Assembly (NCBI RefSeq): GCF_001311075.1
Contig: NZ_BBAD01000014.1
Coordinates: forward strand, 1 to 56,086
Direction of reading: 5' to 3'
Source: Secundilactobacillus similis DSM 23365 = JCM 2765
Lineage (GTDB): Bacteria > Bacillota > Bacilli > Lactobacillales > Lactobacillaceae
DNA: 56,086 nt
The position numbers and the translations under genes are program-made. Under the pieces are notes generated by a model. That model was not told the DNA's origin. It did no database searches and saw nothing but the letters and a program-made list of their open reading frames with translations. This document shows positions 1 to 56,086 of the stretch, one piece after another (positions within the stretch are counted from its first letter, which is position 1; every line of letters starts with the position of its first letter).

Positions 1-123
1 TTTAAGTGACGCCGAATTTTGTAGCCTGAGAGCGCTGATTTTTATGCGGCTTTGGCGAGCGAAGCGATGACAAACAGCCTTCACCCAAAATCCACCCAAT
101 GCTTACGCTGGACACACGCGTCA
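1..123 (-). repeat. Family A intergenic repeat, copy A1 (cut by window edge)
   Basis: The first ~120 bases are the near-exact reverse complement of ~7898-8021. The inner end carries the motif GCTGGACACACGCGTC at 107-122, which recurs (as GYTTGTGTCCAGC on the other strand) at the ends of all copies in this window. It contains no convincing gene. Together with copy A2 it forms an inverted pair around the metE-like/pot/FLP region. Confidence 0.8.
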
Positions 124-141
124 GCAAAAAATAATCCACTC

Positions 142-170
142 TTGACAATATGAGAAAGCCCGATTATAAT
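142..170 (+). promoter_or_regulatory. Consensus promoter of the T-box leader
   Basis: TTGACA at 142-147 and TATAAT at 165-170 are separated by exactly 17 bases, a perfect sigma-70/SigA-type promoter. Transcription would begin near 177 and run into the T-box leader, so leader termination rather than promoter strength probably sets expression. Confidence 0.85.
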
Positions 171-176
171 CTAACT

Positions 177-460
177 TAAATTTAATGAACGTTTTTAATT
201 GCGTTGATGAGAAGAGTAGTAGTGCGAGCGGTTTACAAGGGAGTCGTGATAGTGGAACACGATAGCCGCAACCATTACGAAGATGAGCTCAGAGCAGAAG
301 TTAGGTTCACGCTTAATTTCCGGTAGCCACCGATAACTGGCCGGGTATCAACAGGTACCTCGAGGTGTTGGCTGTGAAGCCAGTACGAACTAGGGTGGTA
401 ACGCGAGCTTTCGCCCCTATAACCGAGTCAGTCGGTGTAGGGGCGAAAGCTTTTTTCGTC
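177..460 (+). promoter_or_regulatory. T-box riboswitch, probably methionine-specific
   Basis: This is a leader of about 280 nt ending in the conserved T-box AGGGTGGTAACGCG (392-405), directly followed by an intrinsic terminator (arms 406-418 and 440-452, then a T-tract). A candidate specifier ATG lies at 283-285, followed by G, in the 3' part of stem I, matching the methionine synthase homologue downstream. Known mechanism: uncharged tRNA binds the specifier and the T-box and favours the antiterminator. The specifier was chosen by eye and is the least certain part. Confidence 0.85.
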
Positions 461-538
461 AACAAGTGCCAGCAAATGAACGTTCATTAAAAAATTAAAA
501 CTAACGGATAGATTTCTAATTAAAGGGGATTACACATT

Positions 539-1695
539 ATGAGCGAACAAACAGCAGTTGAATACACGAAACGAACAACATCACCATTCCGGTACGACGT
601 GGTCGGCAGTTTCTTACGGCCTGAATCATTGAAGCATGCCCGGCAACAATTTGCCAACAACGAGATCAACGCTGCTGAATTAAAGCTAGTTGAAGATCAA
701 TCCATTATTGAACTGTTACACCAAGAAGAAAAGGCTGGGTTGAAGGCCGTAACCGATGGCGAATTTCGGCGGAGCTGGTGGCATTTAGACTTTTTCTGGG
801 GCTTACAAGGGGTTGAAAAGGTTGACCTTGATAGTGGGTACGCCTTTCATGCCGAAGAAACACGGCTGAAAGTGCGCGCTTAACTGGTGAACTGAGTGGC
901 GAAGACCATCCATTCGTTGAGCATTTCAAATTCACCCAAAAGCATGCTAGCGACAACGTGCTAGTGAAGCAAACGATTCCAGCGCCTGCGCAATTCTTAG
1001 CAGAATTACAACGTCCTGAAAACTTGAAGGCTACCCAAGCCGTTTACGCAACGGATGACGAATTGATCGAAGGCATCGCTAAGGCCTACCACAAAGTGAT
1101 TTTGGACTTGTACGCTGCTGGTTGTCGCAATGTGCAATTGGATGACTGTACGTGGGGCATGTTAGTGAGTCGCCATGATGGCGCTCGCCCTGGCGATCCA
1201 ACCCCTGAAGAAGAACAGTTAGATATTTTGAAGTTACAATACGTGACGGTCAACAACAAGGCCATCGCTGATTTACCAGCTGATTTGACGGTTAACACCC
1301 ACATTTGCCGTGGTAACTATCACTCAACTTGGGCTTCTGCTGGTGGTTACGAATCAGTTGCTGAACCACTATTCACGAAGGAAAACGTCTCGGCATACTT
1401 CTTGGAATATGACAGCGAACGCGCCGGTGGTTTTGAACCATTGAAGAAGGTTGCGACTGACAAATTAGTTGTTTTAGGCCTAATTACGTCAAAGGATGGC
1501 AAGTTGGAAGACCCACAAGCCATCATCGACCGGATTCACGAAGCTGGCAAATACGTGCCATTGGACCGCCTCTGCTTGAGCACCCAATGTGGCTTTGCGT
1601 CAACTGAAGAAGGAAACATTTTGACCGAAGCCCAACAATGGGAAAAAATCGCGCTGGTTCGTAAGATTGCTAACAGCGTTTGGGGCGAAGAATAA
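539..1695 (+). CDS. Cobalamin-independent methionine synthase (MetE C-terminal/YxjG type), frame broken
   Basis: Predicted to make methionine by transfer of a methyl group to homocysteine without B12. About 385 residues, the size of YxjG/YxjH-type single-domain proteins rather than full MetE. Zn-ligand regions are visible: THICRGNYHS and, near the C-terminus, LSTQCGF. The ATG at 539 follows AAAGGGG. The frame breaks at ~877-882: the first part ends ...KVRA and the second resumes LTGELSGEDH, needing one added base. The T-box upstream implies induction on methionine starvation. It is notable in an organism that also makes B12, since it allows methionine synthesis independent of the cofactor. 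Substrate could be a methyl donor other than methyl-folate. Confidence 0.85.
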
Positions 1696-1721
1696 GTCGT
1701 TGAAATAGTTGATTAATGATT

Positions 1722-1768
1722 AAATAGTCCCACAACTTCTCATACCGGAGGTTGCGGGACTATTTGCA
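1722..1768 (+). terminator. Terminator-like hairpin after the methionine synthase gene
   Basis: Arms 1722-1739 and 1747-1765 pair almost fully around a short loop (AATAGTCCC...GGGACTATT). The T-tract is short and interrupted, so termination may be partial. Confidence 0.6.
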
Positions 1769-1850
1769 TTTGTGCTGGGTTAAATTTAGGTGATCAAAAT
1801 GCTAAACAAAATCACCTTCAAGTCTAAAATAGACTGGAGAGGTGATTGGA

Positions 1851-2189
1851 TTGAAACGGTCTGAACGAAACGTAAAACAAGGTGTCATTATTGATATGAA
1901 TGATTTTCTGATTGCTTACGGCGCGCAAAAGCTAGGTAAGCGAGCGGATTTAGCTGAGGTGATTTACAACGCAGCTAAGCAGGATTTGAAGGGGTTAGAT
2001 GACCTGTTCAAAGATAACGGTAATGCGCGCCAGCAAGTCTTTGAAGCGGTTGGCGAAGGCTTTATTGCCGACTACTTTGGTGACGATGACCCAGATCAAC
2101 GTCAAAAACGCGCGGATGCGTTGACGCAAGAGGCGATTTCGTATCTTGGGGCGCATTTGAGGGATTTTGATGATTGGGAGAATAATTAG
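1851..2189 (+). CDS. Small hypothetical protein
   Basis: About 112 residues, acidic, with no membrane segment or signal peptide. I do not recognise the family. The TTG at 1851 is chosen because GGAGAGG (1837-1843) sits at ideal distance; the GTG at 1842 overlaps that ribosome site. The sequence is helix-rich and ends in an acidic tail (RDFDDWENN). It is single, between the T-box gene and the convergent pot operon, and its stop codon abuts a family B structured repeat that probably acts as its terminator. Coding status is supported by the ribosome site and codon use like its neighbours. Confidence 0.65.
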   Translation: MKRSERNVKQGVIIDMNDFLIAYGAQKLGKRADLAEVIYNAAKQDLKGLDDLFKDNGNARQQVFEAVGEGFIADYFGDDDPDQRQKRADALTQEAISYLGAHLRDFDDWENN

Positions 2190-2304
2190 AGCTTAAAATA
2201 AAACGGTTAGAGACTGGAGCATAAGCCCCGCTCGCCAGAAGTCCCGGGCTTTGGGACTTGTGGTGAGCGGGGCCTATGTGCAAGTCTCTGTTTTATTTTA
2301 AGCG
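2190..2304 (+). repeat. Family B structured repeat, copy B1 (long hairpin at gene end)
   Basis: Nested stems: GCTTAAAATAAAAC (2191-2204) with its complement at 2290-2303; AGAGACT/AGTCTCT; CCCCGCTC/GAGCGGGG; AAGTCCC/GGGACTT. Between the outer and inner stems lie the conserved strands AGACTGGAGCATAAG and CTATGTGCAAGTCT, shared with B2 and B4. CGTTTCGGCGTGG follows. It is read in sense from the gene at 1851-2189 and may serve as its terminator. Confidence 0.8.
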
Positions 2305-2570
2305 TTTCGGCGTGGTGGCCGGAAGGTGGGAAAGTTGGCGATTTCTAAAAGTAAATGGAACCCCAAGAAATATCAGTCTCACCCAAGCCGAAAACCAGTT
2401 GTCAGGAGCAGTGTCTTGACGTAGCGCTTTAAATTTACTGAGTATTACTGGCGACGCGCATTGCGATTACATATTTTCGGCGCCACTTAGGCTGTAGTTG
2501 GCAATGAATGGCATCATTATGAAGCCAATTTAGATTACCGCCTTGATTAGCCTGCGCCGAAACGAACTCC
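2305..2570. other. Non-coding stretch between two convergent family B hairpins
   Basis: No convincing gene is seen. It lies tail-to-tail between the small gene at 1851-2189 and potD. Fragments such as CCCAAGCCGAAAAC and TTTTCGGCGCCACTTAGG resemble parts of the tandem repeat at 11.6-12.0 kb, suggesting diverged downstream halves of family B units. Confidence 0.6.
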
Positions 2571-2668
2571 GCAAAGCAAAGACTTGCACATAAGGCCCTC
2601 CCAGCACAACCCCCAAAACCGGGGGTTATGCTGGGAGGGCCTTATGCTCCAGTCTTTAAACGCTTTGC
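2555..2668 (-). repeat. Family B structured repeat, copy B2; probable pot terminator
   Basis: The outer arms GCAAAGCAAAGACT (2571-2584) pair with 2650-2667. The core pairs AAGGCCCTCCCAGCA with TGCTGGGAGGGCCTT around CCCCC/GGGGG. Read on the minus strand (sense for potD) it has the same order as B1: stem, AGACTGGAGCATAAGG, hairpin, CCTTATGTGCAAGTC, stem, then CGTTTCGGCG. It lies about 10 bases past the potD stop. Confidence 0.8.
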
Positions 2669-2676
2669 TCCGCTCT

Positions 2677-3750
2677 CTAATGATGCATCTTAAACTCCAA
2701 ATACAAATCATTATACTTCCCAACCATCACCGGCGACAGGTTTTTATAAATCTGCAGATGCGCCATGGTTTGGTCGTTTGGATAGAATTGTGGGTCGCTT
2801 CGGACTGATTTTGGTAAAAGGTCCTGCGCTTTTTTATTTGGGGTCGCGTAGCCCACGTAGGTTGCGTTTTGGGCTGCGTTTTTTGGTTGCATCATGAAGT
2901 TGAGGAAGGCGTAAATCGCTTTATAGTGCTTGGCCGTTTTGGGAATCACTAGGTTGTCGAACCAGAGGTTGCTGCCTTCCGTTGGGACCACATAGTGCAA
3001 ATGCGAATTGTTGGCCATCATTTCGGCCGCTTCACCCGACCAGTCCACCGCGATGGCGGCTTCGTTTTCGGCCATGTACATCTTGATTTCGTCGGCAACA
3101 ACGGCCTTCACGTTTGGACTCAGTCGATTCAACTTATTCTTAGCGGCCAGCAATTGTGCCGAGCTGGTCGTATTCATTGAATCACCGTTGGAGGCCAACG
3201 CAAAACCCATGATGTCGCGCGCCGAATCCACCAACATGATCTGGTTGCGGTACTTGGGTGACCAGAGCTGGTTCCAATGTTGCAGACTGCCTGGTTTGAC
3301 CATTTTATCGTTATAAACGATGCCTAACGTTCCCCAGAAATAAGGAATTGAGTAGCGGTTGTCGGGGTCGAAATCCAGATTCATTAACCGCGGATCAAAG
3401 TTGTTGAGACCGGTCAACCGGGATTTGTCCAACGGTTTCAACAAATGCGCTGCTCGAAGTTTTTCAATCATATAGTCGCTGGGAACAGTCAGATCATAAC
3501 TGGTACCACCTTGCTTGATCTTCGTGAACATGGCTTCGTTACTGTCAAAGGTTTCCACGTTCACGTGAATGCCGGTTTGCTTCTGGAATTTAGTAATCAA
3601 AGCGGGATCAATATAGTCGCCCCAGTTGTAAAGGTTTAACACGTTGTCACCGCCACCGGTGTTGTCGCTGGCAAGGAGTCGGTTGGCCGAAAAGCCCAAC
3701 AGGCCACAAGTTGCCAAAATTAAAATGGCGAGGGTCATTAATCGTTTCAT
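2677..3750 (-). CDS. potD: Spermidine/putrescine ABC transporter substrate-binding protein
   Basis: Extracytoplasmic polyamine receptor of the PotABCD importer; 357 residues, usual length. The N-terminal hydrophobic segment (about residues 4-22) after a MKR start is a signal peptide; a Cys near residue 15 could be a poor lipobox, so secreted versus lipid-anchored is open. Family motifs: LNLYNWGDYIDP near the mature N-terminus, YDLTVPSDYMIEKL, RYSIPYFWGTLGIVYN, VDWSGEAAEMM and LWFDNLVIPKTAKH. The start overlaps the potC stop (TGATG), so translation is probably coupled. Last gene of the operon. Confidence 0.93.
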   Translation of the reverse strand: MKRLMTLAILILATCGLLGFSANRLLASDNTGGGDNVLNLYNWGDYIDPALITKFQKQTGIHVNVETFDSNEAMFTKIKQGGTSYDLTVPSDYMIEKLRAAHLLKPLDKSRLTGLNNFDPRLMNLDFDPDNRYSIPYFWGTLGIVYNDKMVKPGSLQHWNQLWSPKYRNQIMLVDSARDIMGFALASNGDSMNTTSSAQLLAAKNKLNRLSPNVKAVVADEIKMYMAENEAAIAVDWSGEAAEMMANNSHLHYVVPTEGSNLWFDNLVIPKTAKHYKAIYAFLNFMMQPKNAAQNATYVGYATPNKKAQDLLPKSVRSDPQFYPNDQTMAHLQIYKNLSPVMVGKYNDLYLEFKMHH

Positions 3751-4555
3751 CAGCGCGCCTCCCGTCGTTTGGCCTTGGTTGCCGACTGTTGAACGAAGTA
3801 GTAGCCAACGATCAACGCTAGGGTCAGGATGAAGAGTAGGCCGGACAGAGCATTGATCTCCAGACTAATGCCTTGGCGGGCCCGCGAGTAGATTTCAACG
3901 GAGAGCGTTGAGAATCCATTCCCCGTCACGAAGAAGGTCACCGCAAAGTCATCCAACGAGTAGGTCAGTGCCATGAAGAAACCAGAGAAAATCCCCGGCG
4001 TAATAAACGGCACGATGACGTGGCGAAGAATCTGTGCTTGGTTGGCGCCAAGGTCAGCCGCCGCGTCCAGCATACTGCCGTTCAGTTCCTTTAAACGTGG
4101 CAACACCATCAGTACCACAATGGGAATCGAGAAGGCCATGTGACTGAGCAACACGGAAGTAAATCCAAGTGGAATGCTCAACGTTGTGAAGAAAATCAGG
4201 AAGCTGGCCCCGATGATGACGTCCGGTGACACGATCAGGATGTTGTTGAGGGATAGCAGGGTATTTTTAAATACCGGCCGGCTCGTTTGATGGATCCATA
4301 ACGCACCCAGTGTCCCAATGGCGGTGGCCATTAACGCTGACAATAGCGCAATCACCAACGTTTCTAATACAATAGCGATCAGGCGCCGGTCCGCAAATAA
4401 TTCGCCGTAGTGGGCGAGGGTAAAGCCCTGAAAGTGTCCATAGTTTGACCGCTGTTGAAGGAGTAAACGACTAGAAAAATAATCGGCGCGTACAACATGA
4501 TGAAAACTAACGTCAAGTAGAGTCGCGACCATTTAAATGATTTTAAGCGGGTCAT
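3750..4555 (-). CDS. potC: Polyamine ABC transporter permease PotC, frame broken
   Basis: Inner-membrane permease, about 269 residues after repair. The true start is the ATG at 4555 overlapping the potB stop (ATGA): it encodes [14 protein letters not shown] and a first membrane helix (LVFIMLYAPIIFLVVYSF), then the frame is lost near 4443 and resumes at GHFQGFTLAHYGELF. One added G (ATGGG for ATGG) restores M-G-H-F. The EAA-type loop for contact with PotA is seen around LDAAADLGANQAQILRHVIVPFI, and further helices run to the C-terminus. Without repair the product would lose its first helix. Confidence 0.9.
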
Positions 4556-5372
4556 CGTGTCACCCGCCCTTCGAGTTTCCGGTCACCAGTTAAAATCATG
4601 ATGACAACCATGGCGATGATCAACACGACGCCAATCGTGGAGCCCATGCCCCAGTTCATAGTAGTCAGAAAGTGTTCTTCAATCGCCGTCCCTAAAGTGA
4701 TGACTTTGTTACCACCAATCAGGCGAGTCAACATGAAGAGCGAGAGTGAGGGAATGAACACCGATTGGACGCCAGCCTTAACGCCGGGCAGGGTCAGTGG
4801 CCAGATAACCTTTGAGAAGGTTTGCCAACCAGTGGCGCCTAAATCGTGACTGGCGTTTATATAGGAAGGATTTAAATCGTCCAACGCGTTATAAATCGGT
4901 AAAATCATGAACGGAATCTGAATATAAGTGGCCACGAACACGAAGCTAAAGTTCGTAAACAAAATCTGTTGGGGCCGATGCCAAATACCTGAAGGAACTG
5001 ATTCACCACCCCGGACTGACTGAAAATGCCAATGAACGCGTAGGCCTTCAGCAGCAAGTTGATCCAAGTGGGCAGAATCGTCAGCAACAGCCAGAGTTGC
5101 CGGTGCTTGAGTTGGTGAATGTAGTAAGCCGCGGGATAGCTGATCAACAGCGTAAATGCGGTGATCAAGAAGGCCCACCACAGTGAGTTCACGGTCATCA
5201 TCAGGTAGGTTTTCGATTCAAAGTAGGTCTGGTAATTGGCCAGGGTAAAGTGGTGATTTAAACTTAAAAAGGATTGGTAGATGATCAGGCCGACTGGCGC
5301 CAAAACGAACAGGCCAATCCAGAGCCCGTAAGGTACGTAGTAGGACCAGTTAGCAAATTGCCGACGATTCAT
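4552..5372 (-). CDS. potB: Polyamine ABC transporter permease PotB, frame broken
   Basis: Partner permease of PotC, about 273 residues when joined. The first part (from ATG 5372) covers the N-terminal helices to FLQVFGIGP. The second resumes [20 protein letters not shown] and holds the EAA loop ([20 protein letters not shown]). The break is at ~4975, where GGCCCCAACAG needs one more C to read G-P-Q-Q-I-L. The start overlaps the potA stop and the end overlaps the potC start by four bases, a tightly coupled operon. With the break taken literally the permease would be truncated at about residue 155. Confidence 0.9.
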
Positions 5373-6472
5373 TGCGCGACCTCCTCATCATCGTAGCTTT
5401 CCAACCGGGCGTCGAAGTCGGCTTCGGTTTCGTGAAGTCGCATAACGTGGATGTCATAGGGTTCGAAGGTCAGACCGACCACTTCGCCGTCTTTGGCCGG
5501 ATTGATCGAGTGAATCAGCCATTCGTTGTGGTCGTCATCGTAGGCCACGATTTCGTGGTAGTCGCCCCGGAAGAGCTGGCTGTCGATGGTGACGGTCAAC
5601 TTACCTTGATCAGGCGTGGTGATATCGAGGTCTTCAGGCCGTAAAACGACTTCGACTGGTTCGTTAGGTTTCATCCCAGCATCGGCACATTCAAAATGCT
5701 TACCGACGAACGCCACTTCGTAATCCTTGATCATGGTCCCCGTCAAAATGTTACTTTCGCCGATGAAGTCGGCAACGAAGTGGTTGATCGGTTCATCGTA
5801 AATATCCACTGGCGTCCCGCTTTGGAGGACGTTACCGTTATTCATGACGAAAATTTCATCACTCATGGCAAGGGCTTCTTCTTGGTCGTGGGTGACGAAA
5901 AGGAAGGTGATACCAAGTCGTTGTTGCAGATCACGTAGTTCGTACTGCATGTCTCGACGGAGTTTGGCATCCAACGCAGAAAGGGGTTCATCCAACAGTA
6001 ACATCCGCGGTTTCATGACAATGGCACGGGCGATGGCGACCCGTTGCTTTTGGCCGCCAGAAAGTTCACTGATTTGGCGAGAGCCGTAGTCGGTGAGGCG
6101 AACGGATGCGAGGGCTTCGTTAACGCGTTGGTTGATGTCAGCCTTACTGATTGATTTTTGAAGCCGTAGTCCAAACGCCACGTTATCGTGCACGTTCATG
6201 TGCGGGAATAACGCATAGTCTTGGAAGACGGTGTTAACTTTACGTTGGTTAGCGGGCAGGTTATTGATGGCTTTGCCGTCAAATAAAATCGTACCCTCAG
6301 TTGCGTCAGTAAAGCCAGCGATGATGCGTAGAATGGTTGTTTTACCACAGCCGGAAGGACCGAGCAGGGTGTAGAACTTCCCCTGTTCAAGTGTAATGTC
6401 GATGCCCTTGAGAATCTCAGTGTCCCCGTAACGCTTCACAATGTGGTCTAAACGAATAATTGGTTCGGTCAA
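5369..6472 (-). CDS. potA: Polyamine ABC transporter ATP-binding protein
   Basis: ATPase of the importer, 367 residues. Walker [10 protein letters not shown] (about residue 38), Q-loop VFQDYALF, signature LSGGQKQR, Walker B MLLLDEP followed by LSALD, switch His in FVTHDQEEA; a C-terminal TOBE-type domain follows. The start is TTG at 6472 behind AAGGGGG on the minus strand. First gene of potABCD; all junctions overlap by a few bases. The 324-base gap to the divergent FLP gene holds its promoter and possibly shared control. Confidence 0.95.
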
Positions 6473-6796
6473 TAAAAAGGCCCCCTTGAAGATCTAATTA
6501 AATAAGTGCAAGTTGCTTGCTATTTGGTGATATTTAGGCAATAATCACTTGTCATTATAAGTGGTTTAATGGGCAAAACCAAGCCCTGAGATCGTTGAAT
6601 TGGTTCGGTTGATTAAAATACCCAGCGGTTCAAATTTTACACGACTTTTTAGCAAAAAAATCTAAAAATTTCATGGCAAAAACCGCTGAATTTTTCAGGT
6701 TCAACTTGACTTATGTCAAGGCAATCAGCGGACTGGCCTGTTACGCTAAACTATGATAGATTGATAGTAGTGAAACCATCCGAGGAGGGGTTTAAC
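6473..6796. other. Divergent intergenic region potA / FLP-like gene
   Basis: A 324-base AT-rich gap with no gene. It must hold the promoters of the pot operon (leftward) and of the FNR/FLP-like gene (rightward). The only strong element seen is the palindrome at 6706-6719, annotated separately. Confidence 0.6.
6706..6719 (+). promoter_or_regulatory. FNR/FLP-type palindromic operator
   Basis: TTGAC-TTAT-GTCAA is a perfect 5-4-5 inverted repeat that differs from the FNR box (TTGAT-N4-ATCAA) by one symmetrical pair. It lies about 80 bases before the start of the FNR-type regulator gene, so autoregulation is the obvious reading; a role on the divergent pot promoter is possible. Confidence 0.6.
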
Positions 6797-7477
6797 ATGT
6801 TAGGTCATCATGATGCAATTGCGTGTGTTCAGTTAGTGCCGATTTTCCAAGATCTTGATCACGCCACGGTGTCAGCCGTTGCGGAGTTAGTTCAGGAACG
6901 GCACGTTGCGAAGGGTGAGTTTGTCTTTTTAGCGGGTGATCATGCGGATTCGTTGGTGATTTTAGCCCATGGTCAGGTCAAAGTGACGCAGAGTACGGCT
7001 AGCGGTCGGGAACAGTTGATCCGGCTATTACAACCAGGCGACTTTGACGGTGAATCAGTGTTGTTTGAAGAAACCGACCGGCAGACCAGTGCCCAAGCGT
7101 TGGTCGATTCTCAAATGTGCTTGATCACCCGGCAGGATTTCCAACAGCTCGTGCAACAATCACCAGCCGTTGCGCTGAATATGTTGAACGCGTTGGGCAA
7201 ACGGGTGGCTGACTTGGAGGCGCAAGCAGCTGCCACGCTTACCACCAGTGTCGGTGAACGCCTAGCAAACTACCTCGTTGAAACCAGTTCCGAAATTGGC
7301 ACGGCGTCATTTGACCTGCCACTCCAAAAAAAGGATCTGGCCCTGTATCTTGGAACCTCACCAGAAACGATCAGTCGCAAGCTCAGCCAATTTTCAAAGC
7401 AGGGCCTGATCAGTCAAAGTGGTCGAAGTCACATTACGATTCAGGACGAAGATGGGTTAGCACTAGTTGAAAATTAA
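6797..7477 (+). CDS. CRP/FNR-family transcription regulator (FLP-like)
   Basis: 226 residues. N-terminal cyclic-nucleotide-binding-type beta barrel (about residues 15-115, with GEFVFLAGDHADSLVILAHG), dimerisation helix, C-terminal HTH (QKKDLALYLGTSPETISRKL, recognition motif ETISR typical of the Crp family). The ATG at 6797 is chosen because GAGGAGGGG precedes it by six bases; upstream in-frame codons lack a ribosome site. Only two Cys (about residues 10 and 108), so no 4Fe-4S cluster as in FNR; a two-cysteine redox switch is known for the Lactobacillus casei FLP. Target genes unknown. Confidence 0.85.
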   Translation: MLGHHDAIACVQLVPIFQDLDHATVSAVAELVQERHVAKGEFVFLAGDHADSLVILAHGQVKVTQSTASGREQLIRLLQPGDFDGESVLFEETDRQTSAQALVDSQMCLITRQDFQQLVQQSPAVALNMLNALGKRVADLEAQAAATLTTSVGERLANYLVETSSEIGTASFDLPLQKKDLALYLGTSPETISRKLSQFSKQGLISQSGRSHITIQDEDGLALVEN

Positions 7478-7492
7478 TTGGAGGACGTTAGG

Positions 7493-7852
7493 ATGAAGAA
7501 GGGACTTTGGTGGCTTGTAGGGATTATCGTGGTGCTCGTCGGTATCGGCGGTGCCCTGTACGGCATTCAAAACTACGGCCGTAGCTACTACGCACAGGTT
7601 GGTAATATCAGTCATACCTACTTGCAAAAGCAAAAGGACGGCACCGTTATGGGCAAGAGTTACACCTATAACATGACCGGCTACGACAAGAACGGTAGCG
7701 CCAAAAAATTATCAGTCAACTCAATGACTGGTGTCAAATTCACGAAGGGCCACTACGTGAAAGTACTCTGGTCACCGGCTAAGGGTGTTAAGAGCTACGA
7801 ACGTGTCAGCTGGTCACAAGTACCGAAAGCGGCACAGGCTAAATTGAAGTAG
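7493..7852 (+). CDS. YxeA-like (DUF1093) membrane-anchored/secreted protein
   Basis: 119 residues: MKK start, one hydrophobic segment (about residues 5-27, LWWLVGIIVVLVGIGG), then a basic, Gly/Tyr/Lys-rich extracellular part. It resembles YxeA-type small proteins common in lactobacilli, whose function is unknown. The ATG at 7493 has GGAGG (7480-7484) upstream. It follows the FLP-like gene by 15 bases and is probably cotranscribed with it. No catalytic motif is seen. Confidence 0.7.
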   Translation: MKKGLWWLVGIIVVLVGIGGALYGIQNYGRSYYAQVGNISHTYLQKQKDGTVMGKSYTYNMTGYDKNGSAKKLSVNSMTGVKFTKGHYVKVLWSPAKGVKSYERVSWSQVPKAAQAKLK

Positions 7853-7862
7853 ATTAACGTGG

Positions 7863-7894
7863 AACGTTGCGATGATTGCAGCGTTTCTTTTTTT
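7863..7894 (+). terminator. Intrinsic terminator after the FLP/YxeA-like pair
   Basis: Arms AACGTTGC (7863-7870) and GCAGCGTT (7878-7885), then seven T. A family A repeat begins right behind the T-tract. Confidence 0.75.
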
Positions 7895-7897
7895 GTT

Positions 7898-8226
7898 ACG
7901 CTTGTGTCCGGCGTAAGCATTGGGTGGATTTTGGGTGAAGGCTGTTTGTCATCGCTTCGCTCGCCAAAGCCGCATAAAAATCAGCGCTCTCAGGCTACAA
8001 AATTCGGCGTCACTTAAACTGTCATTTCTAGGGTTCCTGAAGTTATGGAAACTTGTCAACCACGCGCTTTCTGGCCACCACGCCGAATGGTGCTGCGCGA
8101 GACTGAGAGCTGCATGTAGGGGCACATCGATAAAACCGCCAGGCCCGGGCGCTTTCACCGAAGTGCCCCTACACACCGCTCTCAACCCGTCTCGCTCCGC
8201 ACACTATCGCTGGACACAAACGACAG
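7898..8226 (+). repeat. Family A intergenic repeat, copy A2 (MITE-like, both ends present)
   Basis: The only copy seen whole, ~330 bp. Left end GCTTGTGTCCGGC (7900-7912), right end GCTGGACACAAACGAC (8209-8224): imperfect terminal inverted repeats. Its left ~120 bases match A1 inverted. The right half forms a long hairpin (GCGAGAC..GAGAGC..TGTAGGGGCAC pairing with GTGCCCCTACA..GCTCTC..GTCTCGC). Open frames inside are side effects of the repeat. No target-site duplication is obvious. Confidence 0.75.
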
Positions 8227-8270
8227 TAATCGTTAAAAGTCGCAGAAAAGGTTAAGTCGCACGGTAATTC

Positions 8271-8331
8271 TTGATTTTCCGCAAGAACCATGCTAGCTTT
8301 AAACTGTTACCTCACTAACGATTTGGTGAGG
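8271..8331 (+). promoter_or_regulatory. Promoter and palindrome upstream of the marR-SDR pair
   Basis: TTGATT (8271-8276) and TAGCTT (8294-8299) are 17 bases apart. Just downstream, CCTCACTAACGATTTGGTGAGG (8310-8331) is an inverted repeat of six pairs, well placed for an autorepressor of the MarR type or a leader hairpin. Confidence 0.45.
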
Positions 8332-8376
8332 AACGAACAACGGCCTGCCAACTGAGAGGCAAGGAGCGAATAATAA

Positions 8377-8805
8377 ATGGAAGCAAGTGACACGGGGCGC
8401 TTATTACGGAAAGCAGCCAATCAATTGATCTATAACTTCGACCAGTTTGCTGGTCAGTATGGGTTAACCAGTATGCAGATGTCAGTGATCGATTATTTGA
8501 GTCGGCAAGGAAGTCACGTGGTGATTCAGCGGGATTTGGAACGCGAATTTAACGTGCAACGCTCAACGATGACCCTGCTATTGCAACGAATGGATAAAAA
8601 GGGCTTGGTGAAGCGACAAAAAGCGGTGACTGATGGTCGTCAAAAAGAAGTGACGTTAACGGCGAAGGCTCGTGAGATGGAGCGGATCATTCAAGATTAC
8701 ATGCAAGGTCAAGACCGCAAAATTCGCGCAACGTTTGATGATGAAACAATTGAACAATTTCAAGAGATCTTAACGTACTACATTAATTTGACTGAAGGGA
8801 AATGA
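8377..8805 (+). CDS. MarR-family transcription regulator
   Basis: 142 residues, typical MarR size. Winged-helix core: LTSMQMSVIDYLSRQG, then VIQRDLEREFNVQRSTMTLLLQRMDKKGLVKRQ and the wing DGRQKEVTLTAKARE with the family's DxRxxxxxLT pattern. ATG at 8377 behind AAGGAG. Four bases before the SDR gene; probably an autorepressed two-gene unit responding to an unknown ligand. Confidence 0.9.
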   Translation: MEASDTGRLLRKAANQLIYNFDQFAGQYGLTSMQMSVIDYLSRQGSHVVIQRDLEREFNVQRSTMTLLLQRMDKKGLVKRQKAVTDGRQKEVTLTAKAREMERIIQDYMQGQDRKIRATFDDETIEQFQEILTYYINLTEGK

Positions 8806-8809
8806 TGAG

Positions 8810-9538
8810 TTGAGTTTAGCGCAGCAACGGGTGTTGATTCTTGGTGGCACGTCTGGGTTCGGACTACAAGTTGCCCAACAGGCGTTGGCGGCTGGGGCCG
8901 AAGTGACGATTGTTGGTCGGCACGCTGACCGATTGATGAAGGCCCAACAAGCAATTATCGTAGCGCAACCAGAAGGCATTCTTGAAACGGCGCAGTTTAA
9001 TGCGAGTGATGTTAAAACGCTAACGGCGTTCTTTGAAACGAACGAGCGGTTTGACCACGTGGTGTCGATGCTGGGTGGTGCCCTAGGTGGCGGTTTTTTA
9101 GCTAATTCGGTGGCGGATATTCGGGCGGCAATTGAGGCGAAGTTCTTTGATAACCTGAAAATTGCGCAGGTTGCTAGTCGGTATTTAAATGCCGGCGGGA
9201 GCTTAACGTTTACCTCGGGTTCGGGTGGCAGTCCCGCGACGGCATCTGGCGCAATTGTTGGTAACCAAGCAATCAATTTGATGGTACAGGGGCTAGCCGT
9301 TGAGTTAGCGCCCGACAAACGGGTTAACGCTGTATCGCCAACTTGGACGCCAACTGGTTTGTGGCGAGAGTTGTCCGACGATGAGGTTGCAGAACAGACC
9401 AATGCGTTTGCGGCAAACGTACCGTTGAAACGGGTCGCTAAGCCAGCGGAAGTTGCGTCAGCTTATCTCTACCTGATGCAAAATCAGTTCGTAACTGGAC
9501 AAGTACTAGCAGTTGATGGTGGCGTTGATTTAGCTTAA
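8810..9538 (+). CDS. SDR-family oxidoreductase, catalytic Tyr-Lys not seen
   Basis: 242 residues with an N-terminal Rossmann fold (LILGGTSGFGLQVAQQAL, the TGxxxGxG pattern with Gly replacing Thr). The C-terminal family pattern (PLKRVAKPAEVASAYLYLM..FVTGQVLAVDGG) is intact. Where classical SDRs have YxxxK, this protein reads SGAIVGNQAINLMV, so the catalytic Tyr and Lys are missing; SGSGG keeps the Ser region. Start TTG at 8810, four bases after the marR stop. Either a divergent or non-enzymatic SDR; substrate unknown. Confidence 0.8.
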   Translation: MSLAQQRVLILGGTSGFGLQVAQQALAAGAEVTIVGRHADRLMKAQQAIIVAQPEGILETAQFNASDVKTLTAFFETNERFDHVVSMLGGALGGGFLANSVADIRAAIEAKFFDNLKIAQVASRYLNAGGSLTFTSGSGGSPATASGAIVGNQAINLMVQGLAVELAPDKRVNAVSPTWTPTGLWRELSDDEVAEQTNAFAANVPLKRVAKPAEVASAYLYLMQNQFVTGQVLAVDGGVDLA

Positions 9539-9547
9539 GTTTAAAAA

Positions 9548-9587
9548 GTATCCGGTCGGCATTACAGGTTGTCACGGATACTTTTTT
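9548..9587 (+). terminator. Intrinsic terminator after the SDR gene
   Basis: GTATCCG (9548-9554) pairs with CGGATAC (9575-9581), followed by six T. Confidence 0.8.
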
Positions 9588-9637
9588 GATATGATATAGA
9601 GAATAGGCAACATAAAAAGTAGAGTAGGTGGCTTCAG

Positions 9638-10607
9638 ATGAGAATATTAACGGCAGTGGTTCACGTTTTGGATAAGGATTCGGGTAACGTGGTCTTATCC
9701 CACAAGGATATGGACCCCAACGATGTTGTCGTTGAGGAGTATCTGCAAAAGGTCGTCCAAAAATTTGTGAATTCGGAGTACACGGAAACGGCCCTTGATG
9801 ACTGTCCAATCGTTAAGTCATTGGTTGATGATCCGGCTAGTTTTATGGACCAAACGACTGAACTTAGTTTGGCTTTTTTTGAAGCAATTAAGGGTGCTGA
9901 AAAAATCGGTGGCGGTGATCTGCTGTTTTTCCGGGTTGAGAACGATGATCTGGCCGAGCTGACCGGGATGGTGAAGTTGGACTACAACGCGAAGTATTTA
10001 CACACCATCGAGTACCAAGATGATGTGTTGGTCAACACGATCATTCAGAATAAAACCATTTTGCCGTCACCAGTTCAAACGATCAACGATGGCTTTTTAG
10101 TGATTGGTAACACGATTCGGGTTCGGTCGAAGAAGTATGACAACAATGGTGAGGACTGGAGTTTGCGCAAATATTCTAAAGATTCCGGCCGTTAAAAAGG
10201 TGTCAGAAGAGATTAAAATCATCGAAAAAACGGTGCAAGAAACGACGAAAAAATACACTGAAACTGATGTGCTAACCGCACCAGAAACGCGAAAGGCCGT
10301 TCATGATAGTATCAAGAAGGATGAAACGATCGATAGCAATTATGTTGCTGAGGCGGTTTTCCCGGATAATCCGGTTGCGAAGGAAGAATTTAAGGCAACG
10401 TTGAAAGAACGCGGCGTTGCTGAAACGGTGCCGGTACCTAACGCACCGATTTTTGAGAAGAAGTACCAAAAGCAAAAAATCAAGCTGGGTAACGGCATTG
10501 AAATGACGGTACCGGTTGAACTGTTGAAGAACAAAGACGTGATTGAATTTCGGACCAATCCGGATGGGACGATGTCCGTAATCGTGAAAAATGTTGAACG
10601 TGATTAG
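9638..10607 (+). CDS. NdpA-family (37-kDa nucleoid-associated) protein, frame broken
   Basis: About 323 residues in two frames. The first part runs from ATG 9638 (MRILTAVVHVLDKDSGNVVL) to about residue 180. The second resumes with ILKIPAVKKVSEEIKIIEKTV and ends KNVERD. This layout and the motifs (GGGDLLFFRVENDD, VRSKKYDNNGEDWS) match the NdpA/YejK family of nucleoid-associated proteins found in Firmicutes, often near mobile DNA. The break lies in ~10165-10195. Unlike the other breaks it needs one base removed or two added. Single gene between two terminators. Confidence 0.75.
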
Positions 10608-10630
10608 TTGTCCGCATTAAGGCAACCAAT

Positions 10631-10668
10631 AAAAAAGGTTCAGACCAGTTACGGTCTGAACCTTTTTT
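10631..10668. terminator. Bidirectional terminator
   Basis: AAAAAAGGTTCAGACC (10631-10646) pairs perfectly with GGTCTGAACCTTTTTT (10653-10668). A on one side and T on the other allow it to serve both the NdpA-family gene (+) and the AP2-type gene (-). Confidence 0.85.
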
Positions 10669-10730
10669 ATGATTTCAGTTGAAAAACAACCGGTTGCAAT
10701 CAAACAACGGCGGTTATCTTGATCAGCGGT

Positions 10731-11182
10731 TTACAGGTACCGCTTCTCAGCTTCCTTCCGGGCTTCAACGGCGTCGCTCTTATCGGTAAACGTCCGGTTT
10801 AAGACGTACCGACCATTGAAGTATAACCGGGCGATCCAGCGATCCTGCGCTTGATCGTAACTCACACCAGTGACCCCACTCTTGTTGTTCGCCCGTCGCT
10901 CATCGGACTTAGGGTGCCACGTTTTTTGAAGCACTTCCCAGTTACCGATGTATTTACGAGTAGCTGGGTTTTCCCGGATCATTTGACGCGACCGTTGCTT
11001 GCGGATACAGCCGCAGCTCAGGGTTTTCTTGGTCCGCAATTGGTGACCATCAACCACACAGCTGTTACCACAATCACAGTGACAGTTCCAGGTAATATTG
11101 CCGTTGGGTAATTTACGGCCCGGCTTAAAACGGTTAAGCGACCGATGCGTTGCCCACGCATATCGATCATTTTCTGAGGCAT
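10731..11182 (-). CDS. AP2-type DNA-binding protein with zinc-ribbon-like N-terminus, frame broken
   Basis: About 150 residues when repaired. Start ATG 11182 behind AAGGATGG. The N-terminus MPQKMIDMRGQRIGRLTVL is followed by a Cys cluster (WNCHCDCGNSC, LSCGC) and an AP2-like domain (NKSGVTGVSYDQAQDRWIARL). This arrangement is usual for small phage or mobile-element proteins, often paired with HNH nucleases. The break is at ~11110-11125: one missing base between TVLS and GRKLPNGNITW. It stands alone beside a non-coding repeat tract, which fits an acquired remnant. DNA-binding is inferred from the family. Confidence 0.7.
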
Positions 11183-11628
11183 GCTAATCCATCCTTCGTA
11201 TTGATTTCAGTCCATTTTTAAGACATACAGGACTGTTTGTGTTGTTTCCTAGTATACCCGATGTGCTATGAAATTGATATGTCAAATTTCGGAGAGTGCT
11301 GGGTGATGGGGGTAAAATGCAAACGGGAAAAGGTTGGGTTGAGTTGATGATGGCGGGGTTAGTAGCGGGTGAGTGATGACTGATTTTTGGGGTAAAAATT
11401 TTTTTAAATTTTTGGTTTGGTTAGGGAAATTCGGTTGGTTTAGATTAAATTTAGGTGTTGTTAAGATAGTTGTCAGGTGGCGGTTGAAAAGGTGTTTGGT
11501 TGGTTTTGGTTGTCATGGAAGTTGACAATTGGGGTGGTGGGATGGTGCTTTTTTGATTGGGTAAATGGGTGTGAAATTGTCTCTTGAGTTGCTGCGTATG
11601 AGGCATGTCAGGCGGTCCCTATATTAAG
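11183..11628. other. Non-coding, strand-skewed tract
   Basis: No gene is seen. From ~11281 to 11600 the plus strand is rich in G and T and poor in C (runs such as GGTTGGTTTTGGTTG), unlike any other part of the window. A promoter for the leftward AP2-type gene probably lies near 11200-11270. Confidence 0.6.
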
Positions 11629-12033
11629 TCGAGGGGCGTGACTTGGGTGGGTGACTGAGTGGGATAGGCGATGAGCGTTTAGGCAGCGTAGTTTTCGGCT
11701 AACGTTGGGCTGAGATTTTCCGGATCATCGTAACTATGGTGAAGTTTGTCAGCTTGACTTGGGTTAGGCGACCACGCCGAAACGCGTCAAATCGAGCGCT
11801 TAGAGACTTGCACATAAGGCCGCCTCACCATAAAGTTGAGGGTCATGACTTGGGTGAGTGACTGAGTGGTGGGAGGCGACGAGCGTTCGGGCGGCGTTAT
11901 TTTCGGCTAAGGTTGGGCTTGAATTTTCCGGATAATCGCCACTATAGTGAAGTTTGTCAGCTTGACTTGAGTTAGGCAGCCACGCCGAAACGCGTCAAAT
12001 CGAGCAGAGACTTGCACATAAGGCCCCCAGCAC
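11629..12033. repeat. Two-unit tandem repeat, ~207-bp period, containing family B halves
   Basis: Unit 1 (from ~11630) and unit 2 (from ~11841) share long matches, e.g. GACTTGGGTG at 11640 and 11847, AAGTTTGTCAGCTTGACTT, and CCACGCCGAAACGCGTCAAA ending AGACTTGCACATAAGGC. Each unit ends with the distal arm of a family B element. Only the second is followed by the matching arm, which makes full copy B4. It looks like duplication of the downstream half of a family B unit. Confidence 0.8.
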
Positions 12034-12105
12034 TAAGCCCCCGAAGTTCAGGGGCTTAGTGCTGGGGGCCTTATGCTCCAGTCTCTAAGCGCTCGATTTG
12101 ACGCT
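11977..12105 (-). repeat. Family B structured repeat, copy B4; probable terminator of the adenosyltransferase gene
   Basis: Outer arms GCGTCAAATCGAGC (11992-12005) and GCTCGATTTGACGC (12090-12103) pair exactly. Inside are AGAGACT/AGTCTCT, the conserved TTGCACATAAGG / CCTTATGCTCC loop strands, then CCCCCAGCACTAAGCCCC pairing with its complement. On the minus strand it follows the stop codon at 12110 with the same order as B1 and B2. Confidence 0.8.
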
Positions 12106-12109
12106 CTCT

Positions 12110-12672
12110 CTATCTAAAAACCGGCTTACTATTCCGATACAAAATATCATCATGCTTCTCCAACATGTTTGCATAGCGCGCTGCTGCGAAGAAGTAGTCT
12201 GATAAGCGGTTCATGAAGACCAATACATCGTGGTTGATGTCGTCTTCGCCTTGTAATGTCACGATGCAGCGTTCTGCCGACGGGTGATCGTTCTTGCAAC
12301 GTGCAATGCGGATGCTGGTTGCGCACCACCTGGCAGGATGAATTTTTGGACGGCTGGGACGGCTTCGGTGTACTTATCGATCTTGCCCTCCAACCACGTG
12401 GTTGCTTCTGGGTTGAAGATGAAGTCGCGCTTCGGGTCGTCGTTTAAGGTTGCTAAATCAGTGCCGGCGTCGAAGAGTTGTTGTTGAATCTCTTCCAGTT
12501 CGTCGTGAAGTTCAGCAGTGTTAGCCGTTAATAATGAGATGGTATAGCCCACCCAAGAGTTCAGTTCGTCAACGGTGCCGTACGCTTCAACCCGCGCGTC
12601 ATCCTTGGTCACGATTTTCTTACCAATGATCCGAGTAGACCCTTTGTCGCCTTTTTTGGTATAAATCTTCAT
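12110..12672 (-). CDS. PduO-type ATP:cob(I)alamin adenosyltransferase, frame broken
   Basis: Makes adenosylcobalamin from cob(I)alamin and ATP. About 187 residues. The N-terminal ATP site MKIYTKKGDKGSTRIIG and YGTVDELNSWVG are clear, with PGGAQPASALHVARTITRRAERC in the C-terminal half. The frame breaks at ~12281, where CGTCGGCAG needs a third G to give R-R-A-E-R. It then runs through FMNRLSDYFFAAARYAN to TAG at 12110-12112. It is divergent from the cob operon and paralogous to PduO at 48.4 kb. With no BtuR/CobA-type enzyme in the window, it is a likely general adenosyltransferase. Confidence 0.9.
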
Positions 12673-13145
12673 GTCAAAATCCTCCTTAGTGTGTGGTGCT
12701 CATGTGTGTCCATTGTACTCAAAAATCCCGGCAAGTCACGCTTTAGACGTTATAGAAACGCCAAAGCACCAGAATCGGGTGAAAAGTTACCGCGTGACCG
12801 GCTAAATTGTGGGGACAATGGGGTGATTTAGTCAAAAATGTGCTATTTTTACCGAAATTAGCAGTTATTTTCATTCCAAAAATAACAATCTAAAAATTCG
12901 TAAATTATAACGACCCCATTATACCAGTTCCGAAACGAAATACCAGCGTGAATCTTAACTGGTCCAGAACGAACTGATTTGCCAAAATTAGTAGTTTTTT
13001 ATACTGATATTGAGAAGCGTTCCACAAATTTGTTAGACCGGTCACAAGCCGTTGAAAGACCGGCCCGGCTATCATATCTTTATATCAGGACGTTTTGTAA
13101 GCGACCTCATTTTAGCTAAAATTTGGACGAAGAAGGTTTACTGGT
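12673..13145. promoter_or_regulatory. Divergent control region of adenosyltransferase and cob operon
   Basis: 473 bases without a gene. Leftward: possible -10 ATTGTA (12712-12717, TACAAT on the minus strand) 16 bases from GTGACT. Rightward: a promoter at 13052-13080. The middle is AT-rich with repeated AAAAAT/ATTTTT. I looked for a cobalamin riboswitch (B12-box-like core and pseudoknot) and saw none, so control is probably by a protein. Confidence 0.5.
13035..13080 (+). promoter_or_regulatory. Probable cob operon promoter with direct repeats
   Basis: TTGAAA (13052-13057) and TATCTT (13075-13080) are 17 bases apart. AGACCGG occurs twice (13035-13041 and 13057-13063), 22 bases or two helical turns apart and overlapping the -35. 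That is the geometry of an AraC-type activator site, so PocR is a candidate. Confidence 0.5.
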
Positions 13146-13660
13146 ATGGATAATTCTGCAAGGTTAAAGCGAATTGTGTTGGCAGCCATGTTGCTGGCAC
13201 TGTGTGTGGTCGGGGCCAACGTGAAGATTTAGGATCAATCGCGTTTGATTCCTTGCCCGCATTTTTAGGGGCGATTTTATTGGGTCCCGTTTTCGGTGCT
13301 TTTTTAGGCGTATTTGGTCACTTAGTCTCAGCTGGGTTAGCGGGGTTCCCTTATACGTTGCCAGTTCACTTGGTGATCGCCGTGATGATGGGCGTCTGCA
13401 TGTTTGTTTTTGGCTGGATCCGTCAGCGATTCGGTAAGGACAAGCTCAGTGTCGTTTTGATCGCTGATGTGATCGGTTATGTCATCAACGTGCCATTGGA
13501 AGTGCCGTTGATGTACCCGTTCTTGAAAGGCACGATTTTCGCGCTCTTTATCCCACTGACGGTCGCCACCATCGTGAACCTTGCAGTTTGCGAAGTTGTC
13601 TACGCTTTCTTGCCACAACGCGTCAAACACGCACCATTTTTAAGGAGTGAGGCATCATGA
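13146..13660 (+). CDS. cblT: ECF-type S component, CblT-like (alpha-ribazole/lower-ligand uptake), frame broken
   Basis: About 172 residues, hydrophobic with about five to six membrane helices. MDNSARLKRIVLAAMLLALC leads into GANVKI, then, after a missing T at ~13227 (ATTTAGG for ATTTTAGG), LGSIAFDSLPAFLGAILLGP and GHLVSAGLAGFPYTLPVHL. This resembles CblT, the B12-linked ECF S component that imports alpha-ribazole or its base in Firmicutes. CbiM-type features are absent, so it is not the cobalt carrier. Its partner CblS is encoded later in the same operon. It overlaps cobD by four bases. Energising ATPase/T subunits would be encoded elsewhere. Confidence 0.75.
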
Positions 13661-14730
13661 TCAAAGTGATTCATGGTGGTAACCGGGAGGCAATTGCACA
13701 ACGAACTGGTCTTAACGCTGCGACGTTGATCGATTTTAGTGCCAATATTAATCCCCTGGGCCTATCGCCAAAGTTAAAAACGGTTTTGACCGAGTCGCTA
13801 GACGAACTGGTCTACTATCCCAATCCACAGTATCCGCAATTAAAAGCAGCTATTAGCCATTATTTAAACGTTTCTGCGGATGACGTGTTTGTTGGGAACG
13901 GGGCGGTTCAGATGATTTTTGACACGGCCACGGCGTTGCAATCAACGCACGCTGTTGTGTTAGCACCCACGTTTGGTGAGTACGAGCGCTCGCTGCGGCG
14001 GGCCGGGGCAACGGTTGACCATTATCGACTACGGGCAGAAAATCAGTTTCAAATTCAGCTGCCTGAGCTGATCCAGTTTCTGGACCAGCAACCGACCGTT
14101 GATCTGCTCTGCCTGTGTAACCCCAATAACCCGAGCGGCCAAGTCCTCTTACCAGATGAGGTGCAGCGGCTAGCCGATTACTGCCGCCAACACCAGATTT
14201 GGCTGATTTTAGACGAAGCTTTCATGGACTTTATTGACCACGACCGCCTCAGCTACATTAACCGGTTAAGCGAAACGGATCCGGTAATGATTATCCGGTC
14301 GGCTACCAAATTCTTTGCGATTCCAGGGCTACGGCTCGGGTTTGCAGTGACAAAACACCCGCAACTCAAACAACAGTTGCTTGAACAAGCCGAACCGTGG
14401 TCGGTCAATACGCTGGCCGCCCGGTTTGGAGAGCACATGTATGATGACCAGGCCTATATTCAAGCGACCTACGCTTGGTTATTAGCAGAAAAGAAAGCGC
14501 TTTACGAGGGCCTACAAACGGTCTCATACCTGACCGTGTACCCGTCATCAGCCAACTACTACCTCTTCAAGAGTGGCATTCCCCAACTACGAGAACGGTT
14601 GTGGCCAAAGGGGTTAATGATTCGAGACTGTTCCGATTACGTTGGCTTAGATGCGAGTTACTACCGGGTTGCGGTGCGGTCACATGATGATAATCAAACA
14701 TTATTAGCAGCATTACACGACTTAGCTTAA
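13657..14730 (+). CDS. cobD: L-threonine-O-3-phosphate decarboxylase
   Basis: Makes (R)-1-amino-2-propanol phosphate, the linker of the cobalamin nucleotide loop. 357 residues, fold-type I PLP enzyme related to HisC. IDFSANINPLGLSP at the N-terminus, CNPNNPSGQVL, LDEAFMDF, the PLP lysine in SATKFFAIPGLRLGFAV, and Arg in YYRVAVRSHDDN. ATG 13657 overlaps the cblT stop. The threonine kinase that supplies its substrate (PduX or equivalent) is not in the window. Confidence 0.93.
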   Translation: MIKVIHGGNREAIAQRTGLNAATLIDFSANINPLGLSPKLKTVLTESLDELVYYPNPQYPQLKAAISHYLNVSADDVFVGNGAVQMIFDTATALQSTHAVVLAPTFGEYERSLRRAGATVDHYRLRAENQFQIQLPELIQFLDQQPTVDLLCLCNPNNPSGQVLLPDEVQRLADYCRQHQIWLILDEAFMDFIDHDRLSYINRLSETDPVMIIRSATKFFAIPGLRLGFAVTKHPQLKQQLLEQAEPWSVNTLAARFGEHMYDDQAYIQATYAWLLAEKKALYEGLQTVSYLTVYPSSANYYLFKSGIPQLRERLWPKGLMIRDCSDYVGLDASYYRVAVRSHDDNQTLLAALHDLA

Positions 14731-14745
14731 GGAAGGTGACGGACG

Positions 14746-16120
14746 TTGAAGAAACTACTGATTGCGGGCGCAACGAGTGGTTCTGGTAAGACCAGTGTGA
14801 CGTTAGCATCTTGGCGGCGTTACACAAGCAGTACCGAATTCAGCCTATAAAGTGGGCCCCGATTACGTGGATACGAAGTTTCACTCCCGGATCACTGGTC
14901 GCCAGTCACGTAACATCGACAGTTTTTTGGTGCCAGATCCGCAAACGTTACGGCAGTTGTTTGCGCGAGACACCAGCGATGTTGATTTGGGATTAATCGA
15001 AGGGGTGATGGGCCTGTATGATGGGCTTGGCACTGATAAGGACGCCCATTCAACCGCCAGTATTGCCAAACAGCTAGACGTCCCCGTAATTTTAGTTGTT
15101 AACGCTCGTTCAGCTTCTACCTCGGTGGCCGCTATCGTGAAGGGGTTTATGACCTTTGATCCGGCGGTTCCAATTGCGGGGGTGGTGGTCAATAACGTGA
15201 TGAGCGAGAACCACTATCAGCTGATCAAAGGCGCCATCGACCGTTACGTTGGGTTACCAGTATTAGGGTATTTGCCCTTTAAAAAAGAGCTGGCCCTACC
15301 TTCTCGGCAACTTGGGTTGGTTCCCGATAATGAGTTACCGGAGATCGACAGTAAGATTGCAGCGCTGGGTGAGTTAGCAACTAAACATCTGGATTTAGAC
15401 CGACTCTTGGCGTTGGCTGGGACGAGTACGGCCATTGAAAATCCACAACCGTTGGCCCGTCAGCGCGTTCGGTTACGGTTAGGGATTGCCCAAGACGATG
15501 CGTTTAGTTTTTACTACCGAGATAACTTGACCGCGCTGCGAGAAGCGGGGGTGACATTGATACCATTCAGTCCGATTCATGATGCTAAGTTGCCTGACGT
15601 TGATGCGCTATACCTTGGTGGCGGTTATCCAGAGGAGTTCGCCGAACAACTGGTAGCTAACGGCACCATGAAACAGTCGATTCGAGTATTTTCCGAAGCT
15701 GACAAGCCAATCTATGCCGAGTGTGGTGGCCTGATGTACCTTGGTCAGCAATTGCGCACGGCAGACGGGACGTTTGAAATGGTCGGAATCTTTAACGGTG
15801 ACAGTCAGATGACGCCACGCTTGAAGCGGTTTGGTTACTGTCAGGCAACGCCAAGAACAACTACGGTGATAGGTGACGCCGGAACGGTCATTTACGGCCA
15901 TGAGTTCCATCACTCGGTTTTTACCACGCACGACAACCAACTAAAACCAGTCTTGGAGATGGCAAAGGTGCGCGATGGTCAGACAGTGGCGACTTGGACT
16001 GGCGGTTATCAGGTTCGGCGGACGTTTGCCAGTTACCTGCACGTTCACTTTTATCAAAGCCGAGCGTTGTTTGAACGCTTGCTGCAACAGCTAGGGGCGG
16101 TGCGTGATGCAACTGATTAG
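14746..16120 (+). CDS. cbiA: Cobyrinic acid a,c-diamide synthase, two frame breaks
   Basis: Glutamine- and ATP-dependent amidation of the corrin a and c side chains; about 459 residues. Start TTG 14746 behind GGAAGGTGACGG gives MKKLLIAGATSGSGKTSVTL with the P-loop. Breaks at ~14806 (needs GGCATC for GCATC) and ~14845 (CCTTATAAAG for CCTATAAAG) restore ILAALHKQYRIQP and YKVGPDYVDTKFH. The C-terminal glutaminase-like domain has the nucleophile in YAECGGLMYLG and SYLHVHF near the end. Overlaps cbiB. Confidence 0.92.
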
Positions 16121-17068
16121 CATGATCGTGATTGGTTTTGTGCTCGACTTGCTACTAGGTGATCCACCGAGTTGGCCGCACCCCATTAAGATAATTGGTC
16201 ATGCCATCGGTGGTTTGACCAAGCTGTTTAACCGACCGAAGTACGCCGCAACAACGCGCCAATGGTTAGGGTTATTGATGTGGGTCATCATCGTTGGTGG
16301 CACTTGGTTGATCGTAGCTGGCTTGATGTGGTTGGTCCGCGACGTGCTCTGGTTGAAATTGGTGCTCGGTAGCTACCTGTGCTACACCTGCCTGTCGATC
16401 AAAGGACTGGCAGTGGAAAGCCGTAAGATCATGAGAAGCCTGAAAGCGGATGACCTGGAGAAGGCCCGTTATCAGGTAGGAATGATCGTTGGCCGTGATA
16501 CAGCGGCACTTTCTGGTGAAGACGTCTGCAAGGCCACCATCGAAACGGTGGCGGAAAATACCAGTGACGGGGTCATCGCCCCGCTGCTGTTCCTGATTAT
16601 CGGCGGACCAGCACTGGGACTAGCCTATAAGGCAGTCAACACGCTGGACTCAATGGTTGGGTATCAAAATGAAAAATACCGGGACATCGGCCGCGTGCCG
16701 GCGCGTCTCGATGACGTGTTCAATTACATTCCAGCACGGTTAACGTGGCTGTTCTTGGTGATTGCCAGTGCGCTGTTACGGTACGACGTTCACAAGGCGG
16801 TTTCAGTTGGTTTGCGTGACCGGGAGCATCACAAAAGCCTAATAGTGGCTTTTCGGAATCGGTTGTGGCGGGTGCACTCAACTTACGGTTGGGTGGTCCC
16901 CACTACTATTTCGGCGAGTTAGTGCCGAAACCCTACATCGGTAATGCGGATGCCGGGCCGGCGGATGCGCACGCTATTAACCAAACTTTGAGGCTATTGT
17001 ACACGGCGTCAACGCTGGGCTTAATTGTTGTGATTGGCGTTCGCTGGAGCATTTTAGCACTGTTGTAA
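16107..17068 (+). CDS. cbiB: Adenosylcobinamide-phosphate synthase, frame broken
   Basis: Membrane enzyme attaching aminopropanol phosphate to adenosylcobyric acid; about 321 residues. N-terminus MQLISMIVIGFVLDLLLGDP with the family's LDLLLGDPP..HP motif, several helices, and KATIETVAENTSDGVIAP. The frame breaks at ~16843: AGCCTAATAGT needs a third C to read S-P-N-S-G-F-S-E-S. It then ends with GGPHYYFGELVPKPYIG and DAHAINQTLRLLY. ATG 16107 preferred; GTG 16104 is also possible. Overlaps the cbiA end. Confidence 0.92.
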
Positions 17069-17093
17069 CAACGAGTGAGAAGGAGGGATTCTC

Positions 17094-17737
17094 GTGACGG
17101 ACTACATCACGATTCCAAATCAAATTACGGATAAGAGTTTTGAAATGATTCAAGCTGAAATTGATAAAATCGCACCGAATTACCACTTTGAATCACCGGT
17201 GGAAGAGGCGACCATTAAGCGGGCCATTCACACCACGGCGGATTTTGATTATTTGCATAACCTAAAATTCACCCATGATGCAATCAGCAAAATTGCCCAC
17301 GTCATCACCAATGGTGGCACGATTTTTACTGATACGACGATGGCGCTATCAGGCATCAACAAGCGTAAGTTGGATGCGATTGGCTGTCATTATCACTGCT
17401 ATATCAGTGACCCGGCGGTATTTGACCGGGCGAAACAACAGGGAATCACCCGCTCCATGGCAGCCATTGAGCTGGCGGCGGAAGTCCCAACCGAGAAACT
17501 GTTTGTGGTGGGCAATGCGCCGACTGCCCTCTATAAGATCCTTGAAATGACAAAGGCCGGTACGTTGAAGCCGGATGCGGTGATTGGGGTGCCAGTTGGT
17601 TCGTGGAAGCTGCCGAAAGTAAGCAGGCGCTCTACGAAAGTGAGATCCCCGCAATCGTTGCGTTAGGTCGCAAGGGTGGCAGTAACTTGGCTGCCGCGAT
17701 GGTCAACGCGGTGTTGTACAACTTAGATTTAGTTTAG
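17094..17737 (+). CDS. cbiC: Cobalt-precorrin-8 methylmutase, frame broken
   Basis: Migrates the C11 methyl to C12, giving cobyrinate; about 214 residues. Start GTG 17094 behind AAGGAGGGATTC. Family features: IKRAIHTTADFDYLHNL with the catalytic His, GGTIFTDTTMALSGIN, TRSMAAIE, VGNAPTALYKI. The frame breaks at ~17602 (GGTTCGTGG needs a third T) and continues VEAAESKQALYES..GRKGGSNLAAAMVNAVLY to TAG 17737. Just upstream of cbiD. Confidence 0.92.
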
Positions 17738-17748
17738 GCGGTGAGTAG

Positions 17749-18888
17749 ATGCCAGCGGCAAAGGATGAGAATGATTATGTGTACTATAACGGTCGCAAGC
17801 TCCGAAAAGGCTACACGACTGGGACGACGGCAACAGCGGCGGCGGTGGCAGCGGCCCAAACGATTTTAGAGCAACAGGCCACTACAACGGTTCACGTGAA
17901 CGCCGCCAACGGTCAGCCCGTTGACTTTGAAGTTCAGGATTGTCAGTTTGATGACCGGTCCGCACGAGTTGCGATTACCAAGGATGGCGGTGATGATCAG
18001 GATGCCACTGATGGGATGCTGATCGTTGCCACCGTGACGTTGCGCTCGGATGCTGAGATCACCCTCGATGGGGGTCAGGGCATTGGGCGGGTCACGCAGG
18101 AAGGGTTAGCGAATAAGCCCGGGATGCCAGCCATTAATCCAACACCGTATAAGTTGATCCAACAGGGCGTTCGGCAGGTGATAGGCGATGACCGGGGTGC
18201 GGACATCGTGATTTCGGCGCCCGAGGGTGAACGAGTGGCCAAGCTGACTTACAACCCGAAATTGGGCATCGTTGGCGGCATTTCGATTCTTGGGACTAGC
18301 GGCATTGTCACGCCGATGTCCGAAGAGAGTTGGAAGCACTCGATTTCAATTGAAATGAATATTCACCGTAAACGCGGCGATACTGCCTTGATCCTGACGC
18401 CCGGCAACTACGGCGAGGATTTTCTAACCGGTGAGATGCACATTGGCACCGAAAAGCAGGTGCAGATGAGTAACTTTGTTGGTTACGTATTGAAGGAAGT
18501 TCAGCGGTTGGGCTTCACCAAGCTGCTGATCGTCGGCGACCTTGGCAAGATGATTAAAGTTGCCGGGGGCATCTTCTCCACGCACAGTAAGGATGCGGAT
18601 GCTCGGGCTGAAATTATGGTGGCCAACTTAGCACTGCTGGGCGCGCCGGTTGAGTTGTTAAAGCAGGTCAACGATTGTTTAACGACGATCTCGATGATCA
18701 AGCTCGTTAACGAAGCCGGTTACCAAGCGGTTTACCAAGTGTTGGTGGATAAGATCAAGGGCCGGGCCGAGAAACTACTGGCGCACCGGGAACCCCACAT
18801 TGACATTGACGCGGTGATTTTTTCCCGCGATACCGGCTTTTTGGCGGCAACGCAACCACTAGCAGTGATCGAGGAGGCTTGGCAATGA
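17749..18888 (+). CDS. cbiD: Cobalt-precorrin-5B C1-methyltransferase
   Basis: 379 residues, intact. LRKGYTTGTTATAAAVAAA near the N-terminus is the CbiD hallmark; DGGDDQDATDGMLI and GITSILGTSG-like IVGGISILGTSGIVTPMSEE follow. It methylates C1 using SAM in the anaerobic pathway, although its fold differs from the CbiE/F/H/L methyltransferases. GTGAGTAG spacing puts ATG 17749 twelve bases after cbiC; the end overlaps the cbiE ribosome site. Confidence 0.95.
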   Translation: MPAAKDENDYVYYNGRKLRKGYTTGTTATAAAVAAAQTILEQQATTTVHVNAANGQPVDFEVQDCQFDDRSARVAITKDGGDDQDATDGMLIVATVTLRSDAEITLDGGQGIGRVTQEGLANKPGMPAINPTPYKLIQQGVRQVIGDDRGADIVISAPEGERVAKLTYNPKLGIVGGISILGTSGIVTPMSEESWKHSISIEMNIHRKRGDTALILTPGNYGEDFLTGEMHIGTEKQVQMSNFVGYVLKEVQRLGFTKLLIVGDLGKMIKVAGGIFSTHSKDADARAEIMVANLALLGAPVELLKQVNDCLTTISMIKLVNEAGYQAVYQVLVDKIKGRAEKLLAHREPHIDIDAVIFSRDTGFLAATQPLAVIEEAWQ

Positions 18889-19484
18889 TTACGGTACTTG
18901 GCATTGGTCCGGGAAACTCGTACTTGATGTTGGCCGGGACTCAGCGGTATCTGGAAGACGCCACGCTAGTCATTGGGTCTAAGCGGCAACTGTCGCTTTT
19001 TCCCCAAGTTGCTTCTAAGCAGCTATTGCTGCCGAAGTTGAGCGTGCTCCGGGAGTTATTGACGACCCGGTTGGACGATAACGTGGTGCTATTAGCTTCT
19101 GGTGATCCACTTTTGTACGGCATCGGGACTTGGGCGTTTCATCAATTTGGTCGGGCGCGGGTTCAAGTCGTGCCGGGAATCAGCTCGATTCAGTATCTGT
19201 TTCACCAAACCGGACTGTCCATGAACGAGTGTTACTTCACTAGTAGTCATGGTCGCGTGCCGGACTTCGATTTTTTGCTGATGCACGACACGATCGGCAT
19301 GGTGACGGATGACAAGATTGGGCCGTACGAAATTGCTCAAGCAATCGTCAAACGGCACCAGCATCGGCAAGTGATTGTAGGTGAGATGCTCAGTTATCCA
19401 GAAGAAACCATTACAACTTATCCGGCGGAAGCAGTTGAACAACGAGACTATCAAATGAACGTGGTGATTATAACAAATGCGTGA
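18885..19484 (+). CDS. cbiE: Cobalt-precorrin-7 C5-methyltransferase
   Basis: 199 residues of the SAM-dependent tetrapyrrole methylase fold: ITVLGIGPGNSYLM at the start, LASGDPLLYGIG and VQVVPGISSIQYLF. ATG 18885 with GAGGAGG just upstream is preferred over the TTG at 18879. It overlaps cbiD upstream and cbiT downstream. CbiE and CbiT are fused (CobL) in many aerobic-pathway organisms; here they are separate but translationally linked. Confidence 0.93.
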   Translation: MITVLGIGPGNSYLMLAGTQRYLEDATLVIGSKRQLSLFPQVASKQLLLPKLSVLRELLTTRLDDNVVLLASGDPLLYGIGTWAFHQFGRARVQVVPGISSIQYLFHQTGLSMNECYFTSSHGRVPDFDFLLMHDTIGMVTDDKIGPYEIAQAIVKRHQHRQVIVGEMLSYPEETITTYPAEAVEQRDYQMNVVIITNA

Positions 19485-20036
19485 TGAACTCTTTTTACGA
19501 ACGAAGGTCCCGATGACCAAGGCAGAAGTCCGGGCGATTAGCATCGACCACCTGCGATTACAGGGAAAACAGCAGTTCCTCGATATTGGTGCGGGGACTG
19601 GTAGCGTGAGCTTACAAGCGGCGTTGATGTACCCCGACTTACAGGTGACCGCAGTTGAGAAAAGCGATGCGGCAATCGATATTATGCGTCAAAACATGGC
19701 CCAGTTTGGGACGACTAACCTGAACTTGATTCAGGGTGAAGCGCCAACGGCCATTCCGGATCAACAGTACGACGCCATTTTCGTTGGCGGCAGTGGCAGC
19801 AACCTCGATGAGATCATCGACTTTGCGTTAGCCCACCTCACAGCGGGAGGCGCATTGGTCCTGACTTTATTTTGCAGGAAAATGCGTTACAGGCCTACCA
19901 GTATTTGACCACTAAAAACGTGACCGATTTAGACATGACAGAAGCGCGAATCGCCAAATGGCACGCGCTTGGCAAGGGTCACTACTTTAAACCACAGAAT
20001 CCCACGCTGATCATCAGCGCAACTCGAAAGGACTGA
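19477..20036 (+). CDS. cbiT: Cobalt-precorrin-6B C15-methyltransferase (decarboxylating), frame broken
   Basis: About 186 residues. Class I methyltransferase with motif [30 protein letters not shown], and [15 protein letters not shown], following [19 protein letters not shown] as usual for CbiT. The frame breaks at ~19866 after GGALVLT (one more T gives [11 protein letters not shown]) and runs to TGA 20036 (ISATRKD). Overlaps cbiE by eight bases. Confidence 0.92.
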
Positions 20037-20041
20037 ACAAA

Positions 20042-20820
20042 ATGACATTAGTAAGCTTTGTTGGGGCGGGCCCCGGCGATAAAGATTTGATCACATTAAA
20101 GGGGTACCGGCGGCTTTCGGAAGCCGACGTCGTGATTTACGCGGGCTCGTTAGTGAACCCAGCACTCCTCGACTACTGTAAGGATGGCGCGGTTAAATCC
20201 GACAGTGCCAGCATGACGCTGGAAGACATTATTAACCAAATGGCTGAGGCCGTTGCGAATGACCAAACGGTGGTTCGGCTTCAAACCGGTGACTTCTCAA
20301 TCTACGGGTCAATTCGCGAACAAATCGAAGAACTCAAGAAGCGTAATATCGGTTATGAATGCATCCCAGGGGTTAGCTCCTTCTTGGGCGCCGCTTCCAG
20401 CATGGGTGTTGAATACACGGTGCCAGACGTTGCTCAGTCGGTGATCATTACCCGAATGGCCGGCCGGACACCAGTGCCAGAAAGTGAATCGCTGAAGTCG
20501 TTAGCGCAACACCAAACGTCGATGGTGATTTTCTTGTCCGTTCAAGGTGTTCGCAAAGTGGTTCGGGAACTATTGGCAGGCGGTTACACTGAAGCCACCC
20601 CAGCAGCCGTGATCTACAAAGCTACTTGGCCAGAAGAAAAGATGGTCAAAGGCACCTTAGGCGACATTGCCGATAAGGTGAAGGAAGCGGCATTCGCCGG
20701 ACAGCGCTGATCATGGTGGGTGAGTTCTTGGGCGATGAGTACAACTACTCAAAACTTTACGATGCTCAGTTTACGCACATGTACCGGAAGGGTGTTCCGG
20801 ATGACAGCGACAACCAGTAA
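20042..20820 (+). CDS. cbiF: Cobalt-precorrin-4 C11-methyltransferase, frame broken near C-terminus
   Basis: About 259 residues. [64 protein letters not shown] and [14 protein letters not shown] are CbiF/CobM motifs. An apparent stop at 20708 is a frame break: with one base added at ~20704 the protein continues [27 protein letters not shown] to TAA 20820, the normal length. The end overlaps cbiG by 20 bases. Confidence 0.92.
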
Positions 20821-21856
20821 CGCCAAGGTCGCCGTCATTGCGCTAACGGTTCACGGCGCAACGTTAGCGCGGCGGTTGAGCCAAGCGTTAACCAGTCAGT
20901 TAGTGTTACCCGCCCGGTTCGCACAGCCCGGTGAGCAGTCGTTTGAAAAGGGCATGTTCATCGCGACTTGTCAGCAGCTATTTCGAGATGTTGATTGCGT
21001 CATTTGCGTGATGGCGACTGGCATTGTGGTTCGTACGATCGCACCGTTGATTACTGACAAGACGGTTGATCCAGCAGTACTTGTGATTGATGAACAAGGC
21101 CATCACGTGATCAGCTTGTTATCAGGACACGTGGGCGGGGCCAACGCCTGGACAACGCAGGTGGCAACGATTCTGGATTCGGATCCGGTGATCACCACCG
21201 CAACCGATACGGAAAACGTGCAGGCGCTAGACACGCTGGCTCAGCGGGTGAACGGCTGGTATCCAGAATTCAAACGCAATACCAAACGGTTTAACGGTTT
21301 ATTGGCGGCGGGAAAGCCCGTTGCCATTTACGTTGACCCGGTCTTTCGGCCCCAACTCACTGACTTAAGGGGCTGGACGGTGGTTGAACGCGTTGCTGAC
21401 GCGCCGGCCGAGGCACCGCTTGTGATTGTGTCTGATCGGACTGATTTTGAGAAACGCGCTGACACGTTACCCGTAATTCCGCGGCTGAATGCCTTAGGAA
21501 TCGGGTGTCGCCGAGATGTAACGACCCAAATGATGCAGGACACCTTTACTAAATTCTGCGCTGCCCATCACTTGGCTTGGCGGTCGATTGCCCAACTCGG
21601 CTCGATTGATGTTAAGCAGCACGAAGCCGCTATTCAGATGTTGTCAGCAACGCTAAATGTACCGGTTAAATTTTTCACCGCTGACACGTTACGACCAGCC
21701 AGTGCGCACTATCCCGAATCGGCCTTCGTGGCAAAAACGGTGGGGGTGGGCAACGTGGCGGCTGCCAGCGCTGAGGTTTTAACCGGCCAGTTAGCGGTGA
21801 CGGACCGGTTCGCGCAAAACGACATCACCATGGTGTTAGGACGCCAACTCAATTAA
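20801..21856 (+). CDS. cbiG: Cobalt-precorrin-5A hydrolase
   Basis: Opens the delta-lactone ring and releases acetaldehyde (C20). 351 residues: N-terminal domain [16 protein letters not shown], central [18 protein letters not shown] and [14 protein letters not shown]-terminal domain [11 protein letters not shown] and VAAASAEVL. The ATG at 20801 is chosen for its ribosome site (GGAAGGG) and because the preceding in-frame sequence is the end of cbiF in another frame. Confidence 0.92.
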
Positions 21857-21886
21857 ACACAAACAACTTAAAAGGATGATGATGAC

Positions 21887-22612
21887 ATGCTATACATTGT
21901 TGGCTTAGGCCCAGGTTCACGAGATTTAATGACCCAAGAAGCCCTCGACGTAATCAAAAAAGTGCATACGATCGTGGGGTACGCAACCTACGTGCGGTTG
22001 ATCCGTGACATGCTTGAAGGTAAGGAATTAGTCGTTACCGGGATGCGCGGTGAAGTTGAACGCTCCAAGAAGGCGATTGAAATTGCCGCCAGCGGTGAAG
22101 ACGTTGCGATTATTTCTAGCGGTGATGCCGGTATTTACGGCATGGCAGGCTTGGTCCTAGAATTAGCCTCCAAAATGGATCAACACATTGACGTCCGCGT
22201 GGTGCCTGGCGTTACGGCTAGTATCGGGGCGGCAGCTGCGTTGGGTGCTCCGCTCATGAACGACTTTTGTCACATTAGTTTGAGCGATTTGATGACCCCT
22301 TGGGACGTGATCAAACAGCGGGTCGACGCTGCAGCAAAGGCCGATTTCGTTATCTGCCTCTACAATCCACGTAGCAAGGGGCGCCCAAACAACTTACGTG
22401 AAGCCCTAGATATTATGTTGAAATACAAGTCACCGGACACCGTTGTGGGTCTTGGAAAGGACGTTGCCCGTAAGAACGAGATCGAAACGATCACCACGAT
22501 CAAGGATCTCAACGAAGAAGACGTTAACATGACCACCATCGTCATCGTGGGGAATCAAAACACCTACGTGGCTGATGGTCGCATGATCACCCCACGGGGC
22601 TACACCCTATGA
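21887..22612 (+). CDS. cbiH: Cobalt-factor III/precorrin-3B C17-methyltransferase
   Basis: 241 residues, intact. MLYIVGLGPGSRDLMTQEAL, GYATYVRLI, VAIISSGDAGIYGMAGL, VRVVPGVTASIGAAAALGAP and FVICLYNPRSKGRP are diagnostic. It performs C17 methylation with ring contraction. AAAGGATGATG precedes the ATG. Its stop overlaps the cbiJ start (ATGA-type junction at 22609-22612). Confidence 0.94.
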   Translation: MLYIVGLGPGSRDLMTQEALDVIKKVHTIVGYATYVRLIRDMLEGKELVVTGMRGEVERSKKAIEIAASGEDVAIISSGDAGIYGMAGLVLELASKMDQHIDVRVVPGVTASIGAAAALGAPLMNDFCHISLSDLMTPWDVIKQRVDAAAKADFVICLYNPRSKGRPNNLREALDIMLKYKSPDTVVGLGKDVARKNEIETITTIKDLNEEDVNMTTIVIVGNQNTYVADGRMITPRGYTL

Positions 22613-23361
22613 TTTTGTTACTTGGTGGGACGAGTGAAAGTCTGGCGGTTGCGGACTGGTTAACGGCACACCAACGGCCGTTCATTTTATCGGTGACGAC
22701 CGACTACGGTGCCACTTTGGCCCGACAGCACGCCCAGCAGGTTTCAGAAGCGGTGCTGACACCGGCGACGTTCAGTCATTTTTTTGAAACACACGCGATT
22801 ACGATGGTTCTTGATGCGACTCACCCGTTTGCGCGGGTCATCTCAACCACCATCATCGAAGCCGCTGCAACGGCGGGCATTCCTTACTTACGGTTTGAAC
22901 GCGAAGACGGGTTAAAATCCAGCGCAAACCTAGTTTTAGTTGACAGTTTGACGCAAGCCTGCGACTATCTTAAACAACGGGTCGGAACAGTGTATCTATC
23001 AACGGGTAGTAAAACAGCCGCTGATTACGCCGACCAGCTAGGTGTCGACCGGCTGCACGTTCGGGTGTTACCGACGACCGGCGTCATGACGTTGTTGACG
23101 GCCGCCGGATTTAATTCCGGTCAAATCGACGGGATTCGCGGGCCCTTCACGGTTCAGTTAAACGTTGAGCTGTTTGAACGCGCCAACGCCATTGCGGTGG
23201 TGACCAAGGAAAGCGGTCGTCGCGGTGGCGTTCAGGAAAAGATGATGGCCTGTGATCAGTTGGGCATTCCCTGCATCGTCATTCGGCGACCAGCAGTCGA
23301 TTACCCACAGCGCGTGTCGACCCTAGCAGATTTAGCACGGTATTTTACCGCGACAAACTGA
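22609..23361 (+). CDS. cbiJ: Cobalt-precorrin-6A reductase
   Basis: 250 residues: ILLLGGTSESLAVADWL, VLDATHPFARVISTTI, YLRFERE, TVYLSTGSKTAADYA, RVLPTTGVM, AVVTKESGRRGGVQEKMMAC and CIVIRRP. It reduces the macrocycle with NAD(P)H. Its ATG lies within the last codons of cbiH. Confidence 0.93.
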   Translation: MILLLGGTSESLAVADWLTAHQRPFILSVTTDYGATLARQHAQQVSEAVLTPATFSHFFETHAITMVLDATHPFARVISTTIIEAAATAGIPYLRFEREDGLKSSANLVLVDSLTQACDYLKQRVGTVYLSTGSKTAADYADQLGVDRLHVRVLPTTGVMTLLTAAGFNSGQIDGIRGPFTVQLNVELFERANAIAVVTKESGRRGGVQEKMMACDQLGIPCIVIRRPAVDYPQRVSTLADLARYFTATN

Positions 23362-23382
23362 GTGTGATGGAGGATGTTAAGT

Positions 23383-24805
23383 ATGAGTGGACGCGTTTCT
23401 TTGATTGGTGCCGGGCCAGGAAATCCGGAGTTGTTGACGCTGCTAGCCCAACGGCGGTTAGCAGAGGCTGACGTGATCGTTTATGATCGGTTGGTCAATC
23501 CTGCGTTGTTGGCGCCCTATGCGGCGGAAAAAATTGACGTTGGGAAGTTACCCCATCACCACAAGGTCAGTCAGTATCAAATCAACGATATGTTGGTTGA
23601 ACTTGCGCAGTCGGGTAAGCGGGTAGCGCGGCTTAAAGCGGGCGACCCCTACGTCTTTGGCCGGGGTGGTGAAGAAGGGCAGTATCTGAAACAACACCAC
23701 GTGGCTTTTGAAGTGGTGCCCGGACTAACCAGTGCAATTGCTGGGTTAGCGGCAGCGGGGATCCCCATTACTCACCGGGACTACGCCTCAAGTTTTCACG
23801 TAATCACTGGTCACCGGAAGGCCGAGGGTAAGGAACTGGATTGGGCCAACATTGCGCACCAGGAAGGGACCTCGTGTTCTTGATGGGCATGGAACAACTG
23901 GCCACGATTGCTGACCAATTGATGGTTAACGGGATGTCAGCAACGACGCCCGTAGCGGTGATTCAGTGGGCGACCCACTGGAAGCAGCGGTCAGTCTCAG
24001 CTGATTTAGCAACGATCGTGGACGTGGTTACAGCGGCTAAGATTGGTGCGCCGGCGTTGATCGTTGTGGGTGGCGTTGTGAAGCTGATGCCTGAGCTGCA
24101 GCCACAGTTAGCGTTGCAGGGCTTGCACCTCTTGATTCCGTTTAAAGCAGAGTCCAAGCTATTTGCGGCGTTACAAGATGAAGGCGCCTCGGTCAACTAC
24201 TTTGATCGGCGCAAGAAGCAACCACGCGCGGTGGCCTTACCAGATATGGCCGCCGGTGGCACGCTGGTGATCACCGACTTTGCGGCGTTTCATTACTTCC
24301 AGCAACAGTTACTCACGCTGGGCGTTGATGGTCGGAGTTTGAACCACTGGCAACTAGTGGCAATGAATCAGGTCGTGGCCAATCGGCTACAAGAAACCGG
24401 GTTGTTGGCGGATGCCTTATACGATGAGCAACAGTTGGATCTGACCCAACCGTGGTTTACCTTGGTGAACAGGCCGCGTTGGCTCAGTTGAATGGTCCAG
24501 CAACGGCCCAGTACTTGGCAACTTATGAAAGGATTGCAGTGCCACAATCAGTGGATCTAGCAGATTTTCACGCGGTTGTTTTTCCAAGTTCAGCCTCGGT
24601 CAACGACCTGTATGCCGGTTGTGATGAAGCGCAACGTGCGCAACTGCAAACGATGACCTGCTTTGCGATGGGTCAAACGGTTGCCGATGAATGTCAAAAA
24701 TTAGGCTTGCACGCCATCGTGGCGGCTCCAAGTTATGATGACGTAATTCAAGCCGTTAAAAAGGAGTTTTCAACGGATGAGTCGAATCGCGTTACTGGTC
24801 GTTAG
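23383..24805 (+). CDS. cobA-hemD: Uroporphyrinogen-III C-methyltransferase / uroporphyrinogen-III synthase fusion, two frame breaks
   Basis: About 475 residues. N-terminal CobA/SUMT half (VSLIGAGPGNPELLTLLA, VIVYDRLVNPALL, RLKAGDPYVFGRGGEEG, VVPGLTSAIAG, VFLMGMEQL) makes precorrin-2. C-terminal HemD-type half (GLHLLIPFKAESKLFAAL..FPSSASVNDLY) closes uroporphyrinogen III. Breaks at ~23871 (GGGACCTCG needs a third C: T-L-V-F-L-M) and ~24451 (CAACCGTGG needs a third C: Q-P-V-V-Y-L-G). ATG 23383 has GGAGG nine bases upstream. A separate hemD ends the operon. Confidence 0.88.
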
Positions 24806-25568
24806 TTTCGGCACGACCTACAAACAAACGCGCCAAAAAACGATTGCCGCAACGGAACAGGCCTTTCAACGGGCTTTTCCAGAAGCGGACGTTTTTCGCG
24901 CCTTTACCTCTAAAATTGTGATTTCACGAATTCAGCAGCACGAAGGGGTGGTTGTGGCTACCCCGGCACAAGCGCTTGAAAAAATCCAAGCGGCTGGCTA
25001 CGATACGCTGTACGTCCAGTCGTTGCACCTGATTCCGGGTATCGAATACCACCAACTCTTGCAGCAGGTTCGCAAAGTGACGCCGGCATTTAAACAGGTG
25101 GTCATCGGCAAACCATTGCTAGAGACCTTTGAAGATTACCAACAAGTGGTCACCTTTTTAGAGCAGCTGCACCAACCATTGGATAAAAATGCGGCCGTGC
25201 TCTTCATGGGACATGGGACCGCGCATCATGCCTTTACTGCCTACGCCTGTTTAGATCACATGTTGCGAGGCACCCGGCACTACGTTGGGGCCGTTGAAAG
25301 CTACCCGGATATTGACTTGGAACTGGCGCGACTAAAGGCAAATGGCATCACTAAAGTGACGTTACAGCCGTTTATGTTGGTGGCCGGCAACCATGCCCAT
25401 CAAGACATGGCTTCGACTCAACCAGAGTCGTGGCGTTCAAAGTTAGAGGCGGCTGGTATCAAGGTGGCCAGTGACCTCACTGGGATGGGCGAGTATCCAG
25501 AGATTCAAAACCTATTCATTGCACACCTTAAACAACAACTCAATCAACAAGGGACGGTGACGGCATAA
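24777..25568 (+). CDS. cbiK: Anaerobic cobaltochelatase (sirohydrochlorin)
   Basis: Inserts Co2+ into sirohydrochlorin without ATP, marking the early-cobalt anaerobic route. 263 residues: ALLVVSFGTTYKQTRQKTI at the N-terminus, SLHLIPGIEYHQL with a metal-ligand His, FMGHGTAHHAFTAY, and PFMLVAGNHAHQDMA near the C-terminus. No signal peptide, so cytoplasmic. Overlaps hemD of the fusion gene and the cbiL start. Confidence 0.94.
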   Translation: MSRIALLVVSFGTTYKQTRQKTIAATEQAFQRAFPEADVFRAFTSKIVISRIQQHEGVVVATPAQALEKIQAAGYDTLYVQSLHLIPGIEYHQLLQQVRKVTPAFKQVVIGKPLLETFEDYQQVVTFLEQLHQPLDKNAAVLFMGHGTAHHAFTAYACLDHMLRGTRHYVGAVESYPDIDLELARLKANGITKVTLQPFMLVAGNHAHQDMASTQPESWRSKLEAAGIKVASDLTGMGEYPEIQNLFIAHLKQQLNQQGTVTA

Positions 25569-26278
25569 TGGCAACGTTTTATGGTATCGGGGTAGGGCCA
25601 GGCGACAGTGATTTATTAACACTCAAGGCAGTCAACACGCTACAGGCGTTAGACATTTTATACGTGCCTCAAGCCCATAAGGGACAGGCAAGCGTGGCGG
25701 AACGAATCGCAATGCCACACTTACCCGCAACCTTAGTGGTGAAACGTCGGCATTTTCCAATGGTCAAAGACCTGACAGAAAAGCAGCAAAGTTGGCGTGA
25801 AATTGCGACTGAAATTGTTGCTGACGTTCAGGATGGCAAAAACGTTGGCTTTGTGACGTTAGGCGATCCAAGCGTTTACAGCACTTACAGTTACCTCGTA
25901 GAACTGATCGACCATCAAATCGACGTTCAAACGATTGCGGGGATCTCGGCGTTTTCACAGATTGCTGCCAGTATCTCCGTTCCGCTGACGTTGGATGACG
26001 AATTGCTGGAAGTGTTACCGGCAACCGCAGACCTCACCACGATTGAAAAGGCCATCGACGTCAACGATAACGTGGTCATCATGAAGATTTCGGCGAACTT
26101 CCCGGCGATTTACGACTTGTTGGCACAACGCGACCTGTTGCAACACGCCATTTTGATTTCAAATGCGTCGATGGACCAACAGACCAAGCGAACGCTAGCT
26201 GACATCGCGCCGACGGAGAAGTTACCGTATTTCTCAACCCTATTATTGAAGAAACGGGTGCAGTTTGCGACTGAATAG
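25568..26278 (+). CDS. cbiL: Cobalt-factor II/precorrin-2 C20-methyltransferase
   Basis: 236 residues: FYGIGVGPGDSDLLTLKAV, DILYVPQAHKG, GFVTLGDPSVYSTYSYLV and QTIAGISAFSQIAA are CbiL/CobI motifs. It accepts the CbiK product. Its ATG overlaps the cbiK stop by one base. This ends the first tightly packed gene block; a 245-base gap follows. Confidence 0.94.
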   Translation: MATFYGIGVGPGDSDLLTLKAVNTLQALDILYVPQAHKGQASVAERIAMPHLPATLVVKRRHFPMVKDLTEKQQSWREIATEIVADVQDGKNVGFVTLGDPSVYSTYSYLVELIDHQIDVQTIAGISAFSQIAASISVPLTLDDELLEVLPATADLTTIEKAIDVNDNVVIMKISANFPAIYDLLAQRDLLQHAILISNASMDQQTKRTLADIAPTEKLPYFSTLLLKKRVQFATE

Positions 26279-26523
26279 CGTGACTTCGTTTTGATATTTA
26301 AAGCGTTCTGGCGATGTGGCAGTGCCAAAATGGTGCAAAGCCACGTCAGTCGTTGTGTTATCGGTGATAAATCAAATTAATCAGGCAACGGTGACGTAAT
26401 GGACGCAACGTTTTCTAATCAACGTTTAATATGATATAAATAAAGTACGTGTCATTTCAGGTTAAGCTGGAAGTGATACGCTGGCGGGGCTTCGGTCGCC
26501 GTCGTATTTTGGGAGGGACTCAC
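26279..26523 (+). promoter_or_regulatory. Intra-operon gap with probable internal promoter
   Basis: The widest gap of the cob operon. It contains two AACGTTT boxes within 26407-26428 directly before an AT-rich -10-like TATGATATAAAT (26430-26441), then an imperfect leader hairpin (TACGCTGGCG..CGCCGTCGTA, ~26477-26506). In several related operons cbiMNQO cobalt-transport genes lie at this point; here there is no trace of them. Confidence 0.4.
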
Positions 26524-28035
26524 ATGGGTACACAATCGATCATGTTTCAGGGGACGGCGTCAGATTCCGGCAAGAGTTGGGTGGCTGCTGGCCTATGTCG
26601 AATTTTACATAACCGTGGCTTAAAGGTGGCGCCCTTTAAATCTCAGAATATGGCGTTAAATTCCTACATCACGAGTGACGGCAAGGAAATGGGCCGGGCC
26701 CAGGTTTTCCAAGCAGAAGCTGCCGGTATCGCACCAGATGTGCGGATGAACCCGCTGCTGTTGAAGCCCTCAACCGATCAGGATTCACAAGTCGTTTACA
26801 TGGGCAAGGTGCTCAGTAACATGAGTGCTGCAGCCTATCAGGACTACAAACCCCAGTTGAAGCAACAGATCTTTGAAACCTACCGTTCACTGGCTGATGA
26901 AAACGATGTGATGGTGCTTGAAGGCGCAGGCAGTCCAACGGAAATCAACTTGAACGAGCGCGACATCGTTAACATGGGGATGGCTGAAATTGCGGATGCA
27001 CCGGTGATCTTGGTGGCTGACATTGATAAGGGTGGCGTTTACGCCTCGATCTACGGGACGATTAAACTGTTACCCGAAGCTGACCAACGCCGGTTTAAGG
27101 GCATCATCATCAACAAATTCCGCGGTGATGCCACCTTATTGGAATCAGGCAACCGAATGATTGAAGAACTGACGGGCGTGCCAGTGATTGGCGTTGTGCC
27201 CATGACGGATGTTGACTTAGACGAGGAAGACAGTGTGGTCTTGGCTCGCAAATCCCGGACGAAGGATGCCACCAAAGCGTTGGACGTGGCCGTGCTGGCC
27301 CTCCAAAAGATTTCTAACTTTACTGATTTTCATAGTTTAGAGATTCAACCCGATGTGTCGGTCCGTTACGTGGTGCGACCAGAAGAGTTGGGCCACCCAG
27401 ACTTATTGATTTTGCCGGGTAGTAAAAATACCAATCAGGATATGGCCGCCCTGCGTGAACAGGGCTTTGTGCCATTGATCCAACAACTGCATGCCGATGG
27501 CACCCAAATTATCGGCATCTGCGGTGGTTACCAAATGCTAGGCACCCAGATGTTTGATCCCAACCACGTGGAGTCTGATCTGTCGCAGCAAGCCGGCTTT
27601 GGCTTACTGGATACGACCACTACCTTTACAGGTGAGAAGACGACGACCCAAGCCGTTGCCCGACATCACGATATCGAACTTCACGGTTACGAGATCCACA
27701 TGGGCGAAACGGTGCTGGGACCGACAGCCAAACCATTTTCAACGATTATCGAAAATAACGGTCGACCTGTTGATCGCCCAGACGGGGCCGTTGACGCTAC
27801 TGGTCGGGTGTGGGGGACTTACCTCCATGGTATTTTTGACAACACCGCTTGGACTCGTCAGTTGCTCGACCAACTACGGCAAGCGAAGGGGTTACCGGTG
27901 TTGCACCAGAGTAGTCCCGCAATGGCGGCCTACAAAGAAGCCCAGTATGAGAAACTCGCTAAGGTGATCGAAGCCAACGTTGATATGGCGAAACTTGATC
28001 AAATCTTGGCCGATTCAGCTAAAGGAGATGCGTAA
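26524..28035 (+). CDS. cbiP: Adenosylcobyric acid synthase
   Basis: Amidates side chains b, d, e and g. 503 residues. N-terminal P-loop-like domain GTASDSGKSWVAAGLCR, FKSQNMALNSYIT, EGAGSPTEINL, ADIDKGGVYASIYGT. C-terminal glutamine amidotransferase with nucleophile Cys in IIGICGGYQMLG and His in GTYLHGIFDN. ATG 26524 behind GGGAGGGACT. It follows the gap that may hold an internal promoter. Confidence 0.95.
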   Translation: MGTQSIMFQGTASDSGKSWVAAGLCRILHNRGLKVAPFKSQNMALNSYITSDGKEMGRAQVFQAEAAGIAPDVRMNPLLLKPSTDQDSQVVYMGKVLSNMSAAAYQDYKPQLKQQIFETYRSLADENDVMVLEGAGSPTEINLNERDIVNMGMAEIADAPVILVADIDKGGVYASIYGTIKLLPEADQRRFKGIIINKFRGDATLLESGNRMIEELTGVPVIGVVPMTDVDLDEEDSVVLARKSRTKDATKALDVAVLALQKISNFTDFHSLEIQPDVSVRYVVRPEELGHPDLLILPGSKNTNQDMAALREQGFVPLIQQLHADGTQIIGICGGYQMLGTQMFDPNHVESDLSQQAGFGLLDTTTTFTGEKTTTQAVARHHDIELHGYEIHMGETVLGPTAKPFSTIIENNGRPVDRPDGAVDATGRVWGTYLHGIFDNTAWTRQLLDQLRQAKGLPVLHQSSPAMAAYKEAQYEKLAKVIEANVDMAKLDQILADSAKGDA

Positions 28036-28036
28036 C

Positions 28037-28501
28037 GTGAAACACCCATACCCAATCAACATCGACCTGAGTCGAAAAGCGGTCGCCGTTGTGGGCGGTG
28101 GTGCCGTTGCAACGCGAAAGATTCGGGCACTATTGGATGCCGCAGCCAACGTGACGGTGATCAGTCCGGTATTAGCGCCGGAAATCGACACGAGCCAGGT
28201 GACTTGGCGACAAAAACGTTATGAAACTGGCGACATCCAGGCGATGGATATGATCATTGCCTGTACGGATGACGCCGCCGTGAACGCCCAGATCACGCAG
28301 GACGCCACGCATTTTCAACTGGTGAATAACGCTAGCGATAAGACCCAGTCAGACTTTTTTAACGTGGCGAAGCTTGAAGATGAGACGTTACTGTTAACGG
28401 TCTCGACAAAGGGCAAGTCGCCAGCAACGGCGAAACGCATCAAACAAACACTCCGGCGCTGGTTGGACGATCAGCACTGGTTTAAAGGGGAGGATCAGTA
28501 A
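28037..28501 (+). CDS. Precorrin-2 dehydrogenase (Met8/CysG N-terminal type)
   Basis: 154 residues: HPYPINIDLSRKAVAVVGGG, the NAD-binding GGGAVATRKIRALL, VISPVLAPEI, IIACTDDAAVN, VNNASDKTQSDFFN and STKGKSPATAKRIK. It oxidises precorrin-2 to sirohydrochlorin, the substrate of CbiK; the chelatase part of larger homologues is absent. GTG 28037 with AAAGGAGATG upstream; it follows the cbiP stop by one base. Confidence 0.9.
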   Translation: MKHPYPINIDLSRKAVAVVGGGAVATRKIRALLDAAANVTVISPVLAPEIDTSQVTWRQKRYETGDIQAMDMIIACTDDAAVNAQITQDATHFQLVNNASDKTQSDFFNVAKLEDETLLLTVSTKGKSPATAKRIKQTLRRWLDDQHWFKGEDQ

Positions 28502-28504
28502 ACC

Positions 28505-29796
28505 ATGTTTGTCATTTACGTGAGTTTAAATTATCAGCAATTACCAATTGATATTCGCGAACAGCTGGTCTTTGCCAAGGAGGACCTGGACAAGGCCAAC
28601 CAACTGCTAAATAGCGAAAAAAGTATCTTAGAAAACGTGATTTTATCGACCTGCAACCGGACGGAAATTTACGCCGTAGTCGATCAGATTCACACGGGCC
28701 GTTACTATGTGAAACGGTTTCTCGCCAACTGGTTTCACGTGACGATTGATCAAATGACTGAATGGTCCGTGATTGGCACCAAGGAAGACGCCGTCGCCCA
28801 CGTGATGCGGGTGGCGACAGGTTTGGAATCACTGATCGTTGGTGAACCGCAAATCTTGGGTCAGTTAAAGAACGCCTTCTTTACCGCCCAAAAGGATGGG
28901 ACGACCGGTGTGATTTTGGATCACCTCTTCCAAGAAACGATTGCCTTTTCAAAACGGATGCACACCGAATATCGGGTCAGCGAGTTGGCGAAAACGTCTG
29001 GTCAAACCGGGTTACACCAAATCAAGGTGCAACTCCAAAATCTGACTGGAAAACAACTTGTGATCGCCGGCATGGGCGATGTCGGGACTCACGTGCTGAA
29101 AAATGCCAGCACGATGGGCTTTGACCAGATCACCGTGTTGAACCGAACGGATGCGAAGGCGGCTCAGTTGGCGGCGGATTATGATGCAACCGTTCAGGCG
29201 GATGCGTGGTCGGATCTACCACGGCGGTCGCTGACGCCGATGCAGTCATCTTATCGACAGCCGCTAAGGAACCGGTGCTTTCCGCACAGGCCCTTCAAAC
29301 GACGCGGCCTAAGTTAAAAGTGATGATCGACTTGGGAGTGCCGCGTAACGTTGATGCCCAGACGCTACCAGCTGACGTGACCTACTACGACATTGACCAC
29401 TTAACTGAAATCATCGCCCAGAACCAACAGACTAAGGATGCGATGATGGACGCGATTGCTGACAATGTGCCGGCGGCGGTGAACGACTTCTACGTTTGGC
29501 AACGTCAGCTTCACGTGGTGCCGGTCGTTCGTGAGTTGCGGGAGTCAGCGTTGAGCGTTGAAAAAAACGTCTATGACAGTTTGTTACGCAAATTGCCCGA
29601 GTTAGATGCCCATCAACGTAAGGTCATCAGCAAGCACATGAAGAGTATCATTAATCAGATGATCAAGGGCCCCATCAAGGAAATCAAGGAGTTGTCGGTT
29701 CGCGATGATGCCGCGCTAGATTTAGCCTTTTTCTGCCAAATCTTTGGCCTCGCAACGGATGACGTTTTACAGGAGGACAGTCACCATGAAAAATAA
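28505..29796 (+). CDS. hemA: Glutamyl-tRNA reductase, frame broken
   Basis: First step of the C5 pathway to 5-aminolevulinate; about 430 residues. Catalytic Cys50 in LSTCNRTEIYAV, then VGEPQILGQLKNAF, the NADPH domain IAGMGDVGTHVLKN and a C-terminal dimerisation helix (KHMKSIINQMIKGPIKEIKE). The frame breaks at ~29217 (GGATCTACC needs one base; resumes TAVADADAVILST). Its presence with hemL, hemB, hemC and hemD shows that precursor synthesis is built into the B12 operon. Confidence 0.93.
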
Positions 29797-30696
29797 GTTT
29801 ACCATGGGGACGCGCCGGAGCCAGTTGGCGCTGTGCCAAACGAACCTCGTGGTCGCCGCACTGCAGGCACAATTTCCCGATGTCGAGATTACGGTGAAGG
29901 AAATCGTGACGCAGGGTGACCGCAACCTCAAGGATAGCCTCCAAAAAATTGGTGGTAAGGGCGTTTTCGTCAAGGAAATCGAACACGATTTGCAGACAAA
30001 CGAAATTGACTTTGCGGTTCACAGCCTCAAGGATGTCATGCCAGTACTACCGGATGATTTGACGATTGGCTCGATTCCGAAGCGCAACTCGCCCTTTGAT
30101 TGTTTGATCACACCCAAGCCGGTTGCGAGTTTAGCGGATCTGCCGAAAGGCGCTCGCATCGGCACTAACAGCCTCCGCCGGCAAGGCCAGCTGCTACACG
30201 CTCGACCAGATATTGCCATTATTCCGATCCGGGGGAACGTTGGGACCCGGATCAACAAAATTGAGAGCGAGCACTTGGATGGCGTCGTGTTGGCTGAAGC
30301 CGGCCTTAACCGGTTGAACTTTGACCTGACTGGGTTGTACCGCATCAGTTTGAAGGACGTGATCTTACCCGCAACTGGCCAGGGTGCCATTGCCATCGAG
30401 TGTCGGAAAAACGATGCCGATACGCTGGCATTGCTACACAGTATTGAAGACGCCGCGACCCGAACTAGCGTTGTGGTGGAGCGCGATTTCCTGCGCGAAC
30501 TTGGCGGGAGTTGTACGTACCGATTGGGGCGTATGCTTACTTGGAAGCCGACACCCTGCATTTTCACGGGTTAGTTGCTTCAACCGATGGTCAACACCTG
30601 TTTACGAAGCATCAGACCGGAGTTGCCGGTGACCAGTTAGGCCGCAAAACCGCCCAAGCGTTGATTGCGGAAGGCGCGTTGAAATTCATTGAATAA
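29786..30696 (+). CDS. hemC: Hydroxymethylbilane synthase, frame broken
   Basis: Polymerises four porphobilinogens; about 303 residues. TMGTRRSQLALCQTNLV, GGKGVFVKEIEHDL, DFAVHSLKDVMP, RIGTNSLRRQGQLL, GNVGTRINK and the cofactor-binding Cys in LGGSCNVPIG. The break at ~30513 (TGTACGTACC needs one A) restores N-V-P-I-G-A-Y. ATG 29786 has AGGAGGAC just upstream and overlaps the hemA end by eleven bases. Confidence 0.93.
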
Positions 30697-30750
30697 TTCG
30701 CTATGCTGGAATTAACTTAAACTAAATGATTGAGAAAGAAGATTGTTATT

Positions 30751-31719
30751 ATGGTAAGTTTTGATCGTCACCGTCGTTTAAGAAGTAGTGCTGCTATGCG
30801 TGATCTTGTTCGCGAGACGCACTTAGCCAAGTCTGATTTGATCATGCCCGTGTTCGTGGACGCCACGATCACCGGTAAGGAAGCCATCGACTCCATGCCC
30901 GGGATCTACCGTTTCGGCTTGGATTCGATTTTGGATGAAATTAAGGAAATCGTGGACTTAGGCATTGAATCGATCATCATCTTCGGGATCCCCGACCACA
31001 AGGATGACCTCGGCACCGGTGCTTGGGAAGCGGACGGCATCGTGCAACAAGCCATTCGTAAAATCAAGGCCGCATACCCTGACCTAATCGTCATCGCCGA
31101 CACCTGCATGTGCGAATACACGTCAACCGGTCACTGTGGCATCGTCAAGGATCACGAAGTGTTGAACGACGAATCACTCAAATACAACACGAAGACGGCT
31201 GTCAGCCAAGTTGAAGCCGGTGCCGATATGGTTGCCCCTTCAAATGCCATGGACGGCTTCGTTGCTGCGATTCGGTCGGGCTTAGACGAAGCAGGTTACG
31301 AAAACACCCCAATCATGGCTTATTCAGTCAAGTACGCTTCTAGTTTCTACGGTCCATTCCGGGACGCTGCGGATGGCGCACCAACCTTTGGGGATCGCAA
31401 GGGTTATCAGATGGATCCTGCTAACCGGTTGGAAGCCCTCCGTGAAATGGCTAGTGATGAAGCAGAAGGTGCCGATTTCACGATGGTTAAGCCAGCGATG
31501 GCGTTTTCTGATATTATTAGAGATGTTCGGAACAATACCAACCTGCCATTGGTGGCCTACAACGTGTCTGGCGAATACGCCATGGTGAAGGCCGCCGCGC
31601 AAAACGGTTGGATCAACGAAGAACAGATCGTCAACGAAGTGCTGGTCGGCTTGAAGCGGGCTGGTGCGGACTTGATCATCACGTATTTTGCTAAAGAAGT
31701 CGCTGCTCGAATGAAGTAG
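30751..31719 (+). CDS. hemB: Porphobilinogen synthase (5-aminolevulinate dehydratase)
   Basis: 322 residues, intact. The three-Cys zinc motif [17 protein letters not shown], the Schiff-base lysines in [15 protein letters not shown] and [10 protein letters not shown] region, and [16 protein letters not shown] 30751 ([13 protein letters not shown]) is preferred to the TTG at 30730, although the ribosome site (AAAGAAG) is weak. Confidence 0.95.
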
Positions 31720-31739
31720 CCAAAGGGAGTGCTAATTTA

Positions 31740-33035
31740 ATGAAGCAGTTTGAAAATTCCAAGCGGGCTTTCGCTGAAGCCAGCGAATACATGCCGGGCG
31801 GGGTCAACAGTCCGGTTCGGGCTTTTAAGAACGTCGGTGGTGACCCACTGTTCATCGAACGGGGCAAGGGTGCCCACATCGAAGACATTGACCACAATGT
31901 GTTCATCGATTACGTGTTATCGTGGGGACCGTTAATTTTAGGTCACGCCGATGACCAAGTAGTGGCGGACCTCCAAGCCGCGACGGCAAAGGGGACCAGT
32001 TACGGCGCCCCAACCGAGCTTGAAACGGAACTCGCCAAAAAGATCCAAAGCATCGTGCCATCAATGGAAATGATGCGGATGGTGTCTTCCGGGACTGAAG
32101 CCACGATGAGCGCGATTCGCTTAGCTCGGGGCTACACCCACCGGGAAAAAATCGTCAAATTCATCGGGAACTACCACGGCCACAGTGACTCACTGTTAGT
32201 CGATGCTGGGTCTGGGGTTGCGACGTTCAACATCAACACCTCACCAGGGGTGCCAAAGGACTTGGCTTACGATACGTTGACCGTGCCCTATAACGATGTT
32301 GAAGGCGTGAAGGCGGTTTTTGAAGCCAATGGTGACGATATCGCCTGTGCCATCGTGGAACCAATCGCCGGCAACATGGGCGTCATTCCGGGGACGCAGG
32401 AATTCCTGCAAACCTTGCGTGACGTAACCACAGCACACGGTAGCGTTTTGATTTTTGACGAAGTGATGTCTGGGTTCCGGGCAGCCTACCACGGTGCCCA
32501 AAGTCTCTACGGCATTACGCCTGACCTAACGACCTTAGGCAAGGTTGTTGGTGGCGGGTTACCAGTCGGGGTTTTCGGAGGTCGTCGTGACATCATGATG
32601 AACATTACGCCAGCCGGGAACGTTTACCACGCCGGTACTTTGTCTGGGAACCCACTGGCGATGACCGGTGGCTTGAGTACGTTAGCCCAGTTAAACGAGT
32701 CATTGTACGCTGAAATGAGTGCGAAAACGACCCGTTTAGTCGAAGGCATCAAACAAGCTGCTGACGCGCATAACGTGCCAGTCACGGTGCATCACGTTGG
32801 CACCATGTGGAGCTACTTCTTCAACGCCGGCCCAGTCAATAACTTTGATGACGTGCAGGCTAGCGATGTGGCGTACTTTGCGAAGTTCTACAAGCAATTA
32901 CTCCAACAAGGCATCTACACGGCACCATCACAATTTGAAACCAACTTCATGTCCAGCAAACACACGGACGACGACATTCAAGCCACGATCAACGGCTTTA
33001 ACGCCGCGTTTGATGCGGTCGAAAACGAGGACTAA
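31740..33035 (+). CDS. hemL: Glutamate-1-semialdehyde 2,1-aminomutase
   Basis: 431 residues, intact. [65 protein letters not shown] and the PLP lysine in [14 protein letters not shown]. It converts glutamate semialdehyde to 5-aminolevulinate. AAGGGAG ribosome site; two bases between its stop and cblS. Confidence 0.96.
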
Positions 33036-33037
33036 TA

Positions 33038-33778
33038 ATGACAACAACACAATTTCGCGACCTTTCATTAATACCGCTAACGGCAACCGAAGCGTTAGTG
33101 ATTGCTTGTGATAGCAGCGCCGGAATTGGGGAGAAGCAAGCGGACGTGGTAGCGATTGACCCAGCTATTACGGCCGCTTATTCTTTGCGGGTCCCCTTAC
33201 TGGAGCTCCTATGTTTTGGCGCAACCCCGGTCGCCATTACGGATACGATCGGTAACGAGTTACACCCAACTGGAGAACGAATTATCTCGGGTATCCGGAG
33301 CGAAATGCAGCGGGCGGGTTTGGCTGATTTACCGCTGAATGGCAGCACGGAAGACAACATGGCCACCCTAACTACCTCAATTGGCGTGACGGTGGTGGCG
33401 CGGATCGAAACGGCGAAGTTACCGGTAGTCGGTCGACACGAACTGGCTGTCTTTCAGATGGGAACGCCTTACGTTGCGGATCAAGTGGTGGCGCACCTCG
33501 ACAGTATTTTTAGTTATGACGCGGTTCGACAACTGGTCCAGCGTGATGACGTGGTGGACTTGCTGCCAGTTGGGTCAAAAGGGGTGGCAAACGAAACGGC
33601 GCAGATGGCGCAAACTCACGGTCTGAACGTTGAGGCCATCGTTGACTTGACCGATGAGGCGTTCACTCAATCAGCCGGACCGGCGACGGTGTTACTGGTC
33701 GGTGTGCGTGCGGACCAAGCAACCCAATTTCAAGCGGCGTATCCGGATTGGATTCGGGTAGCCACTTTGCGGAGGTAA
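33038..33778 (+). CDS. cblS: Alpha-ribazole kinase CblS-like (AIR synthetase/ThiL-related)
   Basis: 246 residues. IACDSSAGIGEKQADVVAI near the N-terminus and LLELLCFGATPVAITDTIGN resemble the ATP-binding core of the PurM/ThiL superfamily. The closest described function in B12 operons of Firmicutes is CblS, which phosphorylates alpha-ribazole to alpha-ribazole-phosphate for CobS. Place between hemL and cobU and a CblT-like gene at the operon head support this. No cobT is present, so activated lower ligand would come by salvage. Recognition rests on family memory and context. Confidence 0.75.
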   Translation: MTTTQFRDLSLIPLTATEALVIACDSSAGIGEKQADVVAIDPAITAAYSLRVPLLELLCFGATPVAITDTIGNELHPTGERIISGIRSEMQRAGLADLPLNGSTEDNMATLTTSIGVTVVARIETAKLPVVGRHELAVFQMGTPYVADQVVAHLDSIFSYDAVRQLVQRDDVVDLLPVGSKGVANETAQMAQTHGLNVEAIVDLTDEAFTQSAGPATVLLVGVRADQATQFQAAYPDWIRVATLRR

Positions 33779-33783
33779 TCAAG

Positions 33784-34377
33784 ATGACAGGACAGTTAAC
33801 CTTAGTGACCGGTGGTGCCAAGAGCGGTAAATCGGTCTTTGCAGAACAACGGTTGTCGGATGATGACCGAATCTGTTACATCGCTACTGGTGTGATGACG
33901 GCGCCAGACCCGGAGATGCAGCTTCGAATTAAGACGCACCAACAACGCCGCTCTGATAAGTGGACCACTGAGGAACGCTACGAAGATGTGGCCGGGTTTA
34001 TTCGGGCACACCAGTTTGACGGGTACTTGTTAGACGATGCGACCATGCTGATTACGAACCGCTTTTACCAAATGATGCTGGCGCAAGCTGACAAGCAGGG
34101 AAAGCCATTAGATGACGTGATCGAGCGGATGGGGCGTGATGAGATTGCCCAAGTTGGTGACGTGATCTTTAACGACTGGGACGAAATCGTAGCAGCGCTA
34201 CGCGAAACCGACCAATCGATGTTCATTGTGACCAACGAAGTGGGGCTGGGCATTGTGCCGGCAACCAAGCAGACACGTATTTTACGTGATTTATACGGGC
34301 AGGTTAATCAACGCCTCGCTCAAGCGGCCGACCACGTTTACTTTGTCATCAGTGGATTGCCACAAAAATTGAAATAG
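33784..34377 (+). CDS. cobU: Adenosylcobinamide kinase/guanylyltransferase
   Basis: 197 residues. P-loop VTGGAKSGKSVFAE, the guanylated-His region KTHQQRRSDKWTTEE, and IVTNEVGLGIVPATKQTRILRD, a CobU signature. It makes AdoCbi-GDP for CobS. ATG 33784 has GGAGG 15 bases upstream overlapping the cblS end. Confidence 0.94.
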   Translation: MTGQLTLVTGGAKSGKSVFAEQRLSDDDRICYIATGVMTAPDPEMQLRIKTHQQRRSDKWTTEERYEDVAGFIRAHQFDGYLLDDATMLITNRFYQMMLAQADKQGKPLDDVIERMGRDEIAQVGDVIFNDWDEIVAALRETDQSMFIVTNEVGLGIVPATKQTRILRDLYGQVNQRLAQAADHVYFVISGLPQKLK

Positions 34378-34391
34378 AAAGGTGTTTGATC

Positions 34392-35153
34392 ATGGGACAA
34401 GCGATGATTTTATTCACGCAATTTTTCACCCGGATCTCCGTCCCAATTGAGATTCCGGACGCAACGAATAAGTTTAAGCAAAATATTCAGTACTTTACCT
34501 TTTTTGGGTTCTTGGTAGGGTGCGTTGAAGCCGCTATTTTTTGGGTGTTTACCCTGATTTTTCCACTTTGGTTTGCCTGGATCCTGTACTGGATCACGGA
34601 TGGGCTGATCACGGGTGGCTTTCACTTGGATGCGCTGGCGGATACGGCGGATGGCTTGTATTCGTCTCGCGCACCGGAGAAGATGCGCGCCATTATGAAG
34701 GACAGTCGGTTAGGGACGATGGGCAGCTTGGGCCTGTTGTATTTTTACCTGATCGTCATCAGTTGTGGTATCATCATTGCGCCACAGTTGCCACTATGGC
34801 AGTTGGTGGGCTTAACGGCCGTGACCACGATGATGGCCAAGACCGGGATCGCCGTTTTGTTTTATAAGATGGTGTACAACGGCAGCGGTCCCAGCCTATC
34901 CAGTTTATGGGTCGGCGTGACTACTTGGCGGATCATTGTCGCCCAGATTTTTTCAATTATCGTGATTGGCGCTATTTTACAAATCCCGGGTTTGATCGCC
35001 TACGCCGTTGTGATGGTGCTGGCCTACTTTTACCGGCGGTTCCACATTCACCTGTTACACGGGTTCAGTGGGGATACGATCGGCGCTTACGGTGATTTAT
35101 CACAGGTCATTTTCTTACTGGTTTACGCTGGCTTAGCGGGAGTGATGTTGTAA
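34392..35153 (+). CDS. cobS: Adenosylcobinamide-GDP ribazoletransferase (cobalamin synthase)
   Basis: 253 residues, polytopic membrane protein. LITGGFHLDALADTADGL is the catalytic/metal motif, and DSRLGTMGSLGL and FHIHLLHGFSGDTIGAYGDLSQ are conserved. It joins AdoCbi-GDP and alpha-ribazole(-P). ATG 34392 behind AAAGGTG is preferred to TTG 34386. Its stop overlaps the cobC start. Confidence 0.94.
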   Translation: MGQAMILFTQFFTRISVPIEIPDATNKFKQNIQYFTFFGFLVGCVEAAIFWVFTLIFPLWFAWILYWITDGLITGGFHLDALADTADGLYSSRAPEKMRAIMKDSRLGTMGSLGLLYFYLIVISCGIIIAPQLPLWQLVGLTAVTTMMAKTGIAVLFYKMVYNGSGPSLSSLWVGVTTWRIIVAQIFSIIVIGAILQIPGLIAYAVVMVLAYFYRRFHIHLLHGFSGDTIGAYGDLSQVIFLLVYAGLAGVML

Positions 35154-35739
35154 TGCACCTATTAGTGACGCGTCATGGTGAAACGGCGCTTAATAAACAA
35201 AAGAAATTTTATGGGTCGTTAGATTGTCCGGTAGATGCGCTGGGCGAGTCGCAGGCGGCGCAGTTAGCTGAGAAATTAACGAATGTGCCAATTGATGTGA
35301 CGCTTCGAAGCGACATGCTACGGACGGCGCAAACGGCGGCCCCAATCATTGCCACCCACCCAACGACTGAGGTGCGCGTCGATGCCCGGTTAAATGAAAT
35401 GGGCTTTGGTAAGTGGGAAGGGTTGAATGCTGACGAAATCCAAGCCGCTTACCCGCAAGATTGGCAGACGTGGCTGGATCACCCGTTTGAGGCGTTTCCA
35501 ACGGGCGCTGAATCGTACCCGGTGTTTAAGACCCGGGTGTGGCGGCACTTGATGACTATCAAGAGCTCATTAATAGTGATTTAACAGTGTTACTGGTCGC
35601 CCACCTTGGCACGTTGCGGACGTGGCATCAACACTGGTTCCCAGATACGACTTACTGGGATCTGCATTTTGAGGCAGGGTGTTACTCGACCTATGAGGTG
35701 ACGGCGACCGAAGCGACGTTAACGGGATTAAATTTGTAA
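35153..35739 (+). CDS. cobC: Alpha-ribazole phosphatase, frame broken
   Basis: Histidine phosphatase family, about 195 residues. Catalytic RHGET in LLVTRHGETALN, RSDMLRTAQTA, LNEMGFGKWEG and the second His in LLVAHLGTLRTW. The break at ~35540 (GTGTGGCGG needs one T) restores R-V-L-A-A-L-D-D-Y. It dephosphorylates alpha-ribazole-5'-P or adenosylcobalamin-5'-P. Confidence 0.9.
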
Positions 35740-35755
35740 GAAAGCTGGTGATTGG

Positions 35756-36472
35756 ATGGGGTTTCTAGTGACATATCCGCAAGAAAAGGTGGCACCGGAC
35801 CTGCAGGCACAGTTAGCGGCAATGGGGCCAACGCAGTATCTGCCGTTACGCCATTTGACGTCAGTGACGCTGACGGCGCCGGATGAGCACTTAATTGCAA
35901 CCAGTGACGTGCTCGTTCTGACCAGTCCGTTTGCACTCACGGTGTATCTTGGCCACTTACGAAACTTAGCGCCACAGGCAACCGTTGCGGTTTTGAGCCA
36001 GAAAATGGCCACTAAGTTAACGAACGCGGGCGTGCAGCGACTCGTCGTAGCGCCGCAAGAAAATCAGGCCAGTTTACAACGCGTGCTCCAAGACTATCCG
36101 GGGGGCACGATCATGACGTGGCTCCGGGGCAATTTAACGGTGGCCCACGCCATGGATCAGCTCCCAAAATTGCAAATGGTACAGGTGTATCAAAATACCT
36201 GGTCGAAGGCACAAACGCAACTTGTTGCCGACCAACTGGCCGCCCCAATTACCAGAATTTTAGTCACCAGTCCCGCTAGTTTTCAGCGCTTGCAACAAGT
36301 TATACAACTAGTTCCGGCGAAATTTGGTCAAATTACCTACTATGTTTTAGGAAAAAGTACCCTGGAAATAATCCGTGATACGCACCAATCAGTGATTGGA
36401 CCGACCCAAATGAAAGCGGTTTTAAGGCAGATGCTCCAGAAAATGTGCCGTGATGAAGCTGAATCGCGGTAA
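35756..36472 (+). CDS. hemD: Uroporphyrinogen-III synthase, stand-alone
   Basis: 238 residues with the weakly conserved two-lobed HemD pattern: FLVTYPQEKVAPDLQAQL, VLVLTSPFALTVYLGHL, VAVLSQKMATKLTNAG and RILVTSPASFQRLQQ. It is the last gene of the cob operon. A second HemD-type domain is fused to CobA in the same operon, so one may be redundant or altered. ATG 35756; a usable but weak ribosome site. Confidence 0.8.
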   Translation: MGFLVTYPQEKVAPDLQAQLAAMGPTQYLPLRHLTSVTLTAPDEHLIATSDVLVLTSPFALTVYLGHLRNLAPQATVAVLSQKMATKLTNAGVQRLVVAPQENQASLQRVLQDYPGGTIMTWLRGNLTVAHAMDQLPKLQMVQVYQNTWSKAQTQLVADQLAAPITRILVTSPASFQRLQQVIQLVPAKFGQITYYVLGKSTLEIIRDTHQSVIGPTQMKAVLRQMLQKMCRDEAESR

Positions 36473-36544
36473 AATTTTGACTTGTTATATTTTTTTGTGA
36501 TAAAGAATTAAATTTGTGCGGAAAAAGAGCTAAAAATATTTCAG

Positions 36545-36566
36545 ATAAAGCGCTTTCAAATATGCT
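36545..36566 (+). promoter_or_regulatory. cre site and -10 before pduF
   Basis: ATAAAGCGCTTTCA (36545-36558) matches the CcpA-binding cre consensus around its central CG with arms AAAG/CTTT. TATGCT (36561-36566) just downstream can be a -10. Glucose repression of pduF is inferred. Confidence 0.6.
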
Positions 36567-36622
36567 AAACTAAGAACTGTTAATTGTGAATTAACAAACT
36601 AATATAAAGGTGGGTGTCACTT

Positions 36623-37330
36623 ATGGATGGTTTTATCGGTGAATTTTTCGGAACCGCTATCCTAATCCTTTTGGGGGCCGGTACTGGTGCCGGACTTAAC
36701 TTGAAGAAGACCTATTCAAGAGGATCTGACTGGACCTATGTCTGCTTGTCTTGGGGTATGGCCGTTACGATGGGGGTTTACGTTGCTGGTTTGTTAGGCT
36801 CAGATGGGCATTTAAATCCAGCTGTTACAATTCCATTTGCAATTTTTGGTCTCTTTCCTTGGCATGAAGTTTTGCCTTATCTTGCTGGTCAATTCTTGGG
36901 TGCGTTCGTCGGAGCAGCGCTTGTTATGGTTGCGTTCGGGGCACACTTCAAAGAATCTAACGGCGCAGAAGAAGGTAACACAGTCGGTATCTTCGCTACT
37001 GCACCAGCAATTGCATCGCCATTATTCAACTTCTTCTCAGAAGTTATTGCAACATTCGCGTTTGTCTTTATTCTGTTGAACTTAGGTGACTTTACGACTG
37101 GTTTGAAGCCATTAGTTGTTGGTTTCTTAATCTTCGTTATCGGTACTGGTTTAGGGACGACCACCGGGTTCGCCATCAACCCAGCTCGTGACTGGGGTCC
37201 ACGGTTTGCCTACACGGTTATTCCTTTACCTGGCAAGTCCTCAGCAAATTGGGGCTACTCCTGGGTACCAATGTGTGGCCCACTTGTAGGTGGCTTCATT
37301 GCTACTTGGATCGAATCACTGGTTCACTAA
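36623..37330 (+). CDS. pduF: Glycerol/propanediol uptake facilitator
   Basis: 235 residues, MIP-family aquaglyceroporin with six membrane helices. Both NPA boxes are present: HLNPAVTIP and INPARDWGPR; the Asp after NPAR is typical of glycerol facilitators. ATG 36623 has AAGGTGGG ten bases upstream; GTG 36614 is the alternative. Single gene with its own cre-containing promoter and terminator, next to pocR and the pdu operon. Confidence 0.93.
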   Translation: MDGFIGEFFGTAILILLGAGTGAGLNLKKTYSRGSDWTYVCLSWGMAVTMGVYVAGLLGSDGHLNPAVTIPFAIFGLFPWHEVLPYLAGQFLGAFVGAALVMVAFGAHFKESNGAEEGNTVGIFATAPAIASPLFNFFSEVIATFAFVFILLNLGDFTTGLKPLVVGFLIFVIGTGLGTTTGFAINPARDWGPRFAYTVIPLPGKSSANWGYSWVPMCGPLVGGFIATWIESLVH

Positions 37331-37342
37331 TACTCACTTTGA

Positions 37343-37370
37343 CACCACCCACTTGTTGGGTGGTGTTTTT
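37343..37370 (+). terminator. Terminator of pduF
   Basis: CACCACCCA (37343-37351) pairs with TGGGTGGTG (37357-37365), followed by T5. Family A repeat A3 starts seven bases later. Confidence 0.85.
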
Positions 37371-37375
37371 GTGTG

Positions 37376-37640
37376 CGCTTGTGTCCAGCTTGTGAAGTGC
37401 GGTGATTTGCGTGAACTTACGATTCCGGTCAGCGGCTAGGTTCCTGCTGTGGTGCCGGCCTGAGCCGAAGAGCGGTCTCAGACCTCCAATTTCAGCCTCG
37501 CCAAAACCCATGCGAGTCTGAAATTCGTCCCCGATAATTGGCGGTTGTTGGAAAGTCGCCAACAACCACCAATTATCGCGACACAGCATCCACCTAGCCG
37601 CTGACCTGCATCTCACAATGTGCAAGCAGACACTATTGTA
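37376..37640 (+). repeat. Family A-type repeat, copy A3 (nested palindromes)
   Basis: Begins GCTTGTGTCCAGC (37377-37389) after the pduF T-tract. From ~37417 to 37607 a large palindrome: GGTCAGCGGCTAGG pairs with CCTAGCCGCTGACC. It encloses smaller hairpins, e.g. GATAATTGGCGGTTGTTGG with CCAACAACCACCAATTATC. The interior differs from A1/A2 and A4/A5, so only the end motif and style are shared. No gene. Confidence 0.65.
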
Positions 37641-37904
37641 GACCAGCTCAAGTGCTTAACTGAACGGCTTGCGACAGTACTGCAATGACTGATATTGAGT
37701 CGACAAACGCCAAAGTTGATTAACAGTCGATGTTTCGTCATCGTAACGGACAAGACGTCGATCTATTCTGAACGTTGACTTAATGCGCTTGAACAGACTG
37801 TGACATAATGCTGTAACGTTATCGTTTAACGTTTACTGAGATGTTCTCGATTGTCATCGTACGACGGTTTAGCCCTTCATGATAGATTTTCGAGAGTGTG
37901 GTAA
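37641..37904. other. Non-coding stretch between repeats A3 and A4
   Basis: No gene, RNA or clear repeat recognised. AACGTTATCGTTTAACGTTTA at 37815-37835 resembles the paired AACGTT boxes before cbiP. Confidence 0.5.
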
Positions 37905-38146
37905 TCGATGCCGAAAACCCGCAAACAAGAGGTCGGTCAGAAAATTGGGCTCAGCCGTGAAATTTCACTTAGCTGGTGAACTTCCAGCTTAGTGAAAGGC
38001 CGAATTCTGAGACGTGTTTTTCCGGCTCAGAATCGTACCCACGGCGTTCCAGCCCAAATTTTCTGACCGACCGGTTGTGCCCACAATATCACCCATGATT
38101 AACGCGCCAACGAAGCCAAATTTCACAAGCTGGATACAAGCGACAG
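37905..38146 (-). repeat. Family A repeat, copy A4 (inverted partner of A5)
   Basis: Minus-strand reading starts GTCGCTTGTATCCAGC (38144-38129), just past the pocR terminator, and matches A5 over at least 180 bases. Internal hairpins: GGTCGGTCAGAAAATTTGGG pairs with CCCAATTTTCTGACCGACC, and TTTCACTAAGCTGG with CCAGCTAAGTGAAA. Open frames in it are incidental. Confidence 0.8.
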
Positions 38147-38149
38147 CAC

Positions 38150-38182
38150 AAAAAACGCCACCCGCAAGCATGCAGGTGACGC
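38150..38182 (-). terminator. Terminator of pocR
   Basis: On the minus strand GCGTCACCTGC pairs with GCGGGTGGCG, followed by TTTTTTG. It lies about 40 bases past the pocR stop codon. Confidence 0.8.
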
Positions 38183-38221
38183 TAATTTCATATCTAAAGT
38201 GATATACAGAACCGCTACGAA

Positions 38222-39340
38222 CTAGTTTGGATTGGTCATGTAGGCGGTGTAGATCCACTGCACAACGGATTTGCCTTTCACGCTGACGGCGCTAGACGGA
38301 ATCGTTGGTTGTTTGCAGTCGATGGTGTAGATCCAGCCACGGGCACCCGTGGAATCGGCGAGGTTATCGATGTTGTTGATGTAGGGATAGCCGTTGACCG
38401 GTTGTGAGAAGTAGCTGATGTGGTTCTTTTGGAAGAAGCGTTTGGACACATCAAAAACAGTATCAGTTTCCTTCCAGGTCATGTCCCGGTGAATTGTGTA
38501 GATTTTTTGAATCGATGTGTTTTGGTGTCGATATTCGGAAGGGGTCAACCCAGTCCGTTGCTTAAAGATCTTGGTAAAGTAGCTGGTTTGCGAAAAACCA
38601 ATTTGGTTAGCAATGTAGTTGACCGGTAACTTGGTCAACGCTAATTTTTCACTGGCAATCGCAATTTTACGGTTGTTAACGTAATCGATAAAGTTAACAT
38701 CGAGTACCTTTTTGAAGATTCGGCTGAGGTAAGAGGGCGACAAGAAGACTTCTTGGGCGACCTTGGACAGTGAAATTGTCCGACGAATGTTCTTTTCGAT
38801 ATATTGAATGGATGCTTCGATACTTTGATGCACCCCTTCACCGTCTTCAGAGAAGGCCGAGGGTTCCGTTGTGAACCGGTTCATATCGGTTTTGACGGGC
38901 GTGGTTACTAAGGACTTATCATCTGATGAAGCTGACCGTAAAAAGGTATCAAAGTAGCGAATCTTTGAAAGTTGCTCCATATCAAGAGCGTCCCAAACTG
39001 AGACAGTGATATTAAACTGTGGTTCCAAGAGCTGGTTGAAAATGTTTTCCAAGTAGCTACGAGATAGGTAGATCCGTTGTTGCGACACGTCGATTGAATT
39101 GCAGATCACGAATCCCCAGAGTCGATGCTCAATCGTGACCGGAAAAATGGCGTAAACTTTGAGTCCATCTAAGTCGATGTGTTGTTGGACTTCTTCGATC
39201 CCCGTGTATAAAGTCCCATCTTTTAGAAGTTGCTCATCTAGCGTGTAAAAAACGGTTTCGATTTGTGTAATCCCTGAAAAAGTATCCACCGCACCGGCGA
39301 GGGTTCGGTAGTCTTCCTGTTTCAATGGATAACTGATCAT
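38222..39340 (-). CDS. pocR: AraC-family regulator PocR with C-terminal transcobalamin/DUF4430-like domain
   Basis: 372 residues. N-terminal ~110 residues: sensory domain of the PocR type (LWGFVICNSIDVSQQRIYLS), thought to sense glycerol/propanediol-like compounds. Residues ~175-272: AraC double HTH (ISLSKVAQEVFLSPSYLSRIF and VNYIANQIGFSQTSYFTKIF, ending TPSEYR). Residues ~283-368: an extra domain with TVFDVSKRFFQ, YPYINNIDNL, RGWIYTIDCKQP and VQWIYTAYM, resembling DUF4430 and the beta domain of intrinsic factor/transcobalamin. No signal peptide. ATG behind GGAGGTAGCAAT. Divergent from pduA, it probably activates pdu and perhaps cob. Cobalamin binding is inference. Confidence 0.88.
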   Translation of the reverse strand: MISYPLKQEDYRTLAGAVDTFSGITQIETVFYTLDEQLLKDGTLYTGIEEVQQHIDLDGLKVYAIFPVTIEHRLWGFVICNSIDVSQQRIYLSRSYLENIFNQLLEPQFNITVSVWDALDMEQLSKIRYFDTFLRSASSDDKSLVTTPVKTDMNRFTTEPSAFSEDGEGVHQSIEASIQYIEKNIRRTISLSKVAQEVFLSPSYLSRIFKKVLDVNFIDYVNNRKIAIASEKLALTKLPVNYIANQIGFSQTSYFTKIFKQRTGLTPSEYRHQNTSIQKIYTIHRDMTWKETDTVFDVSKRFFQKNHISYFSQPVNGYPYINNIDNLADSTGARGWIYTIDCKQPTIPSSAVSVKGKSVVQWIYTAYMTNPN

Positions 39341-39664
39341 ATTGCTACCTCCATGAATGACAAATACTTACTTAATGGAAGCGTTGTCACATTCGTTTGC
39401 CTTTAATTCTAGGATAAAAAAGTCCTAAATTCAAGGAAAGTTTCAAAAACTAGTACTATTTTGTACAATTGCTATTTTTTATTGTAAGCGTTTTCCATAT
39501 TTGTGTTTCGAAAAATTCACTTGATTAAAATATCACAAGGATTATCGCTTATACTGAAAGTGTTTTCAAAACCAATTGGAGATATTCCGGCATCAACGAA
39601 GAATCAAGTTTACTTGATAATTTAGTGAAATTGGGATAGTTCCAAATTTTAGGAGGAAGCTCTT
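39341..39664 (+). promoter_or_regulatory. pocR-pduA divergent control region with two cre sites
   Basis: 324 AT-rich bases. TGTAAGCGTTTTCC (39483-39496) and TGAAAGTGTTTTCA (39555-39568) fit the cre consensus. TATACT (39550-39555) is a good -10 with no -35 at normal distance, as expected for an activator-dependent promoter. The second cre abuts the -10, a position suited to CcpA repression. Confidence 0.6.
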
Positions 39665-39958
39665 ATGGATCAAGAGGCTTTAGGATTAATCGAAACAAAG
39701 GGTCTCGTTGCTTCAATCGAAGCTGCGGATGCTATGGTCAAGGCTGCCAACGTTAACTTGGTAGGTCAAGAAAAGATTGGTCACGGATTGGTTACGGTTA
39801 TGGTACGTGGTGACGTTGGTGCCGTTAAGGCTGCCGTTGACGCAGGGGTACAAGCTGCTGAAAACATTGGCGAAGTTTTATCTAACTACGTTATCCCACG
39901 TCCACATACTGACGTTGAAAAGATTCTCCCAAATCCTGATAAGTTATCAGCGGAATAA
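39665..39958 (+). CDS. pduA: Microcompartment hexameric shell protein PduA
   Basis: 97 residues, one BMC domain: [70 protein letters not shown] precedes the ATG. Forms hexamer facets whose pores pass diol/glycerol. Nearly identical over the core to PduJ at 46.65 kb. First gene of the pdu operon. Confidence 0.96.
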
Positions 39959-40004
39959 TCAATTACTAGCAAATTGCTAGCTAGTTGATTTTGAGGGTGA
40001 GATT

Positions 40005-40829
40005 ATGAGCAATAAAAATGACGCGTTAGTTGAGCAAGTGATGCGTGAGCTCCTCAAAAAGGGTATCTCGCTAGATGACAAAAATCAGTCTAAATCATCG
40101 GGAGGATTTAAAATGAATGATTTTTTAAACTCTACTAGTGTCGTCCCTGAATTCGTTGGCACCCGAGAAATCGGTGACACGATCGGGATGTGCATTCCTA
40201 GTGTTGACCCAATGTTGTTGGATCAATTACACATTTCAAAACGTTACTCAGTTATTGGTGTTCTAAGTTCTCGTACCGGTGCCGGTCCGCATATCATGGC
40301 GGTCGACGAAGCGGTTAAGGCAACGAACACCGAAGTTATTGACATCGAATTACCTCGTGATACTAAGGGTGGCGCTGGTCACGGTTCCCTTATCTTGATC
40401 GGTGGTTACGATCCTTCAGATGTCCGTTCAGCTATCAACGTTGCACTTGATAACTTGAGCAAGACATTTGGCGATGTTTACGGTTCCGATGCTGGTCACT
40501 TGGAACTTCAATTTACTGCCCGTGCTGCCGGTGCATGTCACATGGCATTCGGCGCACCAGAAGGTAAGGCTTACGGATTAATCTGTGGTGCACCTGCTGG
40601 TATTGGTGTAGTTATGGCGGATACAGCTCTTAAGACTGCTGGTGTTGACGTTCTTGCGTTTGGTTCTCCTGCCCATGGCACGAGTTTTTCAAACGAAGGT
40701 ATGGTTCACATTAGTGGTGATTCTGGCGCCGTACGTCAAGCTGTTATCGCTGGTCGTGAAGTCGGCTTGAAGTTGTTAGCCTCAATGGGCGAAACACCTA
40801 CAAACGATTTCCCATCATACATCAAGTAG
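40005..40829 (+). CDS. pduB: Microcompartment trimeric shell protein PduB
   Basis: 274 residues. A 36-residue N-terminal extension (MSNKNDALVEQVMRELLKKG, an amphipathic tag) precedes the tandem-BMC body (VGTREIGDTIGMCIPSVDPM..). An internal ATG at 40113 with GGAGGATTTAAA gives the short form PduB'. Known in Salmonella: both forms are made, and the extension ties the shell to the enzyme core. Confidence 0.95.
   Translation: MSNKNDALVEQVMRELLKKGISLDDKNQSKSSGGFKMNDFLNSTSVVPEFVGTREIGDTIGMCIPSVDPMLLDQLHISKRYSVIGVLSSRTGAGPHIMAVDEAVKATNTEVIDIELPRDTKGGAGHGSLILIGGYDPSDVRSAINVALDNLSKTFGDVYGSDAGHLELQFTARAAGACHMAFGAPEGKAYGLICGAPAGIGVVMADTALKTAGVDVLAFGSPAHGTSFSNEGMVHISGDSGAVRQAVIAGREVGLKLLASMGETPTNDFPSYIK
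40101..40115 (+). promoter_or_regulatory. Internal ribosome site for PduB'
   Basis: GGAGGATTTAAAATG inside pduB. The ATG at 40113 begins codon 37 of pduB and is in frame. Strength and spacing equal those of true gene starts here, as for PduB/PduB' of Salmonella. Confidence 0.8.
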
Positions 40830-40850
40830 TAGCAGGAAGGAGGAAACACA

Positions 40851-42527
40851 TTGAAACGTCAAAAAAGATTTGAAAAATTAGAGCAACGCCCAGTTCACTT
40901 GGATGGTTTTGTTAAGAATTGGGACGCCGAAGGTTTAGTCGCAGAAAACGGTGTTAACGATCCAACACCAAGTATCAAGATTGAAAATGGTGTCGTTACT
41001 GAAATGGACGGCAAGACTGCCGATGAATTCGATTTAATCGATCAATACATTGCTAAGTACGGGGTTAACCTCGAAAAAGCTGAACAAGTGATCAACACCG
41101 ATTCATTGAAGATTGCTAACATGATGTGTGACCCTAACGTCTCACGTTCTGAAATCATCGAATTAACGACTGCGATGACCCCAGCCAAAGCCGCTGAAGT
41201 TATCAGCAAGTTGAACTTCGCTGAAGAAATCATGGCTGCTCAAAAGATGCGTCCACGTCGGACTCCTATGACGCAAGTGCACATCACAAACACTTTGGAT
41301 AACCCAGTTCTCTTGGCTGCCGATGCTGCCGAAGCTGCCCAACGTGGTGTTCCTGAACAAGAAACCACGCCAGCTATCGCACGTTTCGCACCAATGAACG
41401 CCATTGCCGTTATGGTCGGCGCTCAAACTGGTCGTCCTGGCGTTATCTCACAATGTTCTGTCGAAGAAGCATTGGAACTTTCAATGGGGATGCGTGGGTT
41501 TACCGCTTACGCCGAAACCATTTCCGTTTACGGGACTGACCGGGTCTTCACCGATGGTGATGATACGCCTTGGTCAAAAGGTTTCTTAGCTTCTTGCTAC
41601 GCTTCACGTGGGTTGAAGATGCGGTTCACTTCAGGTGCCGGTTCAGAAGTTATGATGGGTTACACGGAAGGTAAATCAATGCTTTACCTTGAAGCTCGTT
41701 GTATCTACATTACCAAGGCTTCTGGTGTTCAGGGTCTTCAAAACGGTGGTGTTAGTTGTATCGGGATGCCTGGTGCCGTTGTTGGCGGGATCAAAGAAGT
41801 CCTTGGTGAAAACTTACTATGTATGGCACTTGATCTAGAATGTGCTTCTGGTAACGACCAAGCCTTCTCTCACTCAGACATTCGTCGTACTGGCCGGATG
41901 ATTGGTCAATTCATCGCCGGGACCGACTACATTTCTTCTGGTTACGCTGCCGAAGAAAACATCGATAACACCTTCGCTGGTTCTAACATGGACGTTCTTG
42001 ATTACGATGATTACATTACGCTTGAACGTGATATGGCCGTTAACGGTGGTATCATGCCTCTTGAAGAAGAACAATCGATCAAGATCCGTAACAAAGCCGC
42101 TAAGGTTGTCCAAGCCGTATTTGAAGGCTTAGACTTACCAAAGATCACCGATGAAGAAGTCGAAGCTGCTACTTACGGTAGTGGATCAGTTGACATGCCA
42201 AAACGTGACCTTGTTCAAGATATGAAGGCTGCTCAAGGCTTGTTCGACCGCGACATCACTGTCATCGACATCGTCAAAGCATTGAACAACACTGAATACA
42301 AAGACGTTGCCGAATCTGTGCTTAAGTTAGCACAACAAAAGGTTACAGGTGACTACCTGCAAACTTCTGCTGTCTTTGAAGCTGGTTGGAAGTGTGTATC
42401 AGCCATCAACGATGCTAACGATTACGAAGGCCCAGGTACTGGTTACCGTGTATGGGAAGACGAAGACAAGTGGAACCGTTTGGAAAATGTTCCTTGGGCT
42501 TTGGATCCTCAAAAATTGGAATTCTAA
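40851..42527 (+). CDS. pduC: Glycerol/propanediol dehydratase large subunit
   Basis: 558 residues, intact. Coenzyme-B12-dependent dehydratase alpha subunit: RRTPMTQVHITNTLDNPVL, GYTEGKSMLYLEARCIY, QNGGVSCIGMPGAVVGGIKE and LECASGNDQAFSHSDIRRT carry substrate and cofactor contacts. It converts 1,2-propanediol to propanal or glycerol to 3-hydroxypropanal (reuterin). TTG start at 40851 behind AAGGAGGAAACACA. No own targeting tag; carried in by PduD. Confidence 0.96.
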   Translation: MKRQKRFEKLEQRPVHLDGFVKNWDAEGLVAENGVNDPTPSIKIENGVVTEMDGKTADEFDLIDQYIAKYGVNLEKAEQVINTDSLKIANMMCDPNVSRSEIIELTTAMTPAKAAEVISKLNFAEEIMAAQKMRPRRTPMTQVHITNTLDNPVLLAADAAEAAQRGVPEQETTPAIARFAPMNAIAVMVGAQTGRPGVISQCSVEEALELSMGMRGFTAYAETISVYGTDRVFTDGDDTPWSKGFLASCYASRGLKMRFTSGAGSEVMMGYTEGKSMLYLEARCIYITKASGVQGLQNGGVSCIGMPGAVVGGIKEVLGENLLCMALDLECASGNDQAFSHSDIRRTGRMIGQFIAGTDYISSGYAAEENIDNTFAGSNMDVLDYDDYITLERDMAVNGGIMPLEEEQSIKIRNKAAKVVQAVFEGLDLPKITDEEVEAATYGSGSVDMPKRDLVQDMKAAQGLFDRDITVIDIVKALNNTEYKDVAESVLKLAQQKVTGDYLQTSAVFEAGWKCVSAINDANDYEGPGTGYRVWEDEDKWNRLENVPWALDPQKLEF

Positions 42528-42555
42528 CCAGTAAGGTCGAAAGGAGGTAAGCACA

Positions 42556-43230
42556 GTGACAGAAATCGATGAAACATTACTCAGAAATATCATCAAAGGT
42601 GTGTTAAGTGAGGTAAGTAGCCAAGATACCCCAATTAATTTTGGAGGTGAAGCTGCTCCTAAGGCTGGTGCCGACACACCAAACTCATTGGACTGGTTCA
42701 AACACGAAGGCGTTGCTAAGCCAGGCTTATCAAAGGACGAAGTTGTGATCGCGGTTGCCCCTGCATTTGCAGAAGTTTTGACCCAAACCATGACTAAGAT
42801 CCAACACAAGGATGTCTTGCGTCAAATCATTGCCGGGATCGAAGAAGAAGGTCTTAAAGCTCGGGTTGTTAAAGTTTACCGGACTTCAGACGTTTCCTTC
42901 TGTGCCGCAGAAGCCGACAAATTATCTGGTTCTGGAATTTCAGTTGCCGTTCAATCAAAAGGTACTGCAATCATTCACCAAAAGGACCAAGCACCTTTGA
43001 ACAACTTGGAACTGTTCCCACAAGCACCAGTTATTACGCTTGAAACTTACCGTGCTGTTGGTAAGAACGCTGCGCAATACGCTAAGGGCATGTCTCCTAA
43101 CCCAGTGCCAACGGTCAACGACCAAATGGCTCGTGTTGCATACCAAGCACTTTCTGCTTTGATGCACATTAAGGAAACGAAACAAGTAGTTCTTGGGAAA
43201 CCAGCTGAAGAAATTTCAGTAACCTTTTAA
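42556..43230 (+). CDS. pduD: Glycerol/propanediol dehydratase medium subunit
   Basis: 224 residues. The N-terminal encapsulation helix [20 protein letters not shown] is followed by a Gly/Ala-rich linker and the beta-subunit body ([35 protein letters not shown]). GTG 42556 behind AAAGGAGGTAAGC. The tag directs the dehydratase complex into the shell. Confidence 0.95.
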
Positions 43231-43248
43231 TTGAGGAGGATTTGAGAC

Positions 43249-43761
43249 ATGAGTGAAGTAGACGACTTAGTAGCTAAAATCGTGGGTCAGCTTCAAAGCG
43301 GTAACACTTCAAGTGCTACTACGGCTGCACCTGCCGCTTCTGGTAAGGAATTAGGTGGCGCTGACTACCCACTTTACCAAAAGCACCCAGATTTAATTAA
43401 GACTCCAACCGGCAAGAACGTTGACGAAATTACCATGAGCAACGTTGTTAACGGCAATATCACACCTAAGGATATGCGGATCACGCCAGATACGTTACGT
43501 TTGCAAGGTCAAATCGCAGCGAACGCCGGCCGTCCAGCTATCCAACGGAACTTCGAACGGGCTGCCGAATTAACCGGTATTCCTGATGATCGGGTTCTTG
43601 AATTATACGAAGAATTACGGCCATTCCGTTCAACTAAGCAAGGCTTGTTGGATACGGCTGCTGAATTGAAGAACAAGTACAACGCACCTATCTGTGCTGG
43701 CTGGTTCGAAGAAGCTGCTACCAACTACGAAAAGAACAAGAAGTTAAAGGGTGACAACTAA
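43249..43761 (+). CDS. pduE: Glycerol/propanediol dehydratase small subunit
   Basis: 170 residues. Short N-terminal tag MSEVDDLVAKIVGQLQSG, Ala/Ser linker, then DYPLYQKHPDLIKTPTGK, AGRPAIQRNFERAAELTGIPDD and LELYEELRPFRSTKQ. GAGGAGGATTTGAG ribosome site. Confidence 0.95.
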   Translation: MSEVDDLVAKIVGQLQSGNTSSATTAAPAASGKELGGADYPLYQKHPDLIKTPTGKNVDEITMSNVVNGNITPKDMRITPDTLRLQGQIAANAGRPAIQRNFERAAELTGIPDDRVLELYEELRPFRSTKQGLLDTAAELKNKYNAPICAGWFEEAATNYEKNKKLKGDN

Positions 43762-43783
43762 TTTTTAGTTAGGGGCTTTTAGT

Positions 43784-45613
43784 ATGACACGTGTAATTGG
43801 TGTTGATATTGGGAATTCCTCAACTGAAGTTGCTTTAGCTGATGTCACCGACAATGGTGAAGTAACGTTTATCAATTCTGGAATTGCCGAAACAACAGGC
43901 ATCAAAGGAACAAAACAAAACTTGATTGGTGTTAGAAATTCCATTAACCAAGTTTTGGAAAAGTCGCATATGGCCATCTCAGACGTGGATTTGATTCGGA
44001 TCAACGAAGCGACACCGGTTATCGGCGACGTTGCGATGGAAACTATCACTGAAACGGTGATTACCGAATCAACCATGATCGGTCATAACCCTGGGACCCT
44101 GGGGGCATCGGCACTGGTTCTGGTTACACGGTTGAATTAGTCAAGTTACTTCAAGAGAGCGATAAGTCTCGTCCATACATCGTCATCATCCCTAAGGAAG
44201 TTGACTTTGAGGACGCGGCCAAGCTGATCAATGCTTATCATGCATCTGGCTATAACGTCACCGCCGCATCCTGCAAAGCGATGACGGGGTGCTGATCAAC
44301 AACCGGTTGGATAAAAAGATTCCAATCGTTGATGAAGTTGGCCAGATCGATAAGGTGCCACTGGGCATGTTAGCCGCTGTTGAAGTTGCTGCACCTGGTA
44401 AGGTGATTGCACAACTCTCTAACCCATACGGGATTGCCACACTGTTCGACCTTTCATCTGAAGAAACGAAGAACATTGTGCCAGTTTCACGGGCCTTGAT
44501 CGGTAACCGTTCCGCGGTTGTCATCAAGACGCCAAAGGGGGACGTTAAGGCACGGGTCATCCCAGCTGGGAAGATCTTGATTAGCGGTCAACCTGGCGGT
44601 AGAGGCGAAGTGAACGTCGCCGCTGGTGCAGACGCCATCATGAAGAAGATCAATGAGTTTGACAACATCGCTGACATTGCCGGTGAGTCCGGTACCAACG
44701 TTGGTGGCATGCTCGAAAAAGTTCGTCAGACGATGGCCGAATTAACCGGTAAACAAAACAGTGAAATTGCCATTCAAGATTTATTGGCCGTTAACACCTC
44801 CGTACCCGTTACGGTTCGTGGTGGCTTAGCCGGTGAATTTTCAATGGAAGAAGCGGTCGGAATTGCCGCCATGGTTAAATCCGATCACTTACAAATGCAA
44901 CAAATTGCTGACTTGATTCAGGGTGAATTCCACGTTCCCGTTGAAATCGGGGGCGCCGAAGCTGAATCCGCTATTTTGGGAGCGTTGACAACGCCTGGGA
45001 CCACGAAACCAATTGCCATCTTGGACTTGGGGGCTGGTTCTACCGATGCGTCGATCATCAACCAAAAAGATGAAAAAGTCGCAATTCACTTGGCTGGGGC
45101 CGGTGACATGGTTACCATGATCATCAACTCTGAGCTTGGTTTGGAAGATCCTTACTTAGCCGAAGATATTAAAAAGTATCCGTTGGCTAAGGTGGATAAC
45201 CTGTTCCAACTTCGTCACGAAGATGGCGCAGTTCAATTCTTCGAGGATCCACTACCAGCTGAATTATTTGCGAGAGTTGTCGCAGTTAAGCCAGATGGTT
45301 ACGAACCACTACCAGGTAACTTGAGTATTGAAAAAGTTAAGATCGTTCGCCAGACCGCTAAGAAGCGGGTCTTCGTTACCAACGCGATTCGTTCACTGCA
45401 CACGTGAGCCCAACTGGTAACATCCGCGATATTCCATTCGTGGTTATCGTCGGTGGCTCAGCACTTGACTTTGAAATTCCACAACTCGTTACCGATGAAC
45501 TGTCGCACTACAACTTAGTTGCCGGCCGTGGGAACATTCGCGCCGTCGAAGGTCCTCGTAACGCCGTGGCAACCGGATTAATTCTTTCATATGCGAGTGA
45601 AAAGAGGGGATAG
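43784..45613 (+). CDS. pduG: Diol dehydratase reactivase large subunit, three frame breaks
   Basis: About 610 residues after repair; actin-like ATPase that removes damaged B12 from the dehydratase. TRVIGVDIGNSSTEVALAD holds the phosphate-binding motif; LDLGAGSTDASIIN and IVGGSALDFEIPQ follow. Breaks: ~44096 (ACCCTGGGGG needs a fourth C: P-G-T-P-G-G-I-G), ~44270 (GCCGCATCC needs one C: A-A-I-L-Q-S-D-D) and ~45395 (CTGCACACG needs one G: S-L-A-H-V-S-P). Three losses restore a frame length divisible by three only when all are repaired. Confidence 0.92.
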
Positions 45614-45615
45614 TT

Positions 45616-45966
45616 ATGGCAATTGATAAAGACCGGCCGACAATCATTATTGCTTGTCCAGCAGGTTCCAACGATCAACTCCCTGAAAAACTAAAACCAA
45701 TGTTGCTCGGCATTGAGGAAGAACAAATTCCGTATCAATTCACCGACATCGACAAACCAACCGCGGTTGAACGGGCGTATGACGCTTCCGTAATCTCCCG
45801 GTTGTCCGTCGGAATCGGCTTTGATGATGATCAGGTGATTGTTCACTACAAGAACCTGAAGCCCGACAGTCCACTGTTTAAAGTCGCTGAAACCGGCTAT
45901 GACGCAATTCGTAAAGTTGGCGCCAACGCGGCTCGACTGGTTAAGGGAGTACCATTCAAGAAGTAA
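45616..45966 (+). CDS. pduH: Diol dehydratase reactivase small subunit
   Basis: 116 residues: PTIIIACPAGSNDQLPEKLKP, LLGIEEEQIPYQF, SRLSVGIGFDDDQVIVHYKNL, ANAARLVKGVPFK. Partner of PduG that swaps with the dehydratase beta subunit. GAGGGGATAGTT ribosome site, two bases after pduG. Confidence 0.94.
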   Translation: MAIDKDRPTIIIACPAGSNDQLPEKLKPMLLGIEEEQIPYQFTDIDKPTAVERAYDASVISRLSVGIGFDDDQVIVHYKNLKPDSPLFKVAETGYDAIRKVGANAARLVKGVPFKK

Positions 45967-45983
45967 GGACAGGTGAGGGTTTT

Positions 45984-46637
45984 ATGCAATCAGAATCAAT
46001 TGGCTACCTTGAAGTCGAAGGACTTCCTGGCGCAATTGTTGCTGCTGATCGAATGCTTAAAACTGCTAATGTCAGTCTCCGGTATGTTGAAAATACCAAG
46101 GGTGGCGGCTGGATCACCGTCTCAGTTGTGGGCGACGTTGCTGCAGTTAATGCGGCGATCGACGCCGGCAAGGGCGAATTGGGCGATCACGTGTATTGCT
46201 CAACCGTCATTGCCAGACCCGCACCAGGCATCGATACCTTAGGGAAAAACGATGCCATTAAGGGCGCGCAATCGAATAATGACGGACCAGATGATCCTCA
46301 AGGGCCAGATGACCCACAAGGACCTCAAGGACCCGATGATGACGATCCTACCGAACCTGATGGACCATTAGCCTCATCAACGGATGCAGCGCCGACAGGG
46401 TCTGTCGACGACAACAAAGGCGCTAATGCAGCGCCTTTGTCTGTTAACGGAGATGACAAAGGAACTACTGAGCAAGCAGCACCAAAACAAGACGCAAAAA
46501 CAACTGCTAAACCAGTTGCCAAAAAGAAAAAAGCAACGTGTAACCTCTGTGGTGATCCCGATTGCCCACGCAAGTTAGGCGAACCACGTAAAAAGTGTAT
46601 TCACTACGCTGAATTAGAAGGCAAGAAGAAGAAATAG
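45984..46637 (+). CDS. pduK: Shell protein PduK: BMC domain, acidic Pro/Gly linker, Cys motif
   Basis: 217 residues. N-terminal BMC domain (~1-90: [21 protein letters not shown]..). Then a ~100-residue disordered region with a collagen-like acidic stretch ([20 protein letters not shown]), then a Lys-rich part and a C-terminal [20 protein letters not shown] motif (four Cys). Salmonella PduK also ends in a Cys cluster proposed to bind Fe-S; zinc is another option here. ATG 45984 behind GGTGAGGG. Confidence 0.92.
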
Positions 46638-46650
46638 GAGGAATTTTATT

Positions 46651-46926
46651 ATGAACAACGCATTAGGAATGATTGAAACCAAGGGTCTCGTCGCATCTAT
46701 CGAAGCAGCCGATGCAATGGTTAAAGCCGCTAACGTTGAAATGGTTGGCCAAGAAAAGATCGGTTCAGGTCTTGTAACTGTTATGGTTCGTGGTGATGTT
46801 GGTGCCGTTAAAGCATCCGTTGACGCCGGCGTACAAGCTGCCGAAAACATTGGCGAAGTCTTAACTTCATTCGTTATTCCTCGTCCACACGCTGAAGTCG
46901 AAGCTATTTTACCAGAAAAGAAATAA
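46651..46926 (+). CDS. pduJ: Microcompartment hexameric shell protein PduJ
   Basis: 91 residues. The BMC core is nearly the same as PduA ([33 protein letters not shown]) with a shorter tail and SG in place of HG at the pore-side loop ([10 protein letters not shown]). AGGAGG six to twelve bases before the ATG. Confidence 0.95.
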
Positions 46927-46958
46927 TTTATAATTCAACAAAGGATGGTTGTTAATTT

Positions 46959-47617
46959 ATGGAATTAACAGAAGAGAAACTCAGACAGATCATTAAGAAA
47001 GTCATTCAAGAACAAACCGGTCAGGCATCTGATCCGCACCGCGTTCAAGTGAGTGTTTCTAACCATCATATTCATTTAACTGAAGACGACTTTAAGACGT
47101 TGTTCCCAGGCCAAAAGATGACACCATTCAAGCCATTGAAGCAACCTAAAGAATTTGCTTCAACTAGCGTGGCTGATGTTGTTGGGCCTAACGGTAAAAT
47201 TTCTCACGTGCGGGTGCTTGGCCCATGCCGGTCACACTCACAAGTTGAAATTTCACGCTCCGAAGCCATCGCAATTGGGTTGATGCACCAATTCGTTTGT
47301 CCGGTCACTTGGATGGTGCGCCTAGCGTTAAGCTAGTTACGCCAGACGGTGAAGTTACCGTGCAAGGGGTTATCGTAGCAAAGCGTCACATTCACATGAG
47401 TAATGATGATGCTGCTAAGTTGGGTGTTAAGTTGGGTGACTTGGTTTCAGTTGAAATCAAGACGCCAGACCGTTGCACCATCTACAACGACGTGGTTGCA
47501 CGTCCTCGTGAAGACTTTGTGGAAGAAATGCACATTGACACTGACGAAGCAAGTGCTGCAAACGTCGGGATGGGTGCCCCAACATTCGGTCGGATCATCG
47601 TTCCCGAAAAAAAGTAA
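46959..47617 (+). CDS. pduL: Phosphotransacylase PduL, frame broken
   Basis: Converts propionyl-CoA/3-hydroxypropionyl-CoA to the acyl phosphate and recycles CoA inside the shell; about 219 residues. N-terminal tag MELTEEKLRQIIKKVIQEQ. Zinc-binding His motifs VSVSNHHIHLT and VIVAKRHIHMS in the two beta-barrel halves. The break at ~47283 (GGGTTGATGC needs one A) restores G-L-N-A-P-I-R-L-S-G-H-L-D-G. Confidence 0.93.
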
Positions 47618-47637
47618 TCGTCAGTAAATGAAGGTTG

Positions 47638-48150
47638 GTGGCCAAATTGGATCATATTATTGAGCAAGTACTGGCTAAGATCAAGCAGCGCGAACACCAA
47701 TCTTACGAAGTTGATTATCACAATCAGGGCTTACCGCCTGATGAACAAGTGTACACGGAATATGGCAACATCGCGATCAACGATGTGACCATTGAACTGT
47801 TACTTGAGCTGTACCGGGTCAACGTTAATGACCCGTGGACACGCTGGATCTTGCAAGGGATTAGCTTTCAAGAGAACTTTACGTTCCACATTAGCCAGTA
47901 TATGATCAAGTTTATTCCTAAGAAGATGCTGTTAGATTGGCCAGTGACATTTGTTGTTGATAAAGAACATCCCGTGTTTTCGTTTTACCAGAAGTCTGTT
48001 AGCAGACAAGATTTAGCAGCTATACCGGATCAGTCAATTGTGGTGGTCACACCGACCCAAAAATTGACAACGGAAGCTAAGGAAGTTAGCCAATATAAAC
48101 AGCTGACAATAAAGATTAGGACTGATGAAGATTGTATATGGCAAAAGTAG
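47638..48150 (+). CDS. pduM: PduM-like microcompartment assembly protein
   Basis: 170 residues. LDHIIEQVLAKIKQREHQ at the N-terminus resembles an encapsulation helix. The rest (INDVTIELLLELYRVNVNDPW, GISFQENFTFHISQYMIKFIP) fits PduM, which is needed for shell integrity in Salmonella but whose activity is unknown. GTG 47638 assumed; TTG 47635 and TTG 47647 are alternatives with AAGG close upstream. Overlaps pduN. Confidence 0.75.
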   Translation: MAKLDHIIEQVLAKIKQREHQSYEVDYHNQGLPPDEQVYTEYGNIAINDVTIELLLELYRVNVNDPWTRWILQGISFQENFTFHISQYMIKFIPKKMLLDWPVTFVVDKEHPVFSFYQKSVSRQDLAAIPDQSIVVVTPTQKLTTEAKEVSQYKQLTIKIRTDEDCIWQK

Positions 48151-48401
48151 TTGGGAGCGTCGTCTCCACGCAAAAAGATTCTTCGTTAGTGGGTCGTAAA
48201 CTCATGATCGTCCAACCGGTCAACTCTGATGGGCAAACCGTCCGTCACGAAGAAGTCGCCGCAGATACAGTGGGTGCCGGCATTGGCGAGTACGTGTTAC
48301 TCGTTCGTGGTGCGGGTGCTCGGCGGGCTTCTGCTGAGGCCGTGTCGAATGACGTCAACGACTGTTCGATCGTCGGCATCATCGACCGATTTGATAAGTG
48401 A
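48138..48401 (+). CDS. pduN: Microcompartment vertex protein PduN
   Basis: 87 residues, EutN/CcmL pentamer family: AKVVGSVVSTQKDSSLVGRK, MIVQPVN, VAADTVGAGIGEYVLLVRGAG and a terminal IVGIID. Caps the vertices of the shell. ATG 48138 lies inside the end of pduM. Confidence 0.94.
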   Translation: MAKVVGSVVSTQKDSSLVGRKLMIVQPVNSDGQTVRHEEVAADTVGAGIGEYVLLVRGAGARRASAEAVSNDVNDCSIVGIIDRFDK

Positions 48402-48418
48402 TAAAGAAGGGGTAGCTA

Positions 48419-48997
48419 ATGGCCATTTATACTAAGGGTGGCGATAAAGGTACAACAAGTTTATTCGACGGCAAACGAGTTCCGAAGAATTCACTACGTG
48501 TGGAGACCTACGGAACGTTTGACGAGCTGAACGCGAACGTAAGCCTAGCAGACAAGTTCTGCTTGAGTGCTGACAACCGTAAGATCCTTCAGCGGGTCGA
48601 ATACCGGATGTTCTTCCTTCAAGGTGAGATTGCAACTGAGGAACCGGAAAAGTTCCGCAAACAAAGTACGATCATCACCGATGAAGACACCCACTACTTG
48701 GAGTCCATTATCGACAAATACACCGCAGAACTACCAAAAGTAACCAGCTTTATCCTACCTGGTTCAAGTTGTGCAGGTGCACAATTGCATGTTTGCCGGA
48801 CGGTTTGCCGTCGGGCGGAACGTCAATTCGTTTCGTTCATGGAGAGTAATGACGTACGTCCCGAACTGGAACGTTACGTGAACCGACTTTCCGACTTCTT
48901 CTACATCATGGCCCGGTCAGAAGACCAAGTTGCGATGAACGAAAAAGTTGTCGACATGGTAGTCGACCGGTATAAAAAGGCAATGGAGGAATCCTAA
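48419..48997 (+). CDS. pduO: PduO-type ATP:cob(I)alamin adenosyltransferase
   Basis: 192 residues: AIYTKGGDKGTTSLFDGKRV (ATP loop), YGTFDELNANVS, LPGSSCAGAQLHVCRTVCRRAER and VNRLSDFFYIMAR. Provides coenzyme B12 to the dehydratase in the compartment. It lacks the C-terminal domain of the Salmonella protein, which is encoded as the next gene two bases on. Paralogue of the gene at 12110-12672. Confidence 0.94.
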   Translation: MAIYTKGGDKGTTSLFDGKRVPKNSLRVETYGTFDELNANVSLADKFCLSADNRKILQRVEYRMFFLQGEIATEEPEKFRKQSTIITDEDTHYLESIIDKYTAELPKVTSFILPGSSCAGAQLHVCRTVCRRAERQFVSFMESNDVRPELERYVNRLSDFFYIMARSEDQVAMNEKVVDMVVDRYKKAMEES

Positions 48998-48999
48998 TT

Positions 49000-49497
49000 A
49001 TGAATAAAGAACAATTAAGTGAAATCATTAGCCAAGTGTTAGCCGATAACGGCGGCGCTGCAGCAGCTTCTGCTACAAGCGACAACCTGTTTGACAAGCA
49101 CAAGATGGAACGCGCGATCGATGCGGGCGTTGCCAAGGCTGATGAACTTAAAGTGGGTGTGACGATCGCCATTGAAGATATCACAACCACGGTTCAAATG
49201 TCATACCACATGCCAAACGGTAACTTGGTAGGCACGTACCTCGCACCAAAGAAGGCTTGGTCAGCAATTGCCATGAAAGAACCGACAAAGGATATCAGTA
49301 AAGATATTCAACCTGGCGGGCCTTTGTACCAAATGGAAACCATGTTGGATGGGAAACTCGTTTCCTTCCCAGGTGGCATTCCACTAGTCCTCAACGGTGA
49401 AATCGTTGGCGCTGTCGGCGTCAGCGGTGGGTTGATTGAAGAAGATCAAGCAATCTGTGAAGCCGTTGTTAATGAATTTTTAAAGGAGAGTAACTGA
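49000..49497 (+). CDS. GlcG/HbpS-type (PduO C-terminal domain) protein with own encapsulation tag
   Basis: 165 residues. An amphipathic tag MNKEQLSEIISQVLADNGG, an Ala/Ser linker, then the DUF336 domain (AIDAGVAKADELKVGVTIAIED, GGIPLVLNGEIVGAVGVSGG), which in Salmonella is the C-terminal half of PduO and binds heme. Separate here and independently targeted. Role in cobalamin reduction or heme handling unproven. AATGGAGGAATCC before the ATG. Confidence 0.88.
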   Translation: MNKEQLSEIISQVLADNGGAAAASATSDNLFDKHKMERAIDAGVAKADELKVGVTIAIEDITTTVQMSYHMPNGNLVGTYLAPKKAWSAIAMKEPTKDISKDIQPGGPLYQMETMLDGKLVSFPGGIPLVLNGEIVGAVGVSGGLIEEDQAICEAVVNEFLKESN

Positions 49498-49499
49498 GT

Positions 49500-50944
49500 A
49501 TGGCAGATCAAAGTATTGAAGCAGCAATTAGAAAAATTCTGCAAGAAGAATTAAGCGGTAACGCCTCTTCGAGTGCAGCGACAACCAGCGAAGTTCAACC
49601 TGAAGGTCTTGGCAACGGGATCTTTACCGATGTTAACGAAGCCATCGCTGCTGCTAAGCAAGCTCAAGAAATCCTTGCAGACAAGCCAATGGACTTCCGT
49701 AACAAGGCTATCCAAGCAATTAAGGACGGCTTTGGCCCATATATCGAATATATGGCAAAGGAAACCCGTGACGAAACTGGCATGGGGACCGTTGAAGCTA
49801 AGATTGCTAAATTAAAGAATGCATTATACAACACCCCAGGGACTGAACTGCTTCAACCAGACGTTGAAACTGGTGACGGTGGGATGGTCATGTACGAATA
49901 CACCCCATTTGGGGTTATCGGGGCCGTTGGTCCAAGTACGAACCCATGTGAAACTGTTATTAACAACAGTATCATGATGATTGCTGGTGGGAACACCATC
50001 TTCTTCGGTGCTCACCCAGGTGCCAAGAACATTACCCGTTGGGCCGTTGAAAAGTTAAACGAATTCGTTTACGATGCAACTGGCTTACGTAACGTCTTGG
50101 TTTCATTGGATACCCCATCAATCGAATCCGTTCAACAAATGATGCAACACCCAGACATCGCAATGTTGGCCGTTACTGGTGGCCCAGCCGTTGTGCACCA
50201 AGCCTTGATCAGTGGTAAGAAGCTGTCGGTGCCGGTGCTGGTAACCCACCTGCAATGGTTGATGCAACTGCTGATATCGATTTGGCAGCCCACAACATCA
50301 TCACGTCAGCTCAATTTGACAACGAAATCCTATGTACTTCAGAAAAGGAAATCATTGTTGAAGCACCCGTTAAGGATGAATTGTTGACCAAGATCCAACA
50401 AAATGGTGCCTTCCTTGTTAAGGACCAAAAGGATATTGATCACTTGGCTGAAATGACCATCGGCGCTAACGGTGCCCCTGACCGGAAGTACGTTGGGAAA
50501 GACGCAACCTTCATTCTTGAAGAAGCTGGCATCTCATACACCGGTCACCCAACTGTGATCACCATGGACGTTGACAAAGACAACCCATTGGTTAAGACAG
50601 AAATGTTAATGCCAATCTTGCCATTAGTTTGCGAACCTGATTTTGACGCCGTATTGGCAACTGGCCTTGAAGTTGAAGGCGGCAACCACCATACTGCATC
50701 AATTCACTCAAACAACATTCAACACATCAACAAGGCTGCACACCGTATGAACACCTCGATCTTTGTTGCCAATGGACCTACCTTTGCTGCAACCGGTGTC
50801 GGTGACAACGGCTACTACAGTGGTGCTGCTGCATTAACAATTGCAACGCCTACTGGTGAAGGGACAACTACCGCGAAGACCTTTACGCGTCGTCGCCGGT
50901 TCAACTGCCCACAAGGGTTCTCATTACGTTCATGGGAGGTCTAG
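49500..50944 (+). CDS. pduP: CoA-acylating propionaldehyde dehydrogenase, frame broken
   Basis: About 481 residues. N-terminal tag QSIEAAIRKILQEELSG and Ser/Ala linker, then the ALDH fold: EYTPFGVIGAVGPSTNPCET, LAVTGGPAVVHQAL, and the catalytic-Cys region NEILCTSEKEIIVE. The break at ~50221 (AAGAAGCTG needs one G) restores GKKAVGAGAGNPPAMVDATAD. Makes propionyl-CoA or 3-HP-CoA plus NADH. Begins two bases after the preceding stop. Confidence 0.93.
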
Positions 50945-50947
50945 CTC

Positions 50948-52069
50948 ATGGAAGAATTCAAAATTCCTACTAAGGTCTACTCTGGCAGCGATAGCTTAGA
51001 GTGGTTACAACGCTTATCAGGCCGTAACATCCTGATGGTTTGTGACGCCTTTTTGCCCGGCACCCCAACCTTAGACCGTATCAAGAAAAACATCGAAGGT
51101 AAGAACCAAGTGACCATCTTCTCAGATGTGAAACCTGATCCTCCTTTGGAAAACATCATGGCCGGTACTGAAGTGTTCAACTCAGTTAAGCCGGACGTTG
51201 TGTTAGGTATCGGTGGCGGTTCTGCCATTGATACTGCCAAGGCAATTCGTTTCTTTGGTGAAAAATTACAGAAGTACGAAATTGACTTGTTTGTTGCCAT
51301 TCCAACGACCAGTGGGACTGGTTCTGAAGTGACCCAACACAGTGTGGTCACTGATACGGAACATCATAAGAAGGCCCCAATCATGGAAGACCACATCATT
51401 CCTGATGTTGCCTTGCTTGATCCACAGTTGGTCATGTCCGCACCTAAGAGTGTGACCTGCTTCTCTGGCCTTGATGTGTTGACCCACTCCCTAGAAGCTT
51501 TAGTTTCTAAGGATGCCAACACGATTACAGACGCCTTAGCTGAAAAGGCTGCCTGCATCATCATCAAGACGTTGGTTACGGCTTACAAGAACCCAACGGA
51601 CGAAGCTGCCCGTAAAGTGGTTCACGAAGCTTCATGTGCAGCCGGGATGGCCTTTGCGAACGCTGGTTTGGGCTTTGCTCACTCCATCGCTCACCAATTA
51701 GGTGCTAACTACCACATGCCACACGGTTTGGCTTGTGCCATCATGTTGCCACACGTTATCATGTACAACGCCACTCACGATGAAGAAGCGATGCACAAGT
51801 ATGCAAATGCCTTCAAGAAGACTGGCTTGGTATCCTTCGGCATGAACGACAAGATCGCGGTTAAGCGCTTGGTTGCCGAGATCCACCACATGATGATCGA
51901 AATGGATTGCCCACAGACCTTAAAGGCCTTTGGTATCGATCCTAAGGTTGCCTTAGAAAACACCGACTTAGTTGTCCAAGGTGCTAAGGCCGACGGTACC
52001 TTCCCAGGTAACCCAGTAACGCCATCTGATGAAGACTTGGCTGCTGTTTACCACGAAGTTATCAAATAG
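50948..52069 (+). CDS. pduQ: Iron-dependent 1-propanol/1,3-propanediol dehydrogenase
   Basis: 373 residues, group III alcohol dehydrogenase. NAD site VVLGIGGGSAIDTAKA, AIPTTSGTGSEVTQHSV, metal-binding LDVLTHSLEAL and GLGFAHSIAHQLGANYHMPHG. It regenerates NAD+ by reducing the aldehyde. CATGGGAGG just upstream overlaps the pduP end; last gene before a terminator. Confidence 0.95.
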   Translation: MEEFKIPTKVYSGSDSLEWLQRLSGRNILMVCDAFLPGTPTLDRIKKNIEGKNQVTIFSDVKPDPPLENIMAGTEVFNSVKPDVVLGIGGGSAIDTAKAIRFFGEKLQKYEIDLFVAIPTTSGTGSEVTQHSVVTDTEHHKKAPIMEDHIIPDVALLDPQLVMSAPKSVTCFSGLDVLTHSLEALVSKDANTITDALAEKAACIIIKTLVTAYKNPTDEAARKVVHEASCAAGMAFANAGLGFAHSIAHQLGANYHMPHGLACAIMLPHVIMYNATHDEEAMHKYANAFKKTGLVSFGMNDKIAVKRLVAEIHHMMIEMDCPQTLKAFGIDPKVALENTDLVVQGAKADGTFPGNPVTPSDEDLAAVYHEVIK

Positions 52070-52150
52070 TCACGCCAGTGTGCGCGATGATTATCGTAAC
52101 TGCTTGAATTAAAAGCGGTTGCAGGGTAGGCGTCAGTCTTCCCGAGTACT

Positions 52151-52197
52151 CAGCGAGCCGTACGCCAGTGGTTGACGTATGACTCGCTGTTTGCTTT
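52151..52197 (+). terminator. Terminator of the pduA-Q operon
   Basis: CAGCGAG..TACG (52151-52164) pairs with CGTA..CTCGCTG (52176-52189), followed by TTTGCTTTTTC. It separates the main pdu transcript from ackA. Confidence 0.75.
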
Positions 52198-52402
52198 TTC
52201 GGGTGAGTTGAGGGGTGTCGTTAGTAACGGTCGGTCAGTCAGAAAATTAGGTAGCTAAAAAAGCCGACTAGTTGCCAGCAATATACCCGACCAATTTCAT
52301 AGAAAGCCCGAAATCATGGTGTGTTCGCCAATTACCCGTGTTAAAATAGAGGGTATGAAAGCGCCATCAAATTAATTTTAAAAGTCAGAGAGGAAGCACA
52401 AT
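52198..52402 (+). promoter_or_regulatory. ackA promoter region with cre-like site and a repeat fragment
   Basis: GGTCGGTCAGTCAGAAAATT (~52229) is a fragment of the A4/A5 repeat. TTAAAATAGA (~52341-52350) is a possible -10. TGAAAGCGCCATCA (52356-52369) fits the cre consensus and lies close to the transcription start. Confidence 0.45.
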
Positions 52403-53593
52403 ATGTCGAAGAAAATCCTGGCCATCAATGCCGGTAGTTCCTCATTAAAGTTCAAGTTATACAACATGCCTGAGGAAGAAGTTTTAGTTAGTGGATTAGT
52501 TGATCGGATCGGTCATCAAGACGGGGTCTTTTCATACAAGATCGCGGGTCAACCCGATAAGCACGAAACTACTCAACCCATCGAAGATCATACCGCTGGG
52601 GTCCAGTTGGTGATCGATGCGCTCCTTGGGAGTGGCACCATTCAGGATAAGAGTGAAATTATTGGTGTTGGACACCGGGTTTCTCACGGTGGTCGTTACT
52701 ACACGCAATCCGTTGAAGTCGATGACGCCGTTGCCAAGAAGATCGACGAACTTTCCGTGCTTTCTCCATTGCACAACCCAGTGAACCTGTTGGGGATCGA
52801 AGCGTTCGAAAAACTGTTACCAGAAGCCAAGGACGTCGCTGTATTTGACACCTCCTTCCATAGCACGATGCCAGCTAAGGCTTACACTTACGCCTTACCT
52901 TACAAGTTCTACGAAGAAGATGGGATCCGGCGTTACGGCTTCCACGGTCAATCACACCAGTACGTTTACGGCGAAGCTAAGCGGCACTTGGGTGAAAAGG
53001 CAACGAATAAGTTGATTTCGTGTCACTTAGGCAACGGGGCCAGCATCTGTGCCGTGAAGAACGGCAAGTCCGTTAACACGTCAATGGGCTTCACGCCACT
53101 GGCCGGACTTGTGATGGGGACGCGTTCAGGTGACATTGATCCTGAGATCCTGCCATTCATCGAAGAAGAGCACAACATGAGCCCTGAAGATGTTCGGAGC
53201 ATGTTGAACCACGATTCTGGTTTGAAGGGGATCTCTGGGGTTTCTAACGACGTGCGTGACGTGTTGGAAGCTGAAAAGGCTGGCAACGACCGCGCTAAGT
53301 TAGCAATGTCGATCTACATTCACCAGATTCAACAATTTATCGGCGCATACACCACCGACTTGGAAGGCTTGGAGACCTTGGTCTTCACTGCCGGCGTTGG
53401 TGAACATTCCGCACCAGTTCGCTCACGGGTTTGTGCTAACCTGGGCTACTTAGGTGTTGAAATTGATGAAGATAAGAACTTAGCCAATGATTTTGAAATC
53501 TCAACGCCAAACAGTCGCGTTAAGGTACTCGTCATCCCAACCGATGAAGAGTTGATCATTGCGCGTGACACCTTAAAAATTGTGGGTGCCTAA
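52403..53593 (+). CDS. ackA: Acetate/propionate kinase (PduW role)
   Basis: 396 residues: KILAINAGSSSLKFKLYNM, GVGHRVSHGGRYY, FDTSFHSTMP, RYGFHGQSHQYV, LGNGASICAVKNGKSVNTSMG and FTAGVGEHSAPVRSRV. Forms ATP from acyl phosphate made by PduL. Own promoter, yet followed by pduU, so it is probably the PduW-equivalent; a general acetate kinase cannot be excluded. Confidence 0.94.
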   Translation: MSKKILAINAGSSSLKFKLYNMPEEEVLVSGLVDRIGHQDGVFSYKIAGQPDKHETTQPIEDHTAGVQLVIDALLGSGTIQDKSEIIGVGHRVSHGGRYYTQSVEVDDAVAKKIDELSVLSPLHNPVNLLGIEAFEKLLPEAKDVAVFDTSFHSTMPAKAYTYALPYKFYEEDGIRRYGFHGQSHQYVYGEAKRHLGEKATNKLISCHLGNGASICAVKNGKSVNTSMGFTPLAGLVMGTRSGDIDPEILPFIEEEHNMSPEDVRSMLNHDSGLKGISGVSNDVRDVLEAEKAGNDRAKLAMSIYIHQIQQFIGAYTTDLEGLETLVFTAGVGEHSAPVRSRVCANLGYLGVEIDEDKNLANDFEISTPNSRVKVLVIPTDEELIIARDTLKIVGA

Positions 53594-53619
53594 ATTTGTT
53601 GTAACGGAGGCCTTCAATC

Positions 53620-53964
53620 ATGGCAAGAGATATTGAACGGACAATTCAAGAATACGTTCCTGGTAAACAGGTCACGTTGGCGCACATTGTCGCCAATCCA
53701 ACGGAAGATATCTACGAAAAATTGGGGATTCAGATTCATCGAAATGCCTTGGGCATCTTGACGATCACCCCAAGTGAAGCGTCGATCATCGCTGGTGACG
53801 TGGCCACTAAAGCCAGCAACGTGCAACTTGGCTTCATTGACCGGTTCAGTGGCTCTGTCGTCCTAGTTGGTGAGGTTTCTGAAGTTGAGTCAGCATTACG
53901 GCAGGTTATTGATAAGCTTCACACCCTGCTTGGATTTGATATTCCGGAAATTACGCGAACGTAG
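53620..53964 (+). CDS. pduU: Permuted-BMC shell protein PduU
   Basis: 114 residues: [20 protein letters not shown] at the N-terminus, typical of the circularly permuted BMC proteins PduU/EutS, then [55 protein letters not shown] ribosome site. Placed after ackA, apart from the other shell genes. Confidence 0.94.
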
Positions 53965-53980
53965 ATATGGAGTGGTGAGC

Positions 53981-55054
53981 ATGAAACTTGATCAACTATT
54001 CAGCCCATATCAACTGACTAAGGATGTCAGGTTACAGAATCGACTCGTCATGGCACCGTTGAACATGCAATCGTCATTGTTTAACGGCGCGGTGAGCCAA
54101 AATGATTTGATTTTTCACGCCCGAAGAGCCAAATACGTCGGCATCGACGTCGTTGGTTCGGCGTACATCTCCGATTCAGGCAATACCGCCTATGGATCGA
54201 TCAGTGCGGCGGACGATGGGAAAGTCAAAGGGTTGAAACAATTAGCAACGGTGATTCGTCAAGGGGGCAGCGCCGCCATCTTACAGTTGGTGCACGCTGG
54301 TCGAATGACCAACCATCTCGTCACCAAGGGGCAGCCGGTGTTAGCACCGAGTCCCGTTGAGGCCCAACATGGCCGGGTGGAAACACCGACCGAGATGACT
54401 TCAGCACAAATTGAAACGGTGATCCAGGAATTTGAACAAGCTACCCATCGGGCAATTGACGCGGGCTTTGACGGCGTGGAACTTCACGGTGCCAACACGT
54501 TCCTGCTTCAGCAGTTTATGTCACCGGCATCAAACCAACGGACGGATGAGTTCGGCGGTTCCTTAGCGAACCGGATCCGGTTTGCCGCAACGGTGGTGAG
54601 CCGCATCATGAAAGTGGCCAACAACGTGTCACGGCCGTTCATCATTGGCTACCGATTATCACCAGAAGAGATCGAGCCTAACGGATTGACCTTTGGCGAT
54701 AACTTGGTCTTGATGAAGACGTTAGCGGCCCTTGGAGTTGACTACATCAGTTTATCCATGAAACAGTACGACCAAACGCCAACGACCTGTCCTGAATTAA
54801 AGGATCAGCGCGTGGCGGACGCCGCTAAGTTAGCGGTGGGTGATCAGGTGCCGATTATGGTGGCCGGTCACTTAGGCACCCAGTTTGGCTTTGAACGCGC
54901 CACTGGGGACCTGATGGCAGTCGGGATGAAGTTCTTAACCACTCCCGATTGGCCAGCCCACGTTAAAAACAGTGGGATTCAGCCGGGGGAGAACCAGGCG
55001 TCTCGATTCCCTACACGGCAATTTAGTGGGGAGGTGATCGATGATGACGAGTAA
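53981..55054 (+). CDS. Old Yellow Enzyme-family flavin oxidoreductase
   Basis: 357 residues, TIM barrel with FMN. LFSPYQLTKDVRLQNRLVMAP (N-terminus), AAILQLVHAGR, FDGVELHGANTFLLQQFMSP, NQRTDEFGGSLANR and IIGYRLSPEE are family motifs. ATG 53981 follows the pduU stop by 16 bases with GGAGTGGTGAGC, so it belongs to the ackA-pduU transcript. No encapsulation tag. The usual electron-transfer gene of pdu operons (pduS) is absent from the window; whether this enzyme has a linked redox role is unknown. Confidence 0.88.
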   Translation: MKLDQLFSPYQLTKDVRLQNRLVMAPLNMQSSLFNGAVSQNDLIFHARRAKYVGIDVVGSAYISDSGNTAYGSISAADDGKVKGLKQLATVIRQGGSAAILQLVHAGRMTNHLVTKGQPVLAPSPVEAQHGRVETPTEMTSAQIETVIQEFEQATHRAIDAGFDGVELHGANTFLLQQFMSPASNQRTDEFGGSLANRIRFAATVVSRIMKVANNVSRPFIIGYRLSPEEIEPNGLTFGDNLVLMKTLAALGVDYISLSMKQYDQTPTTCPELKDQRVADAAKLAVGDQVPIMVAGHLGTQFGFERATGDLMAVGMKFLTTPDWPAHVKNSGIQPGENQASRFPTRQFSGEVIDDDE

Positions 55055-55837
55055 CGACCAGCGCGTCATTCCAGTGACCGGTGGTGTCAACTACCGCGAT
55101 ATGGGTGGCTACCGGGCTGCCGACGGGAAAACCGTTAAGTGGCATAAACTCGTGCGAACGGGCTACCTGTCGGAATTGACCACTGATGACGAACGGTTAT
55201 TACAAGATTACGGGATCACAACGGACATTGATTTTCGGTCAAGCGCCGAAGTGACGGCATATCCGGATCAGGTACCGGCGGGTATCAAATTCATCCATAT
55301 GCCGGTCTTCGATGACGATGAAACGGAAAGTACCGGGACGGCCAAACGCCTGCAACGCTACTACTCAAGTGGCCGTAAAAGCGGCTATTGGCGGATGCTT
55401 TACGTTTATCGGCGACTGGTGATCAATGAGCAACCGCAACGCGCTTACCGCCGTTTTTTCGACTATTTACTAGCACATGGTGAAGACGAGTCCATTCTCT
55501 TCCACTGTTCTGCTGGCAAGGATCGCACCGGCATGGGCGCCATTCTGGTACTGTTTGCCTTAGGCGTCAGCTCGAGGATGTTCGTAACGACTATCTGTTG
55601 ACGAACAAGTACTCGGTACCACGGATCGAAAAACGGGTTGCTGAGGCGAAAAAGGCTTACCAAAACCCGTGCTTTATCAGCTCCATCCGCGATCTCTCAT
55701 CGGTTTCAGTCGACTACTTCGACCAATCGATGACCCTGATCAACTACGTCTACGGTGGCATCCACGCTTACCTGCGCGATGTCATCGGCGTCACGGATGC
55801 TGAAATTGCACAGTTGCGAGCCATATATCTGGAGTAA
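55041..55837 (+). CDS. Tyrosine-phosphatase-like protein (IphP/LipA type), frame broken
   Basis: About 265 residues. VTGGVNYRDMGGYRAADGK at the N-terminus, and the P-loop HCSAGKDRTG with catalytic Cys and Arg. The break at ~55572 (GTCAGCTCGAGG needs one base) gives V-S-x-E-D-V-R-N-D-Y-L-L-T-N and the C-terminal helices. The start overlaps the flavoenzyme gene by 14 bases. Substrate may be phosphotyrosine, phosphoserine or phosphoinositide; link to propanediol use is unknown. Confidence 0.85.
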
Positions 55838-55845
55838 CGTTATCT

Positions 55846-55897
55846 AAAAACAGCATCGATGAACTGCACTGTTATGCGGATCATCAATGCTGTTTTT
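55846..55897 (+). terminator. Terminator after the phosphatase gene
   Basis: AAAAACAGCAT (55846-55856) pairs with ATGCTGTTTTT (55887-55897), with an inner GATGA/TCATC pair. Repeat A5 starts within ten bases. Confidence 0.75.
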
Positions 55898-55898
55898 G

Positions 55899-56086
55899 TT
55901 GTCGTTTGTGTCCAGCATAAGTGTGCGGAGTTTGTGAAATTTGGCTTCGTTGGTGCGTTAATCATGGGTAATATTGTGGGCACAACCGGTCGGTCAGAAA
56001 ATTTGGGCTGGAACGCCGTGGGCACGATTCTGAGCCGGAAAAACACGTCTCAGAATTCGGCCTTTCACTAAGCTGGAAAGTTCACC
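55899..56086 (+). repeat. Family A repeat, copy A5 (cut by window edge)
   Basis: Starts GTCGTTTGTGTCCAGC (55901-55916) right after a terminator and matches the reverse complement of 37965-38146 over ~180 bases. With A4 it brackets the pocR-pdu-ackA-phosphatase block as an inverted pair. Confidence 0.8.

Follow-up and report, generated by a model that had tools for sequence, protein, structure and literature searches.

To our knowledge, few protein sensors of B12 act directly on transcription, the light-dependent CarH type being the known example. In Listeria, the regulator PocR and AspocR, a cobalamin riboswitch-antisense RNA, integrate substrate and B12 at the pdu regulator (PMC8079631, PMC9943018; papers given by PMC number are represented here by excerpts). 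Rli55 is a B12-riboswitch RNA close to the Listeria eut operon (PMC8079631). A survey of antisense riboswitches names pocR of Listeria and Vagococcus, and the string "lactobacill" is absent from its main text (PMC9943018). In Limosilactobacillus reuteri, PocR (Lreu_1750) is an AraC-type protein of 359 aa that controls pdu and cob, as found by mutation and overexpression; in both this protein and its homologue in L. brevis, the C-terminus extends about 60 residues beyond that of Salmonella PocR (Santos et al. 2011, PMC3162504). Post-transcriptional control of the riboswitch type has been suggested for cobalamin genes of L. reuteri and L. coryniformis in PMC6167548, the excerpt of which contains no B12 test of PocR.

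Fusions of AraC with an SLBB domain of the transcobalamin-like clade were reported in Lactobacillus by Burroughs et al. in 2007, who proposed a one-component regulator whose signal would be B12, a precursor of it or some other soluble ligand (PMC1796856). The idea of B12 sensing by such a protein is thus not new and has been in print since 2007. The beta domain of transcobalamin and intrinsic factor belongs to the same Pfam family as exported bacterial DUF4430 proteins (PMC4350170). In rat transcobalamin, cobalamin makes its most favourable contact with the beta domain (PMC11107200). The human beta domain binds cobalamin when isolated and is little altered by it (PMC5599065), so that in principle a sensor could consist of a DUF4430 domain by itself. 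In the open-access literature, outside which most subscription papers lie, we found neither a link of PocR to DUF4430 or SLBB nor a report of a published test of an AraC-transcobalamin-like fusion.

Here we analyze a fusion of this kind in the window, the whole stretch of 56,086 nucleotides from Secundilactobacillus similis, and report its domain identity, distribution, neighbourhoods and conservation as well as the riboswitches observed upstream of exported-type relatives. Its architecture, bacterial group and proposed function are those of the 2007 fusion, as far as the excerpt describes it. That fusion was cited as one example without its gene neighbourhood, whereas the present one can be linked with PocR-like proteins, with pdu, cob/hem and ECF operons and with riboswitch-preceded exported relatives. 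Lreu_1750 was not identified among the loci analyzed here, and L. reuteri PocR is matched to the window regulator by description, length and family only; its C-terminal domain is unnamed in the excerpt of PMC3162504. While Listeria reads B12 with an RNA, we propose that the window regulator does so with protein. We assign a probability of roughly 0.58 to the reading, drawn from sequence comparison, that the C-terminal domain senses a corrinoid, whatever the sign of the response and with an inhibitory form included.

Domain organization of the regulator

The regulator is encoded by an intact open reading frame with these features:

38222..39340, minus strand: PocR-like AraC-type regulator with a C-terminal DUF4430 domain, 372 aa (ORF with ATG start, Pfam)
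38921..39340, minus strand: N-terminal domain, residues 1-140, rapidly evolving; presumed to serve in sensing or dimerization, and possibly a PocR sensory domain in degenerate form
38525..38758, minus strand: AraC-type helix-turn-helix (HTH) DNA-binding domain, HTH_18, residues 195-272 (Pfam E 3.7e-21)
38246..38464, minus strand: DUF4430 or transcobalamin beta-type domain, PF14478, residues 293-365 (Pfam E 2.2e-8; 34.9 bits, cut-off 23.8)
38381..38383, minus strand: Tyr320, aligned weakly (E 0.4) with transcobalamin Tyr362

The initial annotation described the C-terminal extension as a DUF4430-type domain, and the PF14478 match, which begins about 20 residues after the HTH by Pfam borders, bears this out. 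When the C-terminal segments of 19 of the 46 fusions described below were aligned, all 19 matched PF14478 with E up to 0.01. Compared with a profile of 11 exported-type DUF4430 domains, theirs aligned over 81 columns in a single register (hhalign probability 98.3, E 2.2e-14). The further claim of likeness to transcobalamin and intrinsic factor stands at the level of the Pfam family but not in searches of solved structures. Transcobalamin was absent among the eight matches up to E 10 for one profile (A2) and among the four matches for the exported DUF4430 domain of locus L001, and two other profiles reached transcobalamin chains at non-significant values (E 1.1-1.2 for A6 and E 0.4 for A5). A kinship is nevertheless suggested by PF14478 together with the excerpts of PMC4350170 and PMC1796856. 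AlphaFold2 models from alignments of four sequences, the regulator and its relatives at L005-L007, were of low confidence, with mean pLDDT values of 32.1 for the full-length job and 41.6 for the C-terminal one.

Transcobalamin and the exported DUF4430 proteins are secreted, and the alpha domain of transcobalamin closes over the corrinoid. In contrast, the domain examined here is joined to an HTH and therefore presumably works in the cytoplasm, where the initial annotation had also placed it; no alpha-type domain like that of transcobalamin was recognised by Pfam in the regulator.

The name PocR, also given in the initial annotation, applies in part. The regulator has two features of canonical PocR, an AraC-type HTH and a position divergent from a pdu operon. 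However, it scores 100.1 bits against the PocR equivalog NF047788, below the curated cut-off of 500, and gave zero matches up to E 10 to the sensory domain PF10114, for which the regulator of locus L054 scores 132 bits. The N-terminal part showed no Pfam match above cut-off, DUF7676 alone appearing at E 0.13 and below its own cut-off, and its hhalign probability against canonical PocR N-termini is 54.8. We henceforth call the protein PocR-like. Its nearest named relatives are from Secundilactobacillus paracollinoides, S. silagincola and S. yichangensis at 77-80% identity.

Genes adjoining the regulator

The regulator lies between a pdu operon and genes for corrinoid synthesis:

39665..39958, plus strand: microcompartment shell gene, PduA/EutM-like, first of the divergent pdu operon (EutM model 122.9 bits, cut-off 133)
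40005..40829, plus strand: pduB
40851..42527, plus strand: large subunit of B12-dependent diol/glycerol dehydratase, PduC type
42556..43761, plus strand: medium and small dehydratase subunits
13202..36472, plus strand: cobalamin and haem-precursor biosynthesis stretch (eight ORFs scanned: CobD, CbiA/CobB type, CbiD, CobQ, HemA in part, HemB, HemL and CobU-like)

A GlpF-like gene and the cob/hem genes are on the side of the regulator away from the pdu operon.

Distribution of the fusion in Lactobacillaceae

The spread of the fusion among relatives, a point raised by the initial annotation, was examined in 397 Lactobacillaceae genomes. Regulator matches with E below 1e-50 were taken, which gave 48 long ones. 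One is broken (G387), one has no DUF4430 in its open frame (G084), and the other 46 are intact with DUF4430 and spread over 34 of the 397 genomes. A B12-dependent dehydratase (PF02286) was found in 46 of 395 genomes, a sample that differs by two from the 397, and is encoded by 33 of the 34 fusion genomes, the exception being G155. The remaining 13 dehydratase genomes consist of G387, in which both the fusion and the dehydratase are broken, and 12 genomes without a fusion from genera g4, g20, g22, g24, g25 and g33. In the 20-kb regions around the dehydratase genes of these 12, nine have an AraC-type ORF without DUF4430 (one of only 170 aa), and no AraC-type ORF was seen in those of G360, G384 and G366. 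Small and apparently exported DUF4430 genes adjoin some pdu clusters with no fused regulator in the fetched neighbourhood (L044 13140-13535, L045 6356-6775, L046 13515-13940 and L048 near 12474-12716).

An origin of the fusion outside the lactobacilli was considered and rejected on the basis of 25 loci. A C-terminal profile run over samples of the phylum (398 genomes) and of the order (295 genomes) matched in 24 and 6 genomes, respectively, besides the window's own. From these 30 genomes 25 loci were inspected, and in each of them the matching frame was without a recognisable HTH. Even the strongest match beyond the family in the two samples fell short in E-value by about 34 orders of magnitude, and two scans of viral contigs returned no further relatives. 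The fusion is not a chance or local oddity.

By neighbourhood classes assigned by eye, 44 of the 46 fusions are near pdu, cob/hem or ECF-transporter operons, and the other two are at contig edges. The largest class is divergent from pduA/B (26/46), and six more are elsewhere at a pdu cluster. Six are at cob/hem genes, five of them adjoining and one (L073) within about six genes. Another six are at an ECF-transporter operon, and two of them (L087 and L088) are in addition next to where a pdu cluster ends. Five of the six ECF operons include a DUF4430 gene. By Pfam, two of these operons encode DUF4430, CbiQ, a double ABC ATPase and an ECF S component of the riboflavin-type family, and one has a CobC-like gene that scores 130 bits with the alpha-ribazole phosphatase model, under the cut-off of 163. 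The S-component family leaves the substrate of these operons unfixed, and a role in corrinoid uptake is our interpretation. Second copies of the regulator tend to go with corrinoid synthesis or, by this interpretation, uptake. Beside one ECF-DUF4430 operon is a PocR paralogue (L066 9291-10238; G084, contig 4, 440 kb) whose frame ends after the HTH without DUF4430, possibly a natural truncation.

These neighbourhoods bear on the sign of the response. A corrinoid-binding domain could be an inhibitor, turning the regulator off when B12 is plentiful and providing feedback on cob/hem and uptake genes, as sense-strand cobalamin riboswitches do elsewhere. The six fusions at cob/hem genes and the six at ECF operons are where feedback repression would be the usual logic. 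In addition, according to the excerpt of PMC3162504, B12 was produced in commercial B12-assay medium with glycerol by L. reuteri carrying an intact pocR but not by the mutant. The action of PocR on cob thus does not seem to depend strictly on supplied B12, although the cells are themselves producers of the vitamin. On the other hand, repression by the cofactor would be counterproductive at the 26 fusions divergent from pduA/B. Moreover, a CbiD match is present in 20 of the 34 fusion genomes but not in the other 14, which presumably import B12. Since the fusion occurs in genomes both with and without a CbiD match, feedback on synthesis is not the sole role of the domain. We regard inhibition as quite unlikely, and corrinoid as a co-activator is our tentative preference from these sequence data, at a little short of even odds.

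Conservation of the DUF4430 domain

Among the 46 proteins, mean pairwise identity was 0.30 for the N-terminal domain (residues 8-140), 0.54 for the HTH and 0.46 for DUF4430. For 17 representatives below 60% identity the respective values were 0.255, 0.499 and 0.433, and in 135 of 136 pairs the identity was higher for DUF4430 than for the N-terminal domain. Six DUF4430 positions, I324, G335, W336, Q344, Q361 and W362, are invariant in the 46 proteins. Position 320 is Tyr in 41 of the 46 and Cys in five; its weakly aligned counterpart, transcobalamin Tyr362, is among the bulky beta-domain residues discussed for corrinoid binding in the excerpt of PMC4350170.

It is conceivable that the domain has kept its fold and lost its ligand, and that it serves to stabilise a dimer, to position the HTH or to bind a partner protein, for example the dehydratase reactivase or the adenosyltransferase. 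Asp341 (42/46), Gln344 (46/46) and Gln361 (46/46) are conserved in the regulators and differ in the aligned exported-type domains, which could mean a new surface. Binding of non-B12 ligands was predicted for the superfamily, and a reviewer of the 2007 paper pressed this point (PMC1796856, excerpt). The conservation of DUF4430 above that of the N-terminal domain argues against a loss of ligand, as does the B12-related setting of every fusion except the two at contig edges. We consider loss of the ligand unlikely.

Cobalamin riboswitches and exported-type DUF4430 genes

As the initial annotation had stated, the window appears to be free of B12 riboswitches, since no match was found in it at the gathering score or at E up to 1. 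The same search found no AspocR-type antisense riboswitch at the 3' end of the window's pocR, where there is a dispersed repeat. The genome of the window has one cobalamin riboswitch match, at 31.6 bits against a gathering score of 31.5, and it is in a eut cluster (L071 9383-9524, contig 2). The order there is adenosyltransferase gene, riboswitch, alcohol dehydrogenase, EutA, EutB and EutC.

The family sample contained 30 cobalamin riboswitch matches, eight of them below the gathering score, and 29 were placed against genes, with that of G155 left out. Twelve of the 29 directly precede a DUF4430 gene with a product of 705-866 aa, in 10 genomes that all belong to genus g14. Two (g25) are upstream of ECF operons containing a DUF4430 gene and two (g33; L105 and L108) upstream of cob operons. 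In six further cases an alcohol dehydrogenase gene comes directly next (five) or second (one), in a eut-like order whose gene families were checked in L071 only. One precedes a nickel/cobalt transporter and one a set of unassigned genes with an ECF-type ATPase. Of the last five, two adjoin pocR (G123 and G170) and three are in eut-like places.

The 12 of 29 are independent evidence that the DUF4430 family serves cobalamin capture in these bacteria, drawn from one genus and from exported-type proteins rather than from the regulator itself. The genes concerned are at L106, L107, L109-L117 and L070, and the two that were scanned encode DUF5776, DUF4430 and a DUF1542-like stretch. They are followed by a gene for a protein of ~360 aa with no known function at 11 of the 12 loci and a second DUF4430 protein at five. 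These loci are perhaps an uncharacterised corrinoid-capture system.

The riboswitches also bear on the identity of the ligand. Something other than a complete corrinoid, such as a precursor, alpha-ribazole or an unrelated soluble molecule, is in line with the 2007 proposal, which lists precursors and another soluble ligand beside B12 (PMC1796856, excerpt), and with the below-cut-off CobC-like gene in a neighbouring ECF operon. However, riboswitches upstream of the exported-type relatives point to cobalamin itself, and the residue mapped to a corrinoid contact, albeit by a weak alignment, is kept in 41 of the 46 fusions. Such a ligand seems very improbable to us. The two sense riboswitches upstream of the g33 cob operons, none having been found at the cob operon of the window, are in keeping with inhibitory sensing, in which the regulator would take over the feedback.

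Antisense riboswitches like AspocR of Listeria were found in the sample only in G123 and G170, whose regulators show no DUF4430. In these two of the three g33 genomes, the riboswitch runs antisense to pocR at a distance of 110-200 nt from the 3' end of the gene (L054 5527-5683 and L055 5668-5778, both on the plus strand). By profile, none of the three g33 regulators has DUF4430; PF10114 is present in the protein of G123, the one scanned. In contrast, no riboswitch was within 5 kb of the fused regulator in 34 genomes (33 with an intact fusion plus G387), and that of G155 is about 17 kb away from its fusion. At E up to 1, no cobalamin match was found in nine of the 12 fusion-free dehydratase loci (L044-L047 and L049-L053) or in three fusion loci (L056, L058 and L061). 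Riboswitches beside the regulator thus number 0/34 with the fusion versus 2/12 without it (Fisher p 0.064, with both positives from one genus and relatedness uncorrected), a contrast that is suggestive only. That the domain strictly replaces the riboswitch was not retained as an explanation; the direction of the contrast agrees with it, the count is non-significant and the positives represent one genus.

A proposed model for corrinoid sensing by PocR-like regulators

The fusion is real, conserved and associated with B12 genes, and there is good circumstantial support for its sensing of corrinoid; the support for cobalamin binding by the domain, as supposed in the initial annotation, is likewise circumstantial. 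Points that count against corrinoid sensing as predicted here include the low-confidence structure models, the non-significant matches to solved transcobalamin structures, the B12 production by L. reuteri in B12-assay medium, the Cys in place of Tyr320 in five of the fusions, the L066 paralogue that does without DUF4430 next to an ECF-DUF4430 operon, the riboflavin-type family of the ECF S components, the origin of the riboswitch support in a single genus and in exported-type proteins, and the weakness of the contrast between fusion and riboswitch beside the regulator.

We infer the ligand, the coupling and its sign as follows. The regulator would be the local PocR-like activator of pdu and probably also of the cob/hem genes. 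Its DUF4430 domain would be a cytoplasmic version of the beta domain used for B12 capture and would bind corrinoid inside the cell. Binding would alter the activity of the neighbouring HTH, most likely as co-activation, by stabilising a DNA-binding arrangement, and would form an AND gate with a substrate signal from the N-terminal domain. The dehydratase would then be made strongly only when its cofactor is present, and a protein domain would do here what AspocR does for Listeria PocR.

More broadly, a protein domain related to extracellular B12-capture proteins may be the cofactor sensor for pdu in many lactobacilli, the part played elsewhere by a riboswitch-antisense RNA, with duplicated regulators serving corrinoid synthesis and uptake. 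One and the same genome would then place ethanolamine use under the control of a B12-sensing RNA and propanediol use under that of a B12-sensing protein. We offer this wider picture as a possibility somewhat below evens. If PocR-like regulators do read B12, this would explain how food and gut lactobacilli match their output of reuterin and 1,3-propanediol to the supply of cofactor. It would also provide a compact corrinoid biosensor and an instance of the domain of animal B12 carriers being employed inside bacterial cells. L. reuteri pocR mutants exist, as described in the excerpt of PMC3162504.

Other features of the window

An element of ~0.8 kb (37358-38163), with inverted ends of ~40 bp that are 88% alike, separates pocR at its 3' end from the GlpF-like gene. 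It has 39 other long matches in its own genome, and the sequences that follow pocR in L005, L006, L007 and L068 are not significantly similar to it; it looks like a miniature transposable element. Three frames in the window are partial. The HemA frame (29206-29796) covers model positions 236-415 of 416, the PduG frame (44289-45407) positions 168-536 of 599 and the aldehyde dehydrogenase frame (49500-50387) positions 1-235 of 465. Some relatives have longer single frames, and the partial ones may be assembly errors or decay. At the start of the window (195-421, plus strand) is a match resembling a T-box leader, with 81.6 bits under an Rfam gathering score of 93.
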